This document shows, piece after piece, positions 1-64,000 of a stretch of DNA of 64,000 nt (the stretch's first letter is position 1; each line of letters begins with the position of its first letter). The DNA is from Chryseobacterium sp. GVT01B (GTDB taxonomy: Bacteria > Bacteroidota > Bacteroidia > Flavobacteriales > Weeksellaceae). The notes under the pieces were generated by a model. It saw nothing but the letters and a program-made list of their open reading frames with translations, did no database searches and had not been told where the DNA came from. The stretch is from assembly GCF_019970045.1 (NCBI RefSeq), contig NZ_JAHXYI010000002.1:434001-498000 (forward strand), given 5' to 3'. The translations under genes were made by a program, and so were the position numbers.

Positions 1-556
1 GGATATTTTCCTTCTGGGCGATGTTCTTGAGATGATTCTGAATGTCTTCAATAACAATTCTCTTGAAGTCATAGATCTGGCAGCGGGATAAAATTGTTGG
101 AATAATTTTATGTTTCTCCGTGGTTGCCAGAATAAAGATTGCATGGGCAGGCGGCTCTTCCAGTGTTTTAAGGAAAGCATTGAAAGCGGCAGAAGACAGC
201 ATATGAACCTCGTCAATAATATACACTTTGTATTTACCGACCTGAGGTGCAAATCTTACCTGATCTATCAGTTCCCTGATATCATCTACAGAGTTATTGG
301 ATGCAGCATCCAGCTCATAAATATTATAAGCAAAGCCGTCTTCTGAAACCGAGCCATCTTTCTCATTGATCTTTCTTGCCAGAATTCGGGCGCAAGTAGT
401 TTTACCTACACCACGAGGTCCACAAAAAAGCAATGCCTGAGCTAATTGGCTTTCTTCAATTGCATGTTCTAAAGTATCCGTAATATGAGATTGTCCTACA
501 ACCGTATCAAACTCCTGAGGACGATATTTTCTTGCAGATACTATAAAATTTTCCAT
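1..556 (-). CDS. dnaX: DNA polymerase III subunit gamma/tau, N-terminal part (cut by window edge)
   Basis: About 185 residues of the AAA+ clamp-loader ATPase are present; the gene continues past the left edge. It starts at ATG 556-554 with MENFIVSARKYRPQ. Visible motifs are Walker A (GPRGVGKTT), the ELDAASNNSVDDIRE block, Walker B with IIDEVHMLS, and sensor-1 style ILATTEKHKIIPTILSRCQ. These are diagnostic of DnaX, which loads the sliding clamp at the replication fork. The four-cysteine zinc module normally found between Walker A and ELDAAS is absent; that stretch is short and acidic instead. I recall the same in other flavobacterial DnaX proteins. Identification is firm; the gamma/tau C-terminus is outside the window. 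Confidence 0.96.
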   Translation of the reverse strand, partial: MENFIVSARKYRPQEFDTVVGQSHITDTLEHAIEESQLAQALLFCGPRGVGKTTCARILARKINEKDGSVSEDGFAYNIYELDAASNNSVDDIRELIDQVRFAPQVGKYKVYIIDEVHMLSSAAFNAFLKTLEEPPAHAIFILATTEKHKIIPTILSRCQIYDFKRIVIEDIQNHLKNIAQKENI

Positions 557-653
557 TGGTCAAAAATAAGAAATATAGTTTTAATTTGAAAATTAAAAGT
601 TTTCAAATATCAACAAAAAAACATTTCTGCTTAAATCGGAAAACTTTTAACCC

Positions 654-1286
654 TTATTTTTTTTTACTGTATGCAAAGTCAATCAATTCAACAATAGCCC
701 CTTCAATCTCTTTTCTTCCTTCTTCAGTTTTCAGATCAATACCACAGAATTTGTTGGCATTATATCCTGTATAAAGGTTAAGATAGTAAGCACCAGAAAC
801 AATCAGAGCCATAATTGCTCTATGTCTTGTTGCGACACCTTCCCCGAAGTAAGGATCTGAGATATTTCCAAACAAAACCTCACCTACATCTTCACGTTGT
901 TCAACCAGTTTTTTAAGAATAGGTTTGCTTTCTGAAAGTTCCCAAAGGATAATTTTCTGAAGTTCTTTATTTTTCTTCAGGTTTTCGAATTGATTAAGTA
1001 CAACCATTTTGGTAAGTTCATGTCCGCCGTCGGAAAAATCCATATCAACGTCCTGATTGACCTGGCTCCAGTAATCCTGAGATTTGATATATTCATCGAT
1101 CAGTTTATCTGTACTTCCAAAGTACTCATAGATCAATTTTTTATCAAATCCGGCCACCGCAGCAATTTTACTTACTTTTAATCCGGAGTACCCTTTTACT
1201 CTTAAAATTTTACCAACTGCAGCAAGCAGTTTTTGCTTTGTTTTTTCTTTGTCCCTAATGGGGCCCTGCACTACTTTTCTAGGCAT
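654..1286 (-). CDS. TetR/AcrR-family transcriptional regulator
   Basis: The 210-residue protein has a TetR-type N-terminal helix-turn-helix at about residues 15-62 (KGYSGLKVSKIAAVAGF followed by KKLIYEYFGSTDKLI) and a helical ligand/dimer domain after it. The family usually represses transcription until a small ligand binds. Its start lies 6 bp after the stop of the upstream alpha-oxoamine synthase on the same strand, so the two are probably cotranscribed. That pairing suggests a link to acyl or lipid metabolism, but the ligand is unknown. Confidence 0.85.
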   Translation of the reverse strand: MPRKVVQGPIRDKEKTKQKLLAAVGKILRVKGYSGLKVSKIAAVAGFDKKLIYEYFGSTDKLIDEYIKSQDYWSQVNQDVDMDFSDGGHELTKMVVLNQFENLKKNKELQKIILWELSESKPILKKLVEQREDVGEVLFGNISDPYFGEGVATRHRAIMALIVSGAYYLNLYTGYNANKFCGIDLKTEEGRKEIEGAIVELIDFAYSKKK

Positions 1287-1292
1287 AATTTA

Positions 1293-2549
1293 TTATTTTT
1301 TTGCAATATGCAATTTTTTATTAATATCATCAAACGCATTCAGCGTTTTGTCGAGATGTTCTTTTTCGTGTCTGGCAGTCACACTCATCCTTATACGCGC
1401 ATCTTTTCTTGGTACGGCCGGGTAAAGAATCGGGTTGGTATAGATTCCTTTTTCTATTAGTAGTTTTCCGGCTTCTCCTGTTACATAAGGATCTCCAATT
1501 TTTACGGGAATAATTGCGGAACACGTAACTCCTGTGTCTAATCCTAAATCATCAAGCCCTTTTTTGAAATAATTGATATTGTTCCAGAGTTTTTCTCTCC
1601 AGATAGGTTCTTCGTCTATTAAATCAATGGCTTTAACAATTCCTGCGGATGATGGCGGAGCTGTTGCTGAGAAAATCTGCTGACGGGATTGGAATCTGAT
1701 AAATGCTGCTATTTTTTTATCAGCAATGACATATCCTCCAAGGTTACCAAACGTTTTACTGAATGTTCCTGTGATGATGTCTACTTTATCCAGCAATCCA
1801 GCCTGTTCCAAAGTACCTCTTCCTGTTTCTCCAAGGATACCGACACCGTGTACGTCGTCTACCATTAGAAAGGCATTATACTTTTTTACAAGATTGTAGA
1901 TCTCATTAATACGGGAGGTATCACCATCCTGGGAATACACTCCGTCCACAATAACGAGTTTCGTACGGTACAGATTTTCAGATACCTTCAAAATGTGTTC
2001 CAAAGATTCCAAATTATTGTGTGGAAATGTTTTTTTATTGGTAAAAGCGCATCCTTCGTGTACACTGGCATGCACTGCCATGTCTAAAATAGCCAGATCT
2101 TCTTTCTGCATTAAGCATTGTAAAGAAGCACTATTAGCGGTATAACCGGTAGTAAATACTACGGCTTCATCTTCTGTTCTTTTAAAAAAACTTGAGATTT
2201 TTTTTTCTAAGGCATTATGGTAGTCAAAATATCCACCGATAAGAGGAGTAGCTCCTGTTCCTGTACCATATTTTTCGATTCCTTCAATGGCAGCCTGTTT
2301 TACTTTGGGGTGCTGTGTAAATCCTAAATAATCACTTGATACAAAACTAACAAATTCTCTGTTTTGGTTTGCAATATTTACATTCAGTATCGCATTGGTT
2401 CCTGAAGTGTTCTTCAGTCTGTAATTCATGTGTCCATTAGACTTTACATAGTCTAAATATTCATAAAAAATTTCAGCCCTTTGAGCCATATCATTATCTG
2501 GTATATTCTCAAAGTCTTTAATAGTTGCTGTTGTGAAATTGATGCTCAT
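1293..2549 (-). CDS. Alpha-oxoamine synthase family PLP enzyme (SPT / KBL / cysteate acyltransferase-like)
   Basis: This is a 418-residue fold-type I PLP enzyme. Features are SSDYLGF near residue 73, the PLP-stacking His in VHASVHEG (about 160), VDDVHGVG (about 230-237, PLP-nitrogen Asp), and the Schiff-base lysine in GTFSKTFGNLGGY (about 265). The family condenses an amino acid with an acyl thioester with loss of CO2. Candidate reactions are glycine C-acetyltransferase, 8-amino-7-oxononanoate synthase, serine palmitoyltransferase, or the cysteate acyltransferase of sulfonolipid (capnine) synthesis known in Chryseobacterium. No bio or tdh genes lie beside it, so a sphingo- or sulfonolipid role is favoured by inference only. 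A TetR regulator follows in the same transcription unit. Confidence 0.85.
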   Translation of the reverse strand: MSINFTTATIKDFENIPDNDMAQRAEIFYEYLDYVKSNGHMNYRLKNTSGTNAILNVNIANQNREFVSFVSSDYLGFTQHPKVKQAAIEGIEKYGTGTGATPLIGGYFDYHNALEKKISSFFKRTEDEAVVFTTGYTANSASLQCLMQKEDLAILDMAVHASVHEGCAFTNKKTFPHNNLESLEHILKVSENLYRTKLVIVDGVYSQDGDTSRINEIYNLVKKYNAFLMVDDVHGVGILGETGRGTLEQAGLLDKVDIITGTFSKTFGNLGGYVIADKKIAAFIRFQSRQQIFSATAPPSSAGIVKAIDLIDEEPIWREKLWNNINYFKKGLDDLGLDTGVTCSAIIPVKIGDPYVTGEAGKLLIEKGIYTNPILYPAVPRKDARIRMSVTARHEKEHLDKTLNAFDDINKKLHIAKK

Positions 2550-2977
2550 CCTTAATCTTGTTTGTTGTGGTTTAAAAGAAACAAATATATAACTATTTAG
2601 AGGGCTTGAACGCCTGCATTAAGATTAAATATTATTAAAGACACAATAATTTATTCTTATGATCTGGTAACCAAACTATTTTATATATCTGTATCTTTTA
2701 ATGTTTTTTTTCCTATTGAATTAATTAGTTTTTTCTTACCTAAATTTAATAAAAAAAGTAAACAATAAAGAAATATTAATATATAAATAATAAAAAAAGG
2801 CGATTATTTCTTACAACCATCTCATTTATAAAAGTTTATTTTAAGCCCGTTTTCACGTAATTATTCACTAAAACACCTATAATAATGGAAAACTCTGCCT
2901 GTTTAAATCCCTACCAAGAGAGGCAAATCGTCACAAATTCCCTACTACAGCAATTTTAAAGAAATAAAATAAGCAGG
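2550..2977. other. AT-rich intergenic region, no gene seen
   Basis: About 430 bases between the oxoamine synthase start and the stop of the short AraC-type gene. It must contain the promoter of the synthase operon (reading leftwards). I saw no ORF with family-like content, no long inverted repeat and no RNA family signature. Confidence 0.6.
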
Positions 2978-3334
2978 TTAAAGCCTGTTACAATTCCTGA
3001 ATTCTCCGGGAGTTGAACCGGTCATTTTTTTGAAAAATTTTGAAAAGTTGGATGGGTCGTAAGTAAAAATACGGGCAATTTCTGCAACTGATTTATCGGA
3101 GTTTATAAGCATCTGTTTGGCCTGTTCGATAATTTTTCCATCATAAAAATAACAGGGATGTTCTCCGGTTTCTTTTTTAACCGTATCCGTGAGATGTTTA
3201 TGAGAAACTGCAAGTTCTCCGGCAATTTCGTTCAGTTCCATAAAATCAGGAACGGTCCCGGAAATAACATCCTGAATATGTTTGTCCAGAAAGGTAAAAT
3301 ATTGATGGGTAATTTCTTCACTTCTTTTCATCAT
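2978..3334 (-). CDS. Short AraC-type helix-turn-helix protein
   Basis: The 118-residue protein is almost only an AraC/XylS DNA-binding domain: a first HTH around residues 35-60 (LNEIAGELAVSHKHLTDTVKKETGEHP) and a second around 85-112 (SVAEIARIFTYDPSNFSKFFKKMTGSTPGEFR). There is no room for the usual effector or cupin domain. Such stand-alone domains can act as constitutive regulators or partner with another sensor. The next gene upstream on this strand is a LuxR-type regulator, 93 bp away. Two adjacent Met codons (3334 and 3331) make the exact start uncertain by one residue. Confidence 0.75.
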   Translation of the reverse strand: MMKRSEEITHQYFTFLDKHIQDVISGTVPDFMELNEIAGELAVSHKHLTDTVKKETGEHPCYFYDGKIIEQAKQMLINSDKSVAEIARIFTYDPSNFSKFFKKMTGSTPGEFRNCNRL

Positions 3335-3427
3335 TTATTGTTCTTGCTAATCTGTATTCAAGGTATAAATTTAATGATAAGATACAAAATAACATGGTGA
3401 ACTTTTCGGATATTTCAGACTGAATGT

Positions 3428-4165
3428 TCAATAAAAACTGTCTTTGAAGGCTTGTGTAGAATTTTTTACTTTCAGTTTTTCGAGAATATTCTGCCGGTGT
3501 CTGCTTACGGTATTGACACTTATGAAAAGTAGATCTGCAATTTCTTTGCTGGCGTAGCCTTCCCCTACAAATTTTAAAACTTCCAATTCTCTTGGACTCA
3601 GAATATTTTTATAATCAAGTTTATCTTTTACAACAACTTCCCCTTTTATTGTATTAATAATCATAAAATCAGGGACTGCAGATGAAGTCAGGGCAATATT
3701 GTAAAGACAGAGAGCCAGTCTCAATCTGCCATTGAAAGGAGAATACACATAAAACATACGGTGTTTTACCCAACGGTATTCTTCATTTTTATCCTTCATC
3801 CTGATTTTTGATACAACACTGTATTCTGTGCGCTCTTCCATTTCCATAGCTTCCAGTAATTTAAAAAAACGGAGTTCATGGATATATTTCTTCAGCCGGT
3901 CGTCAGGATGGATTTTTTTCAGCATCTCTTCTTCCCAGATTGAGTCAATTTTTGTGGGATTTTCGCCCATAGTCAGTCCCAGTTCACCAGCTGCTGCAGA
4001 TTTATAGATATAGCTTTTATTTGCCTGCATATCGCTCAATACACAGATTGCCCCTTCCATCTGAGAGTACACAAGTGCCCTTTGCTTGTAGACTTCTATA
4101 TCAAGCATGCATTTTCTGGAAGCGTTATCGAGCAATTTACCACTGAGCTGTTCACGGATTTCCAT
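3428..4165 (-). CDS. LuxR-family transcriptional regulator with PAS-like N-terminal domain
   Basis: The 245-residue protein ends in a canonical LuxR/GerE HTH at about 182-240 (LSPRELEVLKFVGEGYASKEIADLL then SVNTVSRHRQNILEKLKVKN). The N-terminal 170 residues look like a PAS fold (HPDDRLKKY, KDKNEEYRWVKHRMFYVYS) but no ligand residues are obvious. This architecture is common in Flavobacteriia, where the protein acts without a receiver domain. It is divergent from the secreted DUF1349 gene at 4254, with 88 bp between them, so it may control that gene. Confidence 0.8.
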   Translation of the reverse strand: MEIREQLSGKLLDNASRKCMLDIEVYKQRALVYSQMEGAICVLSDMQANKSYIYKSAAAGELGLTMGENPTKIDSIWEEEMLKKIHPDDRLKKYIHELRFFKLLEAMEMEERTEYSVVSKIRMKDKNEEYRWVKHRMFYVYSPFNGRLRLALCLYNIALTSSAVPDFMIINTIKGEVVVKDKLDYKNILSPRELEVLKFVGEGYASKEIADLLFISVNTVSRHRQNILEKLKVKNSTQAFKDSFY

Positions 4166-4253
4166 AATGGTTATTTATCAGTATTGACGCGAATGAGGTT
4201 TAATAATACTTTTGCTAAAATAATAATTTACCCTTAGAATTTATCCAAAGAGA

Positions 4254-4901
4254 ATGAAGAAATTGATTTTAGGCTTTTGCGCCCTATTCCTGATTCAAAA
4301 GCTTTCTGCACAGAGTCTGGAAAAAATGACATGGTTCAATGAACCTGAAAAATGGGAAATCAAAAACAACAGCCTTTCGATGTTTGTAACACCGCAGAGT
4401 GATTACTGGAGAGTTTCCCATTATGGATTTACTGTGGATGACGCTCCCTTTTATTATGCCACTTATGGTGGTGAATTTGAAGCAAAAGTAAAAATCACCG
4501 GTAGTTATAAAGCAAGGTTTGACCAGATGGGCCTTATGCTGAGAACCGACAAGGAGCATTACATCAAAGCCGGAGTGGAATTTGTAGACGGCAAATATAA
4601 TCTGAGCACTGTGGTAACCCACAACAAAAGTGACTGGAGTGTTATAACATTGGAAAAAACACCTCCTGCGGTATGGATAAAAGCAGTAAGAAGGCTGGAT
4701 GCTGTGGAAATATTTTATTCTTTTGATGATAAAAATTATATCATGATGCGGAATGCGCCTCTTCAGGATAATACCCCGGTAATGGTGGGTTTAATGGCCG
4801 CCTGCCCTGACGGACAGGGATTCAATGCGGTTTTTGAGAACTTTAAAGTAAAACATCTTCCGGATGAACGCAGACTGAAGTGGCTTGAAAACAATAAATA
4901 A
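4254..4901 (+). CDS. Secreted DUF1349 (concanavalin A-like) protein
   Basis: The 215-residue product has a signal peptide (MKKLILGFCALFLIQKLSAQ). The remainder matches DUF1349, a beta-sandwich related to yeast REE1: features such as YATYGGEFEAKVKI, ARFDQMGLMLRTDKEHYIKAGVEFVDG and FYSFDDKNYIMMRNAPL are typical. Function is unknown; a carbohydrate-binding or small-molecule role is suggested for the fold. It stands alone, divergent from a LuxR regulator, and is followed by a good terminator hairpin. Confidence 0.85.
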   Translation: MKKLILGFCALFLIQKLSAQSLEKMTWFNEPEKWEIKNNSLSMFVTPQSDYWRVSHYGFTVDDAPFYYATYGGEFEAKVKITGSYKARFDQMGLMLRTDKEHYIKAGVEFVDGKYNLSTVVTHNKSDWSVITLEKTPPAVWIKAVRRLDAVEIFYSFDDKNYIMMRNAPLQDNTPVMVGLMAACPDGQGFNAVFENFKVKHLPDERRLKWLENNK

Positions 4902-4939
4902 CGATTGAATTACATTTCAATATACAATCAGTTTAATTC

Positions 4940-4965
4940 ACCTCCTGTATTTATGGGAGGTTTTT
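4940..4965 (+). terminator. Intrinsic terminator after the DUF1349 gene
   Basis: Hairpin ACCTCC / GGAGGT (inner part TGTATTTATG) followed by a T run. It lies about 40 bp after the stop at 4901. Confidence 0.7.
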
Positions 4966-5002
4966 GTATTTTTAAAAATTGATTTTTTGAATCGGAGAAT
5001 AA

Positions 5003-5040
5003 AAAAGAGGCCTCACTTTTAAGAAGCCTCTTTTGTTTTT
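5003..5040 (+). terminator. Second terminator-like hairpin
   Basis: Nine-base stem AAAAGAGGC / GCCTCTTTT with loop at about 5012-5025 and a following T-rich stretch. It sits behind the first terminator and could act on either strand. Confidence 0.6.
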
Positions 5041-5641
5041 GAGATAAAGCCGTTTGTGTTCTTAGAATCATTATTTATACAATAAATCTTCTTTATTCGT
5101 TGTGAAAATATTTTTGCAAAAATATGAATATTCATAAGCCTTGACAAAGATATCATGTAGAATTAACCTCAGTTTTTTGTCAAATTTTTACTACAAAAAG
5201 CAATTAAATCCAGCTAAAAACCGTTCATCAGGAAATCTTAAAAAAAACAGAAAAGCATCAATATTTATTATTTGCAAAATCCTAAAACCAATCACAAGTT
5301 CGGTACAGCACTGAGATTTATAGGAATATTTTCAAAATGAATACAGTATAAATTTATCACTTATTATTGAAATATCATAATATTTCTGAAAATTTCATGT
5401 ACCCTATCGTCTGCAAACCGGGATAAAACTTGTACAAAACAGATTTTAAGATACTGATTTATCGCCATAATTTCACTATTTTTACACAATCAAAAAATAT
5501 AAAACACAAAAGACCTGAAAACTTCAATGATAAAAATTTATTTTCAATCGTTCCTGCCCATTAAAAAAACATTGACTTGTACAAACATTATTAACCGTCT
5601 TTTGCATTAGTGCAGGAGATATAGATCAGTTTTGCACATAT
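5041..5641. other. Long intergenic region upstream of the sensor kinase
   Basis: About 600 bases without a convincing ORF. The last 45 bases contain TTTG at 5601-5604 and CAGTTTTG at 5627-5634, which resembles a Bacteroidota promoter placed only a few bases ahead of the kinase ATG. Nothing else structured was recognised. Confidence 0.5.
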
Positions 5642-8632
5642 ATGAGAGTTTGGGCATTTATATTTGCTTGCATCTATTTAAACATTCACGGGCAGAGCCA
5701 CACTTCTACGTGGTACAATATAGACAATGGGCTTCCGCAAAGTAGTGCAAAGGCCATTGTCAAAGACAGATATGGTTTTATATGGATCTCCACAGAAAAC
5801 GGTCTTGTACGGTATGACGGGAGTTCGTTTATTACGTTTAATAATTTCAAAGTAAACAATCTTCATTTCGGGGAATTTATTGGTGATCCGCTTCTGGACA
5901 GTATTACGGTCCTTAATAATTTTCAGGAGAATAAAATTATCATTAAAAACAGGTTTCCAAAACTTTCCAATCTTATGGGGAGTGATAAAATGGCTTTTTC
6001 CAATGGCAATACTATTGTACAGCGAATTGCCAATAATATTATAACCTCAAGTTTCTATAATGATATTCATTATTTTATACAGTTTAAAAATTCAGCCTAT
6101 TATTTTACAGAAAAGAATGCCATTATCTATAAAGAGGGAAAAAAGGAGACCAAAATAGCAATCCCTTTTACCAATAAGGATCTGAACAATACTTTTGTAC
6201 TGAATGAAACTTTATTTATTAATGACCTGAAGAAAAGAAAAACCTATTCTATTCATAAAGGGCAGCTTTCTGTTTCTGAAGAACCAACACTTTTTAATCA
6301 TCCGGATACCAAGATTTATTGGCAGCAGATTACCAATCAGACTTTTATCATCAATCATGATAATATTTATATTTTAGAAGGCAATGAAAAGGACCTCCGC
6401 TTAAAATTTCTTATAAAGTTTGAGGAAATAGGCAATCACTCCTACTGTTCTATGTATTTTGATAAAGACTTCAATAAACTTTATCTGGGAACGCTTAATA
6501 ACGGGCTTAATGTACTTAAACTTACCAATTTTTATATATCAAAAAAAGAAGCAGATTTTTCCAACAATGTGTACTACGCTTCTCTACCGTTCAGTAAAAG
6601 TACCATCATTGCGGAGGACGGAACAGAATTTGGAAAAAATGGTATCGTTAATAAACACCTTTTCGGGTGCAATGACAATTATCTGATGATGTATGACAAT
6701 TCTGAAAACATTCTGATCAGAAAGAGAAACAGTATTATCAGGTACTACAAAAATTCAGGGTACAAAAAGAAAGATTCTACTTTTATCAGCAATGGGTTTG
6801 AAAGTTTCATGAAAAGCGGAAATCTTTATGGAACTACATTTACGGATCTTTCAGGTACTCAACTTCGCCTTCATAAAAGCAACCTGTTCACCAACCCGGA
6901 TTTTATTTATAATTTTAAAAGTTTTGTCAATATTTTTTTCCAATACAGTGATCAGGAAATTTTAACCGGGAATAGTGATGGTTTGTATTCGATAATACTG
7001 GGAAGCAATGCAATAACTCCCATCATTAAAAATATTCATATTAAAAGTATTTTCAGAACAAAGGATAATCTGATCTGGATTACTACGAATAAAAGTGGGT
7101 TTTATCTTTTCAAAAACCACAAACTCATCAAGATGCCGAATGACAGGAATGGCTATCTGCAATCTGCTCATTATATGCTGGAAGATCAAAAGGGTGCTTA
7201 CTGGATTTCTTCCAATAATGGTCTTTTTAAGGTTCCTAAAAAACAACTGCTTCAGTACGCAGAAAACAGAAAAACTCCGGTCTTCTATTACCGTTTCACC
7301 AAAAGAGACGGCTTTCTGACGAATGAATTCAATGGGAGTTCGGAGCCTAATGCCTATGCTTTGGAGAATGGAGAATTTGTATTCCCATCAATGGACGGTT
7401 TTGTGTTTTTCAACCCCAATAATATCCGGACTTATTATCCGGAAAGGAATAAAATCTATATTGAAAGAGTAAAAATCGGAAATGCTGAACCTCAATATTT
7501 TCACCAGACGCTTGATTTAAAGAATGATTATAAGACGGCGGATGTTTTTATTGATATTCCTTATTTTTCTAATCCGGAAAACCTTTATCTCGAAGGAAAA
7601 ATATCAGGAAAGGAAAATACTGAATGGGAACAGATTGCAACAGGAAACGAATTAAAATACACCGTCAGCAATCTTTCTCCGGGTGAATATACACTTAGCA
7701 TAAGAATCCTTATCTCTCCGGACGGAAAGTATGAGGTTAAAACAGTCCGTTTCAACATTCAGCCACTTTTTTATCAGACATTGCTGTTCAGAGTGTCTGC
7801 TTCTGTTATCATATTGATTATTATCATTGTGATTGTTCAGCTGACGACCAATTTTTTAAGAATAAAAAATAAAGCATTAAAGCAAATTGTCCATAATAAA
7901 AACTCTGAACTGAAAGAAACGTCTCTTCATCTTGAATTGGTAAAAAGCAACCTGCAGAAAGAAACGGAATATCAGAAAAAACTGGTGGAAACCATCAGCC
8001 ACGATATCACCACTCCTATCCGCTTTATCGCCATGCTTTCTCAGAAACTTCATGAATCTGATGATGTGGAGCTTCAGAAAAAATATTTTGACAGTATTTA
8101 TAAATCTTCGGAGCAGCTTTACCAATTTACACTGAATTTAAAAGAATATACCGAACTCTATAAAGCTGAGAATATTTTTGAAGAAAAGGAATATCCTATC
8201 AACAGAATCCTGGAAATCAAAAACAGGCTATTTTGTGAAATTGCCAAGGAAAAAGGAACAACAATCACCCAACTTGCTGAACGCACCATATATTCTAAAG
8301 TAAACGAAAGTATTTTAACAGCCATTATTCATAACATTCTTGATAATGCTGTGAAAAATACCTTTGAAGGAAACATCACCCTGAATATTACAGAAACCCA
8401 ACAAAAATCTACAATCATAATCGCTGATACAGGTATCGGAATGTCTGCAGAACAGATTGCCACTTATATGAACCTGTTCAGAAACCCTAAGCTTGAAACT
8501 CCCAGCTTCAAAGGGAAAGGTCTTGGTCTGCACATGGTCATCCATCTGGTGAAAAAGATCAACGCTGAAATCAGTTTCAGCCAAAACAAGCCTTCGGGGA
8601 CGGTTGTAAAAATAATACTCAATAAAAACTAA
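5642..8632 (+). CDS. Sensor histidine kinase with two-component-regulator beta-propeller and Y_Y_Y-type periplasmic domain
   Basis: The 996-residue protein starts with a signal peptide (cleavage near GQS). Residues about 25-600 carry reg_prop-like blades (GLPQSSAKAIVKDRYGFIWI, TENGLVRYDG, DNLIWITTNKSGFYLF, GAYWISSNNGLFKV), then a Y_Y_Y-like beta domain, a single membrane helix at about 713-738, and a cytoplasmic kinase: H box ETISHDITTPIRF (His about 787), N box HNILDNAVKNT (about 898), G1 DTGIGMS and G2 GKGLGLHMV. This is the HTCS-like periplasmic sensing architecture of Bacteroidota, but without a fused receiver and AraC domain. The response regulator follows after 5 bp and is the expected partner. 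The ligand is unknown. Confidence 0.9.
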   Translation: MRVWAFIFACIYLNIHGQSHTSTWYNIDNGLPQSSAKAIVKDRYGFIWISTENGLVRYDGSSFITFNNFKVNNLHFGEFIGDPLLDSITVLNNFQENKIIIKNRFPKLSNLMGSDKMAFSNGNTIVQRIANNIITSSFYNDIHYFIQFKNSAYYFTEKNAIIYKEGKKETKIAIPFTNKDLNNTFVLNETLFINDLKKRKTYSIHKGQLSVSEEPTLFNHPDTKIYWQQITNQTFIINHDNIYILEGNEKDLRLKFLIKFEEIGNHSYCSMYFDKDFNKLYLGTLNNGLNVLKLTNFYISKKEADFSNNVYYASLPFSKSTIIAEDGTEFGKNGIVNKHLFGCNDNYLMMYDNSENILIRKRNSIIRYYKNSGYKKKDSTFISNGFESFMKSGNLYGTTFTDLSGTQLRLHKSNLFTNPDFIYNFKSFVNIFFQYSDQEILTGNSDGLYSIILGSNAITPIIKNIHIKSIFRTKDNLIWITTNKSGFYLFKNHKLIKMPNDRNGYLQSAHYMLEDQKGAYWISSNNGLFKVPKKQLLQYAENRKTPVFYYRFTKRDGFLTNEFNGSSEPNAYALENGEFVFPSMDGFVFFNPNNIRTYYPERNKIYIERVKIGNAEPQYFHQTLDLKNDYKTADVFIDIPYFSNPENLYLEGKISGKENTEWEQIATGNELKYTVSNLSPGEYTLSIRILISPDGKYEVKTVRFNIQPLFYQTLLFRVSASVIILIIIIVIVQLTTNFLRIKNKALKQIVHNKNSELKETSLHLELVKSNLQKETEYQKKLVETISHDITTPIRFIAMLSQKLHESDDVELQKKYFDSIYKSSEQLYQFTLNLKEYTELYKAENIFEEKEYPINRILEIKNRLFCEIAKEKGTTITQLAERTIYSKVNESILTAIIHNILDNAVKNTFEGNITLNITETQQKSTIIIADTGIGMSAEQIATYMNLFRNPKLETPSFKGKGLGLHMVIHLVKKINAEISFSQNKPSGTVVKIILNKN

Positions 8633-8637
8633 CCTCT

Positions 8638-9249
8638 ATGAATGAAAGAATTTTAATCGCTGATGATCATTATGTTGTAAGGGCAGGAACCTCTCTGGTT
8701 CTTGAAACTGCTTATCCGGAGTTGAAAATAGATTTTGCAGAAAACTATGACCAGGTGAAGAAAAAGCTTGGCAGTTCACGTTTTGACCTGCTTATTTTAG
8801 ATATTGACATGCCTGGAACTCAGTATAAAAAAATGATTCCGGAGCTTAAAAATATACAGCACGACCTCAAGATTCTTATTTTCTCAGGATATGATAAAGA
8901 TGTTGCCATCCAATATATCAGAGAGGGTGCCGAAGGTTACCTGAATAAGCAAAGCAGTGAGGAAGAAATCAAAAATGCTGTGAAAACAGTAATCGAAAAA
9001 GGATATTTCTATCCCGTGGAACTGATTGGTCTTATTATTCAGAACAAAAGAAACAACCCTGTAGAAAAGTTGTCATCCCGTGAATATGAAATCTTCAAGC
9101 TGCTTGCTGACGGAAACGGAAATCTTGAAATTGCCAACAGACTTAATATCCAGATGTCTACCGTGAGTACTTACAAAAAAAGAATTTTTCAAAAGCTTGA
9201 TGTCACCAACATTGCAGAGCTTATTAAGGCCTACGAAATGATGCATTAA
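8638..9249 (+). CDS. NarL/LuxR-family response regulator
   Basis: The 203-residue protein has a receiver domain (IADDHYVVRAG at the N-terminus, phosphoacceptor Asp about 54 in LLILDIDMPG) and a C-terminal LuxR HTH at about 142-200 (LSSREYEIFKLLADGNGNLEIANRL then STVSTYKKRIFQKL). It begins 5 bp after the kinase stop, so the two form an operon and a likely phosphorelay pair. A strong terminator follows. Confidence 0.92.
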   Translation: MNERILIADDHYVVRAGTSLVLETAYPELKIDFAENYDQVKKKLGSSRFDLLILDIDMPGTQYKKMIPELKNIQHDLKILIFSGYDKDVAIQYIREGAEGYLNKQSSEEEIKNAVKTVIEKGYFYPVELIGLIIQNKRNNPVEKLSSREYEIFKLLADGNGNLEIANRLNIQMSTVSTYKKRIFQKLDVTNIAELIKAYEMMH

Positions 9250-9254
9250 CAAAA

Positions 9255-9290
9255 GGGGCCGGAATCTCATAGTATTCCGGCCCCAGAAAA
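9255..9290 (+). terminator. GC-rich hairpin ending the kinase/regulator operon
   Basis: Stem GGGGCCGGAAT / ATTCCGGCCCC with an 8-base loop, just after the stop at 9249. Downstream bases are A-rich rather than T-rich, so as a classical terminator it would work better on the minus strand (for the gene at 9379-10224). Confidence 0.75.
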
Positions 9291-9378
9291 AATACAAATC
9301 TCATTAGATTTTCATCAGTTGATCAGTTGATTTTTTTATAAAATCAATGCATTTTTAGAATCATAGAAAAGGTTTCGG

Positions 9379-10224
9379 TTAATATAACCTTTGCACAGAC
9401 AGAAACAATTCTCTTGTATTATCAGAGGTATTGGAGTCTGTAGTGGAAGCATTGCTACTTCCTGTAGTTGATTTGTTATCTACACGGAATGCATAATACA
9501 CTCTGTACCATCTTGGTTCCGGTTCCTGTATGGTAATATCAAAAGTAACAGTCTCATTATGAGTCTGGGTAAGATAAACACCATCATCAAACTGTCTGTA
9601 AGCTCCTGGTGATAATTTAATATTTCCGTTGTCAGAATCTCCTGTATGAGTGGACATTTCAGAAACCCATATCTTCACATCTGAAGTTCCCACATTATAA
9701 AGTCTTGGGTTAAAAGTTGTGGCTGCTCCTGTTCCTGCTGAGCTGCTGTCAAATTGGGCATCAAGTCTTAAAAAACCTCCCAATACAGGAAGATCAGAAA
9801 GATAGGTACTCGCTAAAGTATTTGTTCCAGAAGTACCTGCTGGTATACTTCCATGATAGTAAATTAAATCTCCAACAGTAATATCATCATCTTTCCCTCC
9901 AAAAGCAAACTTCCATGTTGTTCCGTTAAACATATAATATCCGGCTTTATCTACCTTTGCCGTCTTTGCAGAAGGTATAGTTACAGCTTGAGTCACATAC
10001 ACCAATGCTCCGGTTTGCGCCGCTAAATAGACATCATCTTTCGCCCTCAGCTGATCGCCCGTTACCCTGGGAGCCATTACACCATCAGGAACAGTTGTGA
10101 CATCCGGCTTACCTTCTACGTGTAATGTTACTTTAGGAGAATCTGTATTGATACCAACCTGAGAATACATAATAGTTGAAACACACATCATTATGCCAAT
10201 AAGAGGTAATTTTATTTTCTTCAT
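9379..10224 (-). CDS. Secreted protein of a Chryseobacterium surface family, unknown function
   Basis: The 281-residue protein has a signal peptide ending at MYSQ and then VGINTDSPKVTLHVEGKPD, an opening found in many flavobacterial secreted proteins and reminiscent of phage tail fibre or trimeric adhesin heads. A segment near residue 100 (GYYMFNGTTWKFAF) fits the same style. The C-terminal half is beta-rich (VTFDITIQEPEPRWYRVYYAFRVD). Similar openings occur in six other secreted proteins of this window. No T9SS sorting domain was recognised. Function is not known. Confidence 0.7.
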   Translation of the reverse strand: MKKIKLPLIGIMMCVSTIMYSQVGINTDSPKVTLHVEGKPDVTTVPDGVMAPRVTGDQLRAKDDVYLAAQTGALVYVTQAVTIPSAKTAKVDKAGYYMFNGTTWKFAFGGKDDDITVGDLIYYHGSIPAGTSGTNTLASTYLSDLPVLGGFLRLDAQFDSSSAGTGAATTFNPRLYNVGTSDVKIWVSEMSTHTGDSDNGNIKLSPGAYRQFDDGVYLTQTHNETVTFDITIQEPEPRWYRVYYAFRVDNKSTTGSSNASTTDSNTSDNTRELFLSVQRLY

Positions 10225-10317
10225 TTTAGTATATTTGTTTAAAATTTATTTAGGGATGAATAAATCATGTGGATCAATTGACATATTATCAATTAACCCT
10301 TGTTGAGCTAGCTGGTG

Positions 10318-10325
10318 CAAAGTTA
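10318..10325 (-). promoter_or_regulatory. Bacteroidota -7 element of the secreted protein gene
   Basis: On the minus strand this reads TAACTTTG, an exact TAnnTTTG. It would give a leader of about 90 bases before ATG 10224. No good -33 TTTG is found at 19-21 bases, so activation may be needed. Confidence 0.45.
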
Positions 10326-10484
10326 TCTTCGCTGATAAATCAAATTCCTTAATAATCAATGAAAAACCGGAAACGGTTCACCAAAACACAAATAACTAAC
10401 AATCAACGTTTTATTGCAGTCATTTTTTGATATTTGACTGTTACAAAGCGTATTGAAATGATTTAAAATTATCTGTTACCACAA

Positions 10485-11441
10485 ATGAATATCGCAAAAG
10501 ACATAAAAATAGAACAGTACAAAAGACAGTTAATTCATTATTATACTATTCTGATGTGTGTGATTCTTGCTGTATTTGGGTTGATATTTACTTTTATCAT
10601 CCCGGATAAAATAATGGCATGGTATCTTTATGGAGGACTTTTTTTACTGATATATACTTATCTGATTGTACGCAAATCTTACTCAGTAAATGTAATGGTA
10701 CATTCTTATGTTATTATTGCGACTCTCTATAATTTCTACATTATGCTTGTTTTCTGGAATAATTCTATAGCAAGTTTTGTGTGGCTTATTCCGATTCCGC
10801 TGGCAGCCTATGTTTTCTTTTCAAGAAAATATGTCTTTATTTACAGCCTTTTTGTTCTATTGAATATTATAGCTGGATATCTTATTTCAAAAAATTTCAG
10901 CTTTGACTTCCCTCTGCACAGCCAGGATGATGTAAGAATTACGGATACTATCCTTATGGTTTCTAATGTGGCTGTAATATCCCTTCTGATCTATTTTAAA
11001 GATAAAATAAAAAGAGTTGAAATTTACCATGAAATTGAAGAGAAAACTCTGAATCCGGAAGTTCAGCCAACCTTTGTAGCAGAAAAAGCTCCTTTTGCAG
11101 ATGAACTGTTTGAGAAAATTGAGTTTGTCATGAGAGAAAAACAGTTGTATAAAGATGTTAATTTCAATATTTCAAAGCTTTCTGCAGAAATGGATATCAA
11201 TAGCAGCTATATTTCAAAATCCATCCGTACAAAAGGGTATCCCAATTTCAATAATTATCTGAATATGCACAGAATTGAGTGTGTAAAAAGACTGCTTACT
11301 GAAAATGATATTGAGAAAGTAACTCTTATGTATATTTATACCGAAGCAGGGTTCTCCAACCAATCTACTTTCAACAGGGTGTTCAAACAGATGGAAAGCA
11401 TTACTCCTTCCGAATACATCAGCAGTTTGCAAATTCACTGA
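10485..11441 (+). CDS. Membrane-bound AraC-family transcriptional regulator
   Basis: The 318-residue protein has about five or six membrane helices in its first 175 residues (for example YTILMCVILAVFGLIFTFII and AYVFFSRKYVFIYSLFVLLN) and a C-terminal AraC HTH pair at about 215-315 (DVNFNISKLSAEMDINSSYISKSIR; EAGFSNQSTFNRVFKQMESITPSEY). It may sense a membrane or envelope signal directly. It is divergent from the secreted gene at 9379-10224, which is a candidate target, and precedes an MFS gene by 116 bp. Confidence 0.85.
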   Translation: MNIAKDIKIEQYKRQLIHYYTILMCVILAVFGLIFTFIIPDKIMAWYLYGGLFLLIYTYLIVRKSYSVNVMVHSYVIIATLYNFYIMLVFWNNSIASFVWLIPIPLAAYVFFSRKYVFIYSLFVLLNIIAGYLISKNFSFDFPLHSQDDVRITDTILMVSNVAVISLLIYFKDKIKRVEIYHEIEEKTLNPEVQPTFVAEKAPFADELFEKIEFVMREKQLYKDVNFNISKLSAEMDINSSYISKSIRTKGYPNFNNYLNMHRIECVKRLLTENDIEKVTLMYIYTEAGFSNQSTFNRVFKQMESITPSEYISSLQIH

Positions 11442-11557
11442 TTTGTTTCACCAATACATATGATTGAAATAATGATTTTTAAATTCGGAAAATAATCAGG
11501 AAATTTACAAGACTTAATTTTTCTGTCAAACCACTGCATTTTAATTGCAAAAAAATC

Positions 11558-12760
11558 ATGAATTCATCTGAAAAAGCCAATCAGGGAAGCTCACGTTTCC
11601 GATATATAAAACTTTGTATTTTCTTTTCAGGACTTTCGGTTTTTGCACAGCTTTATCTTTTCCAGCCCATGCTGCCTATGGCTGCAGAACAGTTCGGGGT
11701 GTCTGTAGGTGATACTTCCCTTCTTGTCTCTTCCTCCACAATAGGTATGGCATTAGGGTTATTATTTTTTGCTTTTAAAGCTGACAGCTATTCAAGAAAA
11801 GGTCTGATGGTCTTTTCATTGATTTCATCTGCACTGCTTACCATTATTTCCACCTGGATCCCAAGTTTAAGTCTCCTGATCGCTATCGGAGTACTGAAAG
11901 GCTTTGTTGTTTCCGGAGTTTCGGCAGTTGCGCTGGCTTATCTCACAGAGGAAGTGAATGCTCTGGCAGTACCGGCAGCCATCAGCATGTACCTCAGCGG
12001 TAATACGATTGGCGGAATGAGCGGAAGAATTATGGCTACCCTTCTTGCAGGTGAATTCGGATGGCGTAATGCTGTTCTTTTTATCGGAATAGAAAGCTTC
12101 ATCCTTGGGGCTGTATTCTGGAAATTATTTCCGGAGTCAAGATTTTTCAACCCACAGAAAACGGATTATCATCTTAAGGTAAAACAGATGAAGTTTTTTC
12201 TGACTAACCCTTATATGCTTCGATTGTATTGCACAGCTGCTTTACTGATGGGTGTTTTTGTGAGTGTTTATAATTATCTGACGTTCAGACTGGAAGCAAA
12301 ACCATTTTCGTTAAGCCATTTTATCATTGCTTTTATCTTTCTCATGTACATTTTCGGAGTCTTTGGTACGATGATCACAGGGCGTCTTTCCAGAATGTTT
12401 CCCATGAATGATATCCTGAAAGGTTCCATCCTGTTTATGCTCACCGGAGCCGCATTGTTATTATCTGAAAATATCTATATTCTTATTTTCGGACTTGGTC
12501 TTTTTACTCTTTCCTTTTTCGCAGCCCACACGATGGCCAGCCAGATGACTGCATTGTATGCCAAACGTGGAAAGTCTTCAGCTACTTCTATTTACTGGCT
12601 GTTCTATTATTTTGGTTCCAGTATTCTGGGTAGTGGTACCGGTTATCTCCTTCATGCTTATTCCTGGAATGTCTTCATAGGAATTCTTATCATAGCTGTT
12701 ATTATAGCCCTTCTCTTAACTACGGCTAATGTATTACCTAAAGGAAGAGCAAAAAACTAG
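11558..12760 (+). CDS. MFS transporter (YnfM/AraJ-like)
   Basis: The 400-residue protein has about 12 predicted membrane segments. The N-terminal part (AQLYLFQPMLPMAAEQFGVS, then DTSLLVSSSTIGMALGLLFFA and DSYSRKGLM in loop 2-3) fits the DHA1-type MFS family, whose members export drugs or small metabolites in exchange for protons. Substrate cannot be read from the sequence. The AraC-type membrane regulator lies directly upstream on the same strand. Confidence 0.88.
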   Translation: MNSSEKANQGSSRFRYIKLCIFFSGLSVFAQLYLFQPMLPMAAEQFGVSVGDTSLLVSSSTIGMALGLLFFAFKADSYSRKGLMVFSLISSALLTIISTWIPSLSLLIAIGVLKGFVVSGVSAVALAYLTEEVNALAVPAAISMYLSGNTIGGMSGRIMATLLAGEFGWRNAVLFIGIESFILGAVFWKLFPESRFFNPQKTDYHLKVKQMKFFLTNPYMLRLYCTAALLMGVFVSVYNYLTFRLEAKPFSLSHFIIAFIFLMYIFGVFGTMITGRLSRMFPMNDILKGSILFMLTGAALLLSENIYILIFGLGLFTLSFFAAHTMASQMTALYAKRGKSSATSIYWLFYYFGSSILGSGTGYLLHAYSWNVFIGILIIAVIIALLLTTANVLPKGRAKN

Positions 12761-12959
12761 TACCACATACATACCACATCCACTTTTTTGGGCAATATGC
12801 CATAATTCGCCTATGAGTGTACTATTTTAACATATTATTAATTTTTTATAGAGAAAATTTAACCTAACCTTCACTAAAACAGCCTACAACAATATGATGC
12901 CGGGCATAGTATTTGCTATTTATACAGGACTTTATCATCACCTAAAAAATCAAAATATC

Positions 12960-13373
12960 ATGAACGTAGCAGATTTAAAAATCAAGAACTTGGTGGAGTA
13001 TAATAATCAGATTTATACGATCTCCGAGATCTTTCACAATGTCGAACAGGCTTATTTTGTAAAAATTGAAAATGATATTCAAAGTATCTCAGTCCCGGCA
13101 GCTTCTATCAAACCTATCAAAATAACAGAAGAATGGCTTGAGAAACTGGGGTTCTCAAGAACGTACAGTTCAGATAAGAGTATACGGTATGAAAGACCGG
13201 AACCTTTTATAAAATACGATATAGACCTGAGTTCCAGAAAAATACTGGAAGGTCTGAAAATATATGGGAACGCTATAAAGTGTAAATACATCCATGAGTT
13301 TCAGAACATTTTCTCAAGCTTATTCGGAAAAGAAACAGCTTTGCATTATGGTTATTTGAAAACAGAATCGTAG
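12960..13373 (+). CDS. Phage-like hypothetical protein (MNVADLKIKNLVEYN... family)
   Basis: 137 residues from the ATG at 12960, which I prefer to the in-frame ATG at 12894 because family members begin with M-x-x-x-D-L-x-x-x-N-L-V. Typical motifs are ITEEWLEKLGF (about residue 53) and KYIHEFQNIFSSLFGKE near the C-terminus, seen in many small proteins of Bacteroidota prophages and mobile regions. Function is unknown. No other phage gene is adjacent, so this is a solitary remnant or domesticated copy. A 16-bp perfect terminator stem follows. Confidence 0.7.
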   Translation: MNVADLKIKNLVEYNNQIYTISEIFHNVEQAYFVKIENDIQSISVPAASIKPIKITEEWLEKLGFSRTYSSDKSIRYERPEPFIKYDIDLSSRKILEGLKIYGNAIKCKYIHEFQNIFSSLFGKETALHYGYLKTES

Positions 13374-13393
13374 TTTAAATAGTTCTAAGCTGT

Positions 13394-13435
13394 AGAAGAC
13401 CACAATTTAACTTGTAAATTGTGGTCTTCTTCTTT
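13394..13435 (+). terminator. Strong intrinsic terminator
   Basis: Perfect 16-bp stem (13394-13409 with 13415-13430, loop of 5) followed by T-rich sequence, 20 bp after the stop at 13373. Confidence 0.85.
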
Positions 13436-13632
13436 TAAATAGGCTTCAAAAGGTTTCTTTATTTTATTTTTTTAAATTCAACCTGGTTAAGACAGGCCCT
13501 TAGAAAAAACTACAAATAAATACTTCCTTGTTGTGTACTTTACCCTACTGGAAGACTGCATTTTTCAAAACCTATTATTCCTTTGGTCCGTATTCAGCCT
13601 GCTTTATCACTACAATTTTTTTAATATTTCCG

Positions 13633-13640
13633 TAAATTTG
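13633..13640 (+). promoter_or_regulatory. -7 promoter element of the Crp-family gene
   Basis: TAAATTTG matches TAnnTTTG exactly and lies about 50 bases before the preferred ATG at 13691. Confidence 0.45.
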
Positions 13641-13690
13641 GGCCTATCGCACATCCTGACATGTTAGTTGGGAGCAAAGCACAATACCTC

Positions 13691-14293
13691 ATGATGGACA
13701 CGGATACTATACTTTTACAGCTGATAAAACACTTTAAGGAAATCGTTTCTTTAGAAGACAAGGATATTGATTATATCACTTCTAAATTAGAAATCATACA
13801 GCTCAAAAAGAAAGAATACCTGCTTCGTGAAGGACAGGTTTCCAGACACATGCGCTTTATTGCCAGAGGAAGTCTGTATGCCTATAATATTGATGAAAAA
13901 GGAAAGGAAAATACCACTCAGCTAGGTATTGAAAACTGGTGGGTGAATGATCTGTACAGCTATCTGAGCGAACTGCCTTCAAGAATGTTTATTCAGGCTA
14001 ATGAAGATACCACAATTATACAAATCAGTAAAAACCATTTGGAATTATTATATAAAGAAGTTCCTGCCATTTCAGAATTCTGGCGCCTGAAAATGCAGTC
14101 TGCTTATGTTACGTTACAGGAAAGAACTTTTGAACATTCAAGGGTTGATGCTTACACCAAATACAGAACATTCGTCACCACCTACCGTAATATTGAACAG
14201 CGTTTTCCTCAATATATGATTGCTTCCTACCTTGGAATCACAGTAGAATACCTGAGTTATCTTAGAAAAAAGCACCTGTCTGACCTTTCTTAA
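13691..14293 (+). CDS. Crp/Fnr-family transcriptional regulator
   Basis: About 200 residues from ATG 13691. The cyclic-nucleotide-binding-like beta-roll covers about residues 20-120 (KKKEYLLREGQVSRHMRFIARGSLYAYNIDEKGKENT). The C-terminus keeps a degenerate HTH (YMIASYLGITVEYLSYLRKK). This Bacteroidota subfamily usually lacks the phosphate-binding cassette for cAMP. An in-frame ATG at 13661 would add ten residues; it lies close to the predicted transcription start, so I prefer 13691. Two downstream genes (14358, 14992) follow a palindrome that overlaps this gene's stop codon, and they are likely targets. Confidence 0.82.
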   Translation: MMDTDTILLQLIKHFKEIVSLEDKDIDYITSKLEIIQLKKKEYLLREGQVSRHMRFIARGSLYAYNIDEKGKENTTQLGIENWWVNDLYSYLSELPSRMFIQANEDTTIIQISKNHLELLYKEVPAISEFWRLKMQSAYVTLQERTFEHSRVDAYTKYRTFVTTYRNIEQRFPQYMIASYLGITVEYLSYLRKKHLSDLS

Positions 14294-14333
14294 GATTTCT
14301 TAAGTTTATTCCGTTCCAGCCCGGATAATTTTG
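14289..14333 (+). promoter_or_regulatory. Candidate Crp-type operator plus -7 element
   Basis: CTTAAGATTTCTTAAG (14289-14304) is an inverted repeat overlapping the stop codon of the Crp-family gene. TAATTTTG at 14326-14333 is an exact -7 element, so the palindrome centre would sit about 40 bases upstream of the start point, the position used by Crp-type class II activators. Confidence 0.4.
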
Positions 14334-14357
14334 CTCACAGAATTTAATGAGTGAAAT

Positions 14358-14978
14358 ATGAAGGCAAAAATCATCACAATAACAGCTCTTGCGTCAGCTT
14401 CCCTGAATCTGAATGCACAGAAACTTTCTTATACTCCGGATCTTGTTTTAGGACATCGGTCGTATACCTATATGCACAATGTCAATTATCAACTGAATGA
14501 ACGGTTGAAACTGAACAATCTTACTTTATTTGATACAGAATACACCAAAGACCAAGAAAATATATTCTTCATCAGAAATACCCTGGCTTATAGCTTTACC
14601 AAAAGACTGAGTGCTAACGCAGCATTTGGAATTAAAAATCCGGGAGCATTTTTCAGCGCTTACCTGCAATACAAAATCGTCCAGCCCGGCTATTCACTCT
14701 CCTATTCCATAGGAACTACTTATCAGAAAGTATTTTCGCTGGAGCAGTCCATATCATTTGAATATACTCCTTATATGACAAAAGATCTCAAAGGATATTT
14801 CAGCCTACTGGCTATTGGAAATCTTGATGACAGCGGATATCCCAGAGGGCTGCAGTTTATCAGACTTGGTGTGAAACAGGATAAAATGATATACGGGCTG
14901 GCCTCCAATTTTGATCAGTTTAACAACGGAAAAAAGACCCTGGAAAATATCGGGGCATTTATAAAATATAACTTTTAA
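14358..14978 (+). CDS. Secreted, probably outer-membrane protein, unknown function
   Basis: The 206-residue product has a signal peptide (cleavage after NLNAQ). The rest is built of alternating aromatic beta-strand-like segments (YTYMHNVNYQLNERLKL, LAYSFTKRLSANAAFGI, LSYSIGTTYQKVFSL) ending in FIKYNF, which resembles a small outer-membrane beta-barrel with a terminal aromatic. It forms an operon with the DoxX-like gene 13 bp downstream. Family not recognised beyond this. Confidence 0.65.
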   Translation: MKAKIITITALASASLNLNAQKLSYTPDLVLGHRSYTYMHNVNYQLNERLKLNNLTLFDTEYTKDQENIFFIRNTLAYSFTKRLSANAAFGIKNPGAFFSAYLQYKIVQPGYSLSYSIGTTYQKVFSLEQSISFEYTPYMTKDLKGYFSLLAIGNLDDSGYPRGLQFIRLGVKQDKMIYGLASNFDQFNNGKKTLENIGAFIKYNF

Positions 14979-14991
14979 ATAATAATACGAA

Positions 14992-15393
14992 ATGAAAAAG
15001 AACATTGATTTAGGAATGCTTATCTGCAGAATAGCTGTCGGATTTCCCATGTCGGTTTATGGAATCAGCAAACTGATCCACGGAGTTGGATTTATTAAAG
15101 ATATGATGACCATGCACGGTTTACCAGCATTCTTTGCTTATGGTGTCTTTGCGGGTGAAATTATAGCTCCTGTTATGTTGGTTATAGGATTCAGGGCAAG
15201 GCTGGCAGGGTTAATTTTTGCTGCTAATTGCTTTACTGCCACTATCCTTGCACAAACGGCTAATATTTTCAAACTTAATGAATTTGGAGGCTGGGCTTTG
15301 GAATTACTGGTGATCTATATGCTCATAAGCCTAAGCTTTTTCTTTACAGGAGCAGGAAAGTATGCCGTTTCTACCCAAAATAAGTGGGATTAA
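14992..15393 (+). CDS. DoxX-family membrane protein
   Basis: The 133-residue protein has four membrane helices. Its start (LGMLICRIAVGFPMSVYGISKL), the segment HGLPAFFAYGVFAGEIIAPVMLVIGFRARLAG (helices 2-3) and the last helix fit DoxX/DoxD-like quinone-linked membrane proteins. It lies 13 bp behind the putative barrel gene and behind a Crp-family regulator. The substrate is unknown. Confidence 0.85.
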   Translation: MKKNIDLGMLICRIAVGFPMSVYGISKLIHGVGFIKDMMTMHGLPAFFAYGVFAGEIIAPVMLVIGFRARLAGLIFAANCFTATILAQTANIFKLNEFGGWALELLVIYMLISLSFFFTGAGKYAVSTQNKWD

Positions 15394-15424
15394 AATCCCT
15401 TGAAATTTTTCTAATCACTAATTG

Positions 15425-15459
15425 ATAAATCAGGATCTCAGGATTCTGGTTTATTTTTT
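15425..15459 (+). terminator. Intrinsic terminator after the DoxX gene
   Basis: Thirteen-base stem (15425-15437 with 15442-15454, two G-U pairs, loop TCAG) followed by a T run. Confidence 0.75.
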
Positions 15460-15533
15460 ACCAAATGACAATAAAACAGGTATCAGATCCCCGGTTTCAT
15501 TCCGTATTTTTACAGTAAACTTAATCATCCGTC

Positions 15534-16445
15534 ATGAAAGAAGTTATTGTCTATCAAATTGATTCTTTTACCAAAGAAAAATTCAAAGGAAATCCTGCAG
15601 GAGTTGTGTTAAACGCTGAAAATATGACGCCTGAAGAAATGCAGCTTATTGCCAGAGAGCTTAATAATTCTGAAACTGCATTTGTTTTCAAACCTGATAA
15701 TCCTCAGGAAAATTTTGATTACCACGTCAGGTATTTTACTCCTACCACAGAAGTTCCATCCTGCGGACATGCCACCATTGCAGCTCTCTATGCAAAAGCT
15801 CAGGAAGATCATCTGAATTCCTGTACTATTACAATACATACACCAATCGGAATATTACCAATTCACATTGAAAGAGAAGATAATGATTATCTCATCACCA
15901 TGACACAGGGAAAGTTTGAGCTGAGCCCTGCTTTTGATGTTTCAATGACTCAAAGAATTGTACAGGCCCTGGGACTGACAATGAATGATCTTGATGAAAA
16001 ATGTCCTGTACAAATTGCTTCCACAGGCCATTCAAAAGTAATGATCGGTATTAAAAGCAATATCACCTTAAATGGTTTGGTTCCCGATCTTACGGCCTTG
16101 ACAAAGCTCAGTAAAGAAATCAGCTGTAACGGATATTTTGTGTTTACTTTCGATACAGATGAAAAAGAGATATTAACTAATGGAAGAATGTTTGCACCCG
16201 CTATCGGTATTTCCGAAGATCCGGTTACCGGAAATGCGAACGGTCCTCTGGGAGGTTATCTTATTCAAAACAAAATCATAGAGACTGCTGATGGCATTTT
16301 TGAATTTACCGGAAAACAAGGGGAAACCATCAATAGAATTGGCGAAGTAAAAGTACAGGTCGGCGTGAAAGACAGCCAACCCGATATCATCCGTATTACC
16401 GGAAATGCAGTAGGTGTTTTCAGAACAACTATGGATCTGAAATAA
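15534..16445 (+). CDS. PhzF-family isomerase/epimerase
   Basis: The 303-residue protein has the PhzF duplicated hot-dog-like fold markers: FKGNPAGVV near residue 20, the catalytic Glu in NNSETAFVF (about 47), CGHATIAA (about 78), and the second-half signature EDPVTGNANGPLGGYL (about 225-240). The phenazine enzyme isomerises trans-2,3-dihydro-3-hydroxyanthranilate, but most homologues act in unknown pathways, and no phenazine genes are nearby. It precedes the YCII/sigma pair on the same strand. Confidence 0.9.
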   Translation: MKEVIVYQIDSFTKEKFKGNPAGVVLNAENMTPEEMQLIARELNNSETAFVFKPDNPQENFDYHVRYFTPTTEVPSCGHATIAALYAKAQEDHLNSCTITIHTPIGILPIHIEREDNDYLITMTQGKFELSPAFDVSMTQRIVQALGLTMNDLDEKCPVQIASTGHSKVMIGIKSNITLNGLVPDLTALTKLSKEISCNGYFVFTFDTDEKEILTNGRMFAPAIGISEDPVTGNANGPLGGYLIQNKIIETADGIFEFTGKQGETINRIGEVKVQVGVKDSQPDIIRITGNAVGVFRTTMDLK

Positions 16446-16524
16446 TTCTGATATTTATATTTAAAAAATTGTCCCCATTGAAGAAAATCAGTCGTCATCA
16501 GAATGAATCAAAAATTTGAATACA

Positions 16525-16866
16525 ATGAAAGAATTCTTATTGGTCTTCCGTGCAGACTACAAGTCTATGCCCAAGACATCACCGGAACAAATGCAGGTCA
16601 ATACCCAGAAATGGATGAACTGGATCGCAGGAATTGCTGCGCAAAATAAACTGGCAGACAGAGGAAACCGCCTGGAAAGTACCGGACAGGTTATAAAATC
16701 AGACGGAATAATTTCTGATGGTCCGTACGCTGAAATTAAAGAATCCATTATGGGATATACGCTCATCAACGCGGAATCTATTGAAGAAGCTACGGCTTTA
16801 TCTAAAGACTGTCCTATTCTGTTATTTGGAGGAAGTGTAGAAGTAAGGGAAATCAGTAAATTGTAA
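16525..16866 (+). CDS. YCII-related (DGPF-domain) protein
   Basis: 113 residues from ATG 16525; an upstream in-frame TTG is less likely. MKEFLLVFRADY at the start and DGPYAEIKESIMGYTLI mark the DGPF subgroup of YCII-like dimeric alpha-beta barrels. The subgroup is regularly encoded next to ECF sigma factors of the ECF42 group, exactly as here (sigma gene 32 bp downstream). Its molecular role is not established. Confidence 0.9.
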   Translation: MKEFLLVFRADYKSMPKTSPEQMQVNTQKWMNWIAGIAAQNKLADRGNRLESTGQVIKSDGIISDGPYAEIKESIMGYTLINAESIEEATALSKDCPILLFGGSVEVREISKL

Positions 16867-16898
16867 TAATTACCTTTGTTACAGCCTTTTGATCAGCC

Positions 16899-18131
16899 AT
16901 GACCAATCCGAATGAAATAACACCGTATTTATTCAGAACCGAGTACAGTAAAATCGTTGCAGTACTTTGCAGAAGTTTTGATATCAAACATATCGAAATT
17001 GCAGAAGATATTGCCAGCGAAACCTTTCTGAAAGCTTCGAAATATTGGGCTGTAGATGGACTTCCTGATAATCCTGCAGCCTGGCTTTACACGGTGGCTA
17101 AGAATAAAGCCAAAGATTATTTCAAACACCTTTCCATTATTGAAAAGAACAAAGAAGAAGTAAGAGCCACTGAAAAAGAGCACCTAACCATAGATTTTGA
17201 TACCAAAAACATCACTGACAGTCAACTGGAAATGATTTTTGCGACCTGCAACCCTGTCAATTCCCGCGAGACCCAAATATGTCTGGCTCTTCAGATTCTC
17301 TGTGGCTTCAGTGTGGAAGAAATTGCCAATGCTTTTCTTTCAAAAACGGAGACGATTAAAAAACGTTTGCAAAGAGGTCGGGAAACTCTCAGAACACACC
17401 ATTTTACAATAGATTCTTTACGTGAACAGGATATTCACCAGCGATTGGAAACGGTACTGGCTACTTTATATTTATTGTTTAATGAAGGTTATTTTTCCAG
17501 GACGAATACTCTTTTAATCCGTAAAGATCTTTGCCTGGAAGCCATAAGACTTACCCTGATCCTTACTGATAATCAGTTTACCAATACCCCAAAAACCAAT
17601 GCCTTGCTGGCTTTGATGTGTTTTCAGAGCTCTAGGCTTGATGCAAGAACCAATGATGAAGGGGAAGCCATTCTTTTTGATGAACAGAATATAACATTAT
17701 GGGATAAAGCTTTGATCGAAAAAGGTAATTATTACCTGATAGAAGCCTGTAAAGTGGACAGTATCTCCGTTTCGAAATATCATCTGGAAGCAGGTATTGC
17801 GTATTGGCATACTTCATCTGCTAAAGATAAATGGCAGCATATTTTAAACCTGTACAATCAGCTTGTCATTATTGAATATTCTCCGGTTACTGCCTTAAAC
17901 AGAGCTTTTGCTTTTTCCAAAGTCTATGGAAATGAGATGGCTGTTACTGAAGCAGAAAAACTTAACCTCATCAACAACGAATATTATCATGGATTGTTGG
18001 GCTATTTGTATGCTGAAACCCATCCTGATCAAGCGATTCATCATTTTGAAGAAGCAATCCGTCTGACTAAATCAAAGCCGGAAAAAGAGACTTTACAGAA
18101 ACAGGTCAATCTTTTAAAAAATCCAAAGTAG
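16899..18131 (+). CDS. ECF42-type RNA polymerase sigma factor with C-terminal TPR-like extension
   Basis: The 410-residue protein has sigma region 2 at about 10-75 (EIAEDIASETFLKASKYW, PAAWLYTVAKNKAKDYF), region 4 at about 120-170 (ALQILCGFSVEEIANAF then ETIKKRLQRGRE), and a long helical extension to the end with LYLLFNEGYF and TALNRAFAFSKVYG. That extension defines ECF42, in which it is needed for activity and no classical anti-sigma factor is present. The YCII gene directly upstream completes the usual pair. Confidence 0.92.
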   Translation: MTNPNEITPYLFRTEYSKIVAVLCRSFDIKHIEIAEDIASETFLKASKYWAVDGLPDNPAAWLYTVAKNKAKDYFKHLSIIEKNKEEVRATEKEHLTIDFDTKNITDSQLEMIFATCNPVNSRETQICLALQILCGFSVEEIANAFLSKTETIKKRLQRGRETLRTHHFTIDSLREQDIHQRLETVLATLYLLFNEGYFSRTNTLLIRKDLCLEAIRLTLILTDNQFTNTPKTNALLALMCFQSSRLDARTNDEGEAILFDEQNITLWDKALIEKGNYYLIEACKVDSISVSKYHLEAGIAYWHTSSAKDKWQHILNLYNQLVIIEYSPVTALNRAFAFSKVYGNEMAVTEAEKLNLINNEYYHGLLGYLYAETHPDQAIHHFEEAIRLTKSKPEKETLQKQVNLLKNPK

Positions 18132-18143
18132 GATTAAAAAAGA

Positions 18144-18168
18144 GCCTCCCAAACTATTATTGAGAGGC
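18144..18168. terminator. Convergent terminator hairpin
   Basis: GCCTC / GAGGC stem with flanking A-rich and T-rich runs between the plus-strand sigma gene and the minus-strand DUF1062 gene, so it can serve both. Confidence 0.65.
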
Positions 18169-18175
18169 CCTTTTA

Positions 18176-18823
18176 TTATTGAGCATTTACTGTCTTGAAA
18201 AATAAAGCCTCTTTCCCGATAAGGTAGATATCTATCAATGCTTGCTTGTTGATGGTAACAGTATCACCGTTCTTAATCTTGTACTTCTTTTGTAAAGGTT
18301 TTCCATTAAAATAAACTGTATCTGAATCAAGCAGCAGGTTCAATTTAGATGATGAAAGGCCTAAACATGTCCTGATAACGGTTGAAACTCTGACATTAAA
18401 ATCAAATGAAGATTGTATTTGAAACGAAATCGTCTCACCGTCCATCTTGATCAGATCTTCAACAGGAATGGTATGGTATAGAATTTCATATTCTACGCTT
18501 TCCATATCTGCTTCAATATTATTTTTTCGTCTTATCTCCTGTGAGAATGCGTATTCCCAGGCAATTTCCGTATTGTTTTCTGAAAATTTATTGAACAGTT
18601 CTTTACTCACAGATTCTGTTCTTATTCTTGAAAAAACAGTCATGTTATAGGTGTTGCTGCATTTTACACATCGGTAAATCAACCATATATCAATATTCTT
18701 TTTTTGAGCATTCAATCTGAATTTATCGCTGCAGTAAAACCTGTCGCTGTTACAATGATTGCATTTCTTTTTTAGTAAGGGAGTGTTTTTTGCTTTTACC
18801 TCCCAAATATGTTTTGTACTCAT
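18176..18823 (-). CDS. DUF1062 family protein (zinc ribbon plus S4-like domain)
   Basis: The 215-residue protein has CNHCNSDRFYCSDKFRLNAQKK and YRCVKCSNTYNMTVFSR near the N-terminus, giving a CxxC...CxxC zinc ribbon, a helical centre, and a C-terminal segment (RTCLGLSSSKLNLLLDSDTVYFNG then LQKKYKIKNGDTVTI) that reads like an S4 RNA-binding fold. This matches DUF1062. The function is unknown; an RNA- or nucleic-acid-binding role is plausible. Confidence 0.85.
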   Translation of the reverse strand: MSTKHIWEVKAKNTPLLKKKCNHCNSDRFYCSDKFRLNAQKKNIDIWLIYRCVKCSNTYNMTVFSRIRTESVSKELFNKFSENNTEIAWEYAFSQEIRRKNNIEADMESVEYEILYHTIPVEDLIKMDGETISFQIQSSFDFNVRVSTVIRTCLGLSSSKLNLLLDSDTVYFNGKPLQKKYKIKNGDTVTINKQALIDIYLIGKEALFFKTVNAQ

Positions 18824-19255
18824 TACTTATAATCGTGCTTAGTATTCTTTGTTGGATTTTTTCCATATTATTCACGCATTACAAGAAGGTTGATACATCT
18901 GAGATTTACCCAAAGACTATTCTTAAGGTATATTTGATCTATATTCAGTCTTTAAAAATCATAATGATTAAAACTAAAACAACAGATATAGCTGCCTTTT
19001 ACAGGCAATGCAGTAGATAATATGATGAAATGAAAACCTGTTCGGATAGAATTATCCAAACGAAAGAACGATCAGCCTGTGGTTACGGAGACTGATACTA
19101 AGCAGTAATAAGTTTAAGTGTTGTTCTCAAAACGGCCTGTTTACTTGGTTATGATAAAAGTAGTCAATTTTCGGGGAAGAACACACCATTTTTTCATATT
19201 AAATCAAAAAGGAAAACAAACAGCATATATTTCAACACAAATCTGAACCATACAA
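18824..19255. other. Intergenic region between DUF1062 and aldehyde dehydrogenase genes
   Basis: About 430 bases of divergent upstream sequence. A 76-codon reading frame starts inside the DUF1062 gene on the other strand and is not credible. Nothing else was recognised before the tandem repeats at 19256. Confidence 0.5.
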
Positions 19256-19301
19256 CAAATAAAAATTGAACTATACAGCAAATAAAAATTGAACTATACA
19301 G
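19256..19301 (+). repeat. Two perfect 23-bp tandem direct repeats, candidate AraC operator
   Basis: 19256-19278 and 19279-19301 are identical (unit begins CAAATAAAAATTGAAC and ends TATACAG). A third, diverged copy lies at about 19236-19255 (CAAATCTGAACCATACAA). The array ends two bases before the expected -33 region of the aldehyde dehydrogenase promoter. A 23-bp period is about two helical turns, as in half-site pairs of AraC-family regulators, one of which is encoded right after the dehydrogenase. Confidence 0.7.
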
Positions 19302-19326
19302 CAAACCTGTCTTTTCTGTTTCTGAC

Positions 19327-19334
19327 GAACTTTG
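19327..19334 (+). promoter_or_regulatory. Putative -7 element of the aldehyde dehydrogenase gene
   Basis: GAACTTTG is one base from TAnnTTTG and lies 19 bases before the ATG. The proximal 23-bp repeat would then end next to the -33 position. Confidence 0.4.
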
Positions 19335-19353
19335 TCGTATTAAAATCATCAAA

Positions 19354-20769
19354 ATGAAACAGATTAATAAAATTTACATCAACGGTGAATTTGTTACACC
19401 GAATGGAACAGAAACATTTGACCTTATTAACCCTACGAACAATCAAAAGACCGGAGAAGTTGTTCTTGGAAATGAAGAAGACACCCGAATGGCCATTGCC
19501 GCAGCAAAGAAAGCTTTTAAAACCTTTTCAAAAAGTACAAAAGAAGAACGCATCAGTTTACTACAAAAACTGCATGAAGCAGTGAGTAAACGGGAAGATG
19601 AACTGGTTTCTGTGATGGTGAATGAATATGGAGGAACATTACAGTTCTGCAGGATGAGTGTTCAAAATGCAATTTCAGCCTTTACCACAACCATTACTAC
19701 GCTGGAATCTTATAACTTTGAAAGAGCAGTCGGACATTCTAAAGTACGTTTTGAATCTTTGGGAGTGGTAGGAATCATTACTCCATGGAATGCCAGCAAC
19801 AGTTTCATTTGCAACAAACTGGCTACCGCTATTGCTGCCGGATGTACAGCCGTTATCAAACCAAGTGAAATGAGTGCTGCCCAAACCCAGCTGCTTACCG
19901 AATGTTTCCATGAAGCCGGATTACCTGCCGGGATTTTCAATATTGTAAATGGATTAGGAAATGTAGTGGGTGCAGAAATCACCCAGCATCTTGATATTGC
20001 GAAAATATCTTTCACCGGATCTACCCTTACCGGAAAATCGATTGCCAAAGGGGCTGTAGATACTATGAAAAGAGTAACGCTTGAACTTGGCGGAAAGTCT
20101 CCAAATATTATTCTTGAAGATGCAGATCTGGAAAAAGCTATTCCTATGGCTGTTTTCGGAGCGTATATGAACAACGGACAGGCTTGCATCGCTCCTACCC
20201 GCCTGCTTGTTCCCGAAAACAGATTGCATGAAGTAAATGAACTGGCTAAAAAGGCTGTAGAACAGGTAAAAGTAGGAAACCCTAATGAAGAAGATACTCT
20301 TGTAGGACCTATGGTAAGCGCCAAGCAATTTGAAAGAGTACAAAGCTACATCCGTCTGGGACAGGAAGAAGGAGCTACTCTGCTTGCAGGCGGCGAAGGG
20401 AAACCGGAAGGCTTTGAAAATGGTAATTTTGTCAAGGCAACCATTTTCACCAATGTTCATAATGATATGCGTATTGCTCAGGAAGAGATTTTCGGACCTG
20501 TGCTTTCTATCATTCCTTATACTAATGAAGAGGAAGCGGTTGCTATTGCGAATGACACTACTTATGGGCTGGCAGCTTACATCAGTTCTTCTGACAAAGA
20601 GCATGCAGAACGTATTGCAGCACAGATTGATGCCGGAAGAATCTGCATCAACGGGTTTTCACATGATCCTTATGCTCCTTTCGGCGGGTTTAAGCAAAGT
20701 GGTATCGGCCGTGAGTATGGTGTATTCGGATTGGAAGCTTATCTGGAACCTAAGACCATTCTTGCCTGA
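19354..20769 (+). CDS. NAD(P)-dependent aldehyde dehydrogenase
   Basis: The 471-residue protein has the ALDH superfamily set: GIITPWNASNSFICNKLA near residue 137, KPSEMSAAQTQ (about 170), SFTGSTLTGKSI, catalytic Glu in LELGGKSPNI (about 243), catalytic Cys in NNGQACIAPTRLL (about 278) and EEIFGPVLSIIPY. It oxidises an aldehyde to the acid in the cytosol; substrate not evident. Tandem repeats upstream and an AraC regulator downstream point to local, inducible control. A terminator separates it from the regulator gene. Confidence 0.93.
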   Translation: MKQINKIYINGEFVTPNGTETFDLINPTNNQKTGEVVLGNEEDTRMAIAAAKKAFKTFSKSTKEERISLLQKLHEAVSKREDELVSVMVNEYGGTLQFCRMSVQNAISAFTTTITTLESYNFERAVGHSKVRFESLGVVGIITPWNASNSFICNKLATAIAAGCTAVIKPSEMSAAQTQLLTECFHEAGLPAGIFNIVNGLGNVVGAEITQHLDIAKISFTGSTLTGKSIAKGAVDTMKRVTLELGGKSPNIILEDADLEKAIPMAVFGAYMNNGQACIAPTRLLVPENRLHEVNELAKKAVEQVKVGNPNEEDTLVGPMVSAKQFERVQSYIRLGQEEGATLLAGGEGKPEGFENGNFVKATIFTNVHNDMRIAQEEIFGPVLSIIPYTNEEEAVAIANDTTYGLAAYISSSDKEHAERIAAQIDAGRICINGFSHDPYAPFGGFKQSGIGREYGVFGLEAYLEPKTILA

Positions 20770-20774
20770 TAATA

Positions 20775-20817
20775 AAATCCTCAAAGTCTGTGATTAGCGG
20801 GCTTTGAGGATTTAATC
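20775..20817 (+). terminator. Intrinsic terminator after the aldehyde dehydrogenase
   Basis: Perfect 12-bp stem AAATCCTCAAAG / CTTTGAGGATTT (20775-20786 with 20802-20813). Confidence 0.8.
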
Positions 20818-20895
20818 AATAGGTAATTCATCATTGATCCTAAAAAAGTTTTGTAAGTTTGAAAAAGAATCCATCAAGAAATAACCGTTTGAACC

Positions 20896-21693
20896 ATGAG
20901 CGAAAATAATATTCCTTTACCTATCAATTACTCCTGTCATTTTTCAGAATTCAGGGAAGGAGAACAGTTTGCAAGAATCCATAGTTTGGGGCTGGTCCTT
21001 TCCGGGGAAATGGAACTGAATGACGGAATCACAAAGACAATATTTAAAGAGGGTGAACTTTATTCTGCCAGAAAAAACCGTCTTCTGAAGTTTGCAAAAT
21101 ACCCACCTAAAAACGGGGAAATAAGAACGGTAACCATCTATTTTGATGAAGCTATCTTACGTGATTTCAGCCGTGAATATGGTTATCAGGCAAAGAAGAA
21201 AGACAATACTCCGGCTTTTATAAAACTGGATCAAAAGGCATTAACTTCTTTTATGTATTCTTTACTTGCGTATGAAGAACTTCCTGCTTCTACAGAACTT
21301 CTGCGTCTCAAACAGAAAGAAGCTTTACTTCTGATGCTGAGCGATGATCCGGGTCTTAAGGATATTTTATTTGATTTTTCTGAGCCTTACAAAATAGATA
21401 TTGAAGCTTTTATGAACAAAAACTTTCATTTCAATGTCAATGTAGAGCGGTTTGCTTATTTGACCGGGAGAAGTCTGTCTGCCTTTAAAAGAGATTTTCA
21501 AAAGATATTTGGGATACCTCCAAGACAATGGCTGCAACTTAGACGATTAAAGGAAGCTCATTTTCTGCTTACTCAAAAAGGGAGATCGGTTTCTGATATT
21601 TATCTGGATCTGGGCTTTGAAAACTTATCCCATTTTTCCTTCGCATTTAAAAAGCAGTTTGGCTATCCGCCGAGTTCATTACAGGCAAAATAA
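20896..21693 (+). CDS. AraC-family transcriptional regulator
   Basis: The 265-residue protein has a cupin-like N-terminal effector domain (residues about 15-130) and an AraC HTH pair at about 170-262 (FNVNVERFAYLTGRSLSAFKRDFQKIFGIPPRQWLQ; VSDIYLDLGFENLSHFSFAFKKQFGYPPSSLQ). It follows the aldehyde dehydrogenase in the same orientation and is the obvious candidate to bind the 23-bp repeats at 19256-19301. Confidence 0.88.
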   Translation: MSENNIPLPINYSCHFSEFREGEQFARIHSLGLVLSGEMELNDGITKTIFKEGELYSARKNRLLKFAKYPPKNGEIRTVTIYFDEAILRDFSREYGYQAKKKDNTPAFIKLDQKALTSFMYSLLAYEELPASTELLRLKQKEALLLMLSDDPGLKDILFDFSEPYKIDIEAFMNKNFHFNVNVERFAYLTGRSLSAFKRDFQKIFGIPPRQWLQLRRLKEAHFLLTQKGRSVSDIYLDLGFENLSHFSFAFKKQFGYPPSSLQAK

Positions 21694-21744
21694 CTCAGAC
21701 TTCATCTAAAAACACATATCTGAAAGCGAGGATCACTAAAATAA

Positions 21745-21777
21745 CAGATCGTGCTATGAAAACCATAACACGATCTG
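21745..21777. terminator. Convergent terminator between araC-type gene and metE
   Basis: Stem CAGATCGTG / CACGATCTG with an inner TATG / CATA pairing, located between two convergent genes. Confidence 0.75.
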
Positions 21778-21807
21778 AATTATTGAATCTAATTATTTTA
21801 AAGTTTT

Positions 21808-24111
21808 TTAAAGTGCATATTCTACGGAGGCTTCCTTAGCCGCTGCCACCATTGCTATCAAAGCTTTTTCGGTTTCTTCCCAGTGTCTTGTTTTCAATCC
21901 GCAGTCAGGATTTACCCAAAGCTGATTGGCCGGAATGACGTTCTGGGCTTTTCTCAACAATTCAATCATTTCTTCTTTGGACGGAACTCTTGGGGAATGG
22001 ATATCGTATACTCCCGGGCCGATTTCGTTCGGATATCTGAAGTCTGCAAAAGCATTCAGCAGTTCCATCTGAGAACGGGAACATTCTATGGTAATCACAT
22101 CTGCATCCATATCAGCAATATTTTCAATAATATCATTGAATTCCGAATAGCACATATGAGTATGAATCTGTGTAGCATCTTCCACTCCGCTTGCTGAAAT
22201 TCTGAAAGCTTCTACAGCCCATTTCAGGTAGTTCTGCCAGTCTGTTTTCCGTAATGGAAGCCCTTCTCTTATCGCAGGCTCATCAATCTGAATGATTCTG
22301 ATTCCGGCTTTTTCAAGATCCACAACCTCATCACGGATAGCCAGAGCAATTTGTTTACATGTCTCTGAACGAGGCTGATCGTCACGTACAAAAGACCATT
22401 GTAAAATTGTAACGGGGCCTGTAAGCATTCCTTTTACCCATTTTTCAGTCTGGGATTGTGCATATTGAGACCAATATACCGTCATCGGAGTTGGGCGGGA
22501 AACATCACCGAAGATTACAGGAGGTTTTACACAACGGCTTCCATAGCTCTGTACCCAGCCATTTTTCGTAAATACAAAGCCTTCCAGCTGTTCCCCGAAA
22601 TATTCCACCATATCGTTACGCTCGAATTCCCCGTGAACCAATACATCTATTCCTATTTCTTCCTGCCAGTTGATGGTTCTCTGGGTTTCTTCCTTCAGTA
22701 AAGTATCATACTGCTCTGCCGTAAGCTCTCCTTTCTTGAATTTTGCTCTCCAGCTTCTTACCTCCGTGGTCTGTGGAAATGACCCGATGGTTGTTGTTGG
22801 AAATAAAGGAAGCTGAAGGACTTTCTGCTGTTCTTCTTTACGGATTTTGAAGGTATTTGTTCTTTGTGCATCTTTTTCAGTAACAGCATTTGCTCTTTGC
22901 TTTACCTCATCGTTATGAATAAGCGAGGATGTTCTTCTGCTTGCAATTGCTTTTTTATTTTCTTCAAAAGAAGCAAGAATCTGCCCATTTTCTGTTCCTG
23001 ATACCAGTTCTTTAAGCGTTACAACTTCTGCCACTTTCTGTTTTGCAAAAGCCAGCCAGTTTTTAATTTCCGGATTAAGAGTGGTTTCAAAATCCAGATC
23101 ACACGGTGAATGAAGTAATGAAGAGGAAGGAGCGATTAAAACTCTTTCAGATCCCAATTTCTCAACTGCTTTTCTGATGAAAGACAAAGATTTTTCAAAA
23201 TCATTTTTCCAGATATTTCTTCCGTCAACTACTCCTAATGAAAGGCTTAAGCTTTCCGGAATACCATTCAGGATTTCATCCAACTGTTCCGGGTTTCTTA
23301 CAAGATCCAGGTGCAATACATTCACAGGTAGTGATGCCGCAAGTGATTCATTATCATTTAATCCTTCAAAATAAGTAGCCACAATGAATTTCAGTTTCGG
23401 GAAGCGTTTTCTTATTTCGGTGTAAACAAAATGATAGGTTTCTTTGGCTTTCTCCGTTAAATCCAACGCTAGAAAAGGTTCATCAAACTGAATCCATTCT
23501 GCTCCCTGCTCCTGAAGTTTGGTTAAAATTTCAATATATACGGAAAGAAGATTTCCAGCCAGATCCAGCTTATCAAATCCTTCTTCTTTTTCTTTTCCTA
23601 ATAGAAGGTAAGAAACCAGCCCGATGATTACCGGTTTTGCATTGATTCCCGCTTGTTTTGCTCCTGCAAATTCATTGAAAATTTTATCTGAACTCAGTTT
23701 AAACTGCTGATTTTTGTAAAACTCGGGAACGATATAGTGATAATTGGTATCAAACCATTTTGTCATTTCCATTGCAGTGATATCCAATCCTTCTTTCTGG
23801 TATCCTCTTGCCATAGCAAAGTAAAGATCCAGCTCAGAGTTGTTTTTTTTAAGCACTACTTCATGATAACGTGTAGGAATTGCTCCCACCACAAGGCTCA
23901 TATCCAATACCTGATCATAGTATGAAAAATCATTACATGGAATAAGGTCTATTCCTGCTTCTTTCTGAATGTTCCAGTTTTGGTTACAGATCGTGCTGCC
24001 TGTATTCAGAAGTTCTTCCGGAAGGATTTTACCTGACCAATATTGCTCGCAGGCTTTTTTGAGTTCTCTTTTGCTACCAATACGCGGATAGCCCAGAATG
24101 TGAGTTTGCAT
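21808..24111 (-). CDS. metE: Cobalamin-independent methionine synthase
   Basis: The 767-residue length is the usual one for MetE. It transfers a methyl group from 5-methyltetrahydropteroyl-triglutamate to homocysteine. The N-terminal half begins LGYPRIGSKRELKKACEQYWSG; the catalytic half shows TTIGSFPQTTEVR, LVHGEFERNDMVEYFGE, and the zinc ligands in IHTHMCYSEF (about 650) and VNPDCGLKTR (about 735). The leader contains a cobalamin riboswitch, so expression should fall when B12 is available and a B12-dependent MetH can work. A divergent Lrp-family gene lies upstream. Confidence 0.98.
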   Translation of the reverse strand: MQTHILGYPRIGSKRELKKACEQYWSGKILPEELLNTGSTICNQNWNIQKEAGIDLIPCNDFSYYDQVLDMSLVVGAIPTRYHEVVLKKNNSELDLYFAMARGYQKEGLDITAMEMTKWFDTNYHYIVPEFYKNQQFKLSSDKIFNEFAGAKQAGINAKPVIIGLVSYLLLGKEKEEGFDKLDLAGNLLSVYIEILTKLQEQGAEWIQFDEPFLALDLTEKAKETYHFVYTEIRKRFPKLKFIVATYFEGLNDNESLAASLPVNVLHLDLVRNPEQLDEILNGIPESLSLSLGVVDGRNIWKNDFEKSLSFIRKAVEKLGSERVLIAPSSSLLHSPCDLDFETTLNPEIKNWLAFAKQKVAEVVTLKELVSGTENGQILASFEENKKAIASRRTSSLIHNDEVKQRANAVTEKDAQRTNTFKIRKEEQQKVLQLPLFPTTTIGSFPQTTEVRSWRAKFKKGELTAEQYDTLLKEETQRTINWQEEIGIDVLVHGEFERNDMVEYFGEQLEGFVFTKNGWVQSYGSRCVKPPVIFGDVSRPTPMTVYWSQYAQSQTEKWVKGMLTGPVTILQWSFVRDDQPRSETCKQIALAIRDEVVDLEKAGIRIIQIDEPAIREGLPLRKTDWQNYLKWAVEAFRISASGVEDATQIHTHMCYSEFNDIIENIADMDADVITIECSRSQMELLNAFADFRYPNEIGPGVYDIHSPRVPSKEEMIELLRKAQNVIPANQLWVNPDCGLKTRHWEETEKALIAMVAAAKEASVEYAL

Positions 24112-24266
24112 TTTTAAACTTTTTAATTAAACTTAATGGTAAAGTCCTTTTAAAATGCTTCGGAATGTTTTACGGATAAAAATTTCAGGGATCACGATAT
24201 AACAAACAATACAACTTCCCTCACAGAGAAAATGTATACATCCGATATATCATCTTTATGACCCAA

Positions 24267-24297
24267 AAGCTTCAGACCGCGAAAGCATTGTCAATTC
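24267..24297 (-). promoter_or_regulatory. Conserved expression-platform segment of the metE riboswitch
   Basis: Thirty of 31 bases are identical to 35234-35264, in the same position relative to the second cobalamin aptamer. The RNA contains GCTTT...AAGC pairing around CGCGGTCTG. Conservation outside the aptamer suggests it is the switching hairpin (the P13/L13-like element). Confidence 0.6.
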
Positions 24298-24300
24298 AGT

Positions 24301-24462
24301 AAAGGCAGGTCTCCTGACTTGTAACAGTTTCCGTCATCCTTCCCGCTTTTGGCAGTGGATATGCAAGGACAGAAACCTTTGGCATGTTACTTACAGTTGC
24401 GCGACAGCTCGTGATTCTCACACGATTCCCTATTAATCTACGCTAAGTAAAACCTTTCCTGT
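24301..24462 (-). ncRNA. Cobalamin (B12) riboswitch of metE
   Basis: On the minus strand the RNA carries AGGGAATCGTGTGAGAATCACGAGCTG-type P2/P3 core, TGTCGCGCAACTGTAAGTAA, GCATATCCACTGCC, GGGAAGGA and the 3' B12 box GTCAGGAGACCTGCC. These are the hallmark blocks of the cobalamin class. The aptamer ends about 190 bases before the metE ATG, leaving a leader with the switching element at 24267-24297. B12 binding is expected to repress metE. Confidence 0.95.
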
Positions 24463-24667
24463 TTGATGAAGTATCTCTAAAGAACTGTACTTTTAACGAT
24501 GACGATGATCATCATTAAAAGTTTTTAATTTTGTGTAAAATTAACAATACAGAATAAACACACAATCAAATACAATTAATTAAGCAAAATAATCTTTTAA
24601 AAACATCAATAAAAGCATATAATTCTGTACATTTGACTGTTTTTATAATCTAAAAGAATATTATTCT

Positions 24668-25129
24668 GTGGAACAACTTGATGATAAGGATGTACAGCTG
24701 CTGAGGCTGCTCCAGAAAAATGCAAAACTGACCGTTAAAGAGCTTGCAAAGGAAGTGAACCTCTCCACTTCACCGGTTTTTGAAAGGGTAAAAAGATTGG
24801 AACAGGAAGGGTTTGTGAAAAGATATGCTGCTGTTCTTGATGCTGAAAAGCTCAACCGTGGATTTACGGTTTTCTGTCAGATCAAGCTGAAAATTCACGA
24901 CAGATCTGTAGGCTATGACTTTGTGAAAGAAATTTTAGAAATTGAAGAAGTGGCGGAATGTTACAATATTTCCGGAGATTTTGATTTCCTTCTGAAAGTT
25001 CAGGTACGGGATATGAAACATTATCAGGATTTTGTGTTTAACAAACTGGGATCTGTAGATTCTATCGGGAGTACCCACAGTACATTTGTCATGGCTGAGG
25101 TAAAAAACAATCATGGACTGACTATTTAA
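24668..25129 (+). CDS. Lrp/AsnC-family transcriptional regulator
   Basis: The 153-residue protein has the N-terminal Lrp HTH (LDDKDVQLLRLLQKNAKLTVKELAKEVNLSTSPVFERVKRL) and the C-terminal RAM/AsnC ligand-binding domain (residues about 65-145, with VAECYNISGDFDFLLKVQ). It starts with GTG at 24668; no suitable ATG is in frame upstream. It sits between metE (divergent) and the valine/propionate operon (convergent), and Lrp-type regulators often respond to branched-chain amino acids, so either or both may be targets. Confidence 0.9.
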   Translation: MEQLDDKDVQLLRLLQKNAKLTVKELAKEVNLSTSPVFERVKRLEQEGFVKRYAAVLDAEKLNRGFTVFCQIKLKIHDRSVGYDFVKEILEIEEVAECYNISGDFDFLLKVQVRDMKHYQDFVFNKLGSVDSIGSTHSTFVMAEVKNNHGLTI

Positions 25130-25141
25130 ATAATGGAAAAA

Positions 25142-25199
25142 CAGAGAATTGAAAATAGAAGATGATACTTAAGTTAAACCATGTTATTTCAATTCTCTG
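25142..25199. terminator. Convergent inverted repeat after the lrp-type gene and the valine operon
   Basis: Perfect 13-base arms CAGAGAATTGAAA and TTTCAATTCTCTG separated by 32 bases. The position between convergent genes suggests termination for both, though the arm sequence also resembles the intergenic GAGAATTGA-type repeats of this operon. Confidence 0.55.
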
Positions 25200-25211
25200 C
25201 CTTCCAGTTCA

Positions 25212-25994
25212 TTAATTTCCTTTAAAGTCCGGGCTTCTTTTTTCTATGAATGCTCCGATGCCCTCATTGTGATCTTCTGTGGTAAATAATTCCCCAAATA
25301 AAGCGGCTTCCTGCTTCAATCCGTCTGTGATATGCAGTTCAAATCCGGTATTTAGCGACAGTTTCGCTTTTGCCACGGCCACAGGCCCTCTTGCAGCTAT
25401 TTTTTCTGCCAGTTTTTGGGCTTCGTTCAGTAATTCTTCGGGAGCGAAAACATGATTAACAAAACCAAAATCTTTACAGGCTTCCGCGGAATAAAATTCT
25501 CCGGAGAAAACCATTTCCCTTGCTTTGTATAATCCAATAGCTCTCGGAAGACGCTGGGTTCCGCCAAAACAAGGCAATAATCCTAATGTCACTTCAGGGA
25601 GTCCAAATTTTGCTTTTCCACTGGCAAGAATAATATCACAGGATAATGCAAGTTCGCAACCTCCTCCCAACGCAAAGCCATTTACAGCGGCTATCACCGC
25701 AAACGGAAGTTCTTCAATAGCGTTAAAAGCTGTCTGCGCAGCAATTGAAAACGCCTCTGCTTCTTCGGGAGTCATCTGCTGCATCGCTTTAATATCAGCC
25801 CCTGCAACAAAAGCTTTTTCTCCGGAACCGGTAATGATTAATACTCTGATATTTTTATCTGATTTTACCTGGTTAGCAAATGATTTCAGCTCCTGTAAAA
25901 CCTGTTCATTCAATGAATTTAAGGCCTGCGGACGGTTAATCGTCAGTGTTCCGATGTGACCGTTTTGTTGATATAGTAATGTTTCAAAAGTCAT
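25212..25994 (-). CDS. Enoyl-CoA hydratase (probable methacrylyl-CoA hydratase)
   Basis: The 260-residue crotonase has ITGSGEKAFVAGADIKAMQ (CoA/oxyanion site, about 55-73), ALGGGCELALSCDI (about 107-120) with one catalytic Glu, and PEVTLGLLPCFGGTQRLPRAIG with the second. A Cys replaces the Gly usual in the G-x-P-G-x-GGTQ loop. It hydrates enoyl-CoA to 3-hydroxyacyl-CoA. As the last gene of an operon for valine breakdown it most likely turns methacrylyl-CoA into 3-hydroxyisobutyryl-CoA. Confidence 0.9.
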   Translation of the reverse strand: MTFETLLYQQNGHIGTLTINRPQALNSLNEQVLQELKSFANQVKSDKNIRVLIITGSGEKAFVAGADIKAMQQMTPEEAEAFSIAAQTAFNAIEELPFAVIAAVNGFALGGGCELALSCDIILASGKAKFGLPEVTLGLLPCFGGTQRLPRAIGLYKAREMVFSGEFYSAEACKDFGFVNHVFAPEELLNEAQKLAEKIAARGPVAVAKAKLSLNTGFELHITDGLKQEAALFGELFTTEDHNEGIGAFIEKRSPDFKGN

Positions 25995-26061
25995 TTTTAG
26001 TTGATAGTTGAAAATTATTAAAAAGTGTTCACAGACAGTATTTTATATTCTGTTCAAATTT

Positions 26062-26946
26062 TTAAAGGTCTCTGTTTAGAAATTGAATAATACTTGAAAA
26101 GTCTGTTTTTCCGTTTCCTGATTCGCTCCACATTCTGTATAAATTCAATGCGGTATTACCGAGAGGTGTGGATGTTTTGGTTTCCAATCCCGCTTCTGCA
26201 GCAAGGCCCAGATCTTTTGTCATCAGGTCTACTGCAAAACCTCCGGAGTAATTACGGGAAGCCGGAGCATTTTCCATCACACCCGGATAAGGATTATACA
26301 CATCTAAAGACCAGTTTTTTCCGGAACTCTTCTGCATAATCTCACTTAAAATCTGAGGATTAAGACCATGTTTCACCCCAAGATTGATGGCTTCTGAAGT
26401 TCCGATCATATGAATGGCCAGCAGCATATTATTGCATATCTTGGCAACCTGTCCCGCCCCGGATTCTCCCGCATGGAATATATTCTGTCCCATACACTTG
26501 AGTATCGGCCGGGCTTTTTCATAGTCTTCCTGTTTACCACCAACAATAAAGGTGAGTGTCCCTGCCTGAGCTCCGGCAGTTCCTCCGGAAACAGGTGCAT
26601 CTATCATCCTGCAGCCTTTTGAAACAGCAAGTTCAGCAACTGTACGGGCTGTAACTGCATCAATAGTACTGCTGTCAATCAATAATGTGTTTGGTTTCAG
26701 ACTGCTTATAAACTCTTCTGAATAAAGATCAGCTACGTGTTTTCCTGAAGGCAGCATCGAAATCACAACATCTGCGCCCTTAGAGGCTTCTACAGCAGAT
26801 TCGGCAGTCTGCCCTCCTTCTGAAACCAGTATTTTCAAAGCTTCTTCTGAAAGATCAAAGCCTATCACATGATGACCTTTCTTGATCAGGTTAATGGCCA
26901 TTGGACCACCCATATTTCCTAATCCTATGAATGCTATATTTGACAT
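26062..26946 (-). CDS. mmsB: 3-hydroxyisobutyrate dehydrogenase
   Basis: The 294-residue protein has the beta-hydroxyacid dehydrogenase signatures: NAD site IAFIGLGNMGGPMAINLIKKGH at the N-terminus, substrate loop DAPVSGGTAGAQAGTLTFIVGG (about 117-138), and the catalytic lysine in GAGQVAKICNNMLLA (about 165-178). It oxidises 3-hydroxyisobutyrate to methylmalonate semialdehyde. Neighbours on both sides are other valine-pathway enzymes, which supports the substrate. Confidence 0.93.
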   Translation of the reverse strand: MSNIAFIGLGNMGGPMAINLIKKGHHVIGFDLSEEALKILVSEGGQTAESAVEASKGADVVISMLPSGKHVADLYSEEFISSLKPNTLLIDSSTIDAVTARTVAELAVSKGCRMIDAPVSGGTAGAQAGTLTFIVGGKQEDYEKARPILKCMGQNIFHAGESGAGQVAKICNNMLLAIHMIGTSEAINLGVKHGLNPQILSEIMQKSSGKNWSLDVYNPYPGVMENAPASRNYSGGFAVDLMTKDLGLAAEAGLETKTSTPLGNTALNLYRMWSESGNGKTDFSSIIQFLNRDL

Positions 26947-26999
26947 AATTTCTTAGTTTAAAGTTTAAAGTTTAAAGTTGAGCGTTCAAAGCGTAATAC

Positions 27000-28103
27000 T
27001 TAAATCTCCATTCTCAATTTTTCATTCTCCATTTTCAGTTCTTTAAAATAGGAATCTATCCATTCTTCTGTAATATCTTCCCATGTTGCGGGATGCCATT
27101 TCGGAGACATATCTTTGTCTACTAATAATGCTCTTACTCCTTCTGCAAAATCAGGGTGAATGCAGCATTGGCAGGATAGATTCAGTTCAGATTGAAAAAC
27201 CTCCTCAAGGCTTAAATCTTTACCTTGTTTCAGTTGTCTGAAAATAATGTGTGCTGAACTTGGAGATCCGGCTTCAAAGCTTTTCACACCGTTATTGATC
27301 CATTCATCTTTATCATTATCATTATAACTGATTAATATTTTCTTGAAATCTTCCAGAGAATCTACTCCTTCAAACTGTTTGATAAAAGGCTTATGTAATG
27401 CTGCCTGAGACTGAGGAATAATAATCTCTTTTGAAATATTTTCCAGGATATTAGAAACGGTTTTATGAGAGGTTCCATTCCAATCTGCCTGCTGAAGGGA
27501 ATTCAGAATAGTTTCTTTTGAAGAGGATTCTATATAATAATCTGCCAATCCTAAGAATTTACAATCTGCACCATCCAATCTTGCGCCTGTTAATCCTAAA
27601 TAAACGCCATAAGCAGAAGGCATTTTATTCAAAAACCAGGTTCCTCCTACATCAGGATACAGACCTATTGTAATTTCGGGCATTGCCAGTTTACTTTTTT
27701 CTGTAACGATGCGGTGTGAGGCACCCACCATCAGACCAATTCCACCTCCCATAACGATTCCGTGTCCCCAGACGATGACAGGTTTCGGATAGGTATGGAT
27801 GGCATAGTCTACCTCGTATTCTTTTGAGAAGAAGTCGAAACAATCCTGTGGAACTTTTGTACCGTCTATTGCACGCTGTGCAATAATAGCATCATGTAAT
27901 TTTCTCACATCCCCCCCTGCACATAGTGCTTTTTCTCCGGCTCCCTGAAGGAATATACAGGCTACTTCATCGGAGGTCTTCCACTCTTCCAAGACAGTTT
28001 TCAGTTCTTCTATCATTTCCAATGACAGCGAATTGAGAGTTTTCTCTGAATTCAGGGTAATAATTCCGACCTTATTTTTAATTTCTGTTATAATTACACT
28101 CAT
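27000..28103 (-). CDS. 3-hydroxyisobutyryl-CoA hydrolase
   Basis: The 367-residue crotonase-fold protein matches the hydrolase subgroup by length and by HGIVMGGGIGLMVGASHRIV and MPEITIGLYPDVGGTWFLNKMPS, with ALCAGGDVRKLHDA near residue 62. It hydrolyses 3-hydroxyisobutyryl-CoA to free 3-hydroxyisobutyrate and CoA. The last ten or so residues (KMENEKLRMEI) are encoded by sequence of the same type as the intergenic repeats of this operon, so the stop codon appears to have been displaced into a repeat. Confidence 0.9.
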   Translation of the reverse strand: MSVIITEIKNKVGIITLNSEKTLNSLSLEMIEELKTVLEEWKTSDEVACIFLQGAGEKALCAGGDVRKLHDAIIAQRAIDGTKVPQDCFDFFSKEYEVDYAIHTYPKPVIVWGHGIVMGGGIGLMVGASHRIVTEKSKLAMPEITIGLYPDVGGTWFLNKMPSAYGVYLGLTGARLDGADCKFLGLADYYIESSSKETILNSLQQADWNGTSHKTVSNILENISKEIIIPQSQAALHKPFIKQFEGVDSLEDFKKILISYNDNDKDEWINNGVKSFEAGSPSSAHIIFRQLKQGKDLSLEEVFQSELNLSCQCCIHPDFAEGVRALLVDKDMSPKWHPATWEDITEEWIDSYFKELKMENEKLRMEI

Positions 28104-28299
28104 GATATTTAATTAAAAATTGAGAGTTGAAAATTGAAATTTATTATTTAAAAGTTATCTAAACTTTATACAACCACAAAAGTCACAAAAGTTTTTATTT
28201 TAAAATACTTTAATTCCCTTAAGTAAGTTTAAAATGATGCCGCAGAAAAGCTCACATAAGATGAAAATCAAAGATTCTACAGTAATGAAAAATCTGTTA

Positions 28300-29460
28300 T
28301 CATCTTATTTGTAAAGTAGCTCCTTCTTCAAGGATCTTTCTTGAAATAACGAGTTTCATAATTTCATTAGTTCCTTCTACAACCTGATGTACTCTGGCAT
28401 CACGCATCAGCCTTTCTACCGGAAAATCCTGTGTACAGCCATAACCGCCTAAGATCTGCAGGGCCTCGTTGCAGATATTAAAGCTCATATCTGTAGCCAG
28501 TCTTTTCGCCATTGCACAATAAGTAGTGGCATTGGGATCTTTGGAATCAAGTTTGAATGCTGCCAATTGTACCATTTGACGGGCTGCAACCAGTTCTGTC
28601 ACCATATCTGCAATTTTAAACTGAAGAGATTGAAACTGGGCCAATGATTTCCCGAACTGCTGCCGCTCATGCATATAGCGCTGAGCCTGATTAATTGCTC
28701 CCTGTGCTGCTCCTACAGAACAGGTTCCAATGTTGATACGGCCTCCGTCCAATCCTTTCAGAGCGATTTTAAATCCTTCTCCTAATGTACCTAAAAGATA
28801 TTTTTCTTCTACCTCCACATGATCTAAAAATACAAAGCGGGTCGGCTGCGTATTCCAGCCCAGTTTTTTTTCTTTTTCTCCAAAACTGATTCCCGGAGTA
28901 TCGGCATGTACTACAAATGCACTGATTCCTTTGGTGCCGGATTCCCCCGTGCGGGCCATGACAATTAAAATATCACTTTCACCTGCTCCTGAGATAAATG
29001 CTTTGGTTCCGTTAATACTATACTTATTTCCTTTTTTTACAGCTGTCGTTTTCAAACCTGCTGCATCTGAGCCTGATCCTGGTTCGGTAAGACAATAAGA
29101 GCCCAGAAGTTTACCTGATGCCAGATCCGGACATAAGTCTTTTCTGATTTCATCATTTCCAAATTCATCGATCATCCATGAAACCATATTGTGTATGGTA
29201 ATATAGGCTGTAGTGGAAGGACAAGCGGCGGCTAATTCTTCAAATATAATGGCTGCATCCAGCCGTGATAATCCCAGCCCGCCGGCTTCTTCGCTGGTGT
29301 ATACACCGCAGAAACCCAATTCTCCGGCTTTACCAATAGCTTCTTTGGGAAATTTCTTTTCAGCATCCCATTCTGAAGCATATGGAAACAGCTCTTTTTC
29401 AGCAAACTTTCTCGCGGCATCCTGAAATGCCAGCTGGTCTTCATTGAGGTTAAACTCCAT
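28300..29460 (-). CDS. Acyl-CoA dehydrogenase (probable isobutyryl-CoA dehydrogenase)
   Basis: 386 residues from ATG 29460 (MEFNLNEDQLAFQDAARKFAE). An upstream in-frame start at 29529 would add a tail encoded by intergenic repeat sequence and is rejected. Motifs are YCLTEPGSGSDA (about 130), LGWNTQPTRFVFLDHV, and the C-terminal VHQVVEGTNEIMKLVISRKIL, where the Glu is the catalytic base typical of short-chain enzymes. It oxidises an acyl-CoA to the enoyl-CoA using FAD; in this operon isobutyryl-CoA to methacrylyl-CoA is the expected step. Confidence 0.92.
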   Translation of the reverse strand: MEFNLNEDQLAFQDAARKFAEKELFPYASEWDAEKKFPKEAIGKAGELGFCGVYTSEEAGGLGLSRLDAAIIFEELAAACPSTTAYITIHNMVSWMIDEFGNDEIRKDLCPDLASGKLLGSYCLTEPGSGSDAAGLKTTAVKKGNKYSINGTKAFISGAGESDILIVMARTGESGTKGISAFVVHADTPGISFGEKEKKLGWNTQPTRFVFLDHVEVEEKYLLGTLGEGFKIALKGLDGGRINIGTCSVGAAQGAINQAQRYMHERQQFGKSLAQFQSLQFKIADMVTELVAARQMVQLAAFKLDSKDPNATTYCAMAKRLATDMSFNICNEALQILGGYGCTQDFPVERLMRDARVHQVVEGTNEIMKLVISRKILEEGATLQIR

Positions 29461-29565
29461 AGTATTGAATTGAAAATTTATTTGAATTGAAAATTGAGAA
29501 TGAATAATCGAACGTAAAAATTGGATCATTGAGAATTACAATTATTTTCAATGACCTACCTTCTC

Positions 29566-31062
29566 TTATTTTAAGTTGATGGTCATGTTCACACTTCCTC
29601 CCGGCACATCTTCTTCAAACCAACGGGCTGTAATGGTCTTGGTTTCGGTGTAGAAACGAACGCCTTGTTTTCCGTAAGAATGCAGATCGCCAAAGAATGA
29701 TTTCCTCCATCCTGTAAAAGAGAAAAACGGTAGTGGAACAGGAATCGGAAGGTTAACTCCAATCTGCCCTACTTCAATTTCATGCTGGAATTTTCTTGCA
29801 GCAGCTCCGGAATTGGTGAAAATTGAGGTTCCGTTTCCGTATGGGTTTTCATTAATAATTCTGATCGCTTCATCTAAGGTTTCTGCTTTTAATAATAGCA
29901 ATGCCGGCCCGAAAATTTCTTCTTTGTAGATGTCCATATCCACAGAAACATTATTAAATAAGGTAGGTCCTACAAAATATCCGTTTTCATAGCCTTCTAC
30001 GGTACAGTTGCTTCCATCTAACAGAACTTCTGCTCCCTGATCGTAAGCACTTTTAATCAATCTTAACACTCTATCTTTGGATTGTCGATTGATTAACGGA
30101 CCAAACGCAGCAGACTCATCAGACCAAACTCCTGGTTTGATTGTACTTAAGGCCATTTTAATATCTCCTACCCAGTTTTGGGCCTCTCCTACTAATACTG
30201 CAACACTGATCGCCATACAACGCTGGCCTGCAGCACCACAGGAAGCTCCCACCAGATTATTAATTACCTGACTTTTATTAGCATCCGGCATGACCACCAT
30301 ATGATTTTTAGCACCGCCAAAAGCCTGAACTCTTTTCAAATTATCGGTTCCGGTACGGTAAACATGTTCTGCAACCGGTACAGAGCCTACAAATGAAATA
30401 GCTCTGATATCAGCATGATTCAAGATATGGTTTACCTGATCTTTGGTACCATGAACAATATTTAAAACACCTTTAGGAAAGCCTGCCTCCAAAAACAGCT
30501 CTGCCATTTTCATAGAGGTCATAGGAGTCTGCTCGGAAGGTTTTAAAATAAAGGTATTACCGCATGCTATCGCCATAGGAAACATCCACAAAGGAATCAT
30601 GGCCGGAAAGTTGAAAGGAGTAATTCCTGCACAGACCCCAAGAGGCTGAATGTAACTGTAAGTGTCTACTCCTCTTGCAACGTTCTCTACCGTTTCCCCC
30701 ATCATCAGAGTCGGAATATTACAGGCATGCTCTACGACTTCTATACCGCGCCAAACGTCTCCCATAGCATCTGCAAAGGTTTTTCCGTTTTCCCTGGAGA
30801 GAATTTCTGCAATTTCTTTTTGATGTTCTTTTAAAAGATGCTGGTATTTCAGAAATAATCTTGCTCTTTCGGGAGTGGCAACTTCTTTCCATATTTTGAA
30901 GGCTTCCGCGGCTGCTTCAATAGCTTCATCTATTTCAGATAATTCTGTGAGAGGAACTTCTACGAGGATCTCCTGTGAAGCAGGATTTTCTACAGGAAGA
31001 TAGTTTTTTGTTTTACTTTCTGTAAAATTTCCATTGATTAATATTTTTATTTTTTGTGACAT
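29566..31062 (-). CDS. mmsA: CoA-acylating methylmalonate-semialdehyde dehydrogenase
   Basis: The 498-residue protein has [50 protein letters not shown] in place of the usual LGGK-E motif (diagnostic for this CoA-dependent subgroup), and catalytic Cys in [14 protein letters not shown] (about 285). It converts methylmalonate semialdehyde, NAD and CoA to propionyl-CoA and CO2. Its product is the substrate for prpC two genes upstream in the same operon, linking valine breakdown to the methylcitrate cycle. Confidence 0.95.
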
Positions 31063-31109
31063 AGTTTTTAAATTAAAAATGGAGCATTGAAAGTTTTAAT
31101 CATAAAAAT

Positions 31110-31188
31110 TGAGAATGGAGAATTGATCATTTTCAAAAAAATATCGACTATTCATTAAAAACGTTGTGATATTCAATTCTCCATTTTC
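31110..31188. repeat. Inverted pair of intergenic GAGAATGGAGAATTGA-type repeats
   Basis: 31110-31125 and the complement of 31173-31188 differ at one base of 16. Related sequence is found in other gaps of this operon, near 27001-27040, 28113-28142 and 29463-29512, and in the arms at 25142/25187. Confidence 0.55.
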
Positions 31189-31197
31189 TTATTGATT

Positions 31198-32649
31198 TTA
31201 AATGACTAAAAGATCTACAAATTCATTGACGTTAAGATTCACTAAGGTGTCATATTCCAATGAATTTTCAAGAATTGTTCTTTGTTGTTTTTCCGGGAAA
31301 ATACGGGCAAGATTAACTTTATATTTCTTGATCAGTTCAGGAATACCTTCATCCCTTCTGCGTTTGTGCCCAATAGGATATTCTACCACTATTTCGTCTA
31401 AAACAGTTCCGTCATTAAGTTCTACCGTCATCGCATTTGCAATGGAGCGTTTTTCCGGATCGTGATAGTCTGCTGTAAACTGAACATCTTCCACACATTC
31501 AATTTTGTTACGAAGTACATCAATTCCTGGATCTGAAGCGATGTTATCTTCATAATCGGCAGCTGTCAGTCTTCCATAGATCAATGGTACAGCCACCATA
31601 TATTGAATGCAGTGATCACGGTCGGCAGGATTATTTAACGGTCCTTTTTTATCGATAATTCTAATTGCCGCTTCGTGGGTACGGATGGTAATTTTTTTGA
31701 TATCATTTGTTGTTTTTCCAAGGCCTCTTAAAGTTGCGTGTAATGTCATTGCGGCTTCCACTGCGGTCTGCGAGTGAAATTCTGCAGGGAAAGAAATTTT
31801 GAAAAGTACATTTTCCATTACGTAAGAACTGTATTCTCTCTGGAATTTGAATTCATTTCCTTTGAAAGAGACATCATAGAATCCCCATGTTTTTGCTGTC
31901 AATACAGATGGATAGCCCATTTCTCCTGTTTTTGCAATCAGTGCAAGACGTACCGCTCTTGAGGTAGCATCTCCTGCAGCCCATGATTTACGGGAACCTG
32001 TATTGGGAGCGTGGCGGTAAGTTCTTAAAGACTGTCCGTCCACAAAAGCCAGTGACACGGCATTGATAATTTCATCACGGTTCAATCCGATCAGCTTGCC
32101 TACTACAGCTGTAGAAGCGAGTTTTACCAATACAACGTGGTCCAGCCCTACTTTATTGAATGAATTTTCCAATGCCATTACCCCCTGAATTTCGTGAGCC
32201 ATGATCATTGCTTCCAGGACCTGTTTCATTTTTAAAGGAGCTTTTCCTTCTGCAATATTTGTTCTGGATAACCAGTCTGCAGTAGCTAAAATTCCTCCAA
32301 GGTTATCAGAAGGATGTCCCCATTCTGCTGCCAGCCATGTATCATTGAAATCCAGCCAGCGGATAATCGCACCGATATTGAATGCTGCCTGAATCGGGTC
32401 TAACTGGAATTGGGTACCCGGTACTTTTGCTCCGTTAGGAACTACCGTTCCTTTTACCACAGGTCCTAAAAGTTTCGTACATGCGGGGTAGGTCAATGCT
32501 TCCAGGCCACAGCCAATCGTATCCAGAAGACAGTAATGGGCCGTCTTCCATGCTAAGTCATTTTTAATTTCGTAGTTTAAGACATAGTCTGCAATGTCTG
32601 TTAATACCTGATCGGGTTGTGGTCTTTCGTTTGAGATGTGTGAACTCAT
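31198..32649 (-). CDS. prpD: 2-methylcitrate dehydratase (MmgE/PrpD family)
   Basis: The 483-residue length and content (DVLTDIADYVLNYEIKN-type start, WLDFNDTWLAAEWGHPSDNLGGILATADW, RTYRHAPNTGSRKSWAAGDATSRAV, KISFPAEFHSQTAVEAA) match the enterobacterial PrpD subgroup. It dehydrates 2-methylcitrate to 2-methyl-cis-aconitate. Rehydration to methylisocitrate would need an aconitase, since no acnD is in the operon. It lies 88 bp behind prpC. Confidence 0.93.
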   Translation of the reverse strand: MSSHISNERPQPDQVLTDIADYVLNYEIKNDLAWKTAHYCLLDTIGCGLEALTYPACTKLLGPVVKGTVVPNGAKVPGTQFQLDPIQAAFNIGAIIRWLDFNDTWLAAEWGHPSDNLGGILATADWLSRTNIAEGKAPLKMKQVLEAMIMAHEIQGVMALENSFNKVGLDHVVLVKLASTAVVGKLIGLNRDEIINAVSLAFVDGQSLRTYRHAPNTGSRKSWAAGDATSRAVRLALIAKTGEMGYPSVLTAKTWGFYDVSFKGNEFKFQREYSSYVMENVLFKISFPAEFHSQTAVEAAMTLHATLRGLGKTTNDIKKITIRTHEAAIRIIDKKGPLNNPADRDHCIQYMVAVPLIYGRLTAADYEDNIASDPGIDVLRNKIECVEDVQFTADYHDPEKRSIANAMTVELNDGTVLDEIVVEYPIGHKRRRDEGIPELIKKYKVNLARIFPEKQQRTILENSLEYDTLVNLNVNEFVDLLVI

Positions 32650-32737
32650 TTTTTTTATCGTTGAAAAATTTTAATTAATTAAAAAGTTAAGTGTAAAAAG
32701 TTGAAAATGAATTGTTTTTCCCATTTCCAACATTCTA

Positions 32738-33892
32738 TTATTTACGGTCGTTAATGGACACAAATTCTTTATTTTCTGGTCCTGTATAGTTGGCACTTGG
32801 ACGGATAATCTTTCCATCCTGTCTCTGTTCTATGATGTGAGCACTCCATCCGGTCACTCTTGAAATAACAAATAACGGGGTGAACATCAAGGTAGGAACT
32901 CCCATCAGATGATAAGAAACAGCGGAGAACCAATCGAGGTTCGGGAACATTTTCTTTTCTTCCCACATGATCGTTTCCAGTCTTTCAGCAATAGTATACA
33001 GCAGCATATCTCCTGCTTCTTCAGAAAGCTCTTTCGCCACTTTTTTAATCACAACGTTTCTCGGATCTGAAATGGTATACACCGGATGCCCGAATCCAAT
33101 AATCACTTCTTTGTTCGCAATACGCTGGCGGATATCGCTTTCTGCTTCATCCGGAGAATTGTATCGGCTTTGGATTTCAAAAGCCACTTCATTAGCTCCT
33201 CCATGTTTAGGTCCTCTCAAAGCACCAATCGCTCCGGTAATAGCAGAATAAATATCAGATCCTGTTCCGGCAATGACACGGCTGGTAAATGTTGAAGCAT
33301 TAAATTCATGTTCGGCATAAAGGTTTAACGAGATTTCCATTGCTTTTACCCAGGAATCTGCAGGTTTTTTCCCGTGCAGCAGGTGAAGAAAATGTCCTCC
33401 TATTGTATCATCATCGGTTTCTACGTCAATTTCTTTTCCATTATGAGTATAGTGGTACCAGTATAACAGACCAGAGCTGAAAGATGCCAGTAATTTGTCT
33501 GCAATATCCCTTGCTCCTGCCATATTATGATCGTCTTTTTCCGGCTGAATACTTCCGATAGCAGAAACCATGGAACGCATGACATCCATTGGATGAGCCG
33601 CTGCAGGAATACTCTTAAGAATGTTTCTCACGGAATGAGGCAGTCCCCTCAAAGATTTCAGTTTGGCTTTATAATTTTTCAATTGCGCTCCGGTAGGCAG
33701 CTGGCCATAGATCAAAAGATAGGCTACTTCTTCAAATTGTGCTTTCTCTGCCAGATCCAGAATATCATATCCTCTGTAATGGAGATCATTTCCACTTTTT
33801 CCGACACTGCAAAGCGCAGTATTACCTGCTGCTACCCCTGAAAGCGCAACGCTTTTTTTAGGTTTAAATGTGGGTTCACTGTTCGTTGACAT
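32738..33892 (-). CDS. prpC: 2-methylcitrate synthase
   Basis: 384 residues from ATG 33892; an in-frame TTG six bases upstream is unlikely. Citrate-synthase catalytic residues are visible in [11 protein letters not shown] (His, about 98), [15 protein letters not shown] (His, about 243) and [15 protein letters not shown] (Asp). The N-terminus with [27 protein letters not shown] is typical of methylcitrate rather than housekeeping citrate synthases. It condenses propionyl-CoA with oxaloacetate. The start lies 2 bases after the prpB stop, which suggests translational coupling. Confidence 0.95.
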
Positions 33893-33894
33893 TA

Positions 33895-34791
33895 TCAATT
33901 ATTTTGTTTAAAAAGGTTGTCTAATTTTTGTTCATAGTCGTAGTATCCAATGCTTTGATAGAGTTCTTCTCTGGTTTGCATGGTATCTAAGACATTCGCC
34001 TGTGTTCCGTCTTTGCGAAGGTGTTCATATACATTTCGAGCAGCTTTATTGGCTGCACGGAAAGCCGATAGCGGATAAAGAATTAATCCCACACCTGCAT
34101 TTTTTAATTCTTCCACGGTATACATTCTGATCATCCCGAATTCTGTAATATTAGCCAGCACAGGAATCCCTGTAACTTCAACAAATTTTTGGTAAAAACT
34201 TAAGTCAGGAACAGCTTCTGCAAAGATGAAATCTGCTCCTGCTTCTTTATAGGCTACCGCTCTTTCCAATGTTTTTTCCAATCCTTCATTGGCAAAAGCA
34301 TCAGTACGAGCACCAATTACAAAATTATCATCGGTACGGGCATCTGCAGCAGCTTTCAGTCTGTCTACCATTTCTTCTTTGGTTACCACTTCTTTTCCCG
34401 GGCGGTGTCCACAGCGCTTTGCACCTACCTGATCTTCAATATGCAGGGCCGCAGCACCAGCTTTAATCAGAGACTTTACGGTTCTTGCAACATTGAATGC
34501 TGAAGGCCCAAATCCGGTATCAACATCTACCATGAGCGGTACATCGCAAACATTCGTAATACGCTGAACATCAATCAATACATCTTCCAGCGTGGTAATC
34601 CCTAAATCCGGAATACCCAGAGAACCTGCAGCAACACCTCCTCCTGAAAGATAAATTGCATTGAAACCTGCATGCTGTGCCAACAGCGCATGATTGGCAT
34701 TAATGGCTCCAACAATCTGAAGGGGATTTTCTTTTCGCATGGCCTCCCGGAATTTCAAACCGGGAGACTTCAAACTTTCACTTGTAGTCAT
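33895..34791 (-). CDS. prpB: 2-methylisocitrate lyase
   Basis: The 298-residue protein shows the isocitrate-lyase superfamily motif [12 protein letters not shown] (about 125-136) with the catalytic Cys, the metal-binding VDVDTGFG and an N-terminal [27 protein letters not shown]. It splits methylisocitrate into pyruvate and succinate, the last step of the methylcitrate cycle. It is the first enzyme gene after a cobalamin riboswitch located about 480 bases upstream. Confidence 0.95.
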
Positions 34792-35017
34792 TATAATATT
34801 TATTGTTTAGTTGAAATTTGTCCACAGAAAGCCATGAATAGGCATAACAATGACCACTGCCATTCCATAAGGTGATGGTAAAAAGGAAATCAAAAGAAAG
34901 CTGATCTGTGTTATTCGTTTTTTGTAATTCGGAATTATACATCATTAATTCCCTACACACCTGTTTATCTCCAAGTCTGCTGCTCCTGCATAAATAATCG
35001 AAATCGAATGGGTACAT
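34778..35017 (-). CDS. Possible 79-codon leader ORF between riboswitch and prpB
   Basis: An open frame starting [15 protein letters not shown] and ending NNKYYNDYK. It overlaps the start of prpB by 14 bases. I recognise no family, and it may be chance. If translated, it would couple into prpB translation. A shorter frame ([11 protein letters not shown]) also ends just before prpB. Confidence 0.25.
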
Positions 35018-35233
35018 TTTTCTAACTTTTTATATTGATTAAATCCTCATAAAAAGTTCCTGGTAAGCTTCACAATGCCTGTGAGAAAGAAAAATATGGA
35101 AAAGGAAAATACGATGAATACATGATAATGAAAAGAGCATACTACTCCACTACTTATCTGTATCACAAAAATAACACGAGCCGACAAAATATATTGATCC
35201 CACTGTTATCCATATCGTATCATACCTGACTAT
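35018..35233 (-). other. Leader between B12 switching element and the first open frame
   Basis: About 215 bases of transcribed leader if the riboswitch drives the operon. No terminator with a T run was seen that would separate the riboswitch from prpB. Confidence 0.5.
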
Positions 35234-35264
35234 AAGCTTCAGACCGCGAAAGCATCGTCAATTC
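35234..35264 (-). promoter_or_regulatory. Conserved expression-platform segment of the second riboswitch
   Basis: Differs from the metE element at 24267-24297 by a single base in 31 and has the same spacing to the aptamer 3' end. Confidence 0.6.
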
Positions 35265-35270
35265 GAAATA

Positions 35271-35432
35271 GGCAGGTCTCCTGACTTGTAACAGTTTTTA
35301 TCGTCCTTCCCATATAGCTAGGTATACAGTGGACCTTTTTTGATAAAAACCTTGATGTTACTTACAGTTGCGCGACAGTTCGTGATTTGCACACGATTCC
35401 CTTTTAAGACACAGCTAAGTGTAACCAGTTTC
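35271..35432 (-). ncRNA. Cobalamin (B12) riboswitch of the prpBCD-valine operon
   Basis: The minus-strand RNA has AAGGGAATCGTGTGCAAATC, CTGTCGCGCAACTGTAAGTAA, GGGAAGGAC and the B12 box GTCAGGAGACCTGCC, in the same order and spacing as the metE riboswitch. The GTCCACTGTATACC segment replaces the GCATATCCACTGCC of metE. The next gene downstream on this strand is prpB, so the methylcitrate/valine operon is predicted to be repressed by B12. Confidence 0.93.
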
Positions 35433-35936
35433 GGTTGATAAAGAAGATGTTAAGAACTCCTTGGTGGTAAATATAAGTATTTTATAAAAACACGAAAGAT
35501 ATTTTATGCAAACAATAACTATTTAACCATAACACACTGGTTTTGTTATTATTAAAAATATTTTTTTTACTCAACAAACATTGTAATTTAGATTATTCTG
35601 CTCGTTCTTCGTTACTAAATTCTTAAGATATGTAGTAAAAAAATGAAACAACTTTAAAGAAACAACTTCCTTGTTGTCATTTTCCACCCTGGAATTGAAG
35701 TGTTTTTTTTAACAATTTTTTAAGGGATAGTGGATATTTATCTTTTGATATTAAATGATCTTTTTTATATCATTTTTTAGTCATCAATTTTAATTTTTAT
35801 TCTTCAATCCATTTTCTGAAAGCAGCTATATTTCTTTGTAATCAGAAGGGTTTTTCTGTACTTTATTTGGAATGAATGGATAGAAAAAATCCGCCAAAAA
35901 GTGACGGATTTTATAGGATTTGAAAGTTTGTTGAAA
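35433..35936. other. AT-rich region holding the upstream promoter of the riboswitch
   Basis: About 500 bases without a gene. Poly-T rich stretches near 35560 and 35700 are present. The promoter for the riboswitch transcript should lie around 35465-35530, but no exact TTTG/TAnnTTTG pair was found. Confidence 0.45.
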
Positions 35937-36479
35937 TTAATTGGCTGCCGGATCAATCAGTTCCGTGGTAAGTCCTAGAAATTTTAGCAGGTTTTTATTG
36001 TCAAAAAACAAGGTTGCATAATGTTTCCCTTTCTTAAAAATCAGTTTTGAACCTCCCGAAAATTCACTGTCTGCACCAAGTTTTTGCGTTTTAGCATTGT
36101 ATTTACTGAACTTGGTTTTGCTGTCCTGCAGTGTAGTTTTATTCATGATAAGACCAAATGGAAGTCCTTCTATCACTACGGGCTTATTATCAGAAATGGT
36201 AAAAAACATCTCATCAATCACATTGTTTTTCCCAAGGCCGCAATACAGTTCCAATCCTGTTTTTGTAGGCCATTTTGCATATTTTTCCTCGTTGGTATCT
36301 TCATAAAACACAGGTTTCATGTTCAATGCTTTTGATATTTTATCGGGAGTCTGCGGAAAAATAAATTCTGAATTTTTATCTAATAAAGAATTTAGAACTG
36401 CTGTTTTCTGTGAAAATGCCGTGATACTTACCAGTTGAAAAAAGAAAATTAAGATGAAAGTTAATGGTTTCGTCTTCAT
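35937..36479 (-). CDS. Secreted hypothetical protein
   Basis: The 180-residue product has a signal peptide (cleavage near SITAFSQ) followed by a mixed alpha/beta domain with LELYCGLGKNNVIDEMFFTISDNKP and LPFGLIMNKTTLQDSKTKF. It contains no lipobox Cys and no family I recognise. It is isolated from its neighbours. Confidence 0.65.
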   Translation of the reverse strand: MKTKPLTFILIFFFQLVSITAFSQKTAVLNSLLDKNSEFIFPQTPDKISKALNMKPVFYEDTNEEKYAKWPTKTGLELYCGLGKNNVIDEMFFTISDNKPVVIEGLPFGLIMNKTTLQDSKTKFSKYNAKTQKLGADSEFSGGSKLIFKKGKHYATLFFDNKNLLKFLGLTTELIDPAAN

Positions 36480-36927
36480 GGATTATTTAAATGTTAATGA
36501 TTGCTAAAGGTATTAAAATTTACTTTATCCGATTACTACAAAACGACAATTATATGACCTCTTTTCCTTAATTTACTTGCAGAACTACAATAAATCTTCC
36601 ATTTCTCTTTTGATATTTCATAGGTGCAATCTTTTATTGTGTCAACTTTTATATATGATTCCGATAGCAAATGAAAGCTAATTATTTTTAATTTATTCTG
36701 TAAAAATCAGGTTTAATAATCCGATTCAAAAGTTTATATATTTCATAGACCATTTTTCCCCAAAAGTCAAAATTAACCAGAAAATAACAAAATTCGATAA
36801 GTTTCGACAGTTTTCGACAGCTGCGACATCCCCCATATTTAAGCAATCTTAATAATTTTGCATACGATTTGAAATGGTGTAGTCCGCTTCAAATATTTTT
36901 TAAAAAAACACAAATTAATACTAAAGG
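36480..36927. other. Upstream region of the XRE/HTH gene
   Basis: About 450 bases. It holds TCCGATTACTACAAAACGAC at 36528-36547 (a related copy is at 40777-40795), tandem TTTCGACAG units at 36802-36820 followed by CTGCGACATC, and an exact -7 element TAATTTTG at 36853-36860. Confidence 0.5.
36802..36860 (+). promoter_or_regulatory. Tandem CGACAG repeats with -7 element
   Basis: TTTCGACAG occurs twice, ten bases apart, followed by a weaker CTGCGACA. The -7 element TAATTTTG begins 25 bases after the last copy. A similar arrangement (CGACAGATTTCGCTAG, then TAACTTTG) precedes the secreted-protein operon at 41068. Confidence 0.4.
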
Positions 36928-37365
36928 ATGATTCACGATATCAAGAATATTCATATGGGCGACCTCATCACCCAAAGAATAAAGGAATTTGAAACAGATC
37001 AAATACGAATCTGTAAATTTTTGAAATGTACAGATGAAGAATTAACAAAAATATTATCCCAAAAATCTATAGACAGCGATCTTATTTTACGGTTTAGTAT
37101 TTTACTTGAATATGATTTCTTTAGAGTTTATTCACATTATCTTATACTCTATGCTCCTCCTGCCAATGTAAATACAAGTAATACAACTATCAAATCTACA
37201 CTCCCCCAGTTCAGAAAAAAACTGTATACCCAGGAAATTATTTCATTCATTCTGGATCTTATTGATTCAGGTAAAAAGAGTAAGCAGGAAGTCATGAATG
37301 AATACAAGATTCCTAAGACCACCTTATACAAATGGATGGGTAAATACAAAAATGGGGTTAATTAG
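36928..37365 (+). CDS. Two-domain HTH protein: XRE-like N-terminus, transposase-type HTH C-terminus
   Basis: The 145-residue protein starts with an XRE-like segment (MGDLITQRIKEFETDQIRIC then ILSQKSIDSDLILRFSILLEYDFFRVYSHYLILYAP), which I recall as common in Chryseobacterium. The C-terminus carries a second HTH (SKQEVMNEYKIPKTTLYKWMGKYKNG) like those of IS3-type orfA proteins. No transposase catalytic gene is near. It is probably a regulator; target unknown. It precedes two paralogous TPR-LuxR regulators. Confidence 0.7.
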   Translation: MIHDIKNIHMGDLITQRIKEFETDQIRICKFLKCTDEELTKILSQKSIDSDLILRFSILLEYDFFRVYSHYLILYAPPANVNTSNTTIKSTLPQFRKKLYTQEIISFILDLIDSGKKSKQEVMNEYKIPKTTLYKWMGKYKNGVN

Positions 37366-37489
37366 TACAATTTACGTTCGTAATTTCCAGTTCTCATAAC
37401 TACACTCAATTAAAGGTAAAAAACAATTTTATCGAACGCTCTATGAAAATAGACAGCACTTAAAAGTATTATCAAATTTCATAAAATTC

Positions 37490-37507
37490 TATAGATAATT
37501 GTCTATA
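37490..37507. promoter_or_regulatory. Imperfect palindrome upstream of the first TPR-LuxR gene
   Basis: TATAGATAATTGTCTATA differs from its own complement at two positions. A further TATAGATA follows at about 37512-37519. Candidate operator about 150 bases before the GTG start. Confidence 0.35.
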
Positions 37508-37653
37508 TCAATATAGATATAAAACTTAATTACTATATATTATGATAATTCAATAAACCACAGCAAATAAATAAGTAACTTTAATAAGTAAACCAAATGA
37601 ATCAATTTGTGTTTATTAATGGGATTTTATTCAACATATAAAAATTTTTATTT

Positions 37654-39135
37654 GTGAAAATTAAATTTTTACTGATAATTTTAGTTGTCTTTTATAATTT
37701 TTGTTATTCACAGGACAATATTAAACAACAAAAAAGTATAGATAGTATGATTATTGTTGTCCAGGATAAAGGCATATATGCCAATAAAGGCAGCAAAGAA
37801 GTTTTAAGAATCTGTACTGAAATATATTACCAATCTAAAGAGATTGGCTACTCCAACGGAATGATTCAGGCTGACATGAAAATGTCGGAAGTTTATCTGA
37901 ATGAACAAAATTATAAAGCAGCTCTAGAGAAGATTCTGCAAGGCAAAAGTCTTGCAAAAAATGAAGATGAGTATTACTTATTATCCATGTTTTTCATACA
38001 AGAAGCTGTGGTTTATTCTGAACTGGGATATATAAAAAAATCTCAGAAAGCGCTTATCAATTCTTTAGGTCTTCTTAATAGAATACCTGAAAAGGAAAGT
38101 TATTTAATAAAAGGGCTTGTTGACAGGACAAAGGCAAAAAACATTCAAATTAGAACAAACAGCACGAAAGATTCAGCGTTGATTTATTTATATCGTGGAC
38201 ATCAGGAAATAAGAAAAATGGGCAGTAAAAATCCCTATAAAAACTTTTTACTGGGTCTTTTCGCAACAGATCTTGCCGAAGAATATTATCTGAGAAATAA
38301 TTATTCAAAATCAGAGATGTTTCTGGATGAGTTTAAGAAGGTGATGTCTCAGGAAAATGATCAGTCCGATTTTATCCGTTATTATATCCTTAAAGGAAAT
38401 ATAGAAAATAAAAAGAAAAACTATACGCAGGCACTGGAATACTTTGATAAAGCCTTAGAACTTAATCAAAAGTATAAAATATACACGCTCACATTAAAAG
38501 ATATTTATTCAGGGAAAGCAGAGTCCTACTTAATGCTTAACGATTTCAAAAACCAGGCAATATACAGTACAAAGGCAAAAAGAATTACAGACAGCATGGC
38601 TATAGCTGACCAGCAATTGCTAAACAGTATGTTAGATACTAATGAAAATGAGGATCTTTTTATAGATAATGAAAATAACAACTATTATCTTGCGGCGGGT
38701 ATACTCATAGCATTGGCAGGATTAACATTTTATATTTTACATTGTAAAAATTCCAAAAAAGGACGTGTAGAAGAAAAACTTCCGGAGCAAGCCCCTAAAC
38801 GAATTACTGTCCCTGAAAATGAAAAGTCTGAAACGGAAGTTGAAGCCCTGAGGGAACTTGTTCAACTGGCTAAAAATGATGATAAATCTTTTCTACTTAG
38901 ATTTTCTGAAGTTTTTCCGGCATTCAATCAGCGGCTTTTGAGTATAAATTCTCAGCTTACTCATTCAGACCTGGAGTACTGTGCCTTAATCAAATTAAAA
39001 TTTGACACTAAAGAGATTGCCCGTCATAAAAATCTTACTATAAATTCTGTGGTCAGTAAAAAATACCGGATCAGAAAAAAACTGAACATAGGCACTGATG
39101 AAAATATGTATACATGGATGTTGAATATCGGATAG
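37654..39135 (+). CDS. TPR-repeat membrane protein with C-terminal LuxR-like HTH (paralogue 1)
   Basis: The 493-residue protein has a signal peptide (cleavage near NFCYSQ), TPR-like helical pairs over about 40-310 (YTQALEYFDKALELNQKYKI is the clearest), one membrane helix at about 347-364 (LAAGILIALAGLTFYIL), and a cytoplasmic C-terminus with LTHSDLEYCALIKLKFDTKEIA then TINSVVSKKYRIRKKLNI, a LuxR-like HTH. This places sensing outside and DNA binding inside in one chain. It starts with GTG at 37654. Its closest relative is the next gene. Confidence 0.82.
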   Translation: MKIKFLLIILVVFYNFCYSQDNIKQQKSIDSMIIVVQDKGIYANKGSKEVLRICTEIYYQSKEIGYSNGMIQADMKMSEVYLNEQNYKAALEKILQGKSLAKNEDEYYLLSMFFIQEAVVYSELGYIKKSQKALINSLGLLNRIPEKESYLIKGLVDRTKAKNIQIRTNSTKDSALIYLYRGHQEIRKMGSKNPYKNFLLGLFATDLAEEYYLRNNYSKSEMFLDEFKKVMSQENDQSDFIRYYILKGNIENKKKNYTQALEYFDKALELNQKYKIYTLTLKDIYSGKAESYLMLNDFKNQAIYSTKAKRITDSMAIADQQLLNSMLDTNENEDLFIDNENNNYYLAAGILIALAGLTFYILHCKNSKKGRVEEKLPEQAPKRITVPENEKSETEVEALRELVQLAKNDDKSFLLRFSEVFPAFNQRLLSINSQLTHSDLEYCALIKLKFDTKEIARHKNLTINSVVSKKYRIRKKLNIGTDENMYTWMLNIG

Positions 39136-39233
39136 TTTTATTTGATTTCATCAAATTCAATTTCTCTTAATTATTAATCTATAATAAAAAGTTTGGTGTT
39201 CTTATTTATATTTTACTTTTTAAACTTGCTTCT

Positions 39234-40748
39234 GTGAAAACAAAAATATTTTTCTTCATACTCCTTATTTTCAACACTATATATTGTTACTCGCAAGATT
39301 ATTCTAAGCGTAAAAAAGATATTGACAGCTTAATAAAAATTGTAAAAAATAAAAATGCATACCATGATATTGGCAGTAAAGAATTATTAAGATTGTGCAA
39401 TAGTATATTTTCGCAATCAAAGAGTATTCAATATCCAAAAGGAATTATGGAAGCCTCTAAAAAAATGGGAGAAGTTTATATGAACTCACAAAAGTATGAA
39501 GAGGCAATGAAAATAATTTCTGAAGGTGAAATTTTAGCAGAAAAATACCAAGATTTTTATGCATTAGCTTGCTTCTACATGCAAGAAGGCATGATTTATA
39601 CTGAACTAGGTTATACCAAAAGATCCAGAAAATTACTTAATAAAGCTCTTGACCAGACAGATGAAGTAAGTAATGAGGAAGCTCACATCATAAAAGCAAC
39701 GGCATACAGAACCATGGCTAGAAATCTCAGAAAAGAGAATGAAAACGAAAAAAAAGATTCTATCTTAATTTATCTTCACAATGGTTATAATGAATCAAGA
39801 AAAATGAGCACTGCATTTCCATACAAAAATTTTTACATTTCTTCATTTGCTATAGAATTAAGTGAGGAATATTATTCTAAAAATGACATCATCAATACTA
39901 AAAAATATCTGGCTCAGTTTGCCAGGGATATGAAAACCGAAAAAGATGAATCTGAGTTTATCAGATATTATACATTAAAAGGAAATGTAGAGAACAAAAG
40001 AAAAAATTATTCTGCAGCTTTAGAAAATTTTGACAAAGCAACACAAGCAGCCAAACAAGCTAAAATATATCCGTTACAGGTAAAAGATATCTATTCCGGA
40101 AAGGCTGAATCTTATTTAGGGCTTGAAGATTATAAAAACCAGGCTTTTTATTCTGCAAAAGCCCAGAAGATAACAGACAGCATCTCAAACGTTGAAAAGA
40201 AAGTCCTGAATAATGTTATTTCTCCTCCTGACAGGGAAAACATTTCCAATACAGAAAATACAAAATCAAGTAACAATAATCTTCTGATTATCATCATTAT
40301 TTCATTCATTTCGATTACAGGCTTTGTTATATATGTCTTTTATATCAAAAGAAAGAATGATAATAAAATGACTAAAACATTCATTGATAATAAGGAGAAC
40401 TCACTACAAAATAATGTGCTTTCAAATAAAAATATAAAACAAAATATCAATACTGAAGATTTGAATGAACTTATACAGCTTGTTGAAAACAATGATAAAT
40501 CTTTCCATCTGAAATTTTCTGAAACATTTCCTACATTTAATAAACAATTGCTGGAAATAAACCCACAACTCTCCCATTCTGATCTGGAATATTGTGCGCT
40601 GATCAAATTAAAATTTGATACCAAAGAAATAGCTCATTATAAAAATGCAACCCTCAATTCCGTTATCAGTAAAAAGTATAGAATCAGAAAAAAGCTGAAC
40701 ATAAGTACAGAGGAAAATATGTATTCATGGATACTAAATCTTGGATAA
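39234..40748 (+). CDS. TPR-repeat membrane protein with C-terminal LuxR-like HTH (paralogue 2)
   Basis: The 504-residue protein repeats the architecture of its upstream neighbour: signal peptide (cleavage near YCYSQ), TPR-like region, membrane helix at about 345-370 (NNLLIIIIISFISITGFVIYVF), and HTH (LSHSDLEYCALIKLKFDTKEIAH then SVISKKYRIRKKLNIS). Identity is highest in the HTH and around KDIYSGKAESYL. It also begins with GTG (39234). The pair arose by tandem duplication. The terminator-like hairpin at 40998 follows. Confidence 0.82.
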   Translation: MKTKIFFFILLIFNTIYCYSQDYSKRKKDIDSLIKIVKNKNAYHDIGSKELLRLCNSIFSQSKSIQYPKGIMEASKKMGEVYMNSQKYEEAMKIISEGEILAEKYQDFYALACFYMQEGMIYTELGYTKRSRKLLNKALDQTDEVSNEEAHIIKATAYRTMARNLRKENENEKKDSILIYLHNGYNESRKMSTAFPYKNFYISSFAIELSEEYYSKNDIINTKKYLAQFARDMKTEKDESEFIRYYTLKGNVENKRKNYSAALENFDKATQAAKQAKIYPLQVKDIYSGKAESYLGLEDYKNQAFYSAKAQKITDSISNVEKKVLNNVISPPDRENISNTENTKSSNNNLLIIIIISFISITGFVIYVFYIKRKNDNKMTKTFIDNKENSLQNNVLSNKNIKQNINTEDLNELIQLVENNDKSFHLKFSETFPTFNKQLLEINPQLSHSDLEYCALIKLKFDTKEIAHYKNATLNSVISKKYRIRKKLNISTEENMYSWILNLG

Positions 40749-40776
40749 TTTTCAACGTTTTCAGCCTTTTAACAAT

Positions 40777-40857
40777 TCCGATTACTAAAACGACAGATTT
40801 CGCTAGTTTATGACAATACCTTTATAGTATCAATAATTAAACTTTAAAATAACTTTG
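40777..40857 (+). promoter_or_regulatory. Candidate operator and -7 element of the 41068 operon
   Basis: CGACAGATTTCGCTAG (40791-40806) matches CGACAGTTTTCGACAG at 36805-36820 at all but three positions. TAACTTTG at 40850-40857 is a perfect -7 element. No -33 TTTG is present at the right spacing, which fits activator dependence. Confidence 0.4.
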
Positions 40858-40997
40858 TCATAGAATTCAGATAATCAATTGAAATAAATAATTAGCATAG
40901 TATTATTGTCACAATGAACAGTTTTAAACTATGTCATTATGTATTTATTGGGCTTCGATTCTATTAACACAAATGTTATTATATTTTGAATTAGGAG

Positions 40998-41025
40998 GAA
41001 GGATATTTTCCTATATCCTTCTTTT
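40998..41025 (+). terminator. Terminator-like hairpin in the leader of the 41068 operon
   Basis: Nine-base stem GAAGGATAT / ATATCCTTC with loop TTTCCT and a following TTTTCT. It lies downstream of the -7 element at 40850, so it may attenuate the operon rather than end the preceding gene. Confidence 0.55.
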
Positions 41026-41067
41026 CTAAATCTAAATTTAAAACACAAGAATGTAAAAAATTATACG

Positions 41068-41889
41068 ATGAAAAAAACACATTTCATGCTATTCTGCATG
41101 CTGACCGTTAGCGGATATGCCCAGGTTAGTATTTCTACCAACCCTAGTGATCATGAGCCGCACCCTAACGCTATTCTGGATGTAAAATCCACAGTTCCGG
41201 CAAAAGCTGTATTACTGCCTTCGGTATCTCAAATAAGCAATGCTGCCAATCCTGTTGGAGATAATACCTTTAAAGGAGCATTAGTCTACAGTAAGAACAA
41301 TGCTTCTGTTTACGAACATGATGGAACCCGCTGGAAAAGCACATACGATTATGTGGTAGAAACCAAACCACAATATTTTGCCCATTTTTCCAGGCCTTCA
41401 AATGTTACACTGTCATGTACTATTCCCTTTCTTGGAACAGGCTGTACAGTATCGAACGTAATAATACCAATTAGTAATTCGGGAAGCTCAGACTTTCAGG
41501 GAACAAATATTAATCTGTCACTTGCCTCTAATATTATCACGGTAAACGAAGCCGCATTATATAGAATTACCTACAGATCGTTTGCAGCATTAGCCACCGC
41601 ATCTAGTGACGTAAGATTGAAACTACAAAAAGCAAATGCAGCAACCCCTACAACCTTTGCTGATATTGATTCTCAATCATTTACTTCCGACAATGCCCGC
41701 CTAGGATATAATCCGGTATTTAATGGTTCAATTGTTATTCAGCTCAATGCAGGTGATAAAATTTCTCTGTCAGGTTACATGCAGTACTCTCCTCTGATAC
41801 CTCTTCCTGGTCTTACAGCATCAGCCACCTTCCAGAACAATGGTACAAACGGAACCGGGGAACTTGTTTTTGAAAAAGTAATCCTTTAA
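41068..41889 (+). CDS. Secreted C1q/TNF-like jelly-roll protein, operon A gene 1
   Basis: The 273-residue protein has a signal peptide (cleavage near GYAQ), an N-terminal VSISTNPSDHEPHPNAILDVKS-type head (NAILDVKS is shared with related proteins), and a C-terminal beta domain in which ITVNEAALYRITYRSFAAL has the x-G/A-x-Y-x-(I/V/F) core strand seen in C1q-like folds. No T9SS tail recognised. It is the first of four genes spaced 8-23 bp apart. The role is unknown; surface binding is inferred from fold only. Confidence 0.65.
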   Translation: MKKTHFMLFCMLTVSGYAQVSISTNPSDHEPHPNAILDVKSTVPAKAVLLPSVSQISNAANPVGDNTFKGALVYSKNNASVYEHDGTRWKSTYDYVVETKPQYFAHFSRPSNVTLSCTIPFLGTGCTVSNVIIPISNSGSSDFQGTNINLSLASNIITVNEAALYRITYRSFAALATASSDVRLKLQKANAATPTTFADIDSQSFTSDNARLGYNPVFNGSIVIQLNAGDKISLSGYMQYSPLIPLPGLTASATFQNNGTNGTGELVFEKVIL

Positions 41890-41897
41890 TTATACAC

Positions 41898-42761
41898 ATG
41901 ATGAAAACACAAATATTTACTTTTCTTTTTTCTGTGCTGCTTGGCGCTTCCGTCTCTTCACAGATCCTGATATCTAAAACTGGAGGTAGCCCTAATGTTA
42001 ATGCATTGCTTGATATAAAAGATTCTTCCAGAGGACTTATACTCACCAAAACCAACACTATAGGTAATTTCCCTCTATATAATGCAGCAGTGGAAGATCA
42101 CTTTGATGACCTTCCTTCTTTGGAGGGAGCTCTTCTGTACAATAAAGAAGATAAACAGTATTATAAATATGACGGAACTATATGGATCCCTGCATTGCAG
42201 CTGGGTGGATTTTACAATCCCTTTGAAGCCCGTACAAAAGCAAACGGAGCAAAAAACTGGACATGTGTTTCACTTTTGGGAATTAATACATGTGATTTAA
42301 CACAGTTGTTTGGAAGTAACAACAGACAGACTATTCCTTTATCAAATCTTACCAATAGATCACAGCTACTCGTTAATAATTTAAATACTCAGGTCGGAAC
42401 TGATTATATCGTTATTCCTGCAGCCGGACTTTATCACGTTTCAGGCGTAGTAGGTTTTTCCGGAACCAGCCTACTGGGATTTGGACAGGATGTATCTTAT
42501 TGGGTAAATCTGGATGTGAGCTATGATAACGGAACAAGTTGGTCTACTCTTGCCTTTAAAGAAACCAGCCAAAGCGGAGGAATATTTATTGACCTCGGAC
42601 AATCCGGGAATAAAAGCGCCAGTGTGTCTTCCACCGTTACATTGCCGGCTAACAGCAGAATCAGATTGGCAGCTGCCGTATCTACAAGCTCTCTTATTTC
42701 TACGTATTCCAATTCTACGGATCACACCGATACTTTTATTAATGTACAGAGAATCAGATAA
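41898..42761 (+). CDS. Secreted C1q/TNF-like jelly-roll protein, operon A gene 2
   Basis: The 287-residue protein has a signal peptide (cleavage near SSQ), the shared head (GGSPNVNALLDIKDSSRGL), a short linker with DLPSLEGALLYNKEDKQYYK and a C-terminal beta domain with VIPAAGLYHVSGVVGFSG and TVTLPANSRIRLAAAVS. It resembles its neighbours on both sides and begins 8 bp after the previous stop. Function unknown. Confidence 0.65.
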   Translation: MMKTQIFTFLFSVLLGASVSSQILISKTGGSPNVNALLDIKDSSRGLILTKTNTIGNFPLYNAAVEDHFDDLPSLEGALLYNKEDKQYYKYDGTIWIPALQLGGFYNPFEARTKANGAKNWTCVSLLGINTCDLTQLFGSNNRQTIPLSNLTNRSQLLVNNLNTQVGTDYIVIPAAGLYHVSGVVGFSGTSLLGFGQDVSYWVNLDVSYDNGTSWSTLAFKETSQSGGIFIDLGQSGNKSASVSSTVTLPANSRIRLAAAVSTSSLISTYSNSTDHTDTFINVQRIR

Positions 42762-42778
42762 CTTTTAATACACAAACG

Positions 42779-43546
42779 ATGAAAAAATACATATTATTAA
42801 GCAGTATACTGGGAGGATGTTTATTAAATGCCCAGATAATTATGGGAGGAGCCAATGTTACATCCCCATACACACAGTTAGAATTACAGAATACTACCGG
42901 ACAAAAAGTATTGATACAGCCTGCTGCAAATAACAGCACAACTTTACCGAAATATAATGCAGCCCAGCCTGACAGCTATGATGATGATCCCACTATGGAA
43001 GCTATGCTGATGTATGACAAGAATACCTCCGTTTCCAAAGTGTATGATGGTTCTACATGGAAACAGGCGTTTATTCCGCAAGGTAAGGCCACTACATGGA
43101 CCCGGGCAAGAATAGAACCATCTAGCGTAGCATGCTTAAGTTTCTTGTGTACATCCGGAAATCTTCCTTTATCTATTCCTAATAACAGTAATCAGTTTTC
43201 GGATTATCTGTCTGTTTTTAGACCAGCAGATACTTTCCGTATACGCCAGAAGGGATTATATAGAATCAATTTCAATGTACTATTCAATGGAGCTAATATA
43301 GGTTTTGCAGGCGTAAAAGTAAATATAGCTATTGCTGTAAACGGAGAACAAAAAGCTTATATGTCAGCAAATGCAGCCTTTATCAGTTCAAATAGTTTTT
43401 CAGCTTCTGCAGATACCGTTCTGTTTCTTGACGTAAATAATGATGTGAATTTCAGGGTTAATATTAATACTCCTGGATTGTCTATTGCAGCTTTTACATT
43501 CGGAGGAACACCAGACAGCAGTATCAGCCTAGAAAGAATATTATAA
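42779..43546 (+). CDS. Secreted C1q/TNF-like jelly-roll protein, operon A gene 3
   Basis: The 255-residue protein has a signal peptide (cleavage near LLNAQ), head region with SPYTQLELQNTTGQKV, the linker MEAMLMYDKNTSVSKVYDGSTWK and a beta domain with RIRQKGLYRINFNVLFNG. Two cysteines in ACLSFLCTSG correspond to a CxxxxxxC pair in genes 1 and 2 (CTIPFLGTGC; CVSLLGINTC), a shared probable disulfide. Confidence 0.65.
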   Translation: MKKYILLSSILGGCLLNAQIIMGGANVTSPYTQLELQNTTGQKVLIQPAANNSTTLPKYNAAQPDSYDDDPTMEAMLMYDKNTSVSKVYDGSTWKQAFIPQGKATTWTRARIEPSSVACLSFLCTSGNLPLSIPNNSNQFSDYLSVFRPADTFRIRQKGLYRINFNVLFNGANIGFAGVKVNIAIAVNGEQKAYMSANAAFISSNSFSASADTVLFLDVNNDVNFRVNINTPGLSIAAFTFGGTPDSSISLERIL

Positions 43547-43569
43547 ATGAAGTTTACAAACAGTAACGA

Positions 43570-43902
43570 ATGAATAATCCGGATTACAAGAAAATATTTA
43601 AAGATATCATTCAATATCAATATCCCCAAAAAGCAAAGGCTTGTGAAAGTATTTTGAATAAGGAAAGCTTAACAGGAATAGATGTCATTACCCTTAATAA
43701 TCTCATTTTTGAGTCACGCAGCCAGGAGACTGTTGTATTCAACCAAAAACATCACTTTTATGATAAGCAATCAATAATGCAGATATTGGAGTATCAAAAA
43801 AAGCACAATCTCAATAATACTCAAGTTGCTCAAAAATATAAACTCAGTAGAAATACTGTTGCCAAATGGAAAAAGCTTGGTCTGAATCAGAATAGTGAAT
43901 AA
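43570..43902 (+). CDS. Small HTH protein (transposase-type HTH at C-terminus)
   Basis: The 110-residue protein ends in LNNTQVAQKYKLSRNTVAKWKKLG, a helix-turn-helix like those of orfA-type proteins and of the 145-residue protein at 36928. The N-terminal half (residues 1-70) is helical and not recognised. It lies 23 bp after the last secreted-protein gene, so it could regulate operon A. Its 3' end and terminator are duplicated at 45098-45245. Confidence 0.65.
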   Translation: MNNPDYKKIFKDIIQYQYPQKAKACESILNKESLTGIDVITLNNLIFESRSQETVVFNQKHHFYDKQSIMQILEYQKKHNLNNTQVAQKYKLSRNTVAKWKKLGLNQNSE

Positions 43903-43931
43903 TTTCTTGTTCATCCCGCAGTATGTGTTTT

Positions 43932-43965
43932 ATAGCCTTCCCCTATTGGGGAGGTTATTTTTTAC
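43932..43965 (+). terminator. Terminator of operon A
   Basis: CCT-CCCC / GGGGAGG stem with outer ATA/TAT pairs and a T run. A near copy with the same spacing to the HTH coding end is found at 45215-45243. Confidence 0.75.
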
Positions 43966-44225
43966 TCATTAAATAGAAAAGATCATCTTATATTAAGTTA
44001 GATCTGTTTCTTAATAGGATATATTCTTCTACTCATCGGTATTGAGAAAATAACCTTAAAAGATATTTCTTACCTATTTAAACATTCTATAATCTTTTAT
44101 CCTTGTTTTTCTATAAGGCTTATCCCTTCATAGCATTAGCAGAGTGATAGTTCTTCTTCAAACAATTATCCCTGTTTTTGACAAAATTTCCAATTCTTAC
44201 ATACTTCAATTCAATAAATTAAATC
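43966..44225. other. Upstream region of the glycosyltransferase
   Basis: About 260 AT-rich bases. No ORF or repeat recognised. The glycosyltransferase promoter must be here or further upstream. Confidence 0.45.
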
Positions 44226-45068
44226 ATGAAATTTTCGATACTTATTGCCAACTACAATAATGGTAAGTTTTTCAAATCCTGTTATGAATCTTTACTAAAT
44301 CAAACCTATCAAAATTGGGAAGCAATTATTTTAGATGATTGTTCCACAGATAATTCGGTAGAAATAATCAGGAATATTATTGATAAGGACTATCGCTTCA
44401 GTATTTTTGAAAATGATAAAAATTATGGGGTGGGTGTAACTAAAAGTAGGTTAATAGAGTTATCAGATGGGCAGTTTTTTGGTTTTGTAGATCCTGACGA
44501 TGCAATAACACCTAATGCCATTCATTCAAGTGTTAAGGCTTTCATCAAAAATCAGGATGTAGTGCTCACTTATTCCAAGTTTATCAGATGTGATGAGAAC
44601 CTTACACCTATTAATACTCCCAAATTAACAAAACAGATCAGGAACAATGATCAATATTTTTTTAACTGCCCGGTACAAATTGTAAACTTTACGGCCATTA
44701 GAAAGGATGCATATGAAGAAACGGTGAAAATTGACAGTACATTAAGAATAGCAGAAGATCAGGATTTATATCTAAAGTTATATGAAAAAGGGAAATTTAA
44801 ATTTATCAATGAAGCTAACTACTTTTATCGCATGCACAATGGAGGTATTTCTCAAAACTCTAATAAGGAAAAATCAAGAGAATACTTTGCAAAAGTAATA
44901 TTCAATACCATGAAACGCAGAAAATTGAAAATGATAAATGGCAAAAAAATTCCAGATCAGTATAATACCCCTTCTGATATTTACACTTTGTTAGAATATA
45001 AGCATTCCAGACTTTACCGTTTGAAAAATAGAATCCATGTATATATAGAACTTTTACGGGGTTTATAA
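44226..45068 (+). CDS. Family 2 (GT-A) glycosyltransferase
   Basis: The 280-residue protein opens with FSILIANYNNGKFFKSCYES, has ILDDCSTDNSVEIIRNI at about 37-53 and the metal-binding D-x-D-type motif in FGFVDPDDAITPNA (about 88), followed by EDQDLYLKLYEKG, typical of GT2 enzymes. No polysaccharide genes surround it. It has no membrane helices, so it acts at the cytoplasmic face. It is flanked by two copies of the HTH gene end (43826-43968 and 45098-45245). Confidence 0.88.
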   Translation: MKFSILIANYNNGKFFKSCYESLLNQTYQNWEAIILDDCSTDNSVEIIRNIIDKDYRFSIFENDKNYGVGVTKSRLIELSDGQFFGFVDPDDAITPNAIHSSVKAFIKNQDVVLTYSKFIRCDENLTPINTPKLTKQIRNNDQYFFNCPVQIVNFTAIRKDAYEETVKIDSTLRIAEDQDLYLKLYEKGKFKFINEANYFYRMHNGGISQNSNKEKSREYFAKVIFNTMKRRKLKMINGKKIPDQYNTPSDIYTLLEYKHSRLYRLKNRIHVYIELLRGL

Positions 45069-45097
45069 ATAAACTGAATACCAGATAAGGTGTATTA

Positions 45098-45179
45098 ATT
45101 GCAATAAAATATATAAACTTAGTTGAAATACTGTTGCCAAATAGAAAAAGCTTAGCCTGAATCAGAATAATGAGTAATT
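45098..45179 (+). pseudogene. Decayed duplicate of the 3' end of the HTH gene
   Basis: Aligned to the coding end of the gene at 43570-43902, this reads ...S-*-NTVAK-*-KKL-S-LNQNNE-*: two in-frame stops (TGA for the Arg codon and TAG for the Trp codon), then a conserved stop. Similarity continues through the terminator. Confidence 0.75.
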
Positions 45180-45214
45180 TCTTGTTCATCCAAAGCAGTA
45201 TGTGTTTTTTTTGT

Positions 45215-45243
45215 AACCTTCCCGCTTGGGGAGGTTATTTTTA
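45215..45243 (+). terminator. Terminator after the glycosyltransferase (duplicate copy)
   Basis: Nine-base stem AACCTTCCC / GGGGAGGTT with one G-U pair, loop GCTT, and a T-rich tail. Confidence 0.75.
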
Positions 45244-45348
45244 TGTTAAAAACAAAGCTCAGAAAGGAATTAAGTAATACCCAACTTCTTTATTTACTCC
45301 TACCTCTCCAATTTCCTTCTTACTTATATATTTTTCAGAAAATATTTT

Positions 45349-45717
45349 CTATTGTGTTTGCTGTAAATTAAATACGGTACCGGCAGGATCTGTAATCCAG
45401 TGCATATTTTCAGGAAGCTCTTCAATCTCGTCACAGGTTTCTACTCCGTTCGATTGCAGATATTCTGTAGCTTCTTCTACATCAGGAACTGTAAGCTGCA
45501 GCCAGGTTTCGGAATGGGTATAATTATCTACACAGTCCAGCCAGATGATATTATTCCCGAATTTTACCTCATGGGTTCTGGAAACAGTTGGATTCTTAAT
45601 CGGTTTTTCTTCAACATTTAACCTTAAGATGTCTCTATAAAAGGCTACTGTTTTTTCATATTTACTTTTTGGAATTTTTATGGCAATATTTATTCCTGCT
45701 TCAAATTTCGTATTCAT
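45349..45717 (-). CDS. VOC (glyoxalase/bleomycin-resistance fold) protein
   Basis: The 122-residue length and content (KIPKSKYEKTVAFYRDILRLNVEEKP, TWLQLTVPDVEEATEYLQSNGVE, ENMHWITDPAGTVFNLQQ) match the vicinal-oxygen-chelate fold, one beta-alpha-beta-beta-beta module repeated twice. Substrate unknown. It is the last gene in a possible run of three minus-strand genes. Confidence 0.85.
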   Translation of the reverse strand: MNTKFEAGINIAIKIPKSKYEKTVAFYRDILRLNVEEKPIKNPTVSRTHEVKFGNNIIWLDCVDNYTHSETWLQLTVPDVEEATEYLQSNGVETCDEIEELPENMHWITDPAGTVFNLQQTQ

Positions 45718-45762
45718 ATTGTAGGTTTAACAGTTATAAAAAAATTAATTAAAGACCCTCTG

Positions 45763-46356
45763 TTATATTTCAACATTACCTGTCACAATCTCACCGGAAC
45801 GTCTGTAATTGGCTATAATAACTCCTTTTGATGTTACATGGCTTTCCGTCAGAGCAAAAGCAGACGGAACTGAGTCATCATCAAACAGTTTTTTCCCTCG
45901 GCCAAGGATCAACGGATATATTTTTAGGCGAAGTTCATCTACAAGATCATGTTTCAACAGCAGATGAACAAGTTCACTGCTGCCCCAAATCTGAATATCA
46001 GCACCTTCGGATTGTTTAAGCTTTTGGATGTCATCCAGATTTTTGAGAAAAAAGGTATTCTTCCAATCTGAGTTTTCTATTGTTTGAGAAAGAACGTATT
46101 TATTTCCTTCATTGATTCCCGGCCAAAATTCCGCATGCTGTGGCCAGTACGATGAAAAAATATCGAATGTTTTCCTCCCCAGAAGATAATCAGTCTGTTT
46201 CATTTCCTCCTGCATGATTTCCCCGAAAAGTTCATCACCATAAGATACGGTCCATCCACCATATTGAAAGTTTCCGGATGTATCTTCTTCAGGACCGCCG
46301 GGTGCCTGTATGACGCCATCCATTGTAATCATTGATAAGACAGTTATTTTTCTCAT
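45763..46356 (-). CDS. Dihydrofolate reductase-family (RibD C-terminal-like) protein
   Basis: The 197-residue protein has ITVLSMITMDGVIQAPGGPEED at the start and MKQTDYLLGRKTFDIFSSYWP, and GSSELVHLLLKHDLVDELRLKIYPLILGRGKKLF, all typical of RibD C-domain-like pyrimidine reductase relatives that bind NADPH. The usual substrate is not known for this subgroup. It lies 45 bp upstream of the VOC gene on the minus strand. Confidence 0.88.
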   Translation of the reverse strand: MRKITVLSMITMDGVIQAPGGPEEDTSGNFQYGGWTVSYGDELFGEIMQEEMKQTDYLLGRKTFDIFSSYWPQHAEFWPGINEGNKYVLSQTIENSDWKNTFFLKNLDDIQKLKQSEGADIQIWGSSELVHLLLKHDLVDELRLKIYPLILGRGKKLFDDDSVPSAFALTESHVTSKGVIIANYRRSGEIVTGNVEI

Positions 46357-46389
46357 GATATTTAATTTTATGAATGATATTGTATCTCA

Positions 46390-47262
46390 TTATTTTAAAA
46401 AGCCGTTCAGGTAGTTCAGAATCATTGCTGTCTGCATCATCAGGCTGACATGGGTTTGTCCCGGAGCGATGGCCAATTGAGATTTTGGCATTGGCCCCAT
46501 ATCTGCAAAAACATCACCTCCCAATAATTTATAGGTTTTTGATAACTCGGTTTTATCCAATCCATCATTATCACCCGCAATAATTAAAACTGGCGCTGAA
46601 ATTTTAGCAATATTATCATCACCCAGATTGAATGGCTGTCCGGCAGAAGCAATCATCTGCTCCAGAAACTTTGTCCATTTTGTTTTATCAGGTGCTACGG
46701 CGTTGTAGGCAGTATGCATAGGGCTGTTTGTAAAGAGTTCGGGTTTCATCCCTTCAAGGGCTTTATTTACTTCAGGCAGCCAGCCGCTGGTTTTATATGT
46801 TGATGAAATAATCACCAGTTTGTTCAATCTTTCCGGGCTTTGTACAGCCAATTGATAAGCTACTTCTCCTCCAAAGCTATATCCTGCAACATCTGCCTTA
46901 TCAATTTTCAGATAGTCCATTACTTTTGTAACATCACTAGCCAAAATAGCATGAGATAATTTCCTTTCTGAAAACGGAGTATGCCCGTGTCCCTGTAATT
47001 CAAGCGCTATTACTTTTCTGTTTTTAGATAGTTCCGGGATCAGCTCGCCCCAGTTCATATCAATTGTCATGAAAGCACCATGTAACAATACAATGGGCTT
47101 TCCTTTGCCATAGACCTCGTAGTAAACTTTGATGCCATTAACAGGTGCATAGCCACTTTCAGAAGGTTTCACTTTTTGTCCATATACCTGAGATGTGATA
47201 ATGGTAACAGTTAAAATCAGTAATGATTTCAATAGGATAGAGAATTTGAATAGACTTTTCAT
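46390..47262 (-). CDS. Secreted alpha/beta-hydrolase
   Basis: The 290-residue protein has a signal peptide (cleavage near SQVYGQ) and the alpha/beta-hydrolase set: PIVLLHGAFMTIDMNWGELI (oxyanion region), nucleophile elbow AGYSFGGEVA (Ser about 129), acid in IIAGDNDGLDKTE, and His in APGQTHVSLM. The signal peptide suggests a periplasmic location. Substrate unknown. Confidence 0.88.
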   Translation of the reverse strand: MKSLFKFSILLKSLLILTVTIITSQVYGQKVKPSESGYAPVNGIKVYYEVYGKGKPIVLLHGAFMTIDMNWGELIPELSKNRKVIALELQGHGHTPFSERKLSHAILASDVTKVMDYLKIDKADVAGYSFGGEVAYQLAVQSPERLNKLVIISSTYKTSGWLPEVNKALEGMKPELFTNSPMHTAYNAVAPDKTKWTKFLEQMIASAGQPFNLGDDNIAKISAPVLIIAGDNDGLDKTELSKTYKLLGGDVFADMGPMPKSQLAIAPGQTHVSLMMQTAMILNYLNGFLK

Positions 47263-47546
47263 AATAGTATCGGATTTGGTGATTCAACTTTTAACCAAAA
47301 TTAGCAAGTCATTATGAAATCCAACTTGTCACAAGACAAGATTTTATTCAAAAGATATCAATTCTTGTACATTCCTTTATCAAAGCCTATTCAGGCTGCT
47401 TTACATGCGTTACATTTTACTTAATTATAGAAAATTCAAAGGAAAATATCCAATAATAAACTTATTGAAAATAAATATTTTCATGATAATTCTACAACAG
47501 TTGATAAAAATTGATTAATTTCGAATAGAACTAAACCTATATTATT
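47263..47546. other. Upstream region of the double-glycine peptides
   Basis: About 284 bases. A -7-like TAATTTCG at 47516-47523 (one mismatch to TAnnTTTG) lies 24 bases before the first peptide ATG. No -33 at the standard spacing was found. Confidence 0.4.
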
Positions 47547-47690
47547 ATGAAGAATTTAAAGAAAATCGAAAGACAGGAATTGAAAACAATTAAGGGTGGC
47601 ATTGACTGCAGAGGCGGACAGCTTTGTTTAATTAGCGGAAAATGGCAATGTATGCCATATGACGGATGCGGTGGCGGAAACCAGCCCTAA
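47547..47690 (+). CDS. Double-glycine leader peptide 1 (bacteriocin/RiPP-like precursor)
   Basis: 47 residues; too short for a usual gene caller. The leader MKNLKKIERQELKTIKGG has the pattern of C39-peptidase double-glycine leaders found in many Chryseobacterium bacteriocin-like proteins (basic start, conserved hydrophobic/Glu spacing, GG end). The 29-residue core has four Cys, one Trp and a GGG tract near the end. A second peptide with a matching leader follows 27 bp later. No C39 transporter, immunity or modification gene is adjacent, so export must use a distant system. Function as bacteriocin or signal is inference. Confidence 0.8.
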   Translation: MKNLKKIERQELKTIKGGIDCRGGQLCLISGKWQCMPYDGCGGGNQP

Positions 47691-47717
47691 GTTTTAGTTT
47701 AATTCAATTACTTGACT

Positions 47718-47864
47718 ATGAAAAATTCTAAAAAAATTTCAAGAGATCAGTTGAAGAATATTAATGGCGGAGCATTGAGTTGCTCTGAAGCCTGCTGTCC
47801 ACCTCCCGGAATCAAGAGATGTCCTTGGGTGATTTGTATTGCACCATGTGAAATATTAAGTTAG
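47718..47864 (+). CDS. Double-glycine leader peptide 2 (bacteriocin/RiPP-like precursor)
   Basis: 48 residues. The leader MKNSKKISRDQLKNINGG aligns with that of peptide 1 (identical at MKN, KKI, R, LK and GG). The 30-residue core has six Cys including CC-PPP-G and a C-terminal CIAPC, so three disulfides are possible. It follows peptide 1 closely and is ended by an 11-bp terminator stem, so the two form a small operon. It is novel to me in core sequence. Confidence 0.8.
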   Translation: MKNSKKISRDQLKNINGGALSCSEACCPPPGIKRCPWVICIAPCEILS

Positions 47865-47884
47865 AACACTGTATTCTCCAAAAT

Positions 47885-47920
47885 AAAACCTGCAATTCAT
47901 ATGAGTTGCAGGTTTTTATT
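47885..47920 (+). terminator. Terminator of the peptide operon
   Basis: Perfect 11-base stem AAAACCTGCAA / TTGCAGGTTTT with a T-rich tail, 20 bp after the second peptide stop. Confidence 0.8.
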
Positions 47921-47944
47921 TTAAGTTTATTTTTTCGTTCAAAA

Positions 47945-47971
47945 AGTCTCCCAAAATCAGATTAGGAGACT
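47945..47971 (-). terminator. Terminator of operon B on the minus strand
   Basis: Seven-base stem AGTCTCC / GGAGACT. On the minus strand it is followed by TTTTT and lies 44 bp after the stop of the last operon B gene (48015). Confidence 0.7.
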
Positions 47972-48014
47972 GAAAAAAATACAATTAGATTGTTTGAAAC
48001 CTATTGAAATATCT

Positions 48015-48923
48015 TTATTGTTCAACTATGGTAAGCGCATTGTAAGCACCGCTTCCTGAAACATCAAACTGACTGGTTGTCCCATCAAAGGCTACTGTAA
48101 TCCAGGTAAAAGGTCTTAGTTTGCTGCCTTTATTCAGGTATACACTAACTGTACAGGCTGAACCCACCGGTACTGCGTTGGGACTTGCTCCGGTATCAGA
48201 AGCATATCCGTTATTTGTTTTTATTCTTTGTGTAATGGTGCCAGCAGAATCTCTGACTTCCCAAATTGCTTCTGTTTGATTATTAGCTCCGGTATTTACC
48301 TGGCTGGATTGTAATGCAAAAGTAAAAGTTGCAAAATAAACGCCATCACGTGGTGCTGTAAATTCACCTGTAGCCGGGTTGAAATTTGAGGTTGGAACTC
48401 CTGAATCAGAGTCTAATTTTTCAGTCCAGTTCGTTAAATAAGAGGATCTTCTCTGAACTATGCCAGATTTTGTTCCTATTTCTGAAGGGGTTGCGCTTTC
48501 AAACACATAAGTATCCTGAGTAGTTTTACTTGCCATTACTATAATACGCGGTTTCCCTTTAGGAAAAAAACTAACCCAGTTTGAACCGTCTGAAAATTCT
48601 AAATATCCCTTTACCCCTATTGCCGGACTTGCAATATACCGTAATGCCCCTGCACCAGCCTGTGCAGCTGTTTTTGCAGTATTTCCAATAGCTACAGAAC
48701 TATTTGTTCCACCGCGCAGATCCAGAGCTACCTTAGGACTGGCAACCATTGTACCCATTTTTCCGGAGCTATTGATTATAATATTACCGGCATCTGTTTT
48801 AACTTCAAGAGGATTTGTCGGGTTTGAAACTCCTATTCCAATTTGAGCATTTATATAGGTTACATTCAGTGACAAAACAATAACAGCACTGATCAATTTT
48901 TTTATTTTATTTTTTCGTCCCAT
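48015..48923 (-). CDS. Secreted C1q-like jelly-roll protein, operon B gene 3
   Basis: The 302-residue protein has a signal peptide (cleavage near INAQ), the head IGIGVSNPTNPLEVKTDAGN and middle SNWVSFFPKGKPRIIV, and a C-terminal beta domain with FNPATGEFTAPRDGVYFATFTF (about 195-216), the classic C1q core motif (F-N-x-x-T-G-x-F-T-A-P-x-x-G-x-Y-x-F). Human C1q-type domains share this signature; in bacteria it marks secreted or fibre proteins. Last of three genes 10-11 bp apart. Confidence 0.72.
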   Translation of the reverse strand: MGRKNKIKKLISAVIVLSLNVTYINAQIGIGVSNPTNPLEVKTDAGNIIINSSGKMGTMVASPKVALDLRGGTNSSVAIGNTAKTAAQAGAGALRYIASPAIGVKGYLEFSDGSNWVSFFPKGKPRIIVMASKTTQDTYVFESATPSEIGTKSGIVQRRSSYLTNWTEKLDSDSGVPTSNFNPATGEFTAPRDGVYFATFTFALQSSQVNTGANNQTEAIWEVRDSAGTITQRIKTNNGYASDTGASPNAVPVGSACTVSVYLNKGSKLRPFTWITVAFDGTTSQFDVSGSGAYNALTIVEQ

Positions 48924-48934
48924 TATTATGTATT

Positions 48935-49783
48935 TTATAATTCACTGATACTTAAGTTATTTAATCTACTATCATTCAACGTATTTCGGGCACTGCCTAT
49001 ATTATGCCTAATGCTGAATTTTATCGTATCATCTTTTTTAAGATTGAAAATAGCATTACAATTACCACTTATATAATTACTTACTGCACCAGCCTGAAAA
49101 GCAGGATAAGAATTTATTGTTTTAAATACAGGAATGTTATCTGTACTTTGACTGCTTTCTATTGCAGTTTCCATGAATGTATTTTTAGGGATATTTCCAT
49201 TGGCCAGGGTAATATTGAAAGAAACCAGATAAAAACCATCACGGGGAGCTTTAAAAATTCCTGTGGAAGGGTCAAAATCTCCACCGACGCCAGCACCTAA
49301 ATCAACTGTTTCTGTCCAACCTGTAATAACCGTTGAAGTTGCACTTGGAATACTTTGTGCGGAACCTTTACTGGCATTTACCAGTGCTTTTGTTGGAGCG
49401 GCAAGTGGCAATGCGATCCATTGTTCACCGTCAGAATATTCTAAAAATCCACTGTTATTGTAACGTATTGCTCCTCCTCCTGCTGCAGAAGGGGTTTGTG
49501 TACTATTCCCTAAACCAATAATTCCCTGGTCAGATGAAGACCTAAGATCAACTTTAGTAACGGGATTTAAAAGTCCAAAGCCCACCTGGCCATCTGACGT
49601 AATAACAACATCATTCGATATTTTTGTTGCATCAGGTGCGGAGCCATTATCTTTTCCAGCGTCTATATGCAAAGGCTGTGCAGGTGTAGGAGTAAAAAAT
49701 CCTGTTTGTGCAAAGGTCTCAGTTGCAGAAAAAACTAAAATACAAGCCAATAGTTTATAAGTTATATTGATCTTTTTTTTCAT
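48935..49783 (-). CDS. Secreted C1q-like jelly-roll protein, operon B gene 2
   Basis: The 282-residue protein has a signal peptide (cleavage near TFAQ), head GFFTPTPAQPLHIDAGKDNGS, a repeated segment VTKVDLRSSSDQGIIGLGNS and the C1q-type core FDPSTGIFKAPRDGFYLVSFNI (about 165-187). It has the same layout as its two neighbours, with spacing of 11 bp downstream. Function unknown; oligomeric surface protein is an inference from the fold. Confidence 0.72.
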   Translation of the reverse strand: MKKKINITYKLLACILVFSATETFAQTGFFTPTPAQPLHIDAGKDNGSAPDATKISNDVVITSDGQVGFGLLNPVTKVDLRSSSDQGIIGLGNSTQTPSAAGGGAIRYNNSGFLEYSDGEQWIALPLAAPTKALVNASKGSAQSIPSATSTVITGWTETVDLGAGVGGDFDPSTGIFKAPRDGFYLVSFNITLANGNIPKNTFMETAIESSQSTDNIPVFKTINSYPAFQAGAVSNYISGNCNAIFNLKKDDTIKFSIRHNIGSARNTLNDSRLNNLSISEL

Positions 49784-49793
49784 AATCTATATC

Positions 49794-50690
49794 TTAATGT
49801 TCTATTATGGTTAAATTGTTAAATCCATCATCTGGATTTGCAGGATTTGAAGAATCAGTTGTCACTCTAAGCGGAATAGAGCCTGAAGTAAGATTTTGAT
49901 ATAATCTGACACTTACTTTAGTCCCCGCAGTAAGAGTAAGGGTAACGGTACTCGATCCTCCAGCCTGTGTTGAGCGGGTTGAATTTGCGTCATCAGCTGT
50001 ACCTGTCATAGACTGGCCGAAAGTTTTATATACACTGGCAAGAACTGTGCTTGTAGTGGGATTATAAAATTGTGACTCAACTCTTGAACCGTCACTAATA
50101 ACTGCTCCGTTAAAATTGAATGTTAATAAAAAAGTATATGTTCCATTTCGGGGAGCTGTAAATTCACCAGAGCTGGGATCAAAGCTATTGCTCATATCAC
50201 GTACCTCGTTCCAATTAATAATGGTTGTGGCAGAAGCAGAGGGTATAGACTGACTTACAATTTTACGCACAACGATCACAGCTTTTTGGGGAGCAATATA
50301 TGCTTTGTGCCATACTGCGCCATCAGATACTTCAATTTTAGCGCCTACCGGTATATTGTTTACATCATATCGTGTAGCACCTGCACCTGCTGTTGCTGCC
50401 GACATTGTTGTTGTCCCCAGACCAAGAGCATTTTCAGTTCCTGCGGATCTGATATCGAACTGAACCTGAGGATTAAGAACTCCTGCACCAATGAACCCTG
50501 TTGTTTTGTTTACGATAAAATCATTAGAAACCTGTGTTGCTGTTGGTGCTCCTGAAGCTGAATTATCTTTAGCTCCATCTACATGTAAAATTCCTTGTGG
50601 ATTATTTGTCCCCATTCCAACCTGACCATTCAATGCATTAATAAGGAAGTAACAAGGCAAAACCAGTGTTTTATGTATTTTTTTTCTCAT
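49794..50690 (-). CDS. Secreted C1q-like jelly-roll protein, operon B gene 1
   Basis: The 298-residue protein has a signal-like N-terminus (cleavage near ALNGQ), head VGMGTNNPQGILHVDGAKDNS, repeated segment NPQVQFDIRSAGTENALGLG and C1q-type core FDPSSGEFTAPRNGTYTFLLTF. It is the first gene of operon B, whose promoter at 50949-50979 is one of the best in the window. Confidence 0.72.
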   Translation of the reverse strand: MRKKIHKTLVLPCYFLINALNGQVGMGTNNPQGILHVDGAKDNSASGAPTATQVSNDFIVNKTTGFIGAGVLNPQVQFDIRSAGTENALGLGTTTMSAATAGAGATRYDVNNIPVGAKIEVSDGAVWHKAYIAPQKAVIVVRKIVSQSIPSASATTIINWNEVRDMSNSFDPSSGEFTAPRNGTYTFLLTFNFNGAVISDGSRVESQFYNPTTSTVLASVYKTFGQSMTGTADDANSTRSTQAGGSSTVTLTLTAGTKVSVRLYQNLTSGSIPLRVTTDSSNPANPDDGFNNLTIIEH

Positions 50691-50948
50691 ATTCTCACTT
50701 AAAAAATTGAGGTAATAAAGGTTGTTTTAATCCTTACTATTAAATGATAGGGTTAAACAGCCTTTCATAAATCATTTTAATAATTTATAAACCGGATTTC
50801 AAAATGAAAATAATATCTTCAACAAAATGCACATTTATTAATAATGTAGCAGCCAACCAATAAAATATTGTGTCCGAGGGGTTAAGCAAATGTGTTTTTA
50901 GAATCTTGTTTTCATTGATGTAAACATCAGGTCAATAATAATTTTTTG

Positions 50949-50979
50949 CAAAATTGTTGATTTTTCACAATCATGCAAA
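50949..50979 (-). promoter_or_regulatory. Bacteroidota promoter of operon B
   Basis: On the minus strand TTTG (50979-50976) and CAATTTTG (50956-50949, one base from TAnnTTTG) are separated by exactly 19 bases. Predicted start near 50946 gives a 256-base leader. Two CGATAGATTT direct repeats lie immediately upstream. Confidence 0.65.
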
Positions 50980-50987
50980 ACATAACC

Positions 50988-51018
50988 TATCGATAGATTT
51001 CGATATCCCGATAGATTT
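50988..51018. repeat. Operator-like CGATAGATTT direct repeats with TATCGATA palindrome
   Basis: CGATAGATTT at 50991-51000 and 51009-51018, 18 bp apart; TATCGATA at 50988-50995; and CGATATC between the copies. The block ends 9 bases from the -33 element of the operon B promoter. Confidence 0.6.
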
Positions 51019-51172
51019 TTATGAGTTTAAGATGCTAAAAAGGATTTTGGCATTACTACTATTCAGATGTTTTCAAGCAAAGAAGATGATCAGGTTAGTT
51101 TTTACCATGTAGTCAATAGATAATGTACAGATTATGATTATTTAGCACTTTCACTCCCCTGCATGAAACAAA
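51019..51172. other. Intergenic remainder between operon B and the efflux operon
   Basis: No ORF or RNA structure recognised in these 150 bases; the 256-base leader of operon B (50691-50946) also shows no recognised element. Confidence 0.4.
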
Positions 51173-51199
51173 AAAAGCTGTAAAATATTTACAGCTTTT
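51173..51199. terminator. Terminator of the efflux operon
   Basis: Twelve-base perfect stem AAAAGCTGTAAA / TTTACAGCTTTT with loop ATA, 25 bases after the stop of the MFS gene on the minus strand. Confidence 0.8.
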
Positions 51200-51223
51200 G
51201 TACTATTTAATTGAGCATATATT

Positions 51224-52813
51224 CTAATACGGTATATTTCCTTTCCTTAGTCTAAGTATAACATGTTGAATCTGTGGAAACAAAACGAGCATCATGATAA
51301 CACACATCACACCCAACAGCATCAAGTCATAATAATCCCGGGTAGCACGCGCCAAAATCTGTTGCCGGACCAATACATTGAAGTGGTTTGCTGAAGCTGC
51401 TTTTGCAGTATATATATCATTACCTGCATTCATATAGTGGTTTTGAATATCCATTAATGTAACAGGCAATTGGATATTGGTTTCTGTTAATGTTTCCCTG
51501 ACTTTTTCCCTCACAGCCGATTTAGCAAATAGTTGAAGTTCATTATTGACAGTCAGGCTGGCAGTAAAACCGACGAACCTTGCCAATATTCCTATAAGTG
51601 ATGCATTACTGGCAATCTTTGGTGGTGCAGCGGATATAGTAAATGAAACAATAGGAACAAATAAAATACCTGTCGCTGCACCGTAAATAAACATAGGCAG
51701 AATGAAATCTGCTGTATTCTCCTGAACAGAGATAAAAATCAGCATATATAAATAGTACAGGGCCATAAAACCAAATCCTGCGATAATAATCCTAATCAGA
51801 TTAAAACCCATAAGTATCAGCCGGGAGGTAACAAACATCCCTAATGTAGTTCCTGCAATTACAGTTATCCAAATCGGTATGGTACTGAGCGGGTCGTTAC
51901 CTAAAATAGCCTCAAGATAACCATAAGCAAGCCCTGTACTTCCTTTGAAAATATAAAACAGAAAAAGTAACAGCAACCCAATTACAAAATTTTTCGTCCT
52001 GAAAATTTGTAAATTAATCAATGGACGTTTAAGCTTCAATTCTCTGGCAACAAAAAGTACAAGAAGAATTAGGTTGCTTAGGCTAAGCAGAGCAATTAAC
52101 GGACTATCATACCAACCTAATTGCCGTCCATATACGAGGATATATCCCAGAATCAAAATAAAAGAGACATAAAATAAATAACCGGCCCAGTCTACCTGAT
52201 ACAGAGGTATTTTTCTGGTAAACCTGGCCTTACCGTTCATTGTTGCCAATACAACCAATATCAGTAAAATAAGTATCATAATAAAACCGTAAAACAGCCG
52301 GTTGAAATCATAAAAATGAAGTACAATACTGGAATAGATGGAATAGAACGGGACAGCGATTTGTATACTTCCATATAAAAGACTGTATGCGATTATCCGG
52401 GCACGTGTGGACTGCAATCTTGGAAAGATAAGCTGTAAGACGATTCCAGAGGTCAACGCACAGGTAATTCCCTGCACAAACTGACAGATCACAAAGAGTG
52501 TCCAGTCTTTGGAGTAAAAACAGATAACAGAGCATATAATATTGGCTGAAAATGCTGTCAACAAATACTTCCTCGGAGCAAAATATTTTACAATACGAAA
52601 ATCCAGCGCTAAAAAGGCTACGGTTGAACCATAAATAACGACCATGGCATACTGAACGTCAGTAACTTGTACGCCATAAAAACCCATTGCAGAAACAGGA
52701 CTGCTATAGTAAGCGAAACTAAAGAGGCAGGTCATCAGAATGGCAAATATTACAGATCTTGCCAGCCATTCGGAAACCCAGAGTTTAAAAACCGGAATTT
52801 TATGTGCCTGCAT
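51224..52813 (-). CDS. DHA2-type MFS drug transporter (EmrB-like), inner-membrane part of efflux system
   Basis: The 529-residue protein has about 14 membrane segments, the DHA2 arrangement (KARFTRKIPLYQVDWAGYLFYVSFILILGYILVYGRQLGW in the central region) and an extended C-terminal periplasmic loop region before the last helix. The family exports drugs with proton motive force. It is the last of three genes with the adaptor (2 bp away) and the TolC-type outer-membrane factor. Substrate unknown; detergents or fatty acids are possible. Confidence 0.88.
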   Translation of the reverse strand: MQAHKIPVFKLWVSEWLARSVIFAILMTCLFSFAYYSSPVSAMGFYGVQVTDVQYAMVVIYGSTVAFLALDFRIVKYFAPRKYLLTAFSANIICSVICFYSKDWTLFVICQFVQGITCALTSGIVLQLIFPRLQSTRARIIAYSLLYGSIQIAVPFYSIYSSIVLHFYDFNRLFYGFIMILILLILVVLATMNGKARFTRKIPLYQVDWAGYLFYVSFILILGYILVYGRQLGWYDSPLIALLSLSNLILLVLFVARELKLKRPLINLQIFRTKNFVIGLLLLFLFYIFKGSTGLAYGYLEAILGNDPLSTIPIWITVIAGTTLGMFVTSRLILMGFNLIRIIIAGFGFMALYYLYMLIFISVQENTADFILPMFIYGAATGILFVPIVSFTISAAPPKIASNASLIGILARFVGFTASLTVNNELQLFAKSAVREKVRETLTETNIQLPVTLMDIQNHYMNAGNDIYTAKAASANHFNVLVRQQILARATRDYYDLMLLGVMCVIMMLVLFPQIQHVILRLRKGNIPY

Positions 52814-52815
52814 AA

Positions 52816-53862
52816 TTAATCTTTTAAAACGTAAACATTGGCATTCATTCCTGCAGAAAGTTTTCCCAATTTTTCAGGAGTATCTCTCAGTCTGACGCGT
52901 ACAGGAATGCGCTGTATGATTTTCACAAAATTACCGGTAGCATTATCGGGTGGCAGTAATGAATATCTTGACCCCGTTGTTGGCGCAAGTGATTCAATAA
53001 CTCCTCTGAATTGTTCATCCGGAAAAGCATCTACTTCTACCGTTACAGCCTGACCTGTTTTAAAGCTGCCCACCTGCGTTTCCTTAAAATTGGCGATCAC
53101 CCACTTTTCTTCTGATTTATTGACCAGAAATGCCAGCGTCTGGCCCGACTGTATCAATTGTCCTTCCTGAATGGTTTTTTTGCCGATCTGGCCATCAAAA
53201 GGCGCAGTAACTACAGTATATTTAATGTCGAGCTCCTGACGTTTCACCAAAGCTTTCTTTATTTTTATTTCAGCTTCTGTTGCATTTCGCTGTGCATGAA
53301 GATCATTAAGCTTTGATTCGGCAACCCGCAAAGTGGCCATTGTCTGTGCGTAATCAGATTGTGTGATAGACAAAGCAGTGCTTACATTATCAAATTTTTG
53401 TGGTGTGGTTGACTCGTCAGCCAGAAGGTTTTTGTAACGATCAAATTCTCTTTTTTGCTGCTTCAGCTTTGCATCTGCTCCCGCCAGTTGTGCTTTTATA
53501 ACCTCAATACTCTTTAGTTGTGTTTCTTCACTGGCCGCCAAAATAGGGAGTTTAGCATATGAACCGGCCAGTTCTGCTGATGCAACATCTCTTTTTAAAC
53601 CATATTCATCAAGCTCAATAACGACAAGCGTATCGCCTTTTTGTACCTGTTGATTGTCTTTATAATAGATCTTGCTGATGTAGCCACCTACTTTTGCATT
53701 GATAGGAGATAAATAGGCATCTACCTGTGCATCGTTGGTTTCTTCGTAGTGATATTGCCTTATGAAATATAAGATCCCCCATATGAAAATCCCTGTTAAT
53801 AATACGGCTCCCAACCACTTAGTTACGTTTACAATCAATTGATCTGTTTTATTTTTGTTCAT
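52816..53862 (-). CDS. HlyD/EmrA-family membrane-fusion protein
   Basis: The 348-residue protein has one N-terminal membrane helix (about 16-34), a biotinyl-lipoyl hairpin (YLSPINAKVGGYISKIYYKDNQQVQKGDTLVVIELDEYGL), a long coiled coil (about 90-200) and a barrel domain with VVTAPFDGQIGKKTIQEGQLIQSGQTLAFLV. It bridges EmrB and the outer-membrane TolC-type protein. The next gene upstream in the operon is that outer-membrane factor (10 bp). Confidence 0.92.
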   Translation of the reverse strand: MNKNKTDQLIVNVTKWLGAVLLTGIFIWGILYFIRQYHYEETNDAQVDAYLSPINAKVGGYISKIYYKDNQQVQKGDTLVVIELDEYGLKRDVASAELAGSYAKLPILAASEETQLKSIEVIKAQLAGADAKLKQQKREFDRYKNLLADESTTPQKFDNVSTALSITQSDYAQTMATLRVAESKLNDLHAQRNATEAEIKIKKALVKRQELDIKYTVVTAPFDGQIGKKTIQEGQLIQSGQTLAFLVNKSEEKWVIANFKETQVGSFKTGQAVTVEVDAFPDEQFRGVIESLAPTTGSRYSLLPPDNATGNFVKIIQRIPVRVRLRDTPEKLGKLSAGMNANVYVLKD

Positions 53863-53872
53863 AATTATTTTT

Positions 53873-55204
53873 TTAAAGAATTCCTACGATTGCCAGTAGC
53901 CGGATATGGCTAAGCCTTACGTTTGTTTGTGCAGTTATTAGATTAAGTTTTGCTTCCAGCAAAGCATTCTCTGCCTCCAGAAGATCAGTCAGCAGGGATT
54001 CCTGATTGAGATAACTGTTTCTGATAACCCGTAGAGTTTCCGTAGTTTTTAAGATATTTTTATCTGCGGTTTTCACACTTTCCAAAGCTTGTTCATGCTG
54101 GAGGTAAGCTTCTTTTATCTGAAGGGAAACTTCGGCTTTTTTACTATCGGCTTTTTCTTTAGCCTCGCCATTGATAATCCGGGCCAGGGCAATGGAATGT
54201 TTGCTTTTGTATAAATTATCTATGGAAAACTGCACTTTAATTCCGGTTTGCCCGAATCCCCATACATCATTTGAGTAAGGATAGAATGAGATCTGGGGAT
54301 AGGTATAGTTGTAAGTTGAATACAATGACACTTTAGGCAAACGTGCGGCTTTAGCCTGACTGATATTTAATTCGCTCGATTTAATATCGCTGTCCATCAG
54401 CTTAAGTTCAGGTGACTGATTGAGTGCAATATCCAGATAACCGGTATAATCGCTGCCCTGAATACTTTCCATCTCTTGACTTCTTTTATAATCAATTGCC
54501 AGCTGCTCCGTCTGATCCCGCCCCATCAACACATTCAGACGTTGTTTTCTGATATCTATTTTCTTTTCTATATCAGACAGACTAAGTTCCAGCTGGGATA
54601 ATTTTACAGAGGTTCGGATCACATCGCTTTTTAGTACAATTCCGTTTTGGTGCAAACTCTCGATAAGTGATAATTGCTTATCCTCTGCAGCAATTTCTGC
54701 AAAGAGAAAATCACGGAAATACAAAAACTTATAGAGATCAAAATACTCAACTGCAATATTATATTTCACACTGTGCTTTTCCAGCTGAACTTCATATTGC
54801 CCGCGTACTTCTTCTTCTCTCTTCATTCTAATATTTATTCTTTCTTTTTCACCATTAAAGAGATTAAAATTTAAGCTATATCCTGCTCCATAACCATAGC
54901 TTTTAACAGGTACATTCTGTGGAGAGGAGAATAAACCTTCATTATAAAGGAGAAATCTGGAATTGAGCTTTACATCTCCACCTAACGAAAGTTCCGGCAA
55001 CAGATGATCTTTAGCTTCAAGTACTTCTAGCTTACTTTGCTGAAGGTGTAAATCTGACAGTTTCAGTTGACGATTATTCACTTCGGCAGCTTTCCACATT
55101 TCTTCCAGACTCATCAGAGTGGCTGTTGTATCCTGGGCATGGAGATATGATACGGGTAACAACAATACTATTCCCAATATTGGAATTAATTTATAGGATT
55201 TCAT
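53873..55204 (-). CDS. TolC-family outer-membrane efflux protein
   Basis: 443 residues from ATG 55204 (an alternative ATG at 55210 adds two residues). It has a signal peptide (cleavage near YLHAQ), a central Pfam OEP-type repeat (residues about 25-230 and 240-435) with LEVLEAKDHLLPELSLGGDVK and SSELNISQAKAARLPKVSLYSTYN. It forms the outer channel of the tripartite pump with the two genes downstream. Its start overlaps the end of the 98-residue ORF by 14 bases. Confidence 0.9.
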   Translation of the reverse strand: MKSYKLIPILGIVLLLPVSYLHAQDTTATLMSLEEMWKAAEVNNRQLKLSDLHLQQSKLEVLEAKDHLLPELSLGGDVKLNSRFLLYNEGLFSSPQNVPVKSYGYGAGYSLNFNLFNGEKERINIRMKREEEVRGQYEVQLEKHSVKYNIAVEYFDLYKFLYFRDFLFAEIAAEDKQLSLIESLHQNGIVLKSDVIRTSVKLSQLELSLSDIEKKIDIRKQRLNVLMGRDQTEQLAIDYKRSQEMESIQGSDYTGYLDIALNQSPELKLMDSDIKSSELNISQAKAARLPKVSLYSTYNYTYPQISFYPYSNDVWGFGQTGIKVQFSIDNLYKSKHSIALARIINGEAKEKADSKKAEVSLQIKEAYLQHEQALESVKTADKNILKTTETLRVIRNSYLNQESLLTDLLEAENALLEAKLNLITAQTNVRLSHIRLLAIVGIL

Positions 55205-55487
55205 GATCATTTTTTTTGTAAGTGTTTCTATTTTCTCTTTTTGTAAAGAGCCAATCTGCTATCATTTTTCCCAATTCATCAAAGATTAAAGTCAGATCGA
55301 TCATAGGCATAAAAGGATAGGAATAGTCAAATCGGTAGAAATTAATTTGTTCGATAGGGCAAACCGGATAACAGTCTGTGTGATCAAAAGTTTTATTTTT
55401 TGTTTCAATTTCGGGGTCTTGATCGGGGGTTGCTATTGTGTGTTTTATCATAACTCTGTTAATATTTACAGTAGCAAAATTATTCAT
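55191..55487 (-). CDS. Small hypothetical protein in front of the efflux operon
   Basis: A 98-residue frame, no family recognised, no signal peptide. It has a cluster TDCYPVCPIEQINFYRFDYSYPFMPMIDLTL. It overlaps the TolC gene start by 14 bases in a different frame, typical of translationally coupled genes. The first credible Met may be at residue 1 or 13 (MIKHTIATPDQD). Its start lies 55 bp from the divergent AraC start. Could be a regulatory or accessory protein; may also be non-coding. Confidence 0.5.
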   Translation of the reverse strand: MNNFATVNINRVMIKHTIATPDQDPEIETKNKTFDHTDCYPVCPIEQINFYRFDYSYPFMPMIDLTLIFDELGKMIADWLFTKRENRNTYKKNDHEIL

Positions 55488-55528
55488 GAACGAAAACTAT
55501 CTTTTAATATAATTAGCCTAAGATTTGT

Positions 55529-55536
55529 TATATTTG
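55529..55536 (+). promoter_or_regulatory. -7 element of the AraC gene, possible leaderless start
   Basis: TATATTTG is an exact TAnnTTTG, and the ATG at 55542 lies only five bases after it. The predicted transcript would have a leader of about 3 bases. The -33 position is only weakly matched (TTTT near 55502). Confidence 0.45.
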
Positions 55537-55541
55537 GCCAT

Positions 55542-56330
55542 ATGGAAATTCTTAAGCAGCTTTTAGACAGTGTAGACCAAAATCCAGATTCTATTCTGGT
55601 GGTACGACAGCAAACTGAACAGCAGATGCCTCCTCATCAGCATAATAAGGCACAATTATTATTGGTTTTTGGTGGAATTGCTTATCTGAAGACCGCGGAG
55701 AAGGATTTTTATATTCCGTCAAGCCATTACATCTGGATACCAGGAAAATATCCCCATAATCTGATGTTTAATACTCAGGATCTGTATATTATTAACATCT
55801 ATTTTCCAGAAGAAAAGTCTGACGGATTTTATAATGAACTGGGAATTTATCCGGTGAGCAACCTGTTATCAGAAATGCTTACTTTCAGCGAAAAATGGCA
55901 GGGAGATTATTATAAAGGTTCCTGGGAATTTCAATTTCTTACCACACTGAAGATCCTTATATCGAAAGAAAATCTCAAAAAGTTTTCCATTCAGCTTCCT
56001 ACAACCGATGATCACCGGCTTAATGTTGTTACAGATCATCTCAGAAGTCAGTTAAATGAAAAGCTTACCTTAGAAAATACCGCAAAACAATCAGGAATGA
56101 GTGTAAGAAGTCTGACGAGGCTGTTTCAGACCAAACTTCATATCACTTTTATTCAATATATAAAAATGCTTAGGATTATCAGGGCTATGGAATTAATTAA
56201 GGATACTGACCTGAATATGACTGAGATTACTTATGAAGTCGGCTATTCCAATATTGCAGCTTTCAGCAATAATTTCCACCAACTAACCAATATGAGGCCT
56301 ACCGAGTTTAAGGCTATGTCCAGGATATAA
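55542..56330 (+). CDS. AraC-family regulator with cupin N-terminus, divergent from the efflux operon
   Basis: 262 residues from ATG 55542. The longer frame from 55347 would put a hydrophobic tail antisense to the 98-residue ORF and is rejected. The cupin-like domain (MPPHQHNKAQLLLVFGGIAYLKT then SSHYIWIPGKYPHNLMF, with conserved His residues) spans about 25-115; the AraC HTH pair is at about 165-262 (LTLENTAKQSGMSVRSLTRLFQTKLH; MTEITYEVGYSNIAAFSNNFHQLTNMRPTEF). It probably controls the efflux operon in response to a small ligand. Confidence 0.87.
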   Translation: MEILKQLLDSVDQNPDSILVVRQQTEQQMPPHQHNKAQLLLVFGGIAYLKTAEKDFYIPSSHYIWIPGKYPHNLMFNTQDLYIINIYFPEEKSDGFYNELGIYPVSNLLSEMLTFSEKWQGDYYKGSWEFQFLTTLKILISKENLKKFSIQLPTTDDHRLNVVTDHLRSQLNEKLTLENTAKQSGMSVRSLTRLFQTKLHITFIQYIKMLRIIRAMELIKDTDLNMTEITYEVGYSNIAAFSNNFHQLTNMRPTEFKAMSRI

Positions 56331-56425
56331 AAATTTAATAGATGATTTGACTAATACAACAGCATTAGCCCCTTCCATTATTTTGCCATTGAAAGATATA
56401 GAAGTATTTTTATAGCTAGTTTAAC

Positions 56426-57100
56426 TTATGATTTAAATGCATACTCATCATACACTGTATTGATAAGCTCATCAGGATTGATATTTCGTGAAAAGATAGG
56501 ATAATGAAAACGATCCAGTTTATTAAGAATACGGATAAGCTCCATCTTTTCATAATAATTGAGATTTCCTGCAACAATATTGGTCGCCTGACGGATTTTT
56601 TCCATTTGATTTTCCAGGATCTGCAATCCTCTTCCGGTGATACGGATCAATTTACTGCGTTTGTCTAAATCAGAGTCTGTCTGTTCAACAAGTCCCTGTC
56701 GTAAAAGTCTGGCAATAATCAGCATACCTACGGGCTTATCATGAATATTTTTTTTGATGAGAGCCATTTTTGTCATCTCACCAAAAGCTTTAAGATTAAT
56801 CAGATAAATAAAGTCTTCCTGAGTCGAAAATTCAGAATCTGAGATGGCAGACTTTGAGTATGTTTTTGCATATCGGTTAAGGTGAACAAGTAATGTACTG
56901 ATGGCACTTTCCGGTGTTCTTCCATTCTCCTTTCCTTCCCAGTAAGGTTCTTCAGTTTGATTTTCTTCAATATTCTCTTGATCAGAAATCCATGCTTTAA
57001 AGCCCTGAATAGTTACCGGATACGATTCTGGACTGGTGCTGGCTTCAGTTTCAAACTCTTCCAGCAGATCTATAAAATCTTTAATAAGCGTGTAATTCAT
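56426..57100 (-). CDS. MarR-family transcriptional regulator
   Basis: The 224-residue protein has a MarR winged helix at about 120-190 (EDFIYLINLKAFGEMTKMALIKKNIHDKPVGMLIIARLLRQGLVEQTDSDLDKRSKLIRITGRG spans the core) with helical dimerisation flanks. It is longer than typical MarR proteins because of an acidic segment (residues 30-75). It is near the efflux operon but convergent with the AraC gene; whether it regulates efflux is unknown. Confidence 0.82.
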   Translation of the reverse strand: MNYTLIKDFIDLLEEFETEASTSPESYPVTIQGFKAWISDQENIEENQTEEPYWEGKENGRTPESAISTLLVHLNRYAKTYSKSAISDSEFSTQEDFIYLINLKAFGEMTKMALIKKNIHDKPVGMLIIARLLRQGLVEQTDSDLDKRSKLIRITGRGLQILENQMEKIRQATNIVAGNLNYYEKMELIRILNKLDRFHYPIFSRNINPDELINTVYDEYAFKS

Positions 57101-57273
57101 CTCTGTTAAATAGTTTACAAATATACCTAAATCATGGTATATATATCAAGACTATAAAGAAACAATACCCTGATCTTTTGGTAGCCCACGTTTTCCGATC
57201 ACCCATTCTGGTATATTAAACATCTAATACGGTATAATAATTGTTGAAAAATAAGAAGAAGTAAAATAACCAT

Positions 57274-57561
57274 ATGGATCATATAGAAACCGAATCAATA
57301 GATTTGGTAAGAGATAAAAATTATATTGATAAGTACTTCAGTTTAACCATAAAAAGAGAATTGAAGATAGACATCGATGTGAGCAATGAATATATTGCTG
57401 CACAAAATATTGTTTCCAGAAAATTAATTCTGGTTAAAACATTTTCTGAGGTTGTCATGGGAAATCCCGAACTATATCTTTTATTGGTTTCTTTAATTCA
57501 TGAAGTCAATACCCGTCCTTTGACAAGGGAACAAATCAATTCAGTACTGGAAAAAAAATAA
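57274..57561 (+). CDS. Small hypothetical protein
   Basis: A 95-residue protein (MDHIETESIDLVRDKNYIDKY start) with a helical region after residue 40 (IAAQNIVSRKLILVKTFSEVVMGNPELYLLLVSLIHEVNT). No family recognised. It has its own upstream region, divergent from the MarR gene, and a terminator downstream, which supports it being a real gene. Confidence 0.6.
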   Translation: MDHIETESIDLVRDKNYIDKYFSLTIKRELKIDIDVSNEYIAAQNIVSRKLILVKTFSEVVMGNPELYLLLVSLIHEVNTRPLTREQINSVLEKK

Positions 57562-57562
57562 C

Positions 57563-57598
57563 AAGATCCCCCAAATATTTGAGAGATCTTCATTTTTT
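57563..57598. terminator. Convergent terminator
   Basis: AAGATC / GATCTT stem with further G-U pairs on the minus strand, loop AAATATTT, and T-rich flank. It serves the 95-residue gene and the response-regulator cluster. Confidence 0.7.
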
Positions 57599-57613
57599 AA
57601 TGTAAAATAGGTT

Positions 57614-57985
57614 TTATACCTGTTCTTTTAAATGTTTCGCTACCATTGCTTCCAGATCATCGAGATTAAAAGGTTTTGAAACATAATCATCAGCTTTTGC
57701 TTCCGATGCTAAAGCAACAATATCATTATTAGCGGTAACATAAATTACCGGAATATGTTTAAATTCTTCGGTGCTTTTGAGAAGTTTTGTAGCTTCTACC
57801 CCTCCTATTTTGGGAATCCAGTTATCCATCAGAATAACATCCGGCTGATAATCTGCCACTTTCTCAAGGATATCGTGTGAAGTCTCTGAAATTCTGACAT
57901 CATATCCGTTTTCTTCAAATATGATGGTGATGACCTCTAAAATAGCCGCTTCATCATCAAAAATTAAAATTCTCTTTTTACTCAT
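57614..57985 (-). CDS. Stand-alone response regulator (receiver domain only)
   Basis: The 123-residue protein is a CheY-like receiver: acidic pair in ILIFDDEAAILE, phosphoacceptor Asp about 54 in DVILMDNWIP, Thr in PVIYVTANND, Lys in YVSKPF. No output domain. It is the last gene of the cluster that runs leftwards from the kinases and probably passes phosphate or feeds on another partner. Confidence 0.93.
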   Translation of the reverse strand: MSKKRILIFDDEAAILEVITIIFEENGYDVRISETSHDILEKVADYQPDVILMDNWIPKIGGVEATKLLKSTEEFKHIPVIYVTANNDIVALASEAKADDYVSKPFNLDDLEAMVAKHLKEQV

Positions 57986-58013
57986 ATTATGTAGATTATT
58001 CTATTCTTAAATA

Positions 58014-58583
58014 TTATAATTGATTTATATAATCCGCTAAACCTGCGGGTGTGATAATTAAATCATATTCAATTGCTTCTATGGCATGTTTAGGCATAAA
58101 TTCCACCTCTGCTGTTTCCGGATCCTGAATCCAGACCTGCCCATTATTCCTCTTAATATAGCTCAACCCTTCTACCCCATCAGCATTAGCTCCCGATAAA
58201 AGGACGCCTATTACATTTTGTCCATAAATTTCTGCCGCAGATTTAAAAGTAACGTCTATAGATGGGCGGGAATAGTTCATTTTTTCAGAGCTGTCTAATG
58301 ACATCCATTGAGTATTCTCAAACAACAAATGATAATCAGCGGGAACAATATATATTGTGTTATCTTCAACTGCAGTTTTATCTTCAACCTCTATGACCGG
58401 TATTTTCGTAAACTGCTGCAGTAACGTCCGCAGAATATCTCCGGATTGAGCCTTACGATGGATCACAAGTACAATGGGAACAGGGATCGCATGATCCAGG
58501 TTTTTGATCATTTCTATAATGACCTGTAAACTTCCTGCTGATCCTCCGATAACAATTAATTCTGTATTGGTTTGTGATTTCAT
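58014..58583 (-). CDS. cheB: CheB-type methylesterase domain protein
   Basis: The 189-residue protein has the CheB catalytic triad: Ser in IGGSAGSLQVI (about 16), His in LVIHRKAQSGD (about 43), Asp in LLSGANADGVEGL (about 133). It lacks the N-terminal receiver domain of classical CheB. It removes glutamyl methyl esters or amides. The cheR gene is 11 bp upstream. No chemoreceptor genes are in view, so the substrate is probably another protein, perhaps one of the kinases. Confidence 0.9.
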   Translation of the reverse strand: MKSQTNTELIVIGGSAGSLQVIIEMIKNLDHAIPVPIVLVIHRKAQSGDILRTLLQQFTKIPVIEVEDKTAVEDNTIYIVPADYHLLFENTQWMSLDSSEKMNYSRPSIDVTFKSAAEIYGQNVIGVLLSGANADGVEGLSYIKRNNGQVWIQDPETAEVEFMPKHAIEAIEYDLIITPAGLADYINQL

Positions 58584-58594
58584 TCCGGTAATTA

Positions 58595-59425
58595 TTAATG
58601 GTGATCAATTTTTTTCCAGATTTTCTGATCTTCAACCTGATGGTAGTTTTTGTCAATAGCAGAAAACCGAAGAGTCTCTTTTGCTCCCAATGCGAGAAAA
58701 CCTAAATTCTCCAGGCTATCATCAAAAAGCCTGAATACCCTTTCCTGAAGTTCTCTGTCAAAATAAATTAAGACATTCCTGCACACAATGAGCTGAAAAC
58801 TATTAAAAGAACTGTCTGACACAAGGTTATGTGTTGATAAGATCAATTTTTCCTGCAAGCTCTTATCAAATCTTACACTATCATAATTGGCGGTATAATA
58901 ATCCGAAAAGTCTTTTAATCCGCCTGAAAGCATATAGTTTTCCGAGTACAGTTTCATCTGTTGCAAAGGAAAAATACCAGCTCTGGCTGTTTCAAGAACA
59001 GCGGGATTCAAATCGGTTCCATAAATCAGAGATTTACTGTAAAGGCCGGCTTCTTTCAGCAGAATGGCTATAGAATATGCTTCTTCTCCTGTTGAACATC
59101 CTGCAATCCATACCCTGATTAGCGGATAGGTACCTAACTGAGGCAGTATATGGTCCCGCAGTGTTTTGAAAAAAGAAGGATCTCTGAACATTTCCGTAAC
59201 GTTTACTGTAACTTCTTCTACAAAACGTTTTAAGTACTCAGCATCATTCATAACGGTGTATCTGAGCTCTGCAAAACTGGTAAACCTGTCTAAAAGACAT
59301 ATACGATTCACTCGTCTTTTAAATGAAGCTCTGCTATAACCGGAAAAGTCATAGCCATACCTCTCATAAACATCTCTGATGAGATATTCTATTTCTTCAT
59401 CTTTTATGATACTTGGTTCCAGCAT
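58595..59425 (-). CDS. cheR: CheR-type protein methyltransferase
   Basis: The 276-residue protein has the all-alpha N-domain and the SAM-binding core with LIRVWIAGCSTGEEAYSIAILLKEAG (about 103-128), GTDLNPAVLETARAGIF, and DFSDYYTANYDSVRFDK, typical of CheR. It methylates glutamates on receptor-like proteins. It overlaps or abuts the response-regulator gene upstream (stop-start junction at 59425/59426), so they are cotranscribed. Confidence 0.93.
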   Translation of the reverse strand: MLEPSIIKDEEIEYLIRDVYERYGYDFSGYSRASFKRRVNRICLLDRFTSFAELRYTVMNDAEYLKRFVEEVTVNVTEMFRDPSFFKTLRDHILPQLGTYPLIRVWIAGCSTGEEAYSIAILLKEAGLYSKSLIYGTDLNPAVLETARAGIFPLQQMKLYSENYMLSGGLKDFSDYYTANYDSVRFDKSLQEKLILSTHNLVSDSSFNSFQLIVCRNVLIYFDRELQERVFRLFDDSLENLGFLALGAKETLRFSAIDKNYHQVEDQKIWKKIDHH

Positions 59426-59791
59426 CTATGAAAGTTTTTCTATTGCCGTTATTAACAGATCTACATCAATTGGTTTTGATATGTAATCATCAGCTCCTGC
59501 TTCCATACATTTCTGGCGGTCTTCGGGCATTGCCTGTGCAGTGACAGCTATAACCGGCACATGTTTGATTTCCTGTGTATTCCTTATCATTTTTACGGCT
59601 TCGTACCCGTCTATCCCAGGCATCATCATGTCCATAAGAACAACAGAAAACTTAGGATTTGACTTCAGAATTTCTAAAGCTTCCTGAGCAATTGTACAGG
59701 ATTCAACTGCATACCCACGGGCCTTAAGGGTTAGTTTTAATGCAAATATATTGCGTGGATCATCATCCACGATTAAGACTTTCTTATTCAT
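59426..59791 (-). CDS. Stand-alone response regulator (receiver domain only)
   Basis: The 121-residue receiver has KVLIVDDDPRNIFALKLTL, phosphoacceptor in FSVVLMDMMMPGIDGYEA (about 53), Thr in PVIAVTAQAM, and Lys in YISKPIDVD. It is close in sequence to the third receiver domain of the large hybrid kinase upstream, so it probably arose from the same lineage or shares its phosphodonor. Confidence 0.93.
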   Translation of the reverse strand: MNKKVLIVDDDPRNIFALKLTLKARGYAVESCTIAQEALEILKSNPKFSVVLMDMMMPGIDGYEAVKMIRNTQEIKHVPVIAVTAQAMPEDRQKCMEAGADDYISKPIDVDLLITAIEKLS

Positions 59792-59806
59792 CAGAATTTT
59801 ATCTGT

Positions 59807-62800
59807 TTAACTTTCATACAACCAAACACGAAGGAGCGACAATAGCTGATCAATATCTACTGGTTTTGAGATATAATCCGAAGCTCCTGCTGTTATACAT
59901 TTTTCACGTTCTCCAATCATAGATTTGGCAGTTACGGCGATAATAGGCAATCTTTTATAGGCCGGCATTTTTCTTATCTGCTTTATTGTTTCATAGCCAT
60001 CCATTTCCGGCATCATCATGTCCATCAAAATAACGTCTATGTCAGGATGGTGGTTAATTTGTTCCAAAGCGTGCTTCCCATCCATCGCTACAATGACTTC
60101 AACTTTATATTTTTCCAGTGCCTTGGTTAAGGAAAAAATATTGCGGACATCATCATCAGTAATGAGTACTTTTTTGCCACTCAGCACTTCTGTTAAAGAA
60201 CCGAGCATTCTGCCAGTGGTACTTTCAGCCGAACTGTTTTTTTCTTCCACCAAATGTAAGAATAAACCTACCTCGTCTAAAATTCTCTGATAGGAATGTG
60301 CTGTTTTCACAACAATTGAATCCGCATACTGCTTTATTTTGAGTTCTTCTTCTTTAGACAAATGATGTTCAGTAAAAATAATGATCGGGAGATTTTCAAG
60401 CCCTTCATAGGTTTTGATTGATTCTATGACGTGATAATCATTTCCTTTTGTGCTTCCAATATCCAGAATTACACAGTCAACAAGGTCTGAAGTGAGTGCT
60501 TTTACACTATCCTCCACACTATGTTCTACTGATAATGAAATATTAAAATTACTCAGGAAATAAGATAATGCGCTGGCATGTTTGGCATTTTCTTCAACAA
60601 TTAAAACCTTTTGAGGTCCTTTCTGTAATGCTTCTTCAATTTTCCTGAATACATCGGTCATTTTATCCAGAGCAACAGGTTTGTTGATGAAGTCCACCGC
60701 TCCTTTCATAAGACTTTCTTTTTTCACATGCAGGGCAGACATCATATGTACCGGAATATTTTTTACAGTGGTATCAGACTTCAGTTCGTCCATCACTTCC
60801 CACCCATCTTTTACAGGAAGCTGAACATCCAGTAAAATAGCATGTGGATGATACTGCCGGGCAGCGGACAGAGCATAATCTCCTCTTACCACAACAATAC
60901 CTTTATAATTCTGTAAATGGGCATACTTCAGTAAAGCTTTTGCAAAATTGGTATCATCTTCAATAATCAAAATAATTTTATCACCTTCCTGAATATTATC
61001 CCGGTCATCAGGTACATCTTCAGGAATTTCTAAAGTGTTCGCATGCTTATTTTCTCCTTCATCCAGGATATTCTGAATTTCCTCAACATCTTCCCGGATA
61101 ATTTCTACCAGATCCTGATCGGTTTCAGGCTGAACAATCTCAGCTACGGGATGTACAGGAATCGTAAAACTGAATTCACTGCCTTTATTGACTTCGCTTT
61201 TCAAAGCCAGCTCGCCTCCTAAAAGTCTCGCAATTTCACGGCTTATTGAAAGTCCCAGACCGGTACCTCCAAATTTTCTTTTGGTAGATCCATCAGCCTG
61301 CTGGAATGCTTCAAAGATAATTTTCTGTTTGTCTTCTGCTATTCCGATACCGGTATCTTTCACTGAAAATATAATAAAATCAGGTTTTTCCGAGTGTTTT
61401 TTAACATGTAAATCAATGCTTCCTTTTGTGGTAAACTTCAAAGCATTGGACAGCAGGTTTCTTAGTACCTGATCAATCCTAAGTCGATCACTTTCAATAA
61501 TATTCTGCACGTCTGAATCAATTCCGATGTTGAAAGGAAGGGCTTTCTCCTGAAATACGGGACTAAAAAGACTTTTCAGATCTTTTATAATATCTTCAAT
61601 AATAACTTCCTGGTATTCCAGGGTCATTTTGCCTGATTCTATTTTTGCCAGGTCAAGAATTTCATCTATTAATGTTAATAAACTTGTTCCTGAGCTTTGA
61701 ATAACTCTTGCAGATTCTACCTGATCTTCATTAAGGTTTTCATCCGGATTTTCTGCCATTAACCGTGATAATAGAAGAATTGAGTTAAGAGGTGTTCTCA
61801 ATTCATGAGACATGTTGGCAAGAAATTCAGATTTATATTTGGTACTGAGTGCCAGCTCTTCTACTTTTTTCTGAATCTCATTATTACGTTCAGCAATCAA
61901 ATGATTTTTTTCTTCCAGTAATCGTGAGCGTTCCTCCAGTTCTGCATTGGCCTGCATCAGTTCTTCCTGCTGTACTTTTAATTCTTCTTCTGAAGCCTGA
62001 AGTTTCTGCGTTTGTGCTTCCAGTTCAGTATTGAGATTTTCAAGCTCTGAGTGCTGTACCTGCAGCTCTTCAGACTGTGCCTGAGTTTCTTCCAGCAGCT
62101 GCTGTTCTTTCTCTCTTCCTTTTGCTGCATTCAGGGCTATTCCGATATTCACGCAACATTCCTCAAAATAGCTGATTCTGTCTTTATCAAAATTAGAGGT
62201 AGATCCTAATTCTATAACTCCTATCACATGGCCGTCTGCAAAAACAGGTATCAGGATGATGCCATAGATCTTAATGGTACTGCTGGCAAAAGTGACTACA
62301 AAATCATCTTCGTGAAGATTATTGTACACCTGTGTTTTAGCATTCTTAAAAGCCTGTCCTACCATTCCTTCCCCTTGCTCAAACGTTTTTTTCATATTTG
62401 CTTCCAGCCCGAATGCATTGTTAAGTTTCAGAATGCCTTCGTCAAAAAGATACAATGAACCGTTGATGCAGTTTCCGTATTCAATCAGCTGGCTTAAAGC
62501 TTTATTGGATACTTCTTTTACTGATTTATTTCCGACAAGGGATTCATTAAGCAGAGCAAGCCCTTTCTGGCGCCAGTCACTTTTATTAATTTTATCAAAA
62601 GAAGTTTTCAGGGATTCGGTCATGTGGTTCAGGGATTCTACAAGATCTCCAAGATCATCTTCCGAGTTATCTACGGCTTTCTCACTGTAATCTCCATTGG
62701 CTACTCTGTTTGCTATTTTTTGGATGGCACTTACTCTTCGGGTCATTTCCTGATCTTTATCTCTGAGCATTTTCTCCAGTTCGTCCCTTCTGATCAGATC

Positions 62801-63409
62801 GGCACGCATTTTAAAATAGAAAAATGTAGTCACGACTACCGCAGCCAGTGCAGAAAAAACAATAAAAAGAACTGTTGTTTCTGATGAGCGTGTTAAATCC
62901 TTATTTTTAATTTCTACCTGACTTTCTTCATACTGCACAAAATCTCTTACGATTTTACGGCATTCATCCATATAAGCTTTGCCGGTAACGATTTGCTGTT
63001 GAGTCATCACAACGCCTTTCCGCCTGTTTTCCACCAGATTTTTAAGGTTATCCATCACCTGGCTGACTGCTACTTTTAATCCGTCAAGTCTTTCCTGTTG
63101 GTTTTTATCCTGCACCCCTAATGATTCTGCAAGCACCAAAGCTTTGGAATATTCTCTTAATCCGCGTTTATAGGGTTCGAGAAAATCTTCTCTTCCAGTC
63201 AGCTGATAGCCTCTGTTTCCCGTTTCGGCATCCAGCAAAGCTACCAGAACATCCTTAACAGCCGTCACAGAACGCCTGCTTTTGGAAAGGCTCTCACGGT
63301 GATTCATTTGATTTTGAATACTCCAGTAAGAGGCTACTGAACTCGCTATCAATATCAAAAGCGAAAGACCTATTCCAAACTGGAGATTTCGTATAATTTT
63401 TTTCGGCAT
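59807..63409 (-). CDS. Hybrid sensor histidine kinase: CHASE3-HAMP-GAF-coiled coil-HisKA-HATPase-three receivers
   Basis: The 1200-residue protein has two membrane helices (about 11-30 and 180-200) around a CHASE3-like periplasmic domain (DAETGNRGYQLTGREDFLEPY), HAMP, GAF (about 290-435), a long Glu/Gln-rich coiled coil (about 437-535), HisKA with H box LANMSHELRTPLNS (His about 545), HATPase with NLLSNALKFT, DTGIGIA and GGTGLGLSIS, then receiver domains at about 840-950, 960-1070 and 1080-1195, the last with VILMDMMMPEMDGYE. The start ATG lies 5 bp after the upstream kinase stop. It is the hub of the cluster. Confidence 0.93.
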   Translation of the reverse strand: MPKKIIRNLQFGIGLSLLILIASSVASYWSIQNQMNHRESLSKSRRSVTAVKDVLVALLDAETGNRGYQLTGREDFLEPYKRGLREYSKALVLAESLGVQDKNQQERLDGLKVAVSQVMDNLKNLVENRRKGVVMTQQQIVTGKAYMDECRKIVRDFVQYEESQVEIKNKDLTRSSETTVLFIVFSALAAVVVTTFFYFKMRADLIRRDELEKMLRDKDQEMTRRVSAIQKIANRVANGDYSEKAVDNSEDDLGDLVESLNHMTESLKTSFDKINKSDWRQKGLALLNESLVGNKSVKEVSNKALSQLIEYGNCINGSLYLFDEGILKLNNAFGLEANMKKTFEQGEGMVGQAFKNAKTQVYNNLHEDDFVVTFASSTIKIYGIILIPVFADGHVIGVIELGSTSNFDKDRISYFEECCVNIGIALNAAKGREKEQQLLEETQAQSEELQVQHSELENLNTELEAQTQKLQASEEELKVQQEELMQANAELEERSRLLEEKNHLIAERNNEIQKKVEELALSTKYKSEFLANMSHELRTPLNSILLLSRLMAENPDENLNEDQVESARVIQSSGTSLLTLIDEILDLAKIESGKMTLEYQEVIIEDIIKDLKSLFSPVFQEKALPFNIGIDSDVQNIIESDRLRIDQVLRNLLSNALKFTTKGSIDLHVKKHSEKPDFIIFSVKDTGIGIAEDKQKIIFEAFQQADGSTKRKFGGTGLGLSISREIARLLGGELALKSEVNKGSEFSFTIPVHPVAEIVQPETDQDLVEIIREDVEEIQNILDEGENKHANTLEIPEDVPDDRDNIQEGDKIILIIEDDTNFAKALLKYAHLQNYKGIVVVRGDYALSAARQYHPHAILLDVQLPVKDGWEVMDELKSDTTVKNIPVHMMSALHVKKESLMKGAVDFINKPVALDKMTDVFRKIEEALQKGPQKVLIVEENAKHASALSYFLSNFNISLSVEHSVEDSVKALTSDLVDCVILDIGSTKGNDYHVIESIKTYEGLENLPIIIFTEHHLSKEEELKIKQYADSIVVKTAHSYQRILDEVGLFLHLVEEKNSSAESTTGRMLGSLTEVLSGKKVLITDDDVRNIFSLTKALEKYKVEVIVAMDGKHALEQINHHPDIDVILMDMMMPEMDGYETIKQIRKMPAYKRLPIIAVTAKSMIGEREKCITAGASDYISKPVDIDQLLSLLRVWLYES

Positions 63410-63414
63410 GAAAA

Positions 63415-64000
63415 TTAATTTAATGGTAGGGTAAAATAAAATGTAGAACCTTCATCTACGATACTGGAAACACCAACATTTCCGTGGTGCTGTTTGATGA
63501 TTTCAGAGCATATGAACAGCCCGATTCCCATCCCCTGGAACTGCAGTGAAGATTCTTCTACACGATAGAATTTCTTGAATACCGCATCCTGTTTAAAATC
63601 AGGAATTCCAATCCCAAAATCAGTAACATTGACTCTCACTTCCTGAGCTTCATGATCCACAAAGGTGGTAACGATCACCTGATTATTATGAGGTGAGTAT
63701 TTGACAGCATTGGTCAGAAAATTAATCAGTACCTGCTCGATACGGATCTCATCCAAAGGAATTAAAATATCAGGTTTTGTTCCGTGGCGTTCTATTTTTA
63801 CCTGTTGCTCATGAGTCTGCAATATCGTTTCAATCGCGTTACTGATCACATTTTCCAGATTAACGGGTTTTTTATTGATTTTCAGTTTTCCATTTTCAAT
63901 TTTCGACACATCCAGAAGATCGGTGATCAGAGTATTGAGCTTTTCAATCTGTGTCTGAACTTTTGTAACAAATCCTGCTTCAGCACTGTCTTTATCTAAT
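63415..64000 (-). CDS. Histidine kinase, C-terminal part (cut by window edge)
   Basis: About 194 residues remain, open to the right edge. The end of HisKA (TLITDLLDVSKIENGKLKI) and the ATPase domain are visible: N box (NFLTNAVKYSPHNNQV), G1 (VTDFGIGIPDFKQD), G2 (GMGIGLFICSEIIKQHHG). The H box lies outside the window. The frame continues upstream of the GTG at 63909, so this is not the start. It precedes the hybrid kinase by 5 bp, forming one operon. Confidence 0.9.
   Translation of the reverse strand, partial: LDKDSAEAGFVTKVQTQIEKLNTLITDLLDVSKIENGKLKINKKPVNLENVISNAIETILQTHEQQVKIERHGTKPDILIPLDEIRIEQVLINFLTNAVKYSPHNNQVIVTTFVDHEAQEVRVNVTDFGIGIPDFKQDAVFKKFYRVEESSLQFQGMGIGLFICSEIIKQHHGNVGVSSIVDEGSTFYFTLPLN

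Follow-up and report, generated by a model that had tools for sequence, protein, structure and literature searches.

The stretch of DNA analysed here (the window, 64,000 nucleotides of a Chryseobacterium genome) carries genes in the order prpB, prpC, prpD, mmsA, acyl-CoA dehydrogenase, HIBCH, mmsB and ECH on one strand, just as a sequence-only reading of the window had listed them (Table 1). Genes were called with NCBIfam models and their curated cut-offs. The first genes past the riboswitch described below, prpB followed by prpC and prpD, are all over cut-off and constitute a B12-independent alternative. Judging from its context, the acyl-CoA dehydrogenase is probably an isobutyryl-CoA dehydrogenase.

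Table 1. Features of the prpB and metE region, with coordinates in the window and the basis of each call.
Feature	Coordinates	Strand	Basis or remark
metE, B12-independent methionine synthase	21808..24111	-	TIGR01371 over cut-off
Second cobalamin riboswitch, before metE	24287..24472	-	RF00174, 94.7 bits; P13/L13 same as in prpB switch
Enoyl-CoA hydratase (ECH)	25212..25994	-	superfamily match; no specific cut-off passed among those shown
mmsB, 3-hydroxyisobutyrate dehydrogenase	26062..26946	-	TIGR01692; sole copy in genome over cut-off
HIBCH, 3-hydroxyisobutyryl-CoA hydrolase	27000..28103	-	NF004127 over cut-off
Acyl-CoA dehydrogenase	28300..29529	-	superfamily match; no specific cut-off passed among those shown
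mmsA, methylmalonate-semialdehyde dehydrogenase	29566..31062	-	TIGR01722; sole copy in genome over cut-off
Hairpin in prpD-mmsA gap	31114..31185	-	possible terminator, processing or stability element; pairing kept across relatives
prpD, 2-methylcitrate dehydratase	31198..32649	-	TIGR02330 over cut-off
prpC, 2-methylcitrate synthase	32738..33898	-	NF009006 over cut-off
prpB, methylisocitrate lyase	33895..34791	-	TIGR02317 and NF008455 over cut-off
Long leader from P13 to prpB	34792..35226	-	lacks shared promoter and strong terminator
P13 hairpin, putative expression platform	35227..35260	-	fold and joint L5-L13 change; L13 CGCGG at 35244-35248, complementary to L5
Cobalamin riboswitch aptamer (RF00174)	35254..35444	-	Rfam cmscan, 98.3 bits (gathering 31.5), E 2.5e-23, model 1-189; L5 UCGCG at 35371-35375
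Promoter-like -7 element TATATTTA	35468..35475	-	immediately upstream of aptamer

The B12 aptamer that had been read by eye at 35271-35432 is borne out by cmscan, and corresponds to the RF00174 match minus both of its ends. The B12 box and the conserved core are present, as judged from the consensus alignment and from the columns invariant across 17 riboswitches. The sequence thus confirms a full-length, complete cobalamin riboswitch, for which cobalamin binding and a resulting change in expression are predicted. It lies 462 nt from the start of prpB (34791). The TATATTTA element precedes the aptamer in 39/39 prpB leaders of Chryseobacterium and Elizabethkingia, and is accompanied by a -33-like word in 18 of 21 leaders. 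Both words resemble the -7/-33 promoter consensus of Bacteroidota.

A kissing loop between L5 and L13, with P13 in the expression platform, is an established concept for cobalamin riboswitches (in the part of PMC10653944 used here). Among the 59 distinct riboswitches with a parseable L5, L13 complements L5 in 56, of which 48 match exactly or with one end wobble and 8 only via a one-base bulge; exact-or-wobble complementarity occurs in 4.6% of random windows. The L5 variants UCGCG, UCCCG, UCCCCG, UUGCG and UAGCG are each paired with a matching L13. At the level of sequence, complementarity and joint change thus reproduce the known kissing-loop pattern. When leaders were folded alone, the predicted fold was one other than P13 in 2/3.

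P13 ends 435 nt ahead of prpB and does not overlap its start, and this position, together with the terminator scans, speaks against P13 acting as an RBS occluder or as the driver of an intrinsic terminator. The distance from aptamer to prpB is 322-465 nt in the 20 Chryseobacterium and Elizabethkingia loci and 201 nt in a Pedobacter locus (L074). A consensus scan of the coding strand between 34700 and 35950 found no intrinsic terminator. Under a laxer rule, 7 of the 18 leaders scanned show weak hairpins, the leader of the window having two; about 138 nt past the B12 box, the window, L045, L046 and L050 each carry a similarly placed weak hairpin followed by a T-rich stretch. An intrinsic terminator in the leader was set aside, as the standard scan was empty and the laxer matches were weak and similarly placed in only four leaders. 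Likewise, a second promoter in the leader was rejected: among 21 leaders scanned, no promoter-like element common to relatives turned up in the stretch from riboswitch to prpB, and the matches that did occur were confined to single leaders or to at most three close relatives. A terminator or a separate promoter before prpB had been named in the sequence-only reading as what would speak against riboswitch control; neither a strong terminator nor a shared promoter was found.

The leader also contains an 11-codon ORF, MLSR(S/F)EAYSQ(V/A), that starts in the 5' arm of P13 and is kept in 39/39 prpB leaders. This region comprises 12 distinct 60-nt stretches across the 39 leaders, with both silent and non-silent changes. 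Its ATG sits in a structural element that metE leaders keep as well; of 6 Chryseobacterium metE leaders, 3 have the frame interrupted. Conservation of the ORF may therefore be conservation of the RNA, and we treat the ORF as what may be a by-product of it.

A survey of relatives, suggested at the outset, showed the arrangement to be conserved in Chryseobacterium, Elizabethkingia and one Pedobacter. The riboswitch precedes prpB in 19/19 prpB-bearing genomes among the 118 genomes of the genus searched, and in 21 of 80 prpB loci overall (17/17 in Chryseobacterium, 3/3 in Elizabethkingia and one in Pedobacter). A separate motif scan recovered the same 21; five of them (L050, L053, L057, L058 and L074) had gone into model R1, which comprises 17 sequences, and match it by construction. 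L170 (18.1 bits) was left out of this count, and another Pedobacter locus (L062), which retains only a riboswitch remnant, was counted as such. No intact element aimed at prpB is present in the other 59 of the 80 loci, including 4/4 Myroides loci with the same prp-val order, and the methylcitrate pathway therefore does not need B12 control. In Pedobacter L074 the order is riboswitch, prpBCD and thioesterase, then metE. An aptamer tree of 34 sequences, several of them on long branches, placed the prpB and metE switches apart from the Chryseobacterium thioesterase and receptor switches (98/100), with the L197 thioesterase switch within the metE side, and grouped the Pedobacter prpB switch with metE switches (95/95). 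The Chryseobacterium and Elizabethkingia cases may all go back to one inherited event and the Pedobacter case a second. A tree with all prpB switches constrained together was not rejected (p-AU 0.105), and two origins are therefore possible only.

The metE switch downstream is one of five cobalamin riboswitches in the 5.15-Mb genome; within the flanks examined, 7 of 80 loci have prpBCD next to metE. The genome was also checked, as had been proposed, for a B12-dependent propionate enzyme and MetH, and the counterparts are there: the B12-dependent mutase MutB (706 aa, NF006944, 1246 bits), an epimerase (134.2 bits), a candidate carboxylase (carboxyltransferase PF01039, 481.6 bits) and MetH. IcmF and a 387-aa relative of the mutase small subunit, the latter below cut-off, are encoded as well, and CbiC was not found in the genome. 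Methylmalonyl-CoA mutase (MCM) is present in 60/60 genomes of the genus searched.

In view of the aptamer, the P13/L13 element, their conservation, their recurrence before the nearby metE, and the B12-dependent mutase route and MetH in the genome, we predict that an adenosylcobalamin-type riboswitch probably keeps prpBCD off with B12 and lets it be expressed when B12 is scarce. With B12 present, propionyl-CoA would pass through the carboxylase, the epimerase and the B12-dependent methylmalonyl-CoA mutase to succinyl-CoA. With B12 absent, this route would stall and the riboswitch would release prpBCD, so that propionyl-CoA could be converted to pyruvate and succinate. The same B12-shortage regulon would include metE and a 4HBT acyl-CoA thioesterase, the latter suggested to release the CoA tied up in propionyl- or methylmalonyl-CoA when the route stalls. 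On ligand binding, the kissing loop between L5 and L13 would be locked together with the P13 hairpin. This scheme lacks an output step, since P13 does not reach the start of prpB and the scans gave no strong terminator; Rho-type termination, or lost translation of the short leader ORF, are our guesses for how P13 could act on prpB 435 nt away. The aptamer, the joint change of P13/L13, the conservation and the gene content are observed; the OFF direction, the ligand form, the output step and the thioesterase substrate we infer.

The length of the leader raises the question of whether the riboswitch governs only a short transcript or the leader ORF, with prpB expressed mainly from another start or under a propionate-responsive regulator, in which case its conserved placement would matter little for prpB. 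The 462-nt gap, the 11-codon ORF in every prpB leader, the promoter-like matches scattered over individual leaders or small sets of close relatives and the weak hairpin with its T-rich stretch in four leaders are all in line with such an arrangement. We nevertheless consider it improbable, as at most a few of the 21 leaders share any promoter-like element past the aptamer, the ORF start is kept in metE leaders in which the frame can be broken, and the gap length is preserved across two genera. That B12 would instead activate prpBCD and valine breakdown appears more improbable still. The OFF direction is not certain because an activating corrinoid riboswitch, that of A. halodurans cobT, is in print (in the part of PMC10653944 used here), and activation would suit the position of mmsA and mmsB downstream, as these are the sole copies over cut-off and valine breakdown by the MCM route would need both when B12 is present. 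Against it, the same platform stands before metE, whose riboswitches repress in the cases described in the cited parts of PMC10924821 and PMC9600662, prpBCD is the B12-free branch, and no strong terminator overlaps P13.

Repression by B12 being our preferred reading for prpBCD, it was asked how far along the gene set it may extend. That all eight genes form a single B12-repressed valine-to-methylcitrate operon, as originally suggested, falls just short of an even call. They share one strand, the valine genes come after prpBCD in 15/17 Chryseobacterium, 3/3 Elizabethkingia and 4/4 Myroides loci, and inspection of the prpD-mmsA gap by eye gave no promoter-like element. However, this gap contains a hairpin with a covarying stem of 12-18 bp in 23/23 cases (shuffle means 5.7-9.2), which exceeds all 30 shuffles in 21 of them. 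Riboswitch and valine genes also occur without each other: two Chryseobacterium loci have riboswitch and prpBCD without valine genes within the flank examined, and the four Myroides loci keep the prp-val order without a riboswitch. Moreover, no second mmsA or mmsB over cut-off was found in the genome, so that B12 shut-off of both would hamper valine breakdown. Thus the conserved riboswitch before prpBCD stands, the inclusion of the whole valine set in the same unit is doubtful on account of the hairpin and the separate occurrence, and chances are about even that the genes past the hairpin follow prpBCD control.

A cobalamin riboswitch of its own precedes the gene of the 127-aa hot-dog (4HBT) thioesterase in 30/30 Chryseobacterium loci fetched. 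Of 21 genomes from outside Chryseobacterium, 8 have the gene in a unit headed by such a switch, where it stands by itself or accompanies metE, nrdBA, a TonB receptor or, in one Pedobacter, prpBCD. Given five riboswitches in 5.15 Mb, 8 of 21 would be very unlikely to arise by chance, bearing in mind that the query gene was chosen from behind riboswitches. A ninth candidate, L207 (R1 41.7 bits), was dropped as below Rfam gathering.

In G209, G273 and G303, which bear the genus label of the positive G128, and in G229, which bears that of G155, the thioesterase has no riboswitch in the flank examined. Such same-genus-label genomes count against the link.

We tentatively propose, at less than even confidence, that Bacteroidota have an unreported propionyl-CoA B12-shortage regulon, in which riboswitches would act on the methylcitrate cycle and on a thioesterase discharging propionyl-/methylmalonyl-CoA when the mutase is without cofactor, the thioesterase having repeatedly moved under switches beside metE, nrdBA, a TonB receptor or prpBCD. 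The thioesterase link offers a testable function for a gene known here by fold family alone, and suggests how B12-importing bacteria might escape CoA trapping under B12 scarcity. In the part of the open literature covered, supplements aside, cobalamin riboswitches and thioesterases are mentioned together only incidentally (e.g., PMC8620254, in part).

Among B12-free alternatives, metE and nrdD are examples known to be preceded by cobalamin riboswitches (PMC8620254, in the part cited). No report of such a switch on the B12-free propionyl-CoA bypass was found in the open literature searched. The 2013 cobalamin regulon survey has as its categories, in its main text, B12 synthesis, B12 and cobalt transport, and isozymes of B12-dependent enzymes, and neither "propion" nor "mutase" occurs in that text, supplements aside (PMC3766115). 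In another member of the Bacteroidota, Xylanibacter ruminicola, the genes that respond most strongly to B12 include those beside predicted cobalamin riboswitches, which speaks for the control proposed here; against it, the cited part of that study places no riboswitch near the propionate-pathway genes, the pathway there being the succinate pathway (PMC11575231). A link to propionate metabolism, judged by gene name, also exists for the mutA cobalamin riboswitch of Veillonella parvula, but by that name it precedes the B12-dependent mutase gene, whereas here the B12-free branch is preceded (PMC9600662, in part).

In Mycobacterium tuberculosis, RNA-seq, qPCR and proteomics all show B12 lowering prpDC and the metE of the same cluster; the part of that study cited here assigns the riboswitch to metE, names PrpR as the prpDC transcription factor and names no prp riboswitch (PMC10924821). 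The ppe2 riboswitch of the same species works via a short uORF and offers a precedent that might apply to the 11-codon ORF, although there the stop codon of the uORF overlaps the start of its target and here prpB lies about 400 nt beyond the ORF (PMC12713380, in part). A further close comparison is with the metE cobalamin riboswitches of M. tuberculosis and Priestia megaterium, which share the aptamer family, the kissing loop and repression of a B12-independent alternative (PMC10924821, PMC10653944 and PMC9600662, each in part). In contrast to those, a long leader separates the switch from its target here, P13 does not overlap the RBS, the scans returned no strong terminator, and the target is a bypass pathway, the methylcitrate cycle, instead of an isozyme. 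The fate of propionyl-CoA is a third core B12 step with a B12-free bypass and, if the proposal is true, a single class of RNA sensor would span all three B12 choices.

A genuine, full-length cobalamin riboswitch stands upstream of prpB, and its place before prpBCD is conserved. Two such riboswitches were located in the window by cmscan, both on the minus strand, and the genes following the first are prpB, prpC, prpD, mmsA, acyl-CoA dehydrogenase, 3-hydroxyisobutyryl-CoA hydrolase, mmsB and enoyl-CoA hydratase. The sequence-only reading, which had proposed a B12 aptamer followed by these genes, was thus borne out on both points by cmscan and the gene calls.

Features of the window and of the thioesterase locus in the same genome (contig C32; L011 is a fetched locus)
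Feature	Coordinates	Strand	Remarks
Cobalamin riboswitch before prpB	35254-35444	minus	cmscan, 98.3 bits
P13 hairpin	35227-35260		directly 3' of aptamer; predicted by folding
11-codon ORF	35221-35260		begins in P13 5' arm; stop overlaps second ATG (ATGA)
prpD-mmsA inverted repeat	31114-31185		12-18 bp over the 23 sequences compared, G-U allowed
AsnC/Lrp-type gene	24668-25129	plus	between enoyl-CoA hydratase and metE riboswitch
Cobalamin riboswitch before metE	24287-24472	minus	cmscan, 94.7 bits
metE	21808-24111		downstream of second riboswitch
4HBT thioesterase, 127 aa	L011:11206-11589		contig C32; PF03061
Thioesterase riboswitch	C32:206707-206886		116.6 bits, highest of the genome's five

In the genus, each of the 19 genomes whose prpB exceeds the cut-off has the riboswitch upstream of it, as do, on the coding strand, 21 of the best 80 of 152 named prpB loci; the two sets may have species in common and are therefore not independent counts. 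The 21 comprise every locus titled Chryseobacterium, the nearest named relatives of the window (17/17), every Elizabethkingia locus (3/3) and Pedobacter cryoconitis M2T3, with 201-465 nt between aptamer end and prpB. A second P. cryoconitis locus (L062) retains a remnant upstream of prpB at about 9694-9796, which has lost the middle of the aptamer and scores under the Rfam threshold; unlike it, another strain of the species (L074) has the riboswitch intact. Four Myroides loci with prpBCD and the valine genes in the same order have no riboswitch, and none is aimed at prpB in the other 58 of the 80 loci, among which one is aimed at metE in L071, L075, L083, L094 and L113 and elsewhere in L084.

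It is likely that prpBCD is under B12-OFF control. A promoter-like element common to all 39 leaders, TATATTTA, sits upstream of the aptamer (18 of 21 leaders under a two-box rule), and transcription therefore most likely starts before the aptamer. P13 ends 435 nt before prpB. A standard scan of the coding strand in 34700-35950 found no intrinsic terminator; of 18 leaders put through a laxer scan, seven, that of the window included, showed weak hairpins, at a similar position in only four. Rho-dependent termination might be the output step between P13 and prpB, or the signal might be relayed by the 11-codon ORF MLSR(S/F)EAYSQ(V/A). This ORF is kept in 39/39 prpB leaders and is out of frame in three of six Chryseobacterium metE leaders. 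Passages of PMC12713380 describe a uORF relay for M. tuberculosis ppe2.

In two leaders other than that of the window, the bare fold favoured a rival pairing over P13. The P13 loop L13, CGCG(G/A), is complementary to the aptamer loop L5, UCGCG, and P13 and L13 of the metE riboswitch are identical to those before prpB. Among 62 distinct riboswitches, L5 was parsable in 59. Downstream of the aptamer, 56 of these carry a sequence complementary to L5, which pairs exactly or with one end wobble in 48 and needs a one-base bulge in the other eight; the rule finds no complement in L153, L205 and L004. Exact-or-wobble complements occur in 4.6% of random windows. As some of the matches with a bulge are lenient (L197, L094), the case rests on the exact matches, most of them from close relatives and not independent, and on jointly changed variants: UCCCG with CG(U)GGA (L083), UCCCCG with CGG(A)GGA (L002), UUGCG with CGCA (L199, L209) and UAGCG with CGCU (L203). 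By eye, P13 stems are also altered on both sides (GCTT/AAGC, ACTT/AAGT, GATTTG/CAAATC).

Joint control of the valine genes with prpBCD has about an even chance. The gene set and order of the eight-gene operon proposed by the sequence-only reading stand; a single unit is unproven, with a paired hairpin between prpD and mmsA. All 23 sequences compared have this inverted repeat: the window plus the 22 loci, among the 80, in which both genes occur (Chryseobacterium, Elizabethkingia and Myroides). In all but L045 and L047 it exceeds all 30 shuffles in length. Its letters differ widely between species and the pairing is kept; possible functions are termination, processing and stabilisation of the transcript. 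Of the 17 Chryseobacterium loci, 15 have the valine genes after prpBCD, and the other two (L058, L060) keep the riboswitch and lack these genes within the 10 kb flank. The riboswitch thus tracks prpBCD more closely than the valine genes. No further copy of mmsA or mmsB over the cut-off was found in the genome.

That genome (5.15 Mb, 99.96% complete) carries five RF00174 riboswitches, before prpB, metE, the 127-aa thioesterase and two TonB-dependent receptors with DUF5074 neighbours. Methylmalonyl-CoA mutase and MetH, for which a genome search had been proposed, are both present. The mutase (706 aa) is over the cut-off and a 387-aa relative of its small subunit is below it; also present are IcmF with a MeaB-type GTPase domain (1115 aa), an epimerase (134.2 bits) and a carboxyltransferase identified by Pfam domain alone (PF01039, 481.6 bits), whose substrate may be propionyl-CoA. 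MetH consists of two nearby ORFs, at L132:2730-3740 (336 aa) and 4917-7577 (886 aa), with a 363-aa ORF in between. CbiC was not found in this genome and is present in 7 of 14 control genomes; given this and the B12-dependent enzymes, the organism probably takes up B12 from outside and can put it to use on propionyl-CoA. Across the genus, with the mutase in 60/60 genomes searched and prpB over the cut-off in 19/118, the methylcitrate cycle seems to be accessory and the B12-dependent branch part of the core.

The thioesterase, whose named solved relatives are acyl-CoA hydrolases and thioesterases, is present in 116/116 genus genomes at E 0.001, two of them lacking a close copy of full length (G021 has a partial one, and the best match in G090 is at E 1.9e-22). 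A B12 box lies about 145-152 nt upstream in all 30 genus loci fetched (best matches), and R1, a riboswitch model built from 17 sequences, supports 29 of the 29 loci given to it. Class-wide, 23 of 198 genomes have the thioesterase at E 1e-30, 21 of them outside the genus. Eight of these 21, each assigned by the tool to a different family, have a same-strand upstream cobalamin riboswitch over the Rfam threshold: directly before the thioesterase (L193, L197), before a TonB receptor and then the thioesterase (L191), before metE and then the thioesterase (L195), or before nrdB-thioesterase-nrdA (L199, where it is AdoCbl-II, L203, L209) or nrdB-nrdA-thioesterase (L205). The flanks of the other 13 have none over that threshold; in one (L207) R1 matches weakly just upstream of the gene, and four belong by label to the same genus as a positive. 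Pedobacter L074 has a 60%-identical thioesterase as the fourth gene of its riboswitch-prpBCD unit; no other close copy occurs in the best 80 of 152 prpB loci. The enzyme may hydrolyse propionyl- or methylmalonyl-CoA, a role least obvious where it adjoins nrdBA.

Near prpBCD, metE lies within the flanks in 7 of the best 80 of 152 loci (L071, L074, L075, L083, L094, L113, L118). At the flank edge, 10.2-10.8 kb on, five Chryseobacterium loci have a further complete metE-type riboswitch and L054 a cut-off one. The AsnC/Lrp-type gene has a counterpart of the same family (Pfam) and length beside metE in L074, and one in Mucilaginibacter L113, judged from the sequence start only.

In the portions of the open PMC literature covered, no cobalamin riboswitch is reported before prpBCD or before this 4HBT thioesterase, and the main text of a 2013 survey (PMC3766115) contains neither 'propion' nor 'mutase'. 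For the rumen Bacteroidota X. ruminicola, passages of PMC11575231 give four predicted cobalamin riboswitches, none near propionate-pathway genes, with riboswitch-adjacent genes among the most B12-responsive. In M. tuberculosis, prpDC and metE are clustered and B12 lowers the expression of both, according to passages of PMC10924821. What appears to be new here is the use of a cobalamin riboswitch on the methylcitrate cycle and, with wider support, on the thioesterase. The riboswitch itself is of a known kind, and its L5-L13 pairing in the window corresponds to the kissing loop that passages of PMC10653944 describe in other corrinoid riboswitches.
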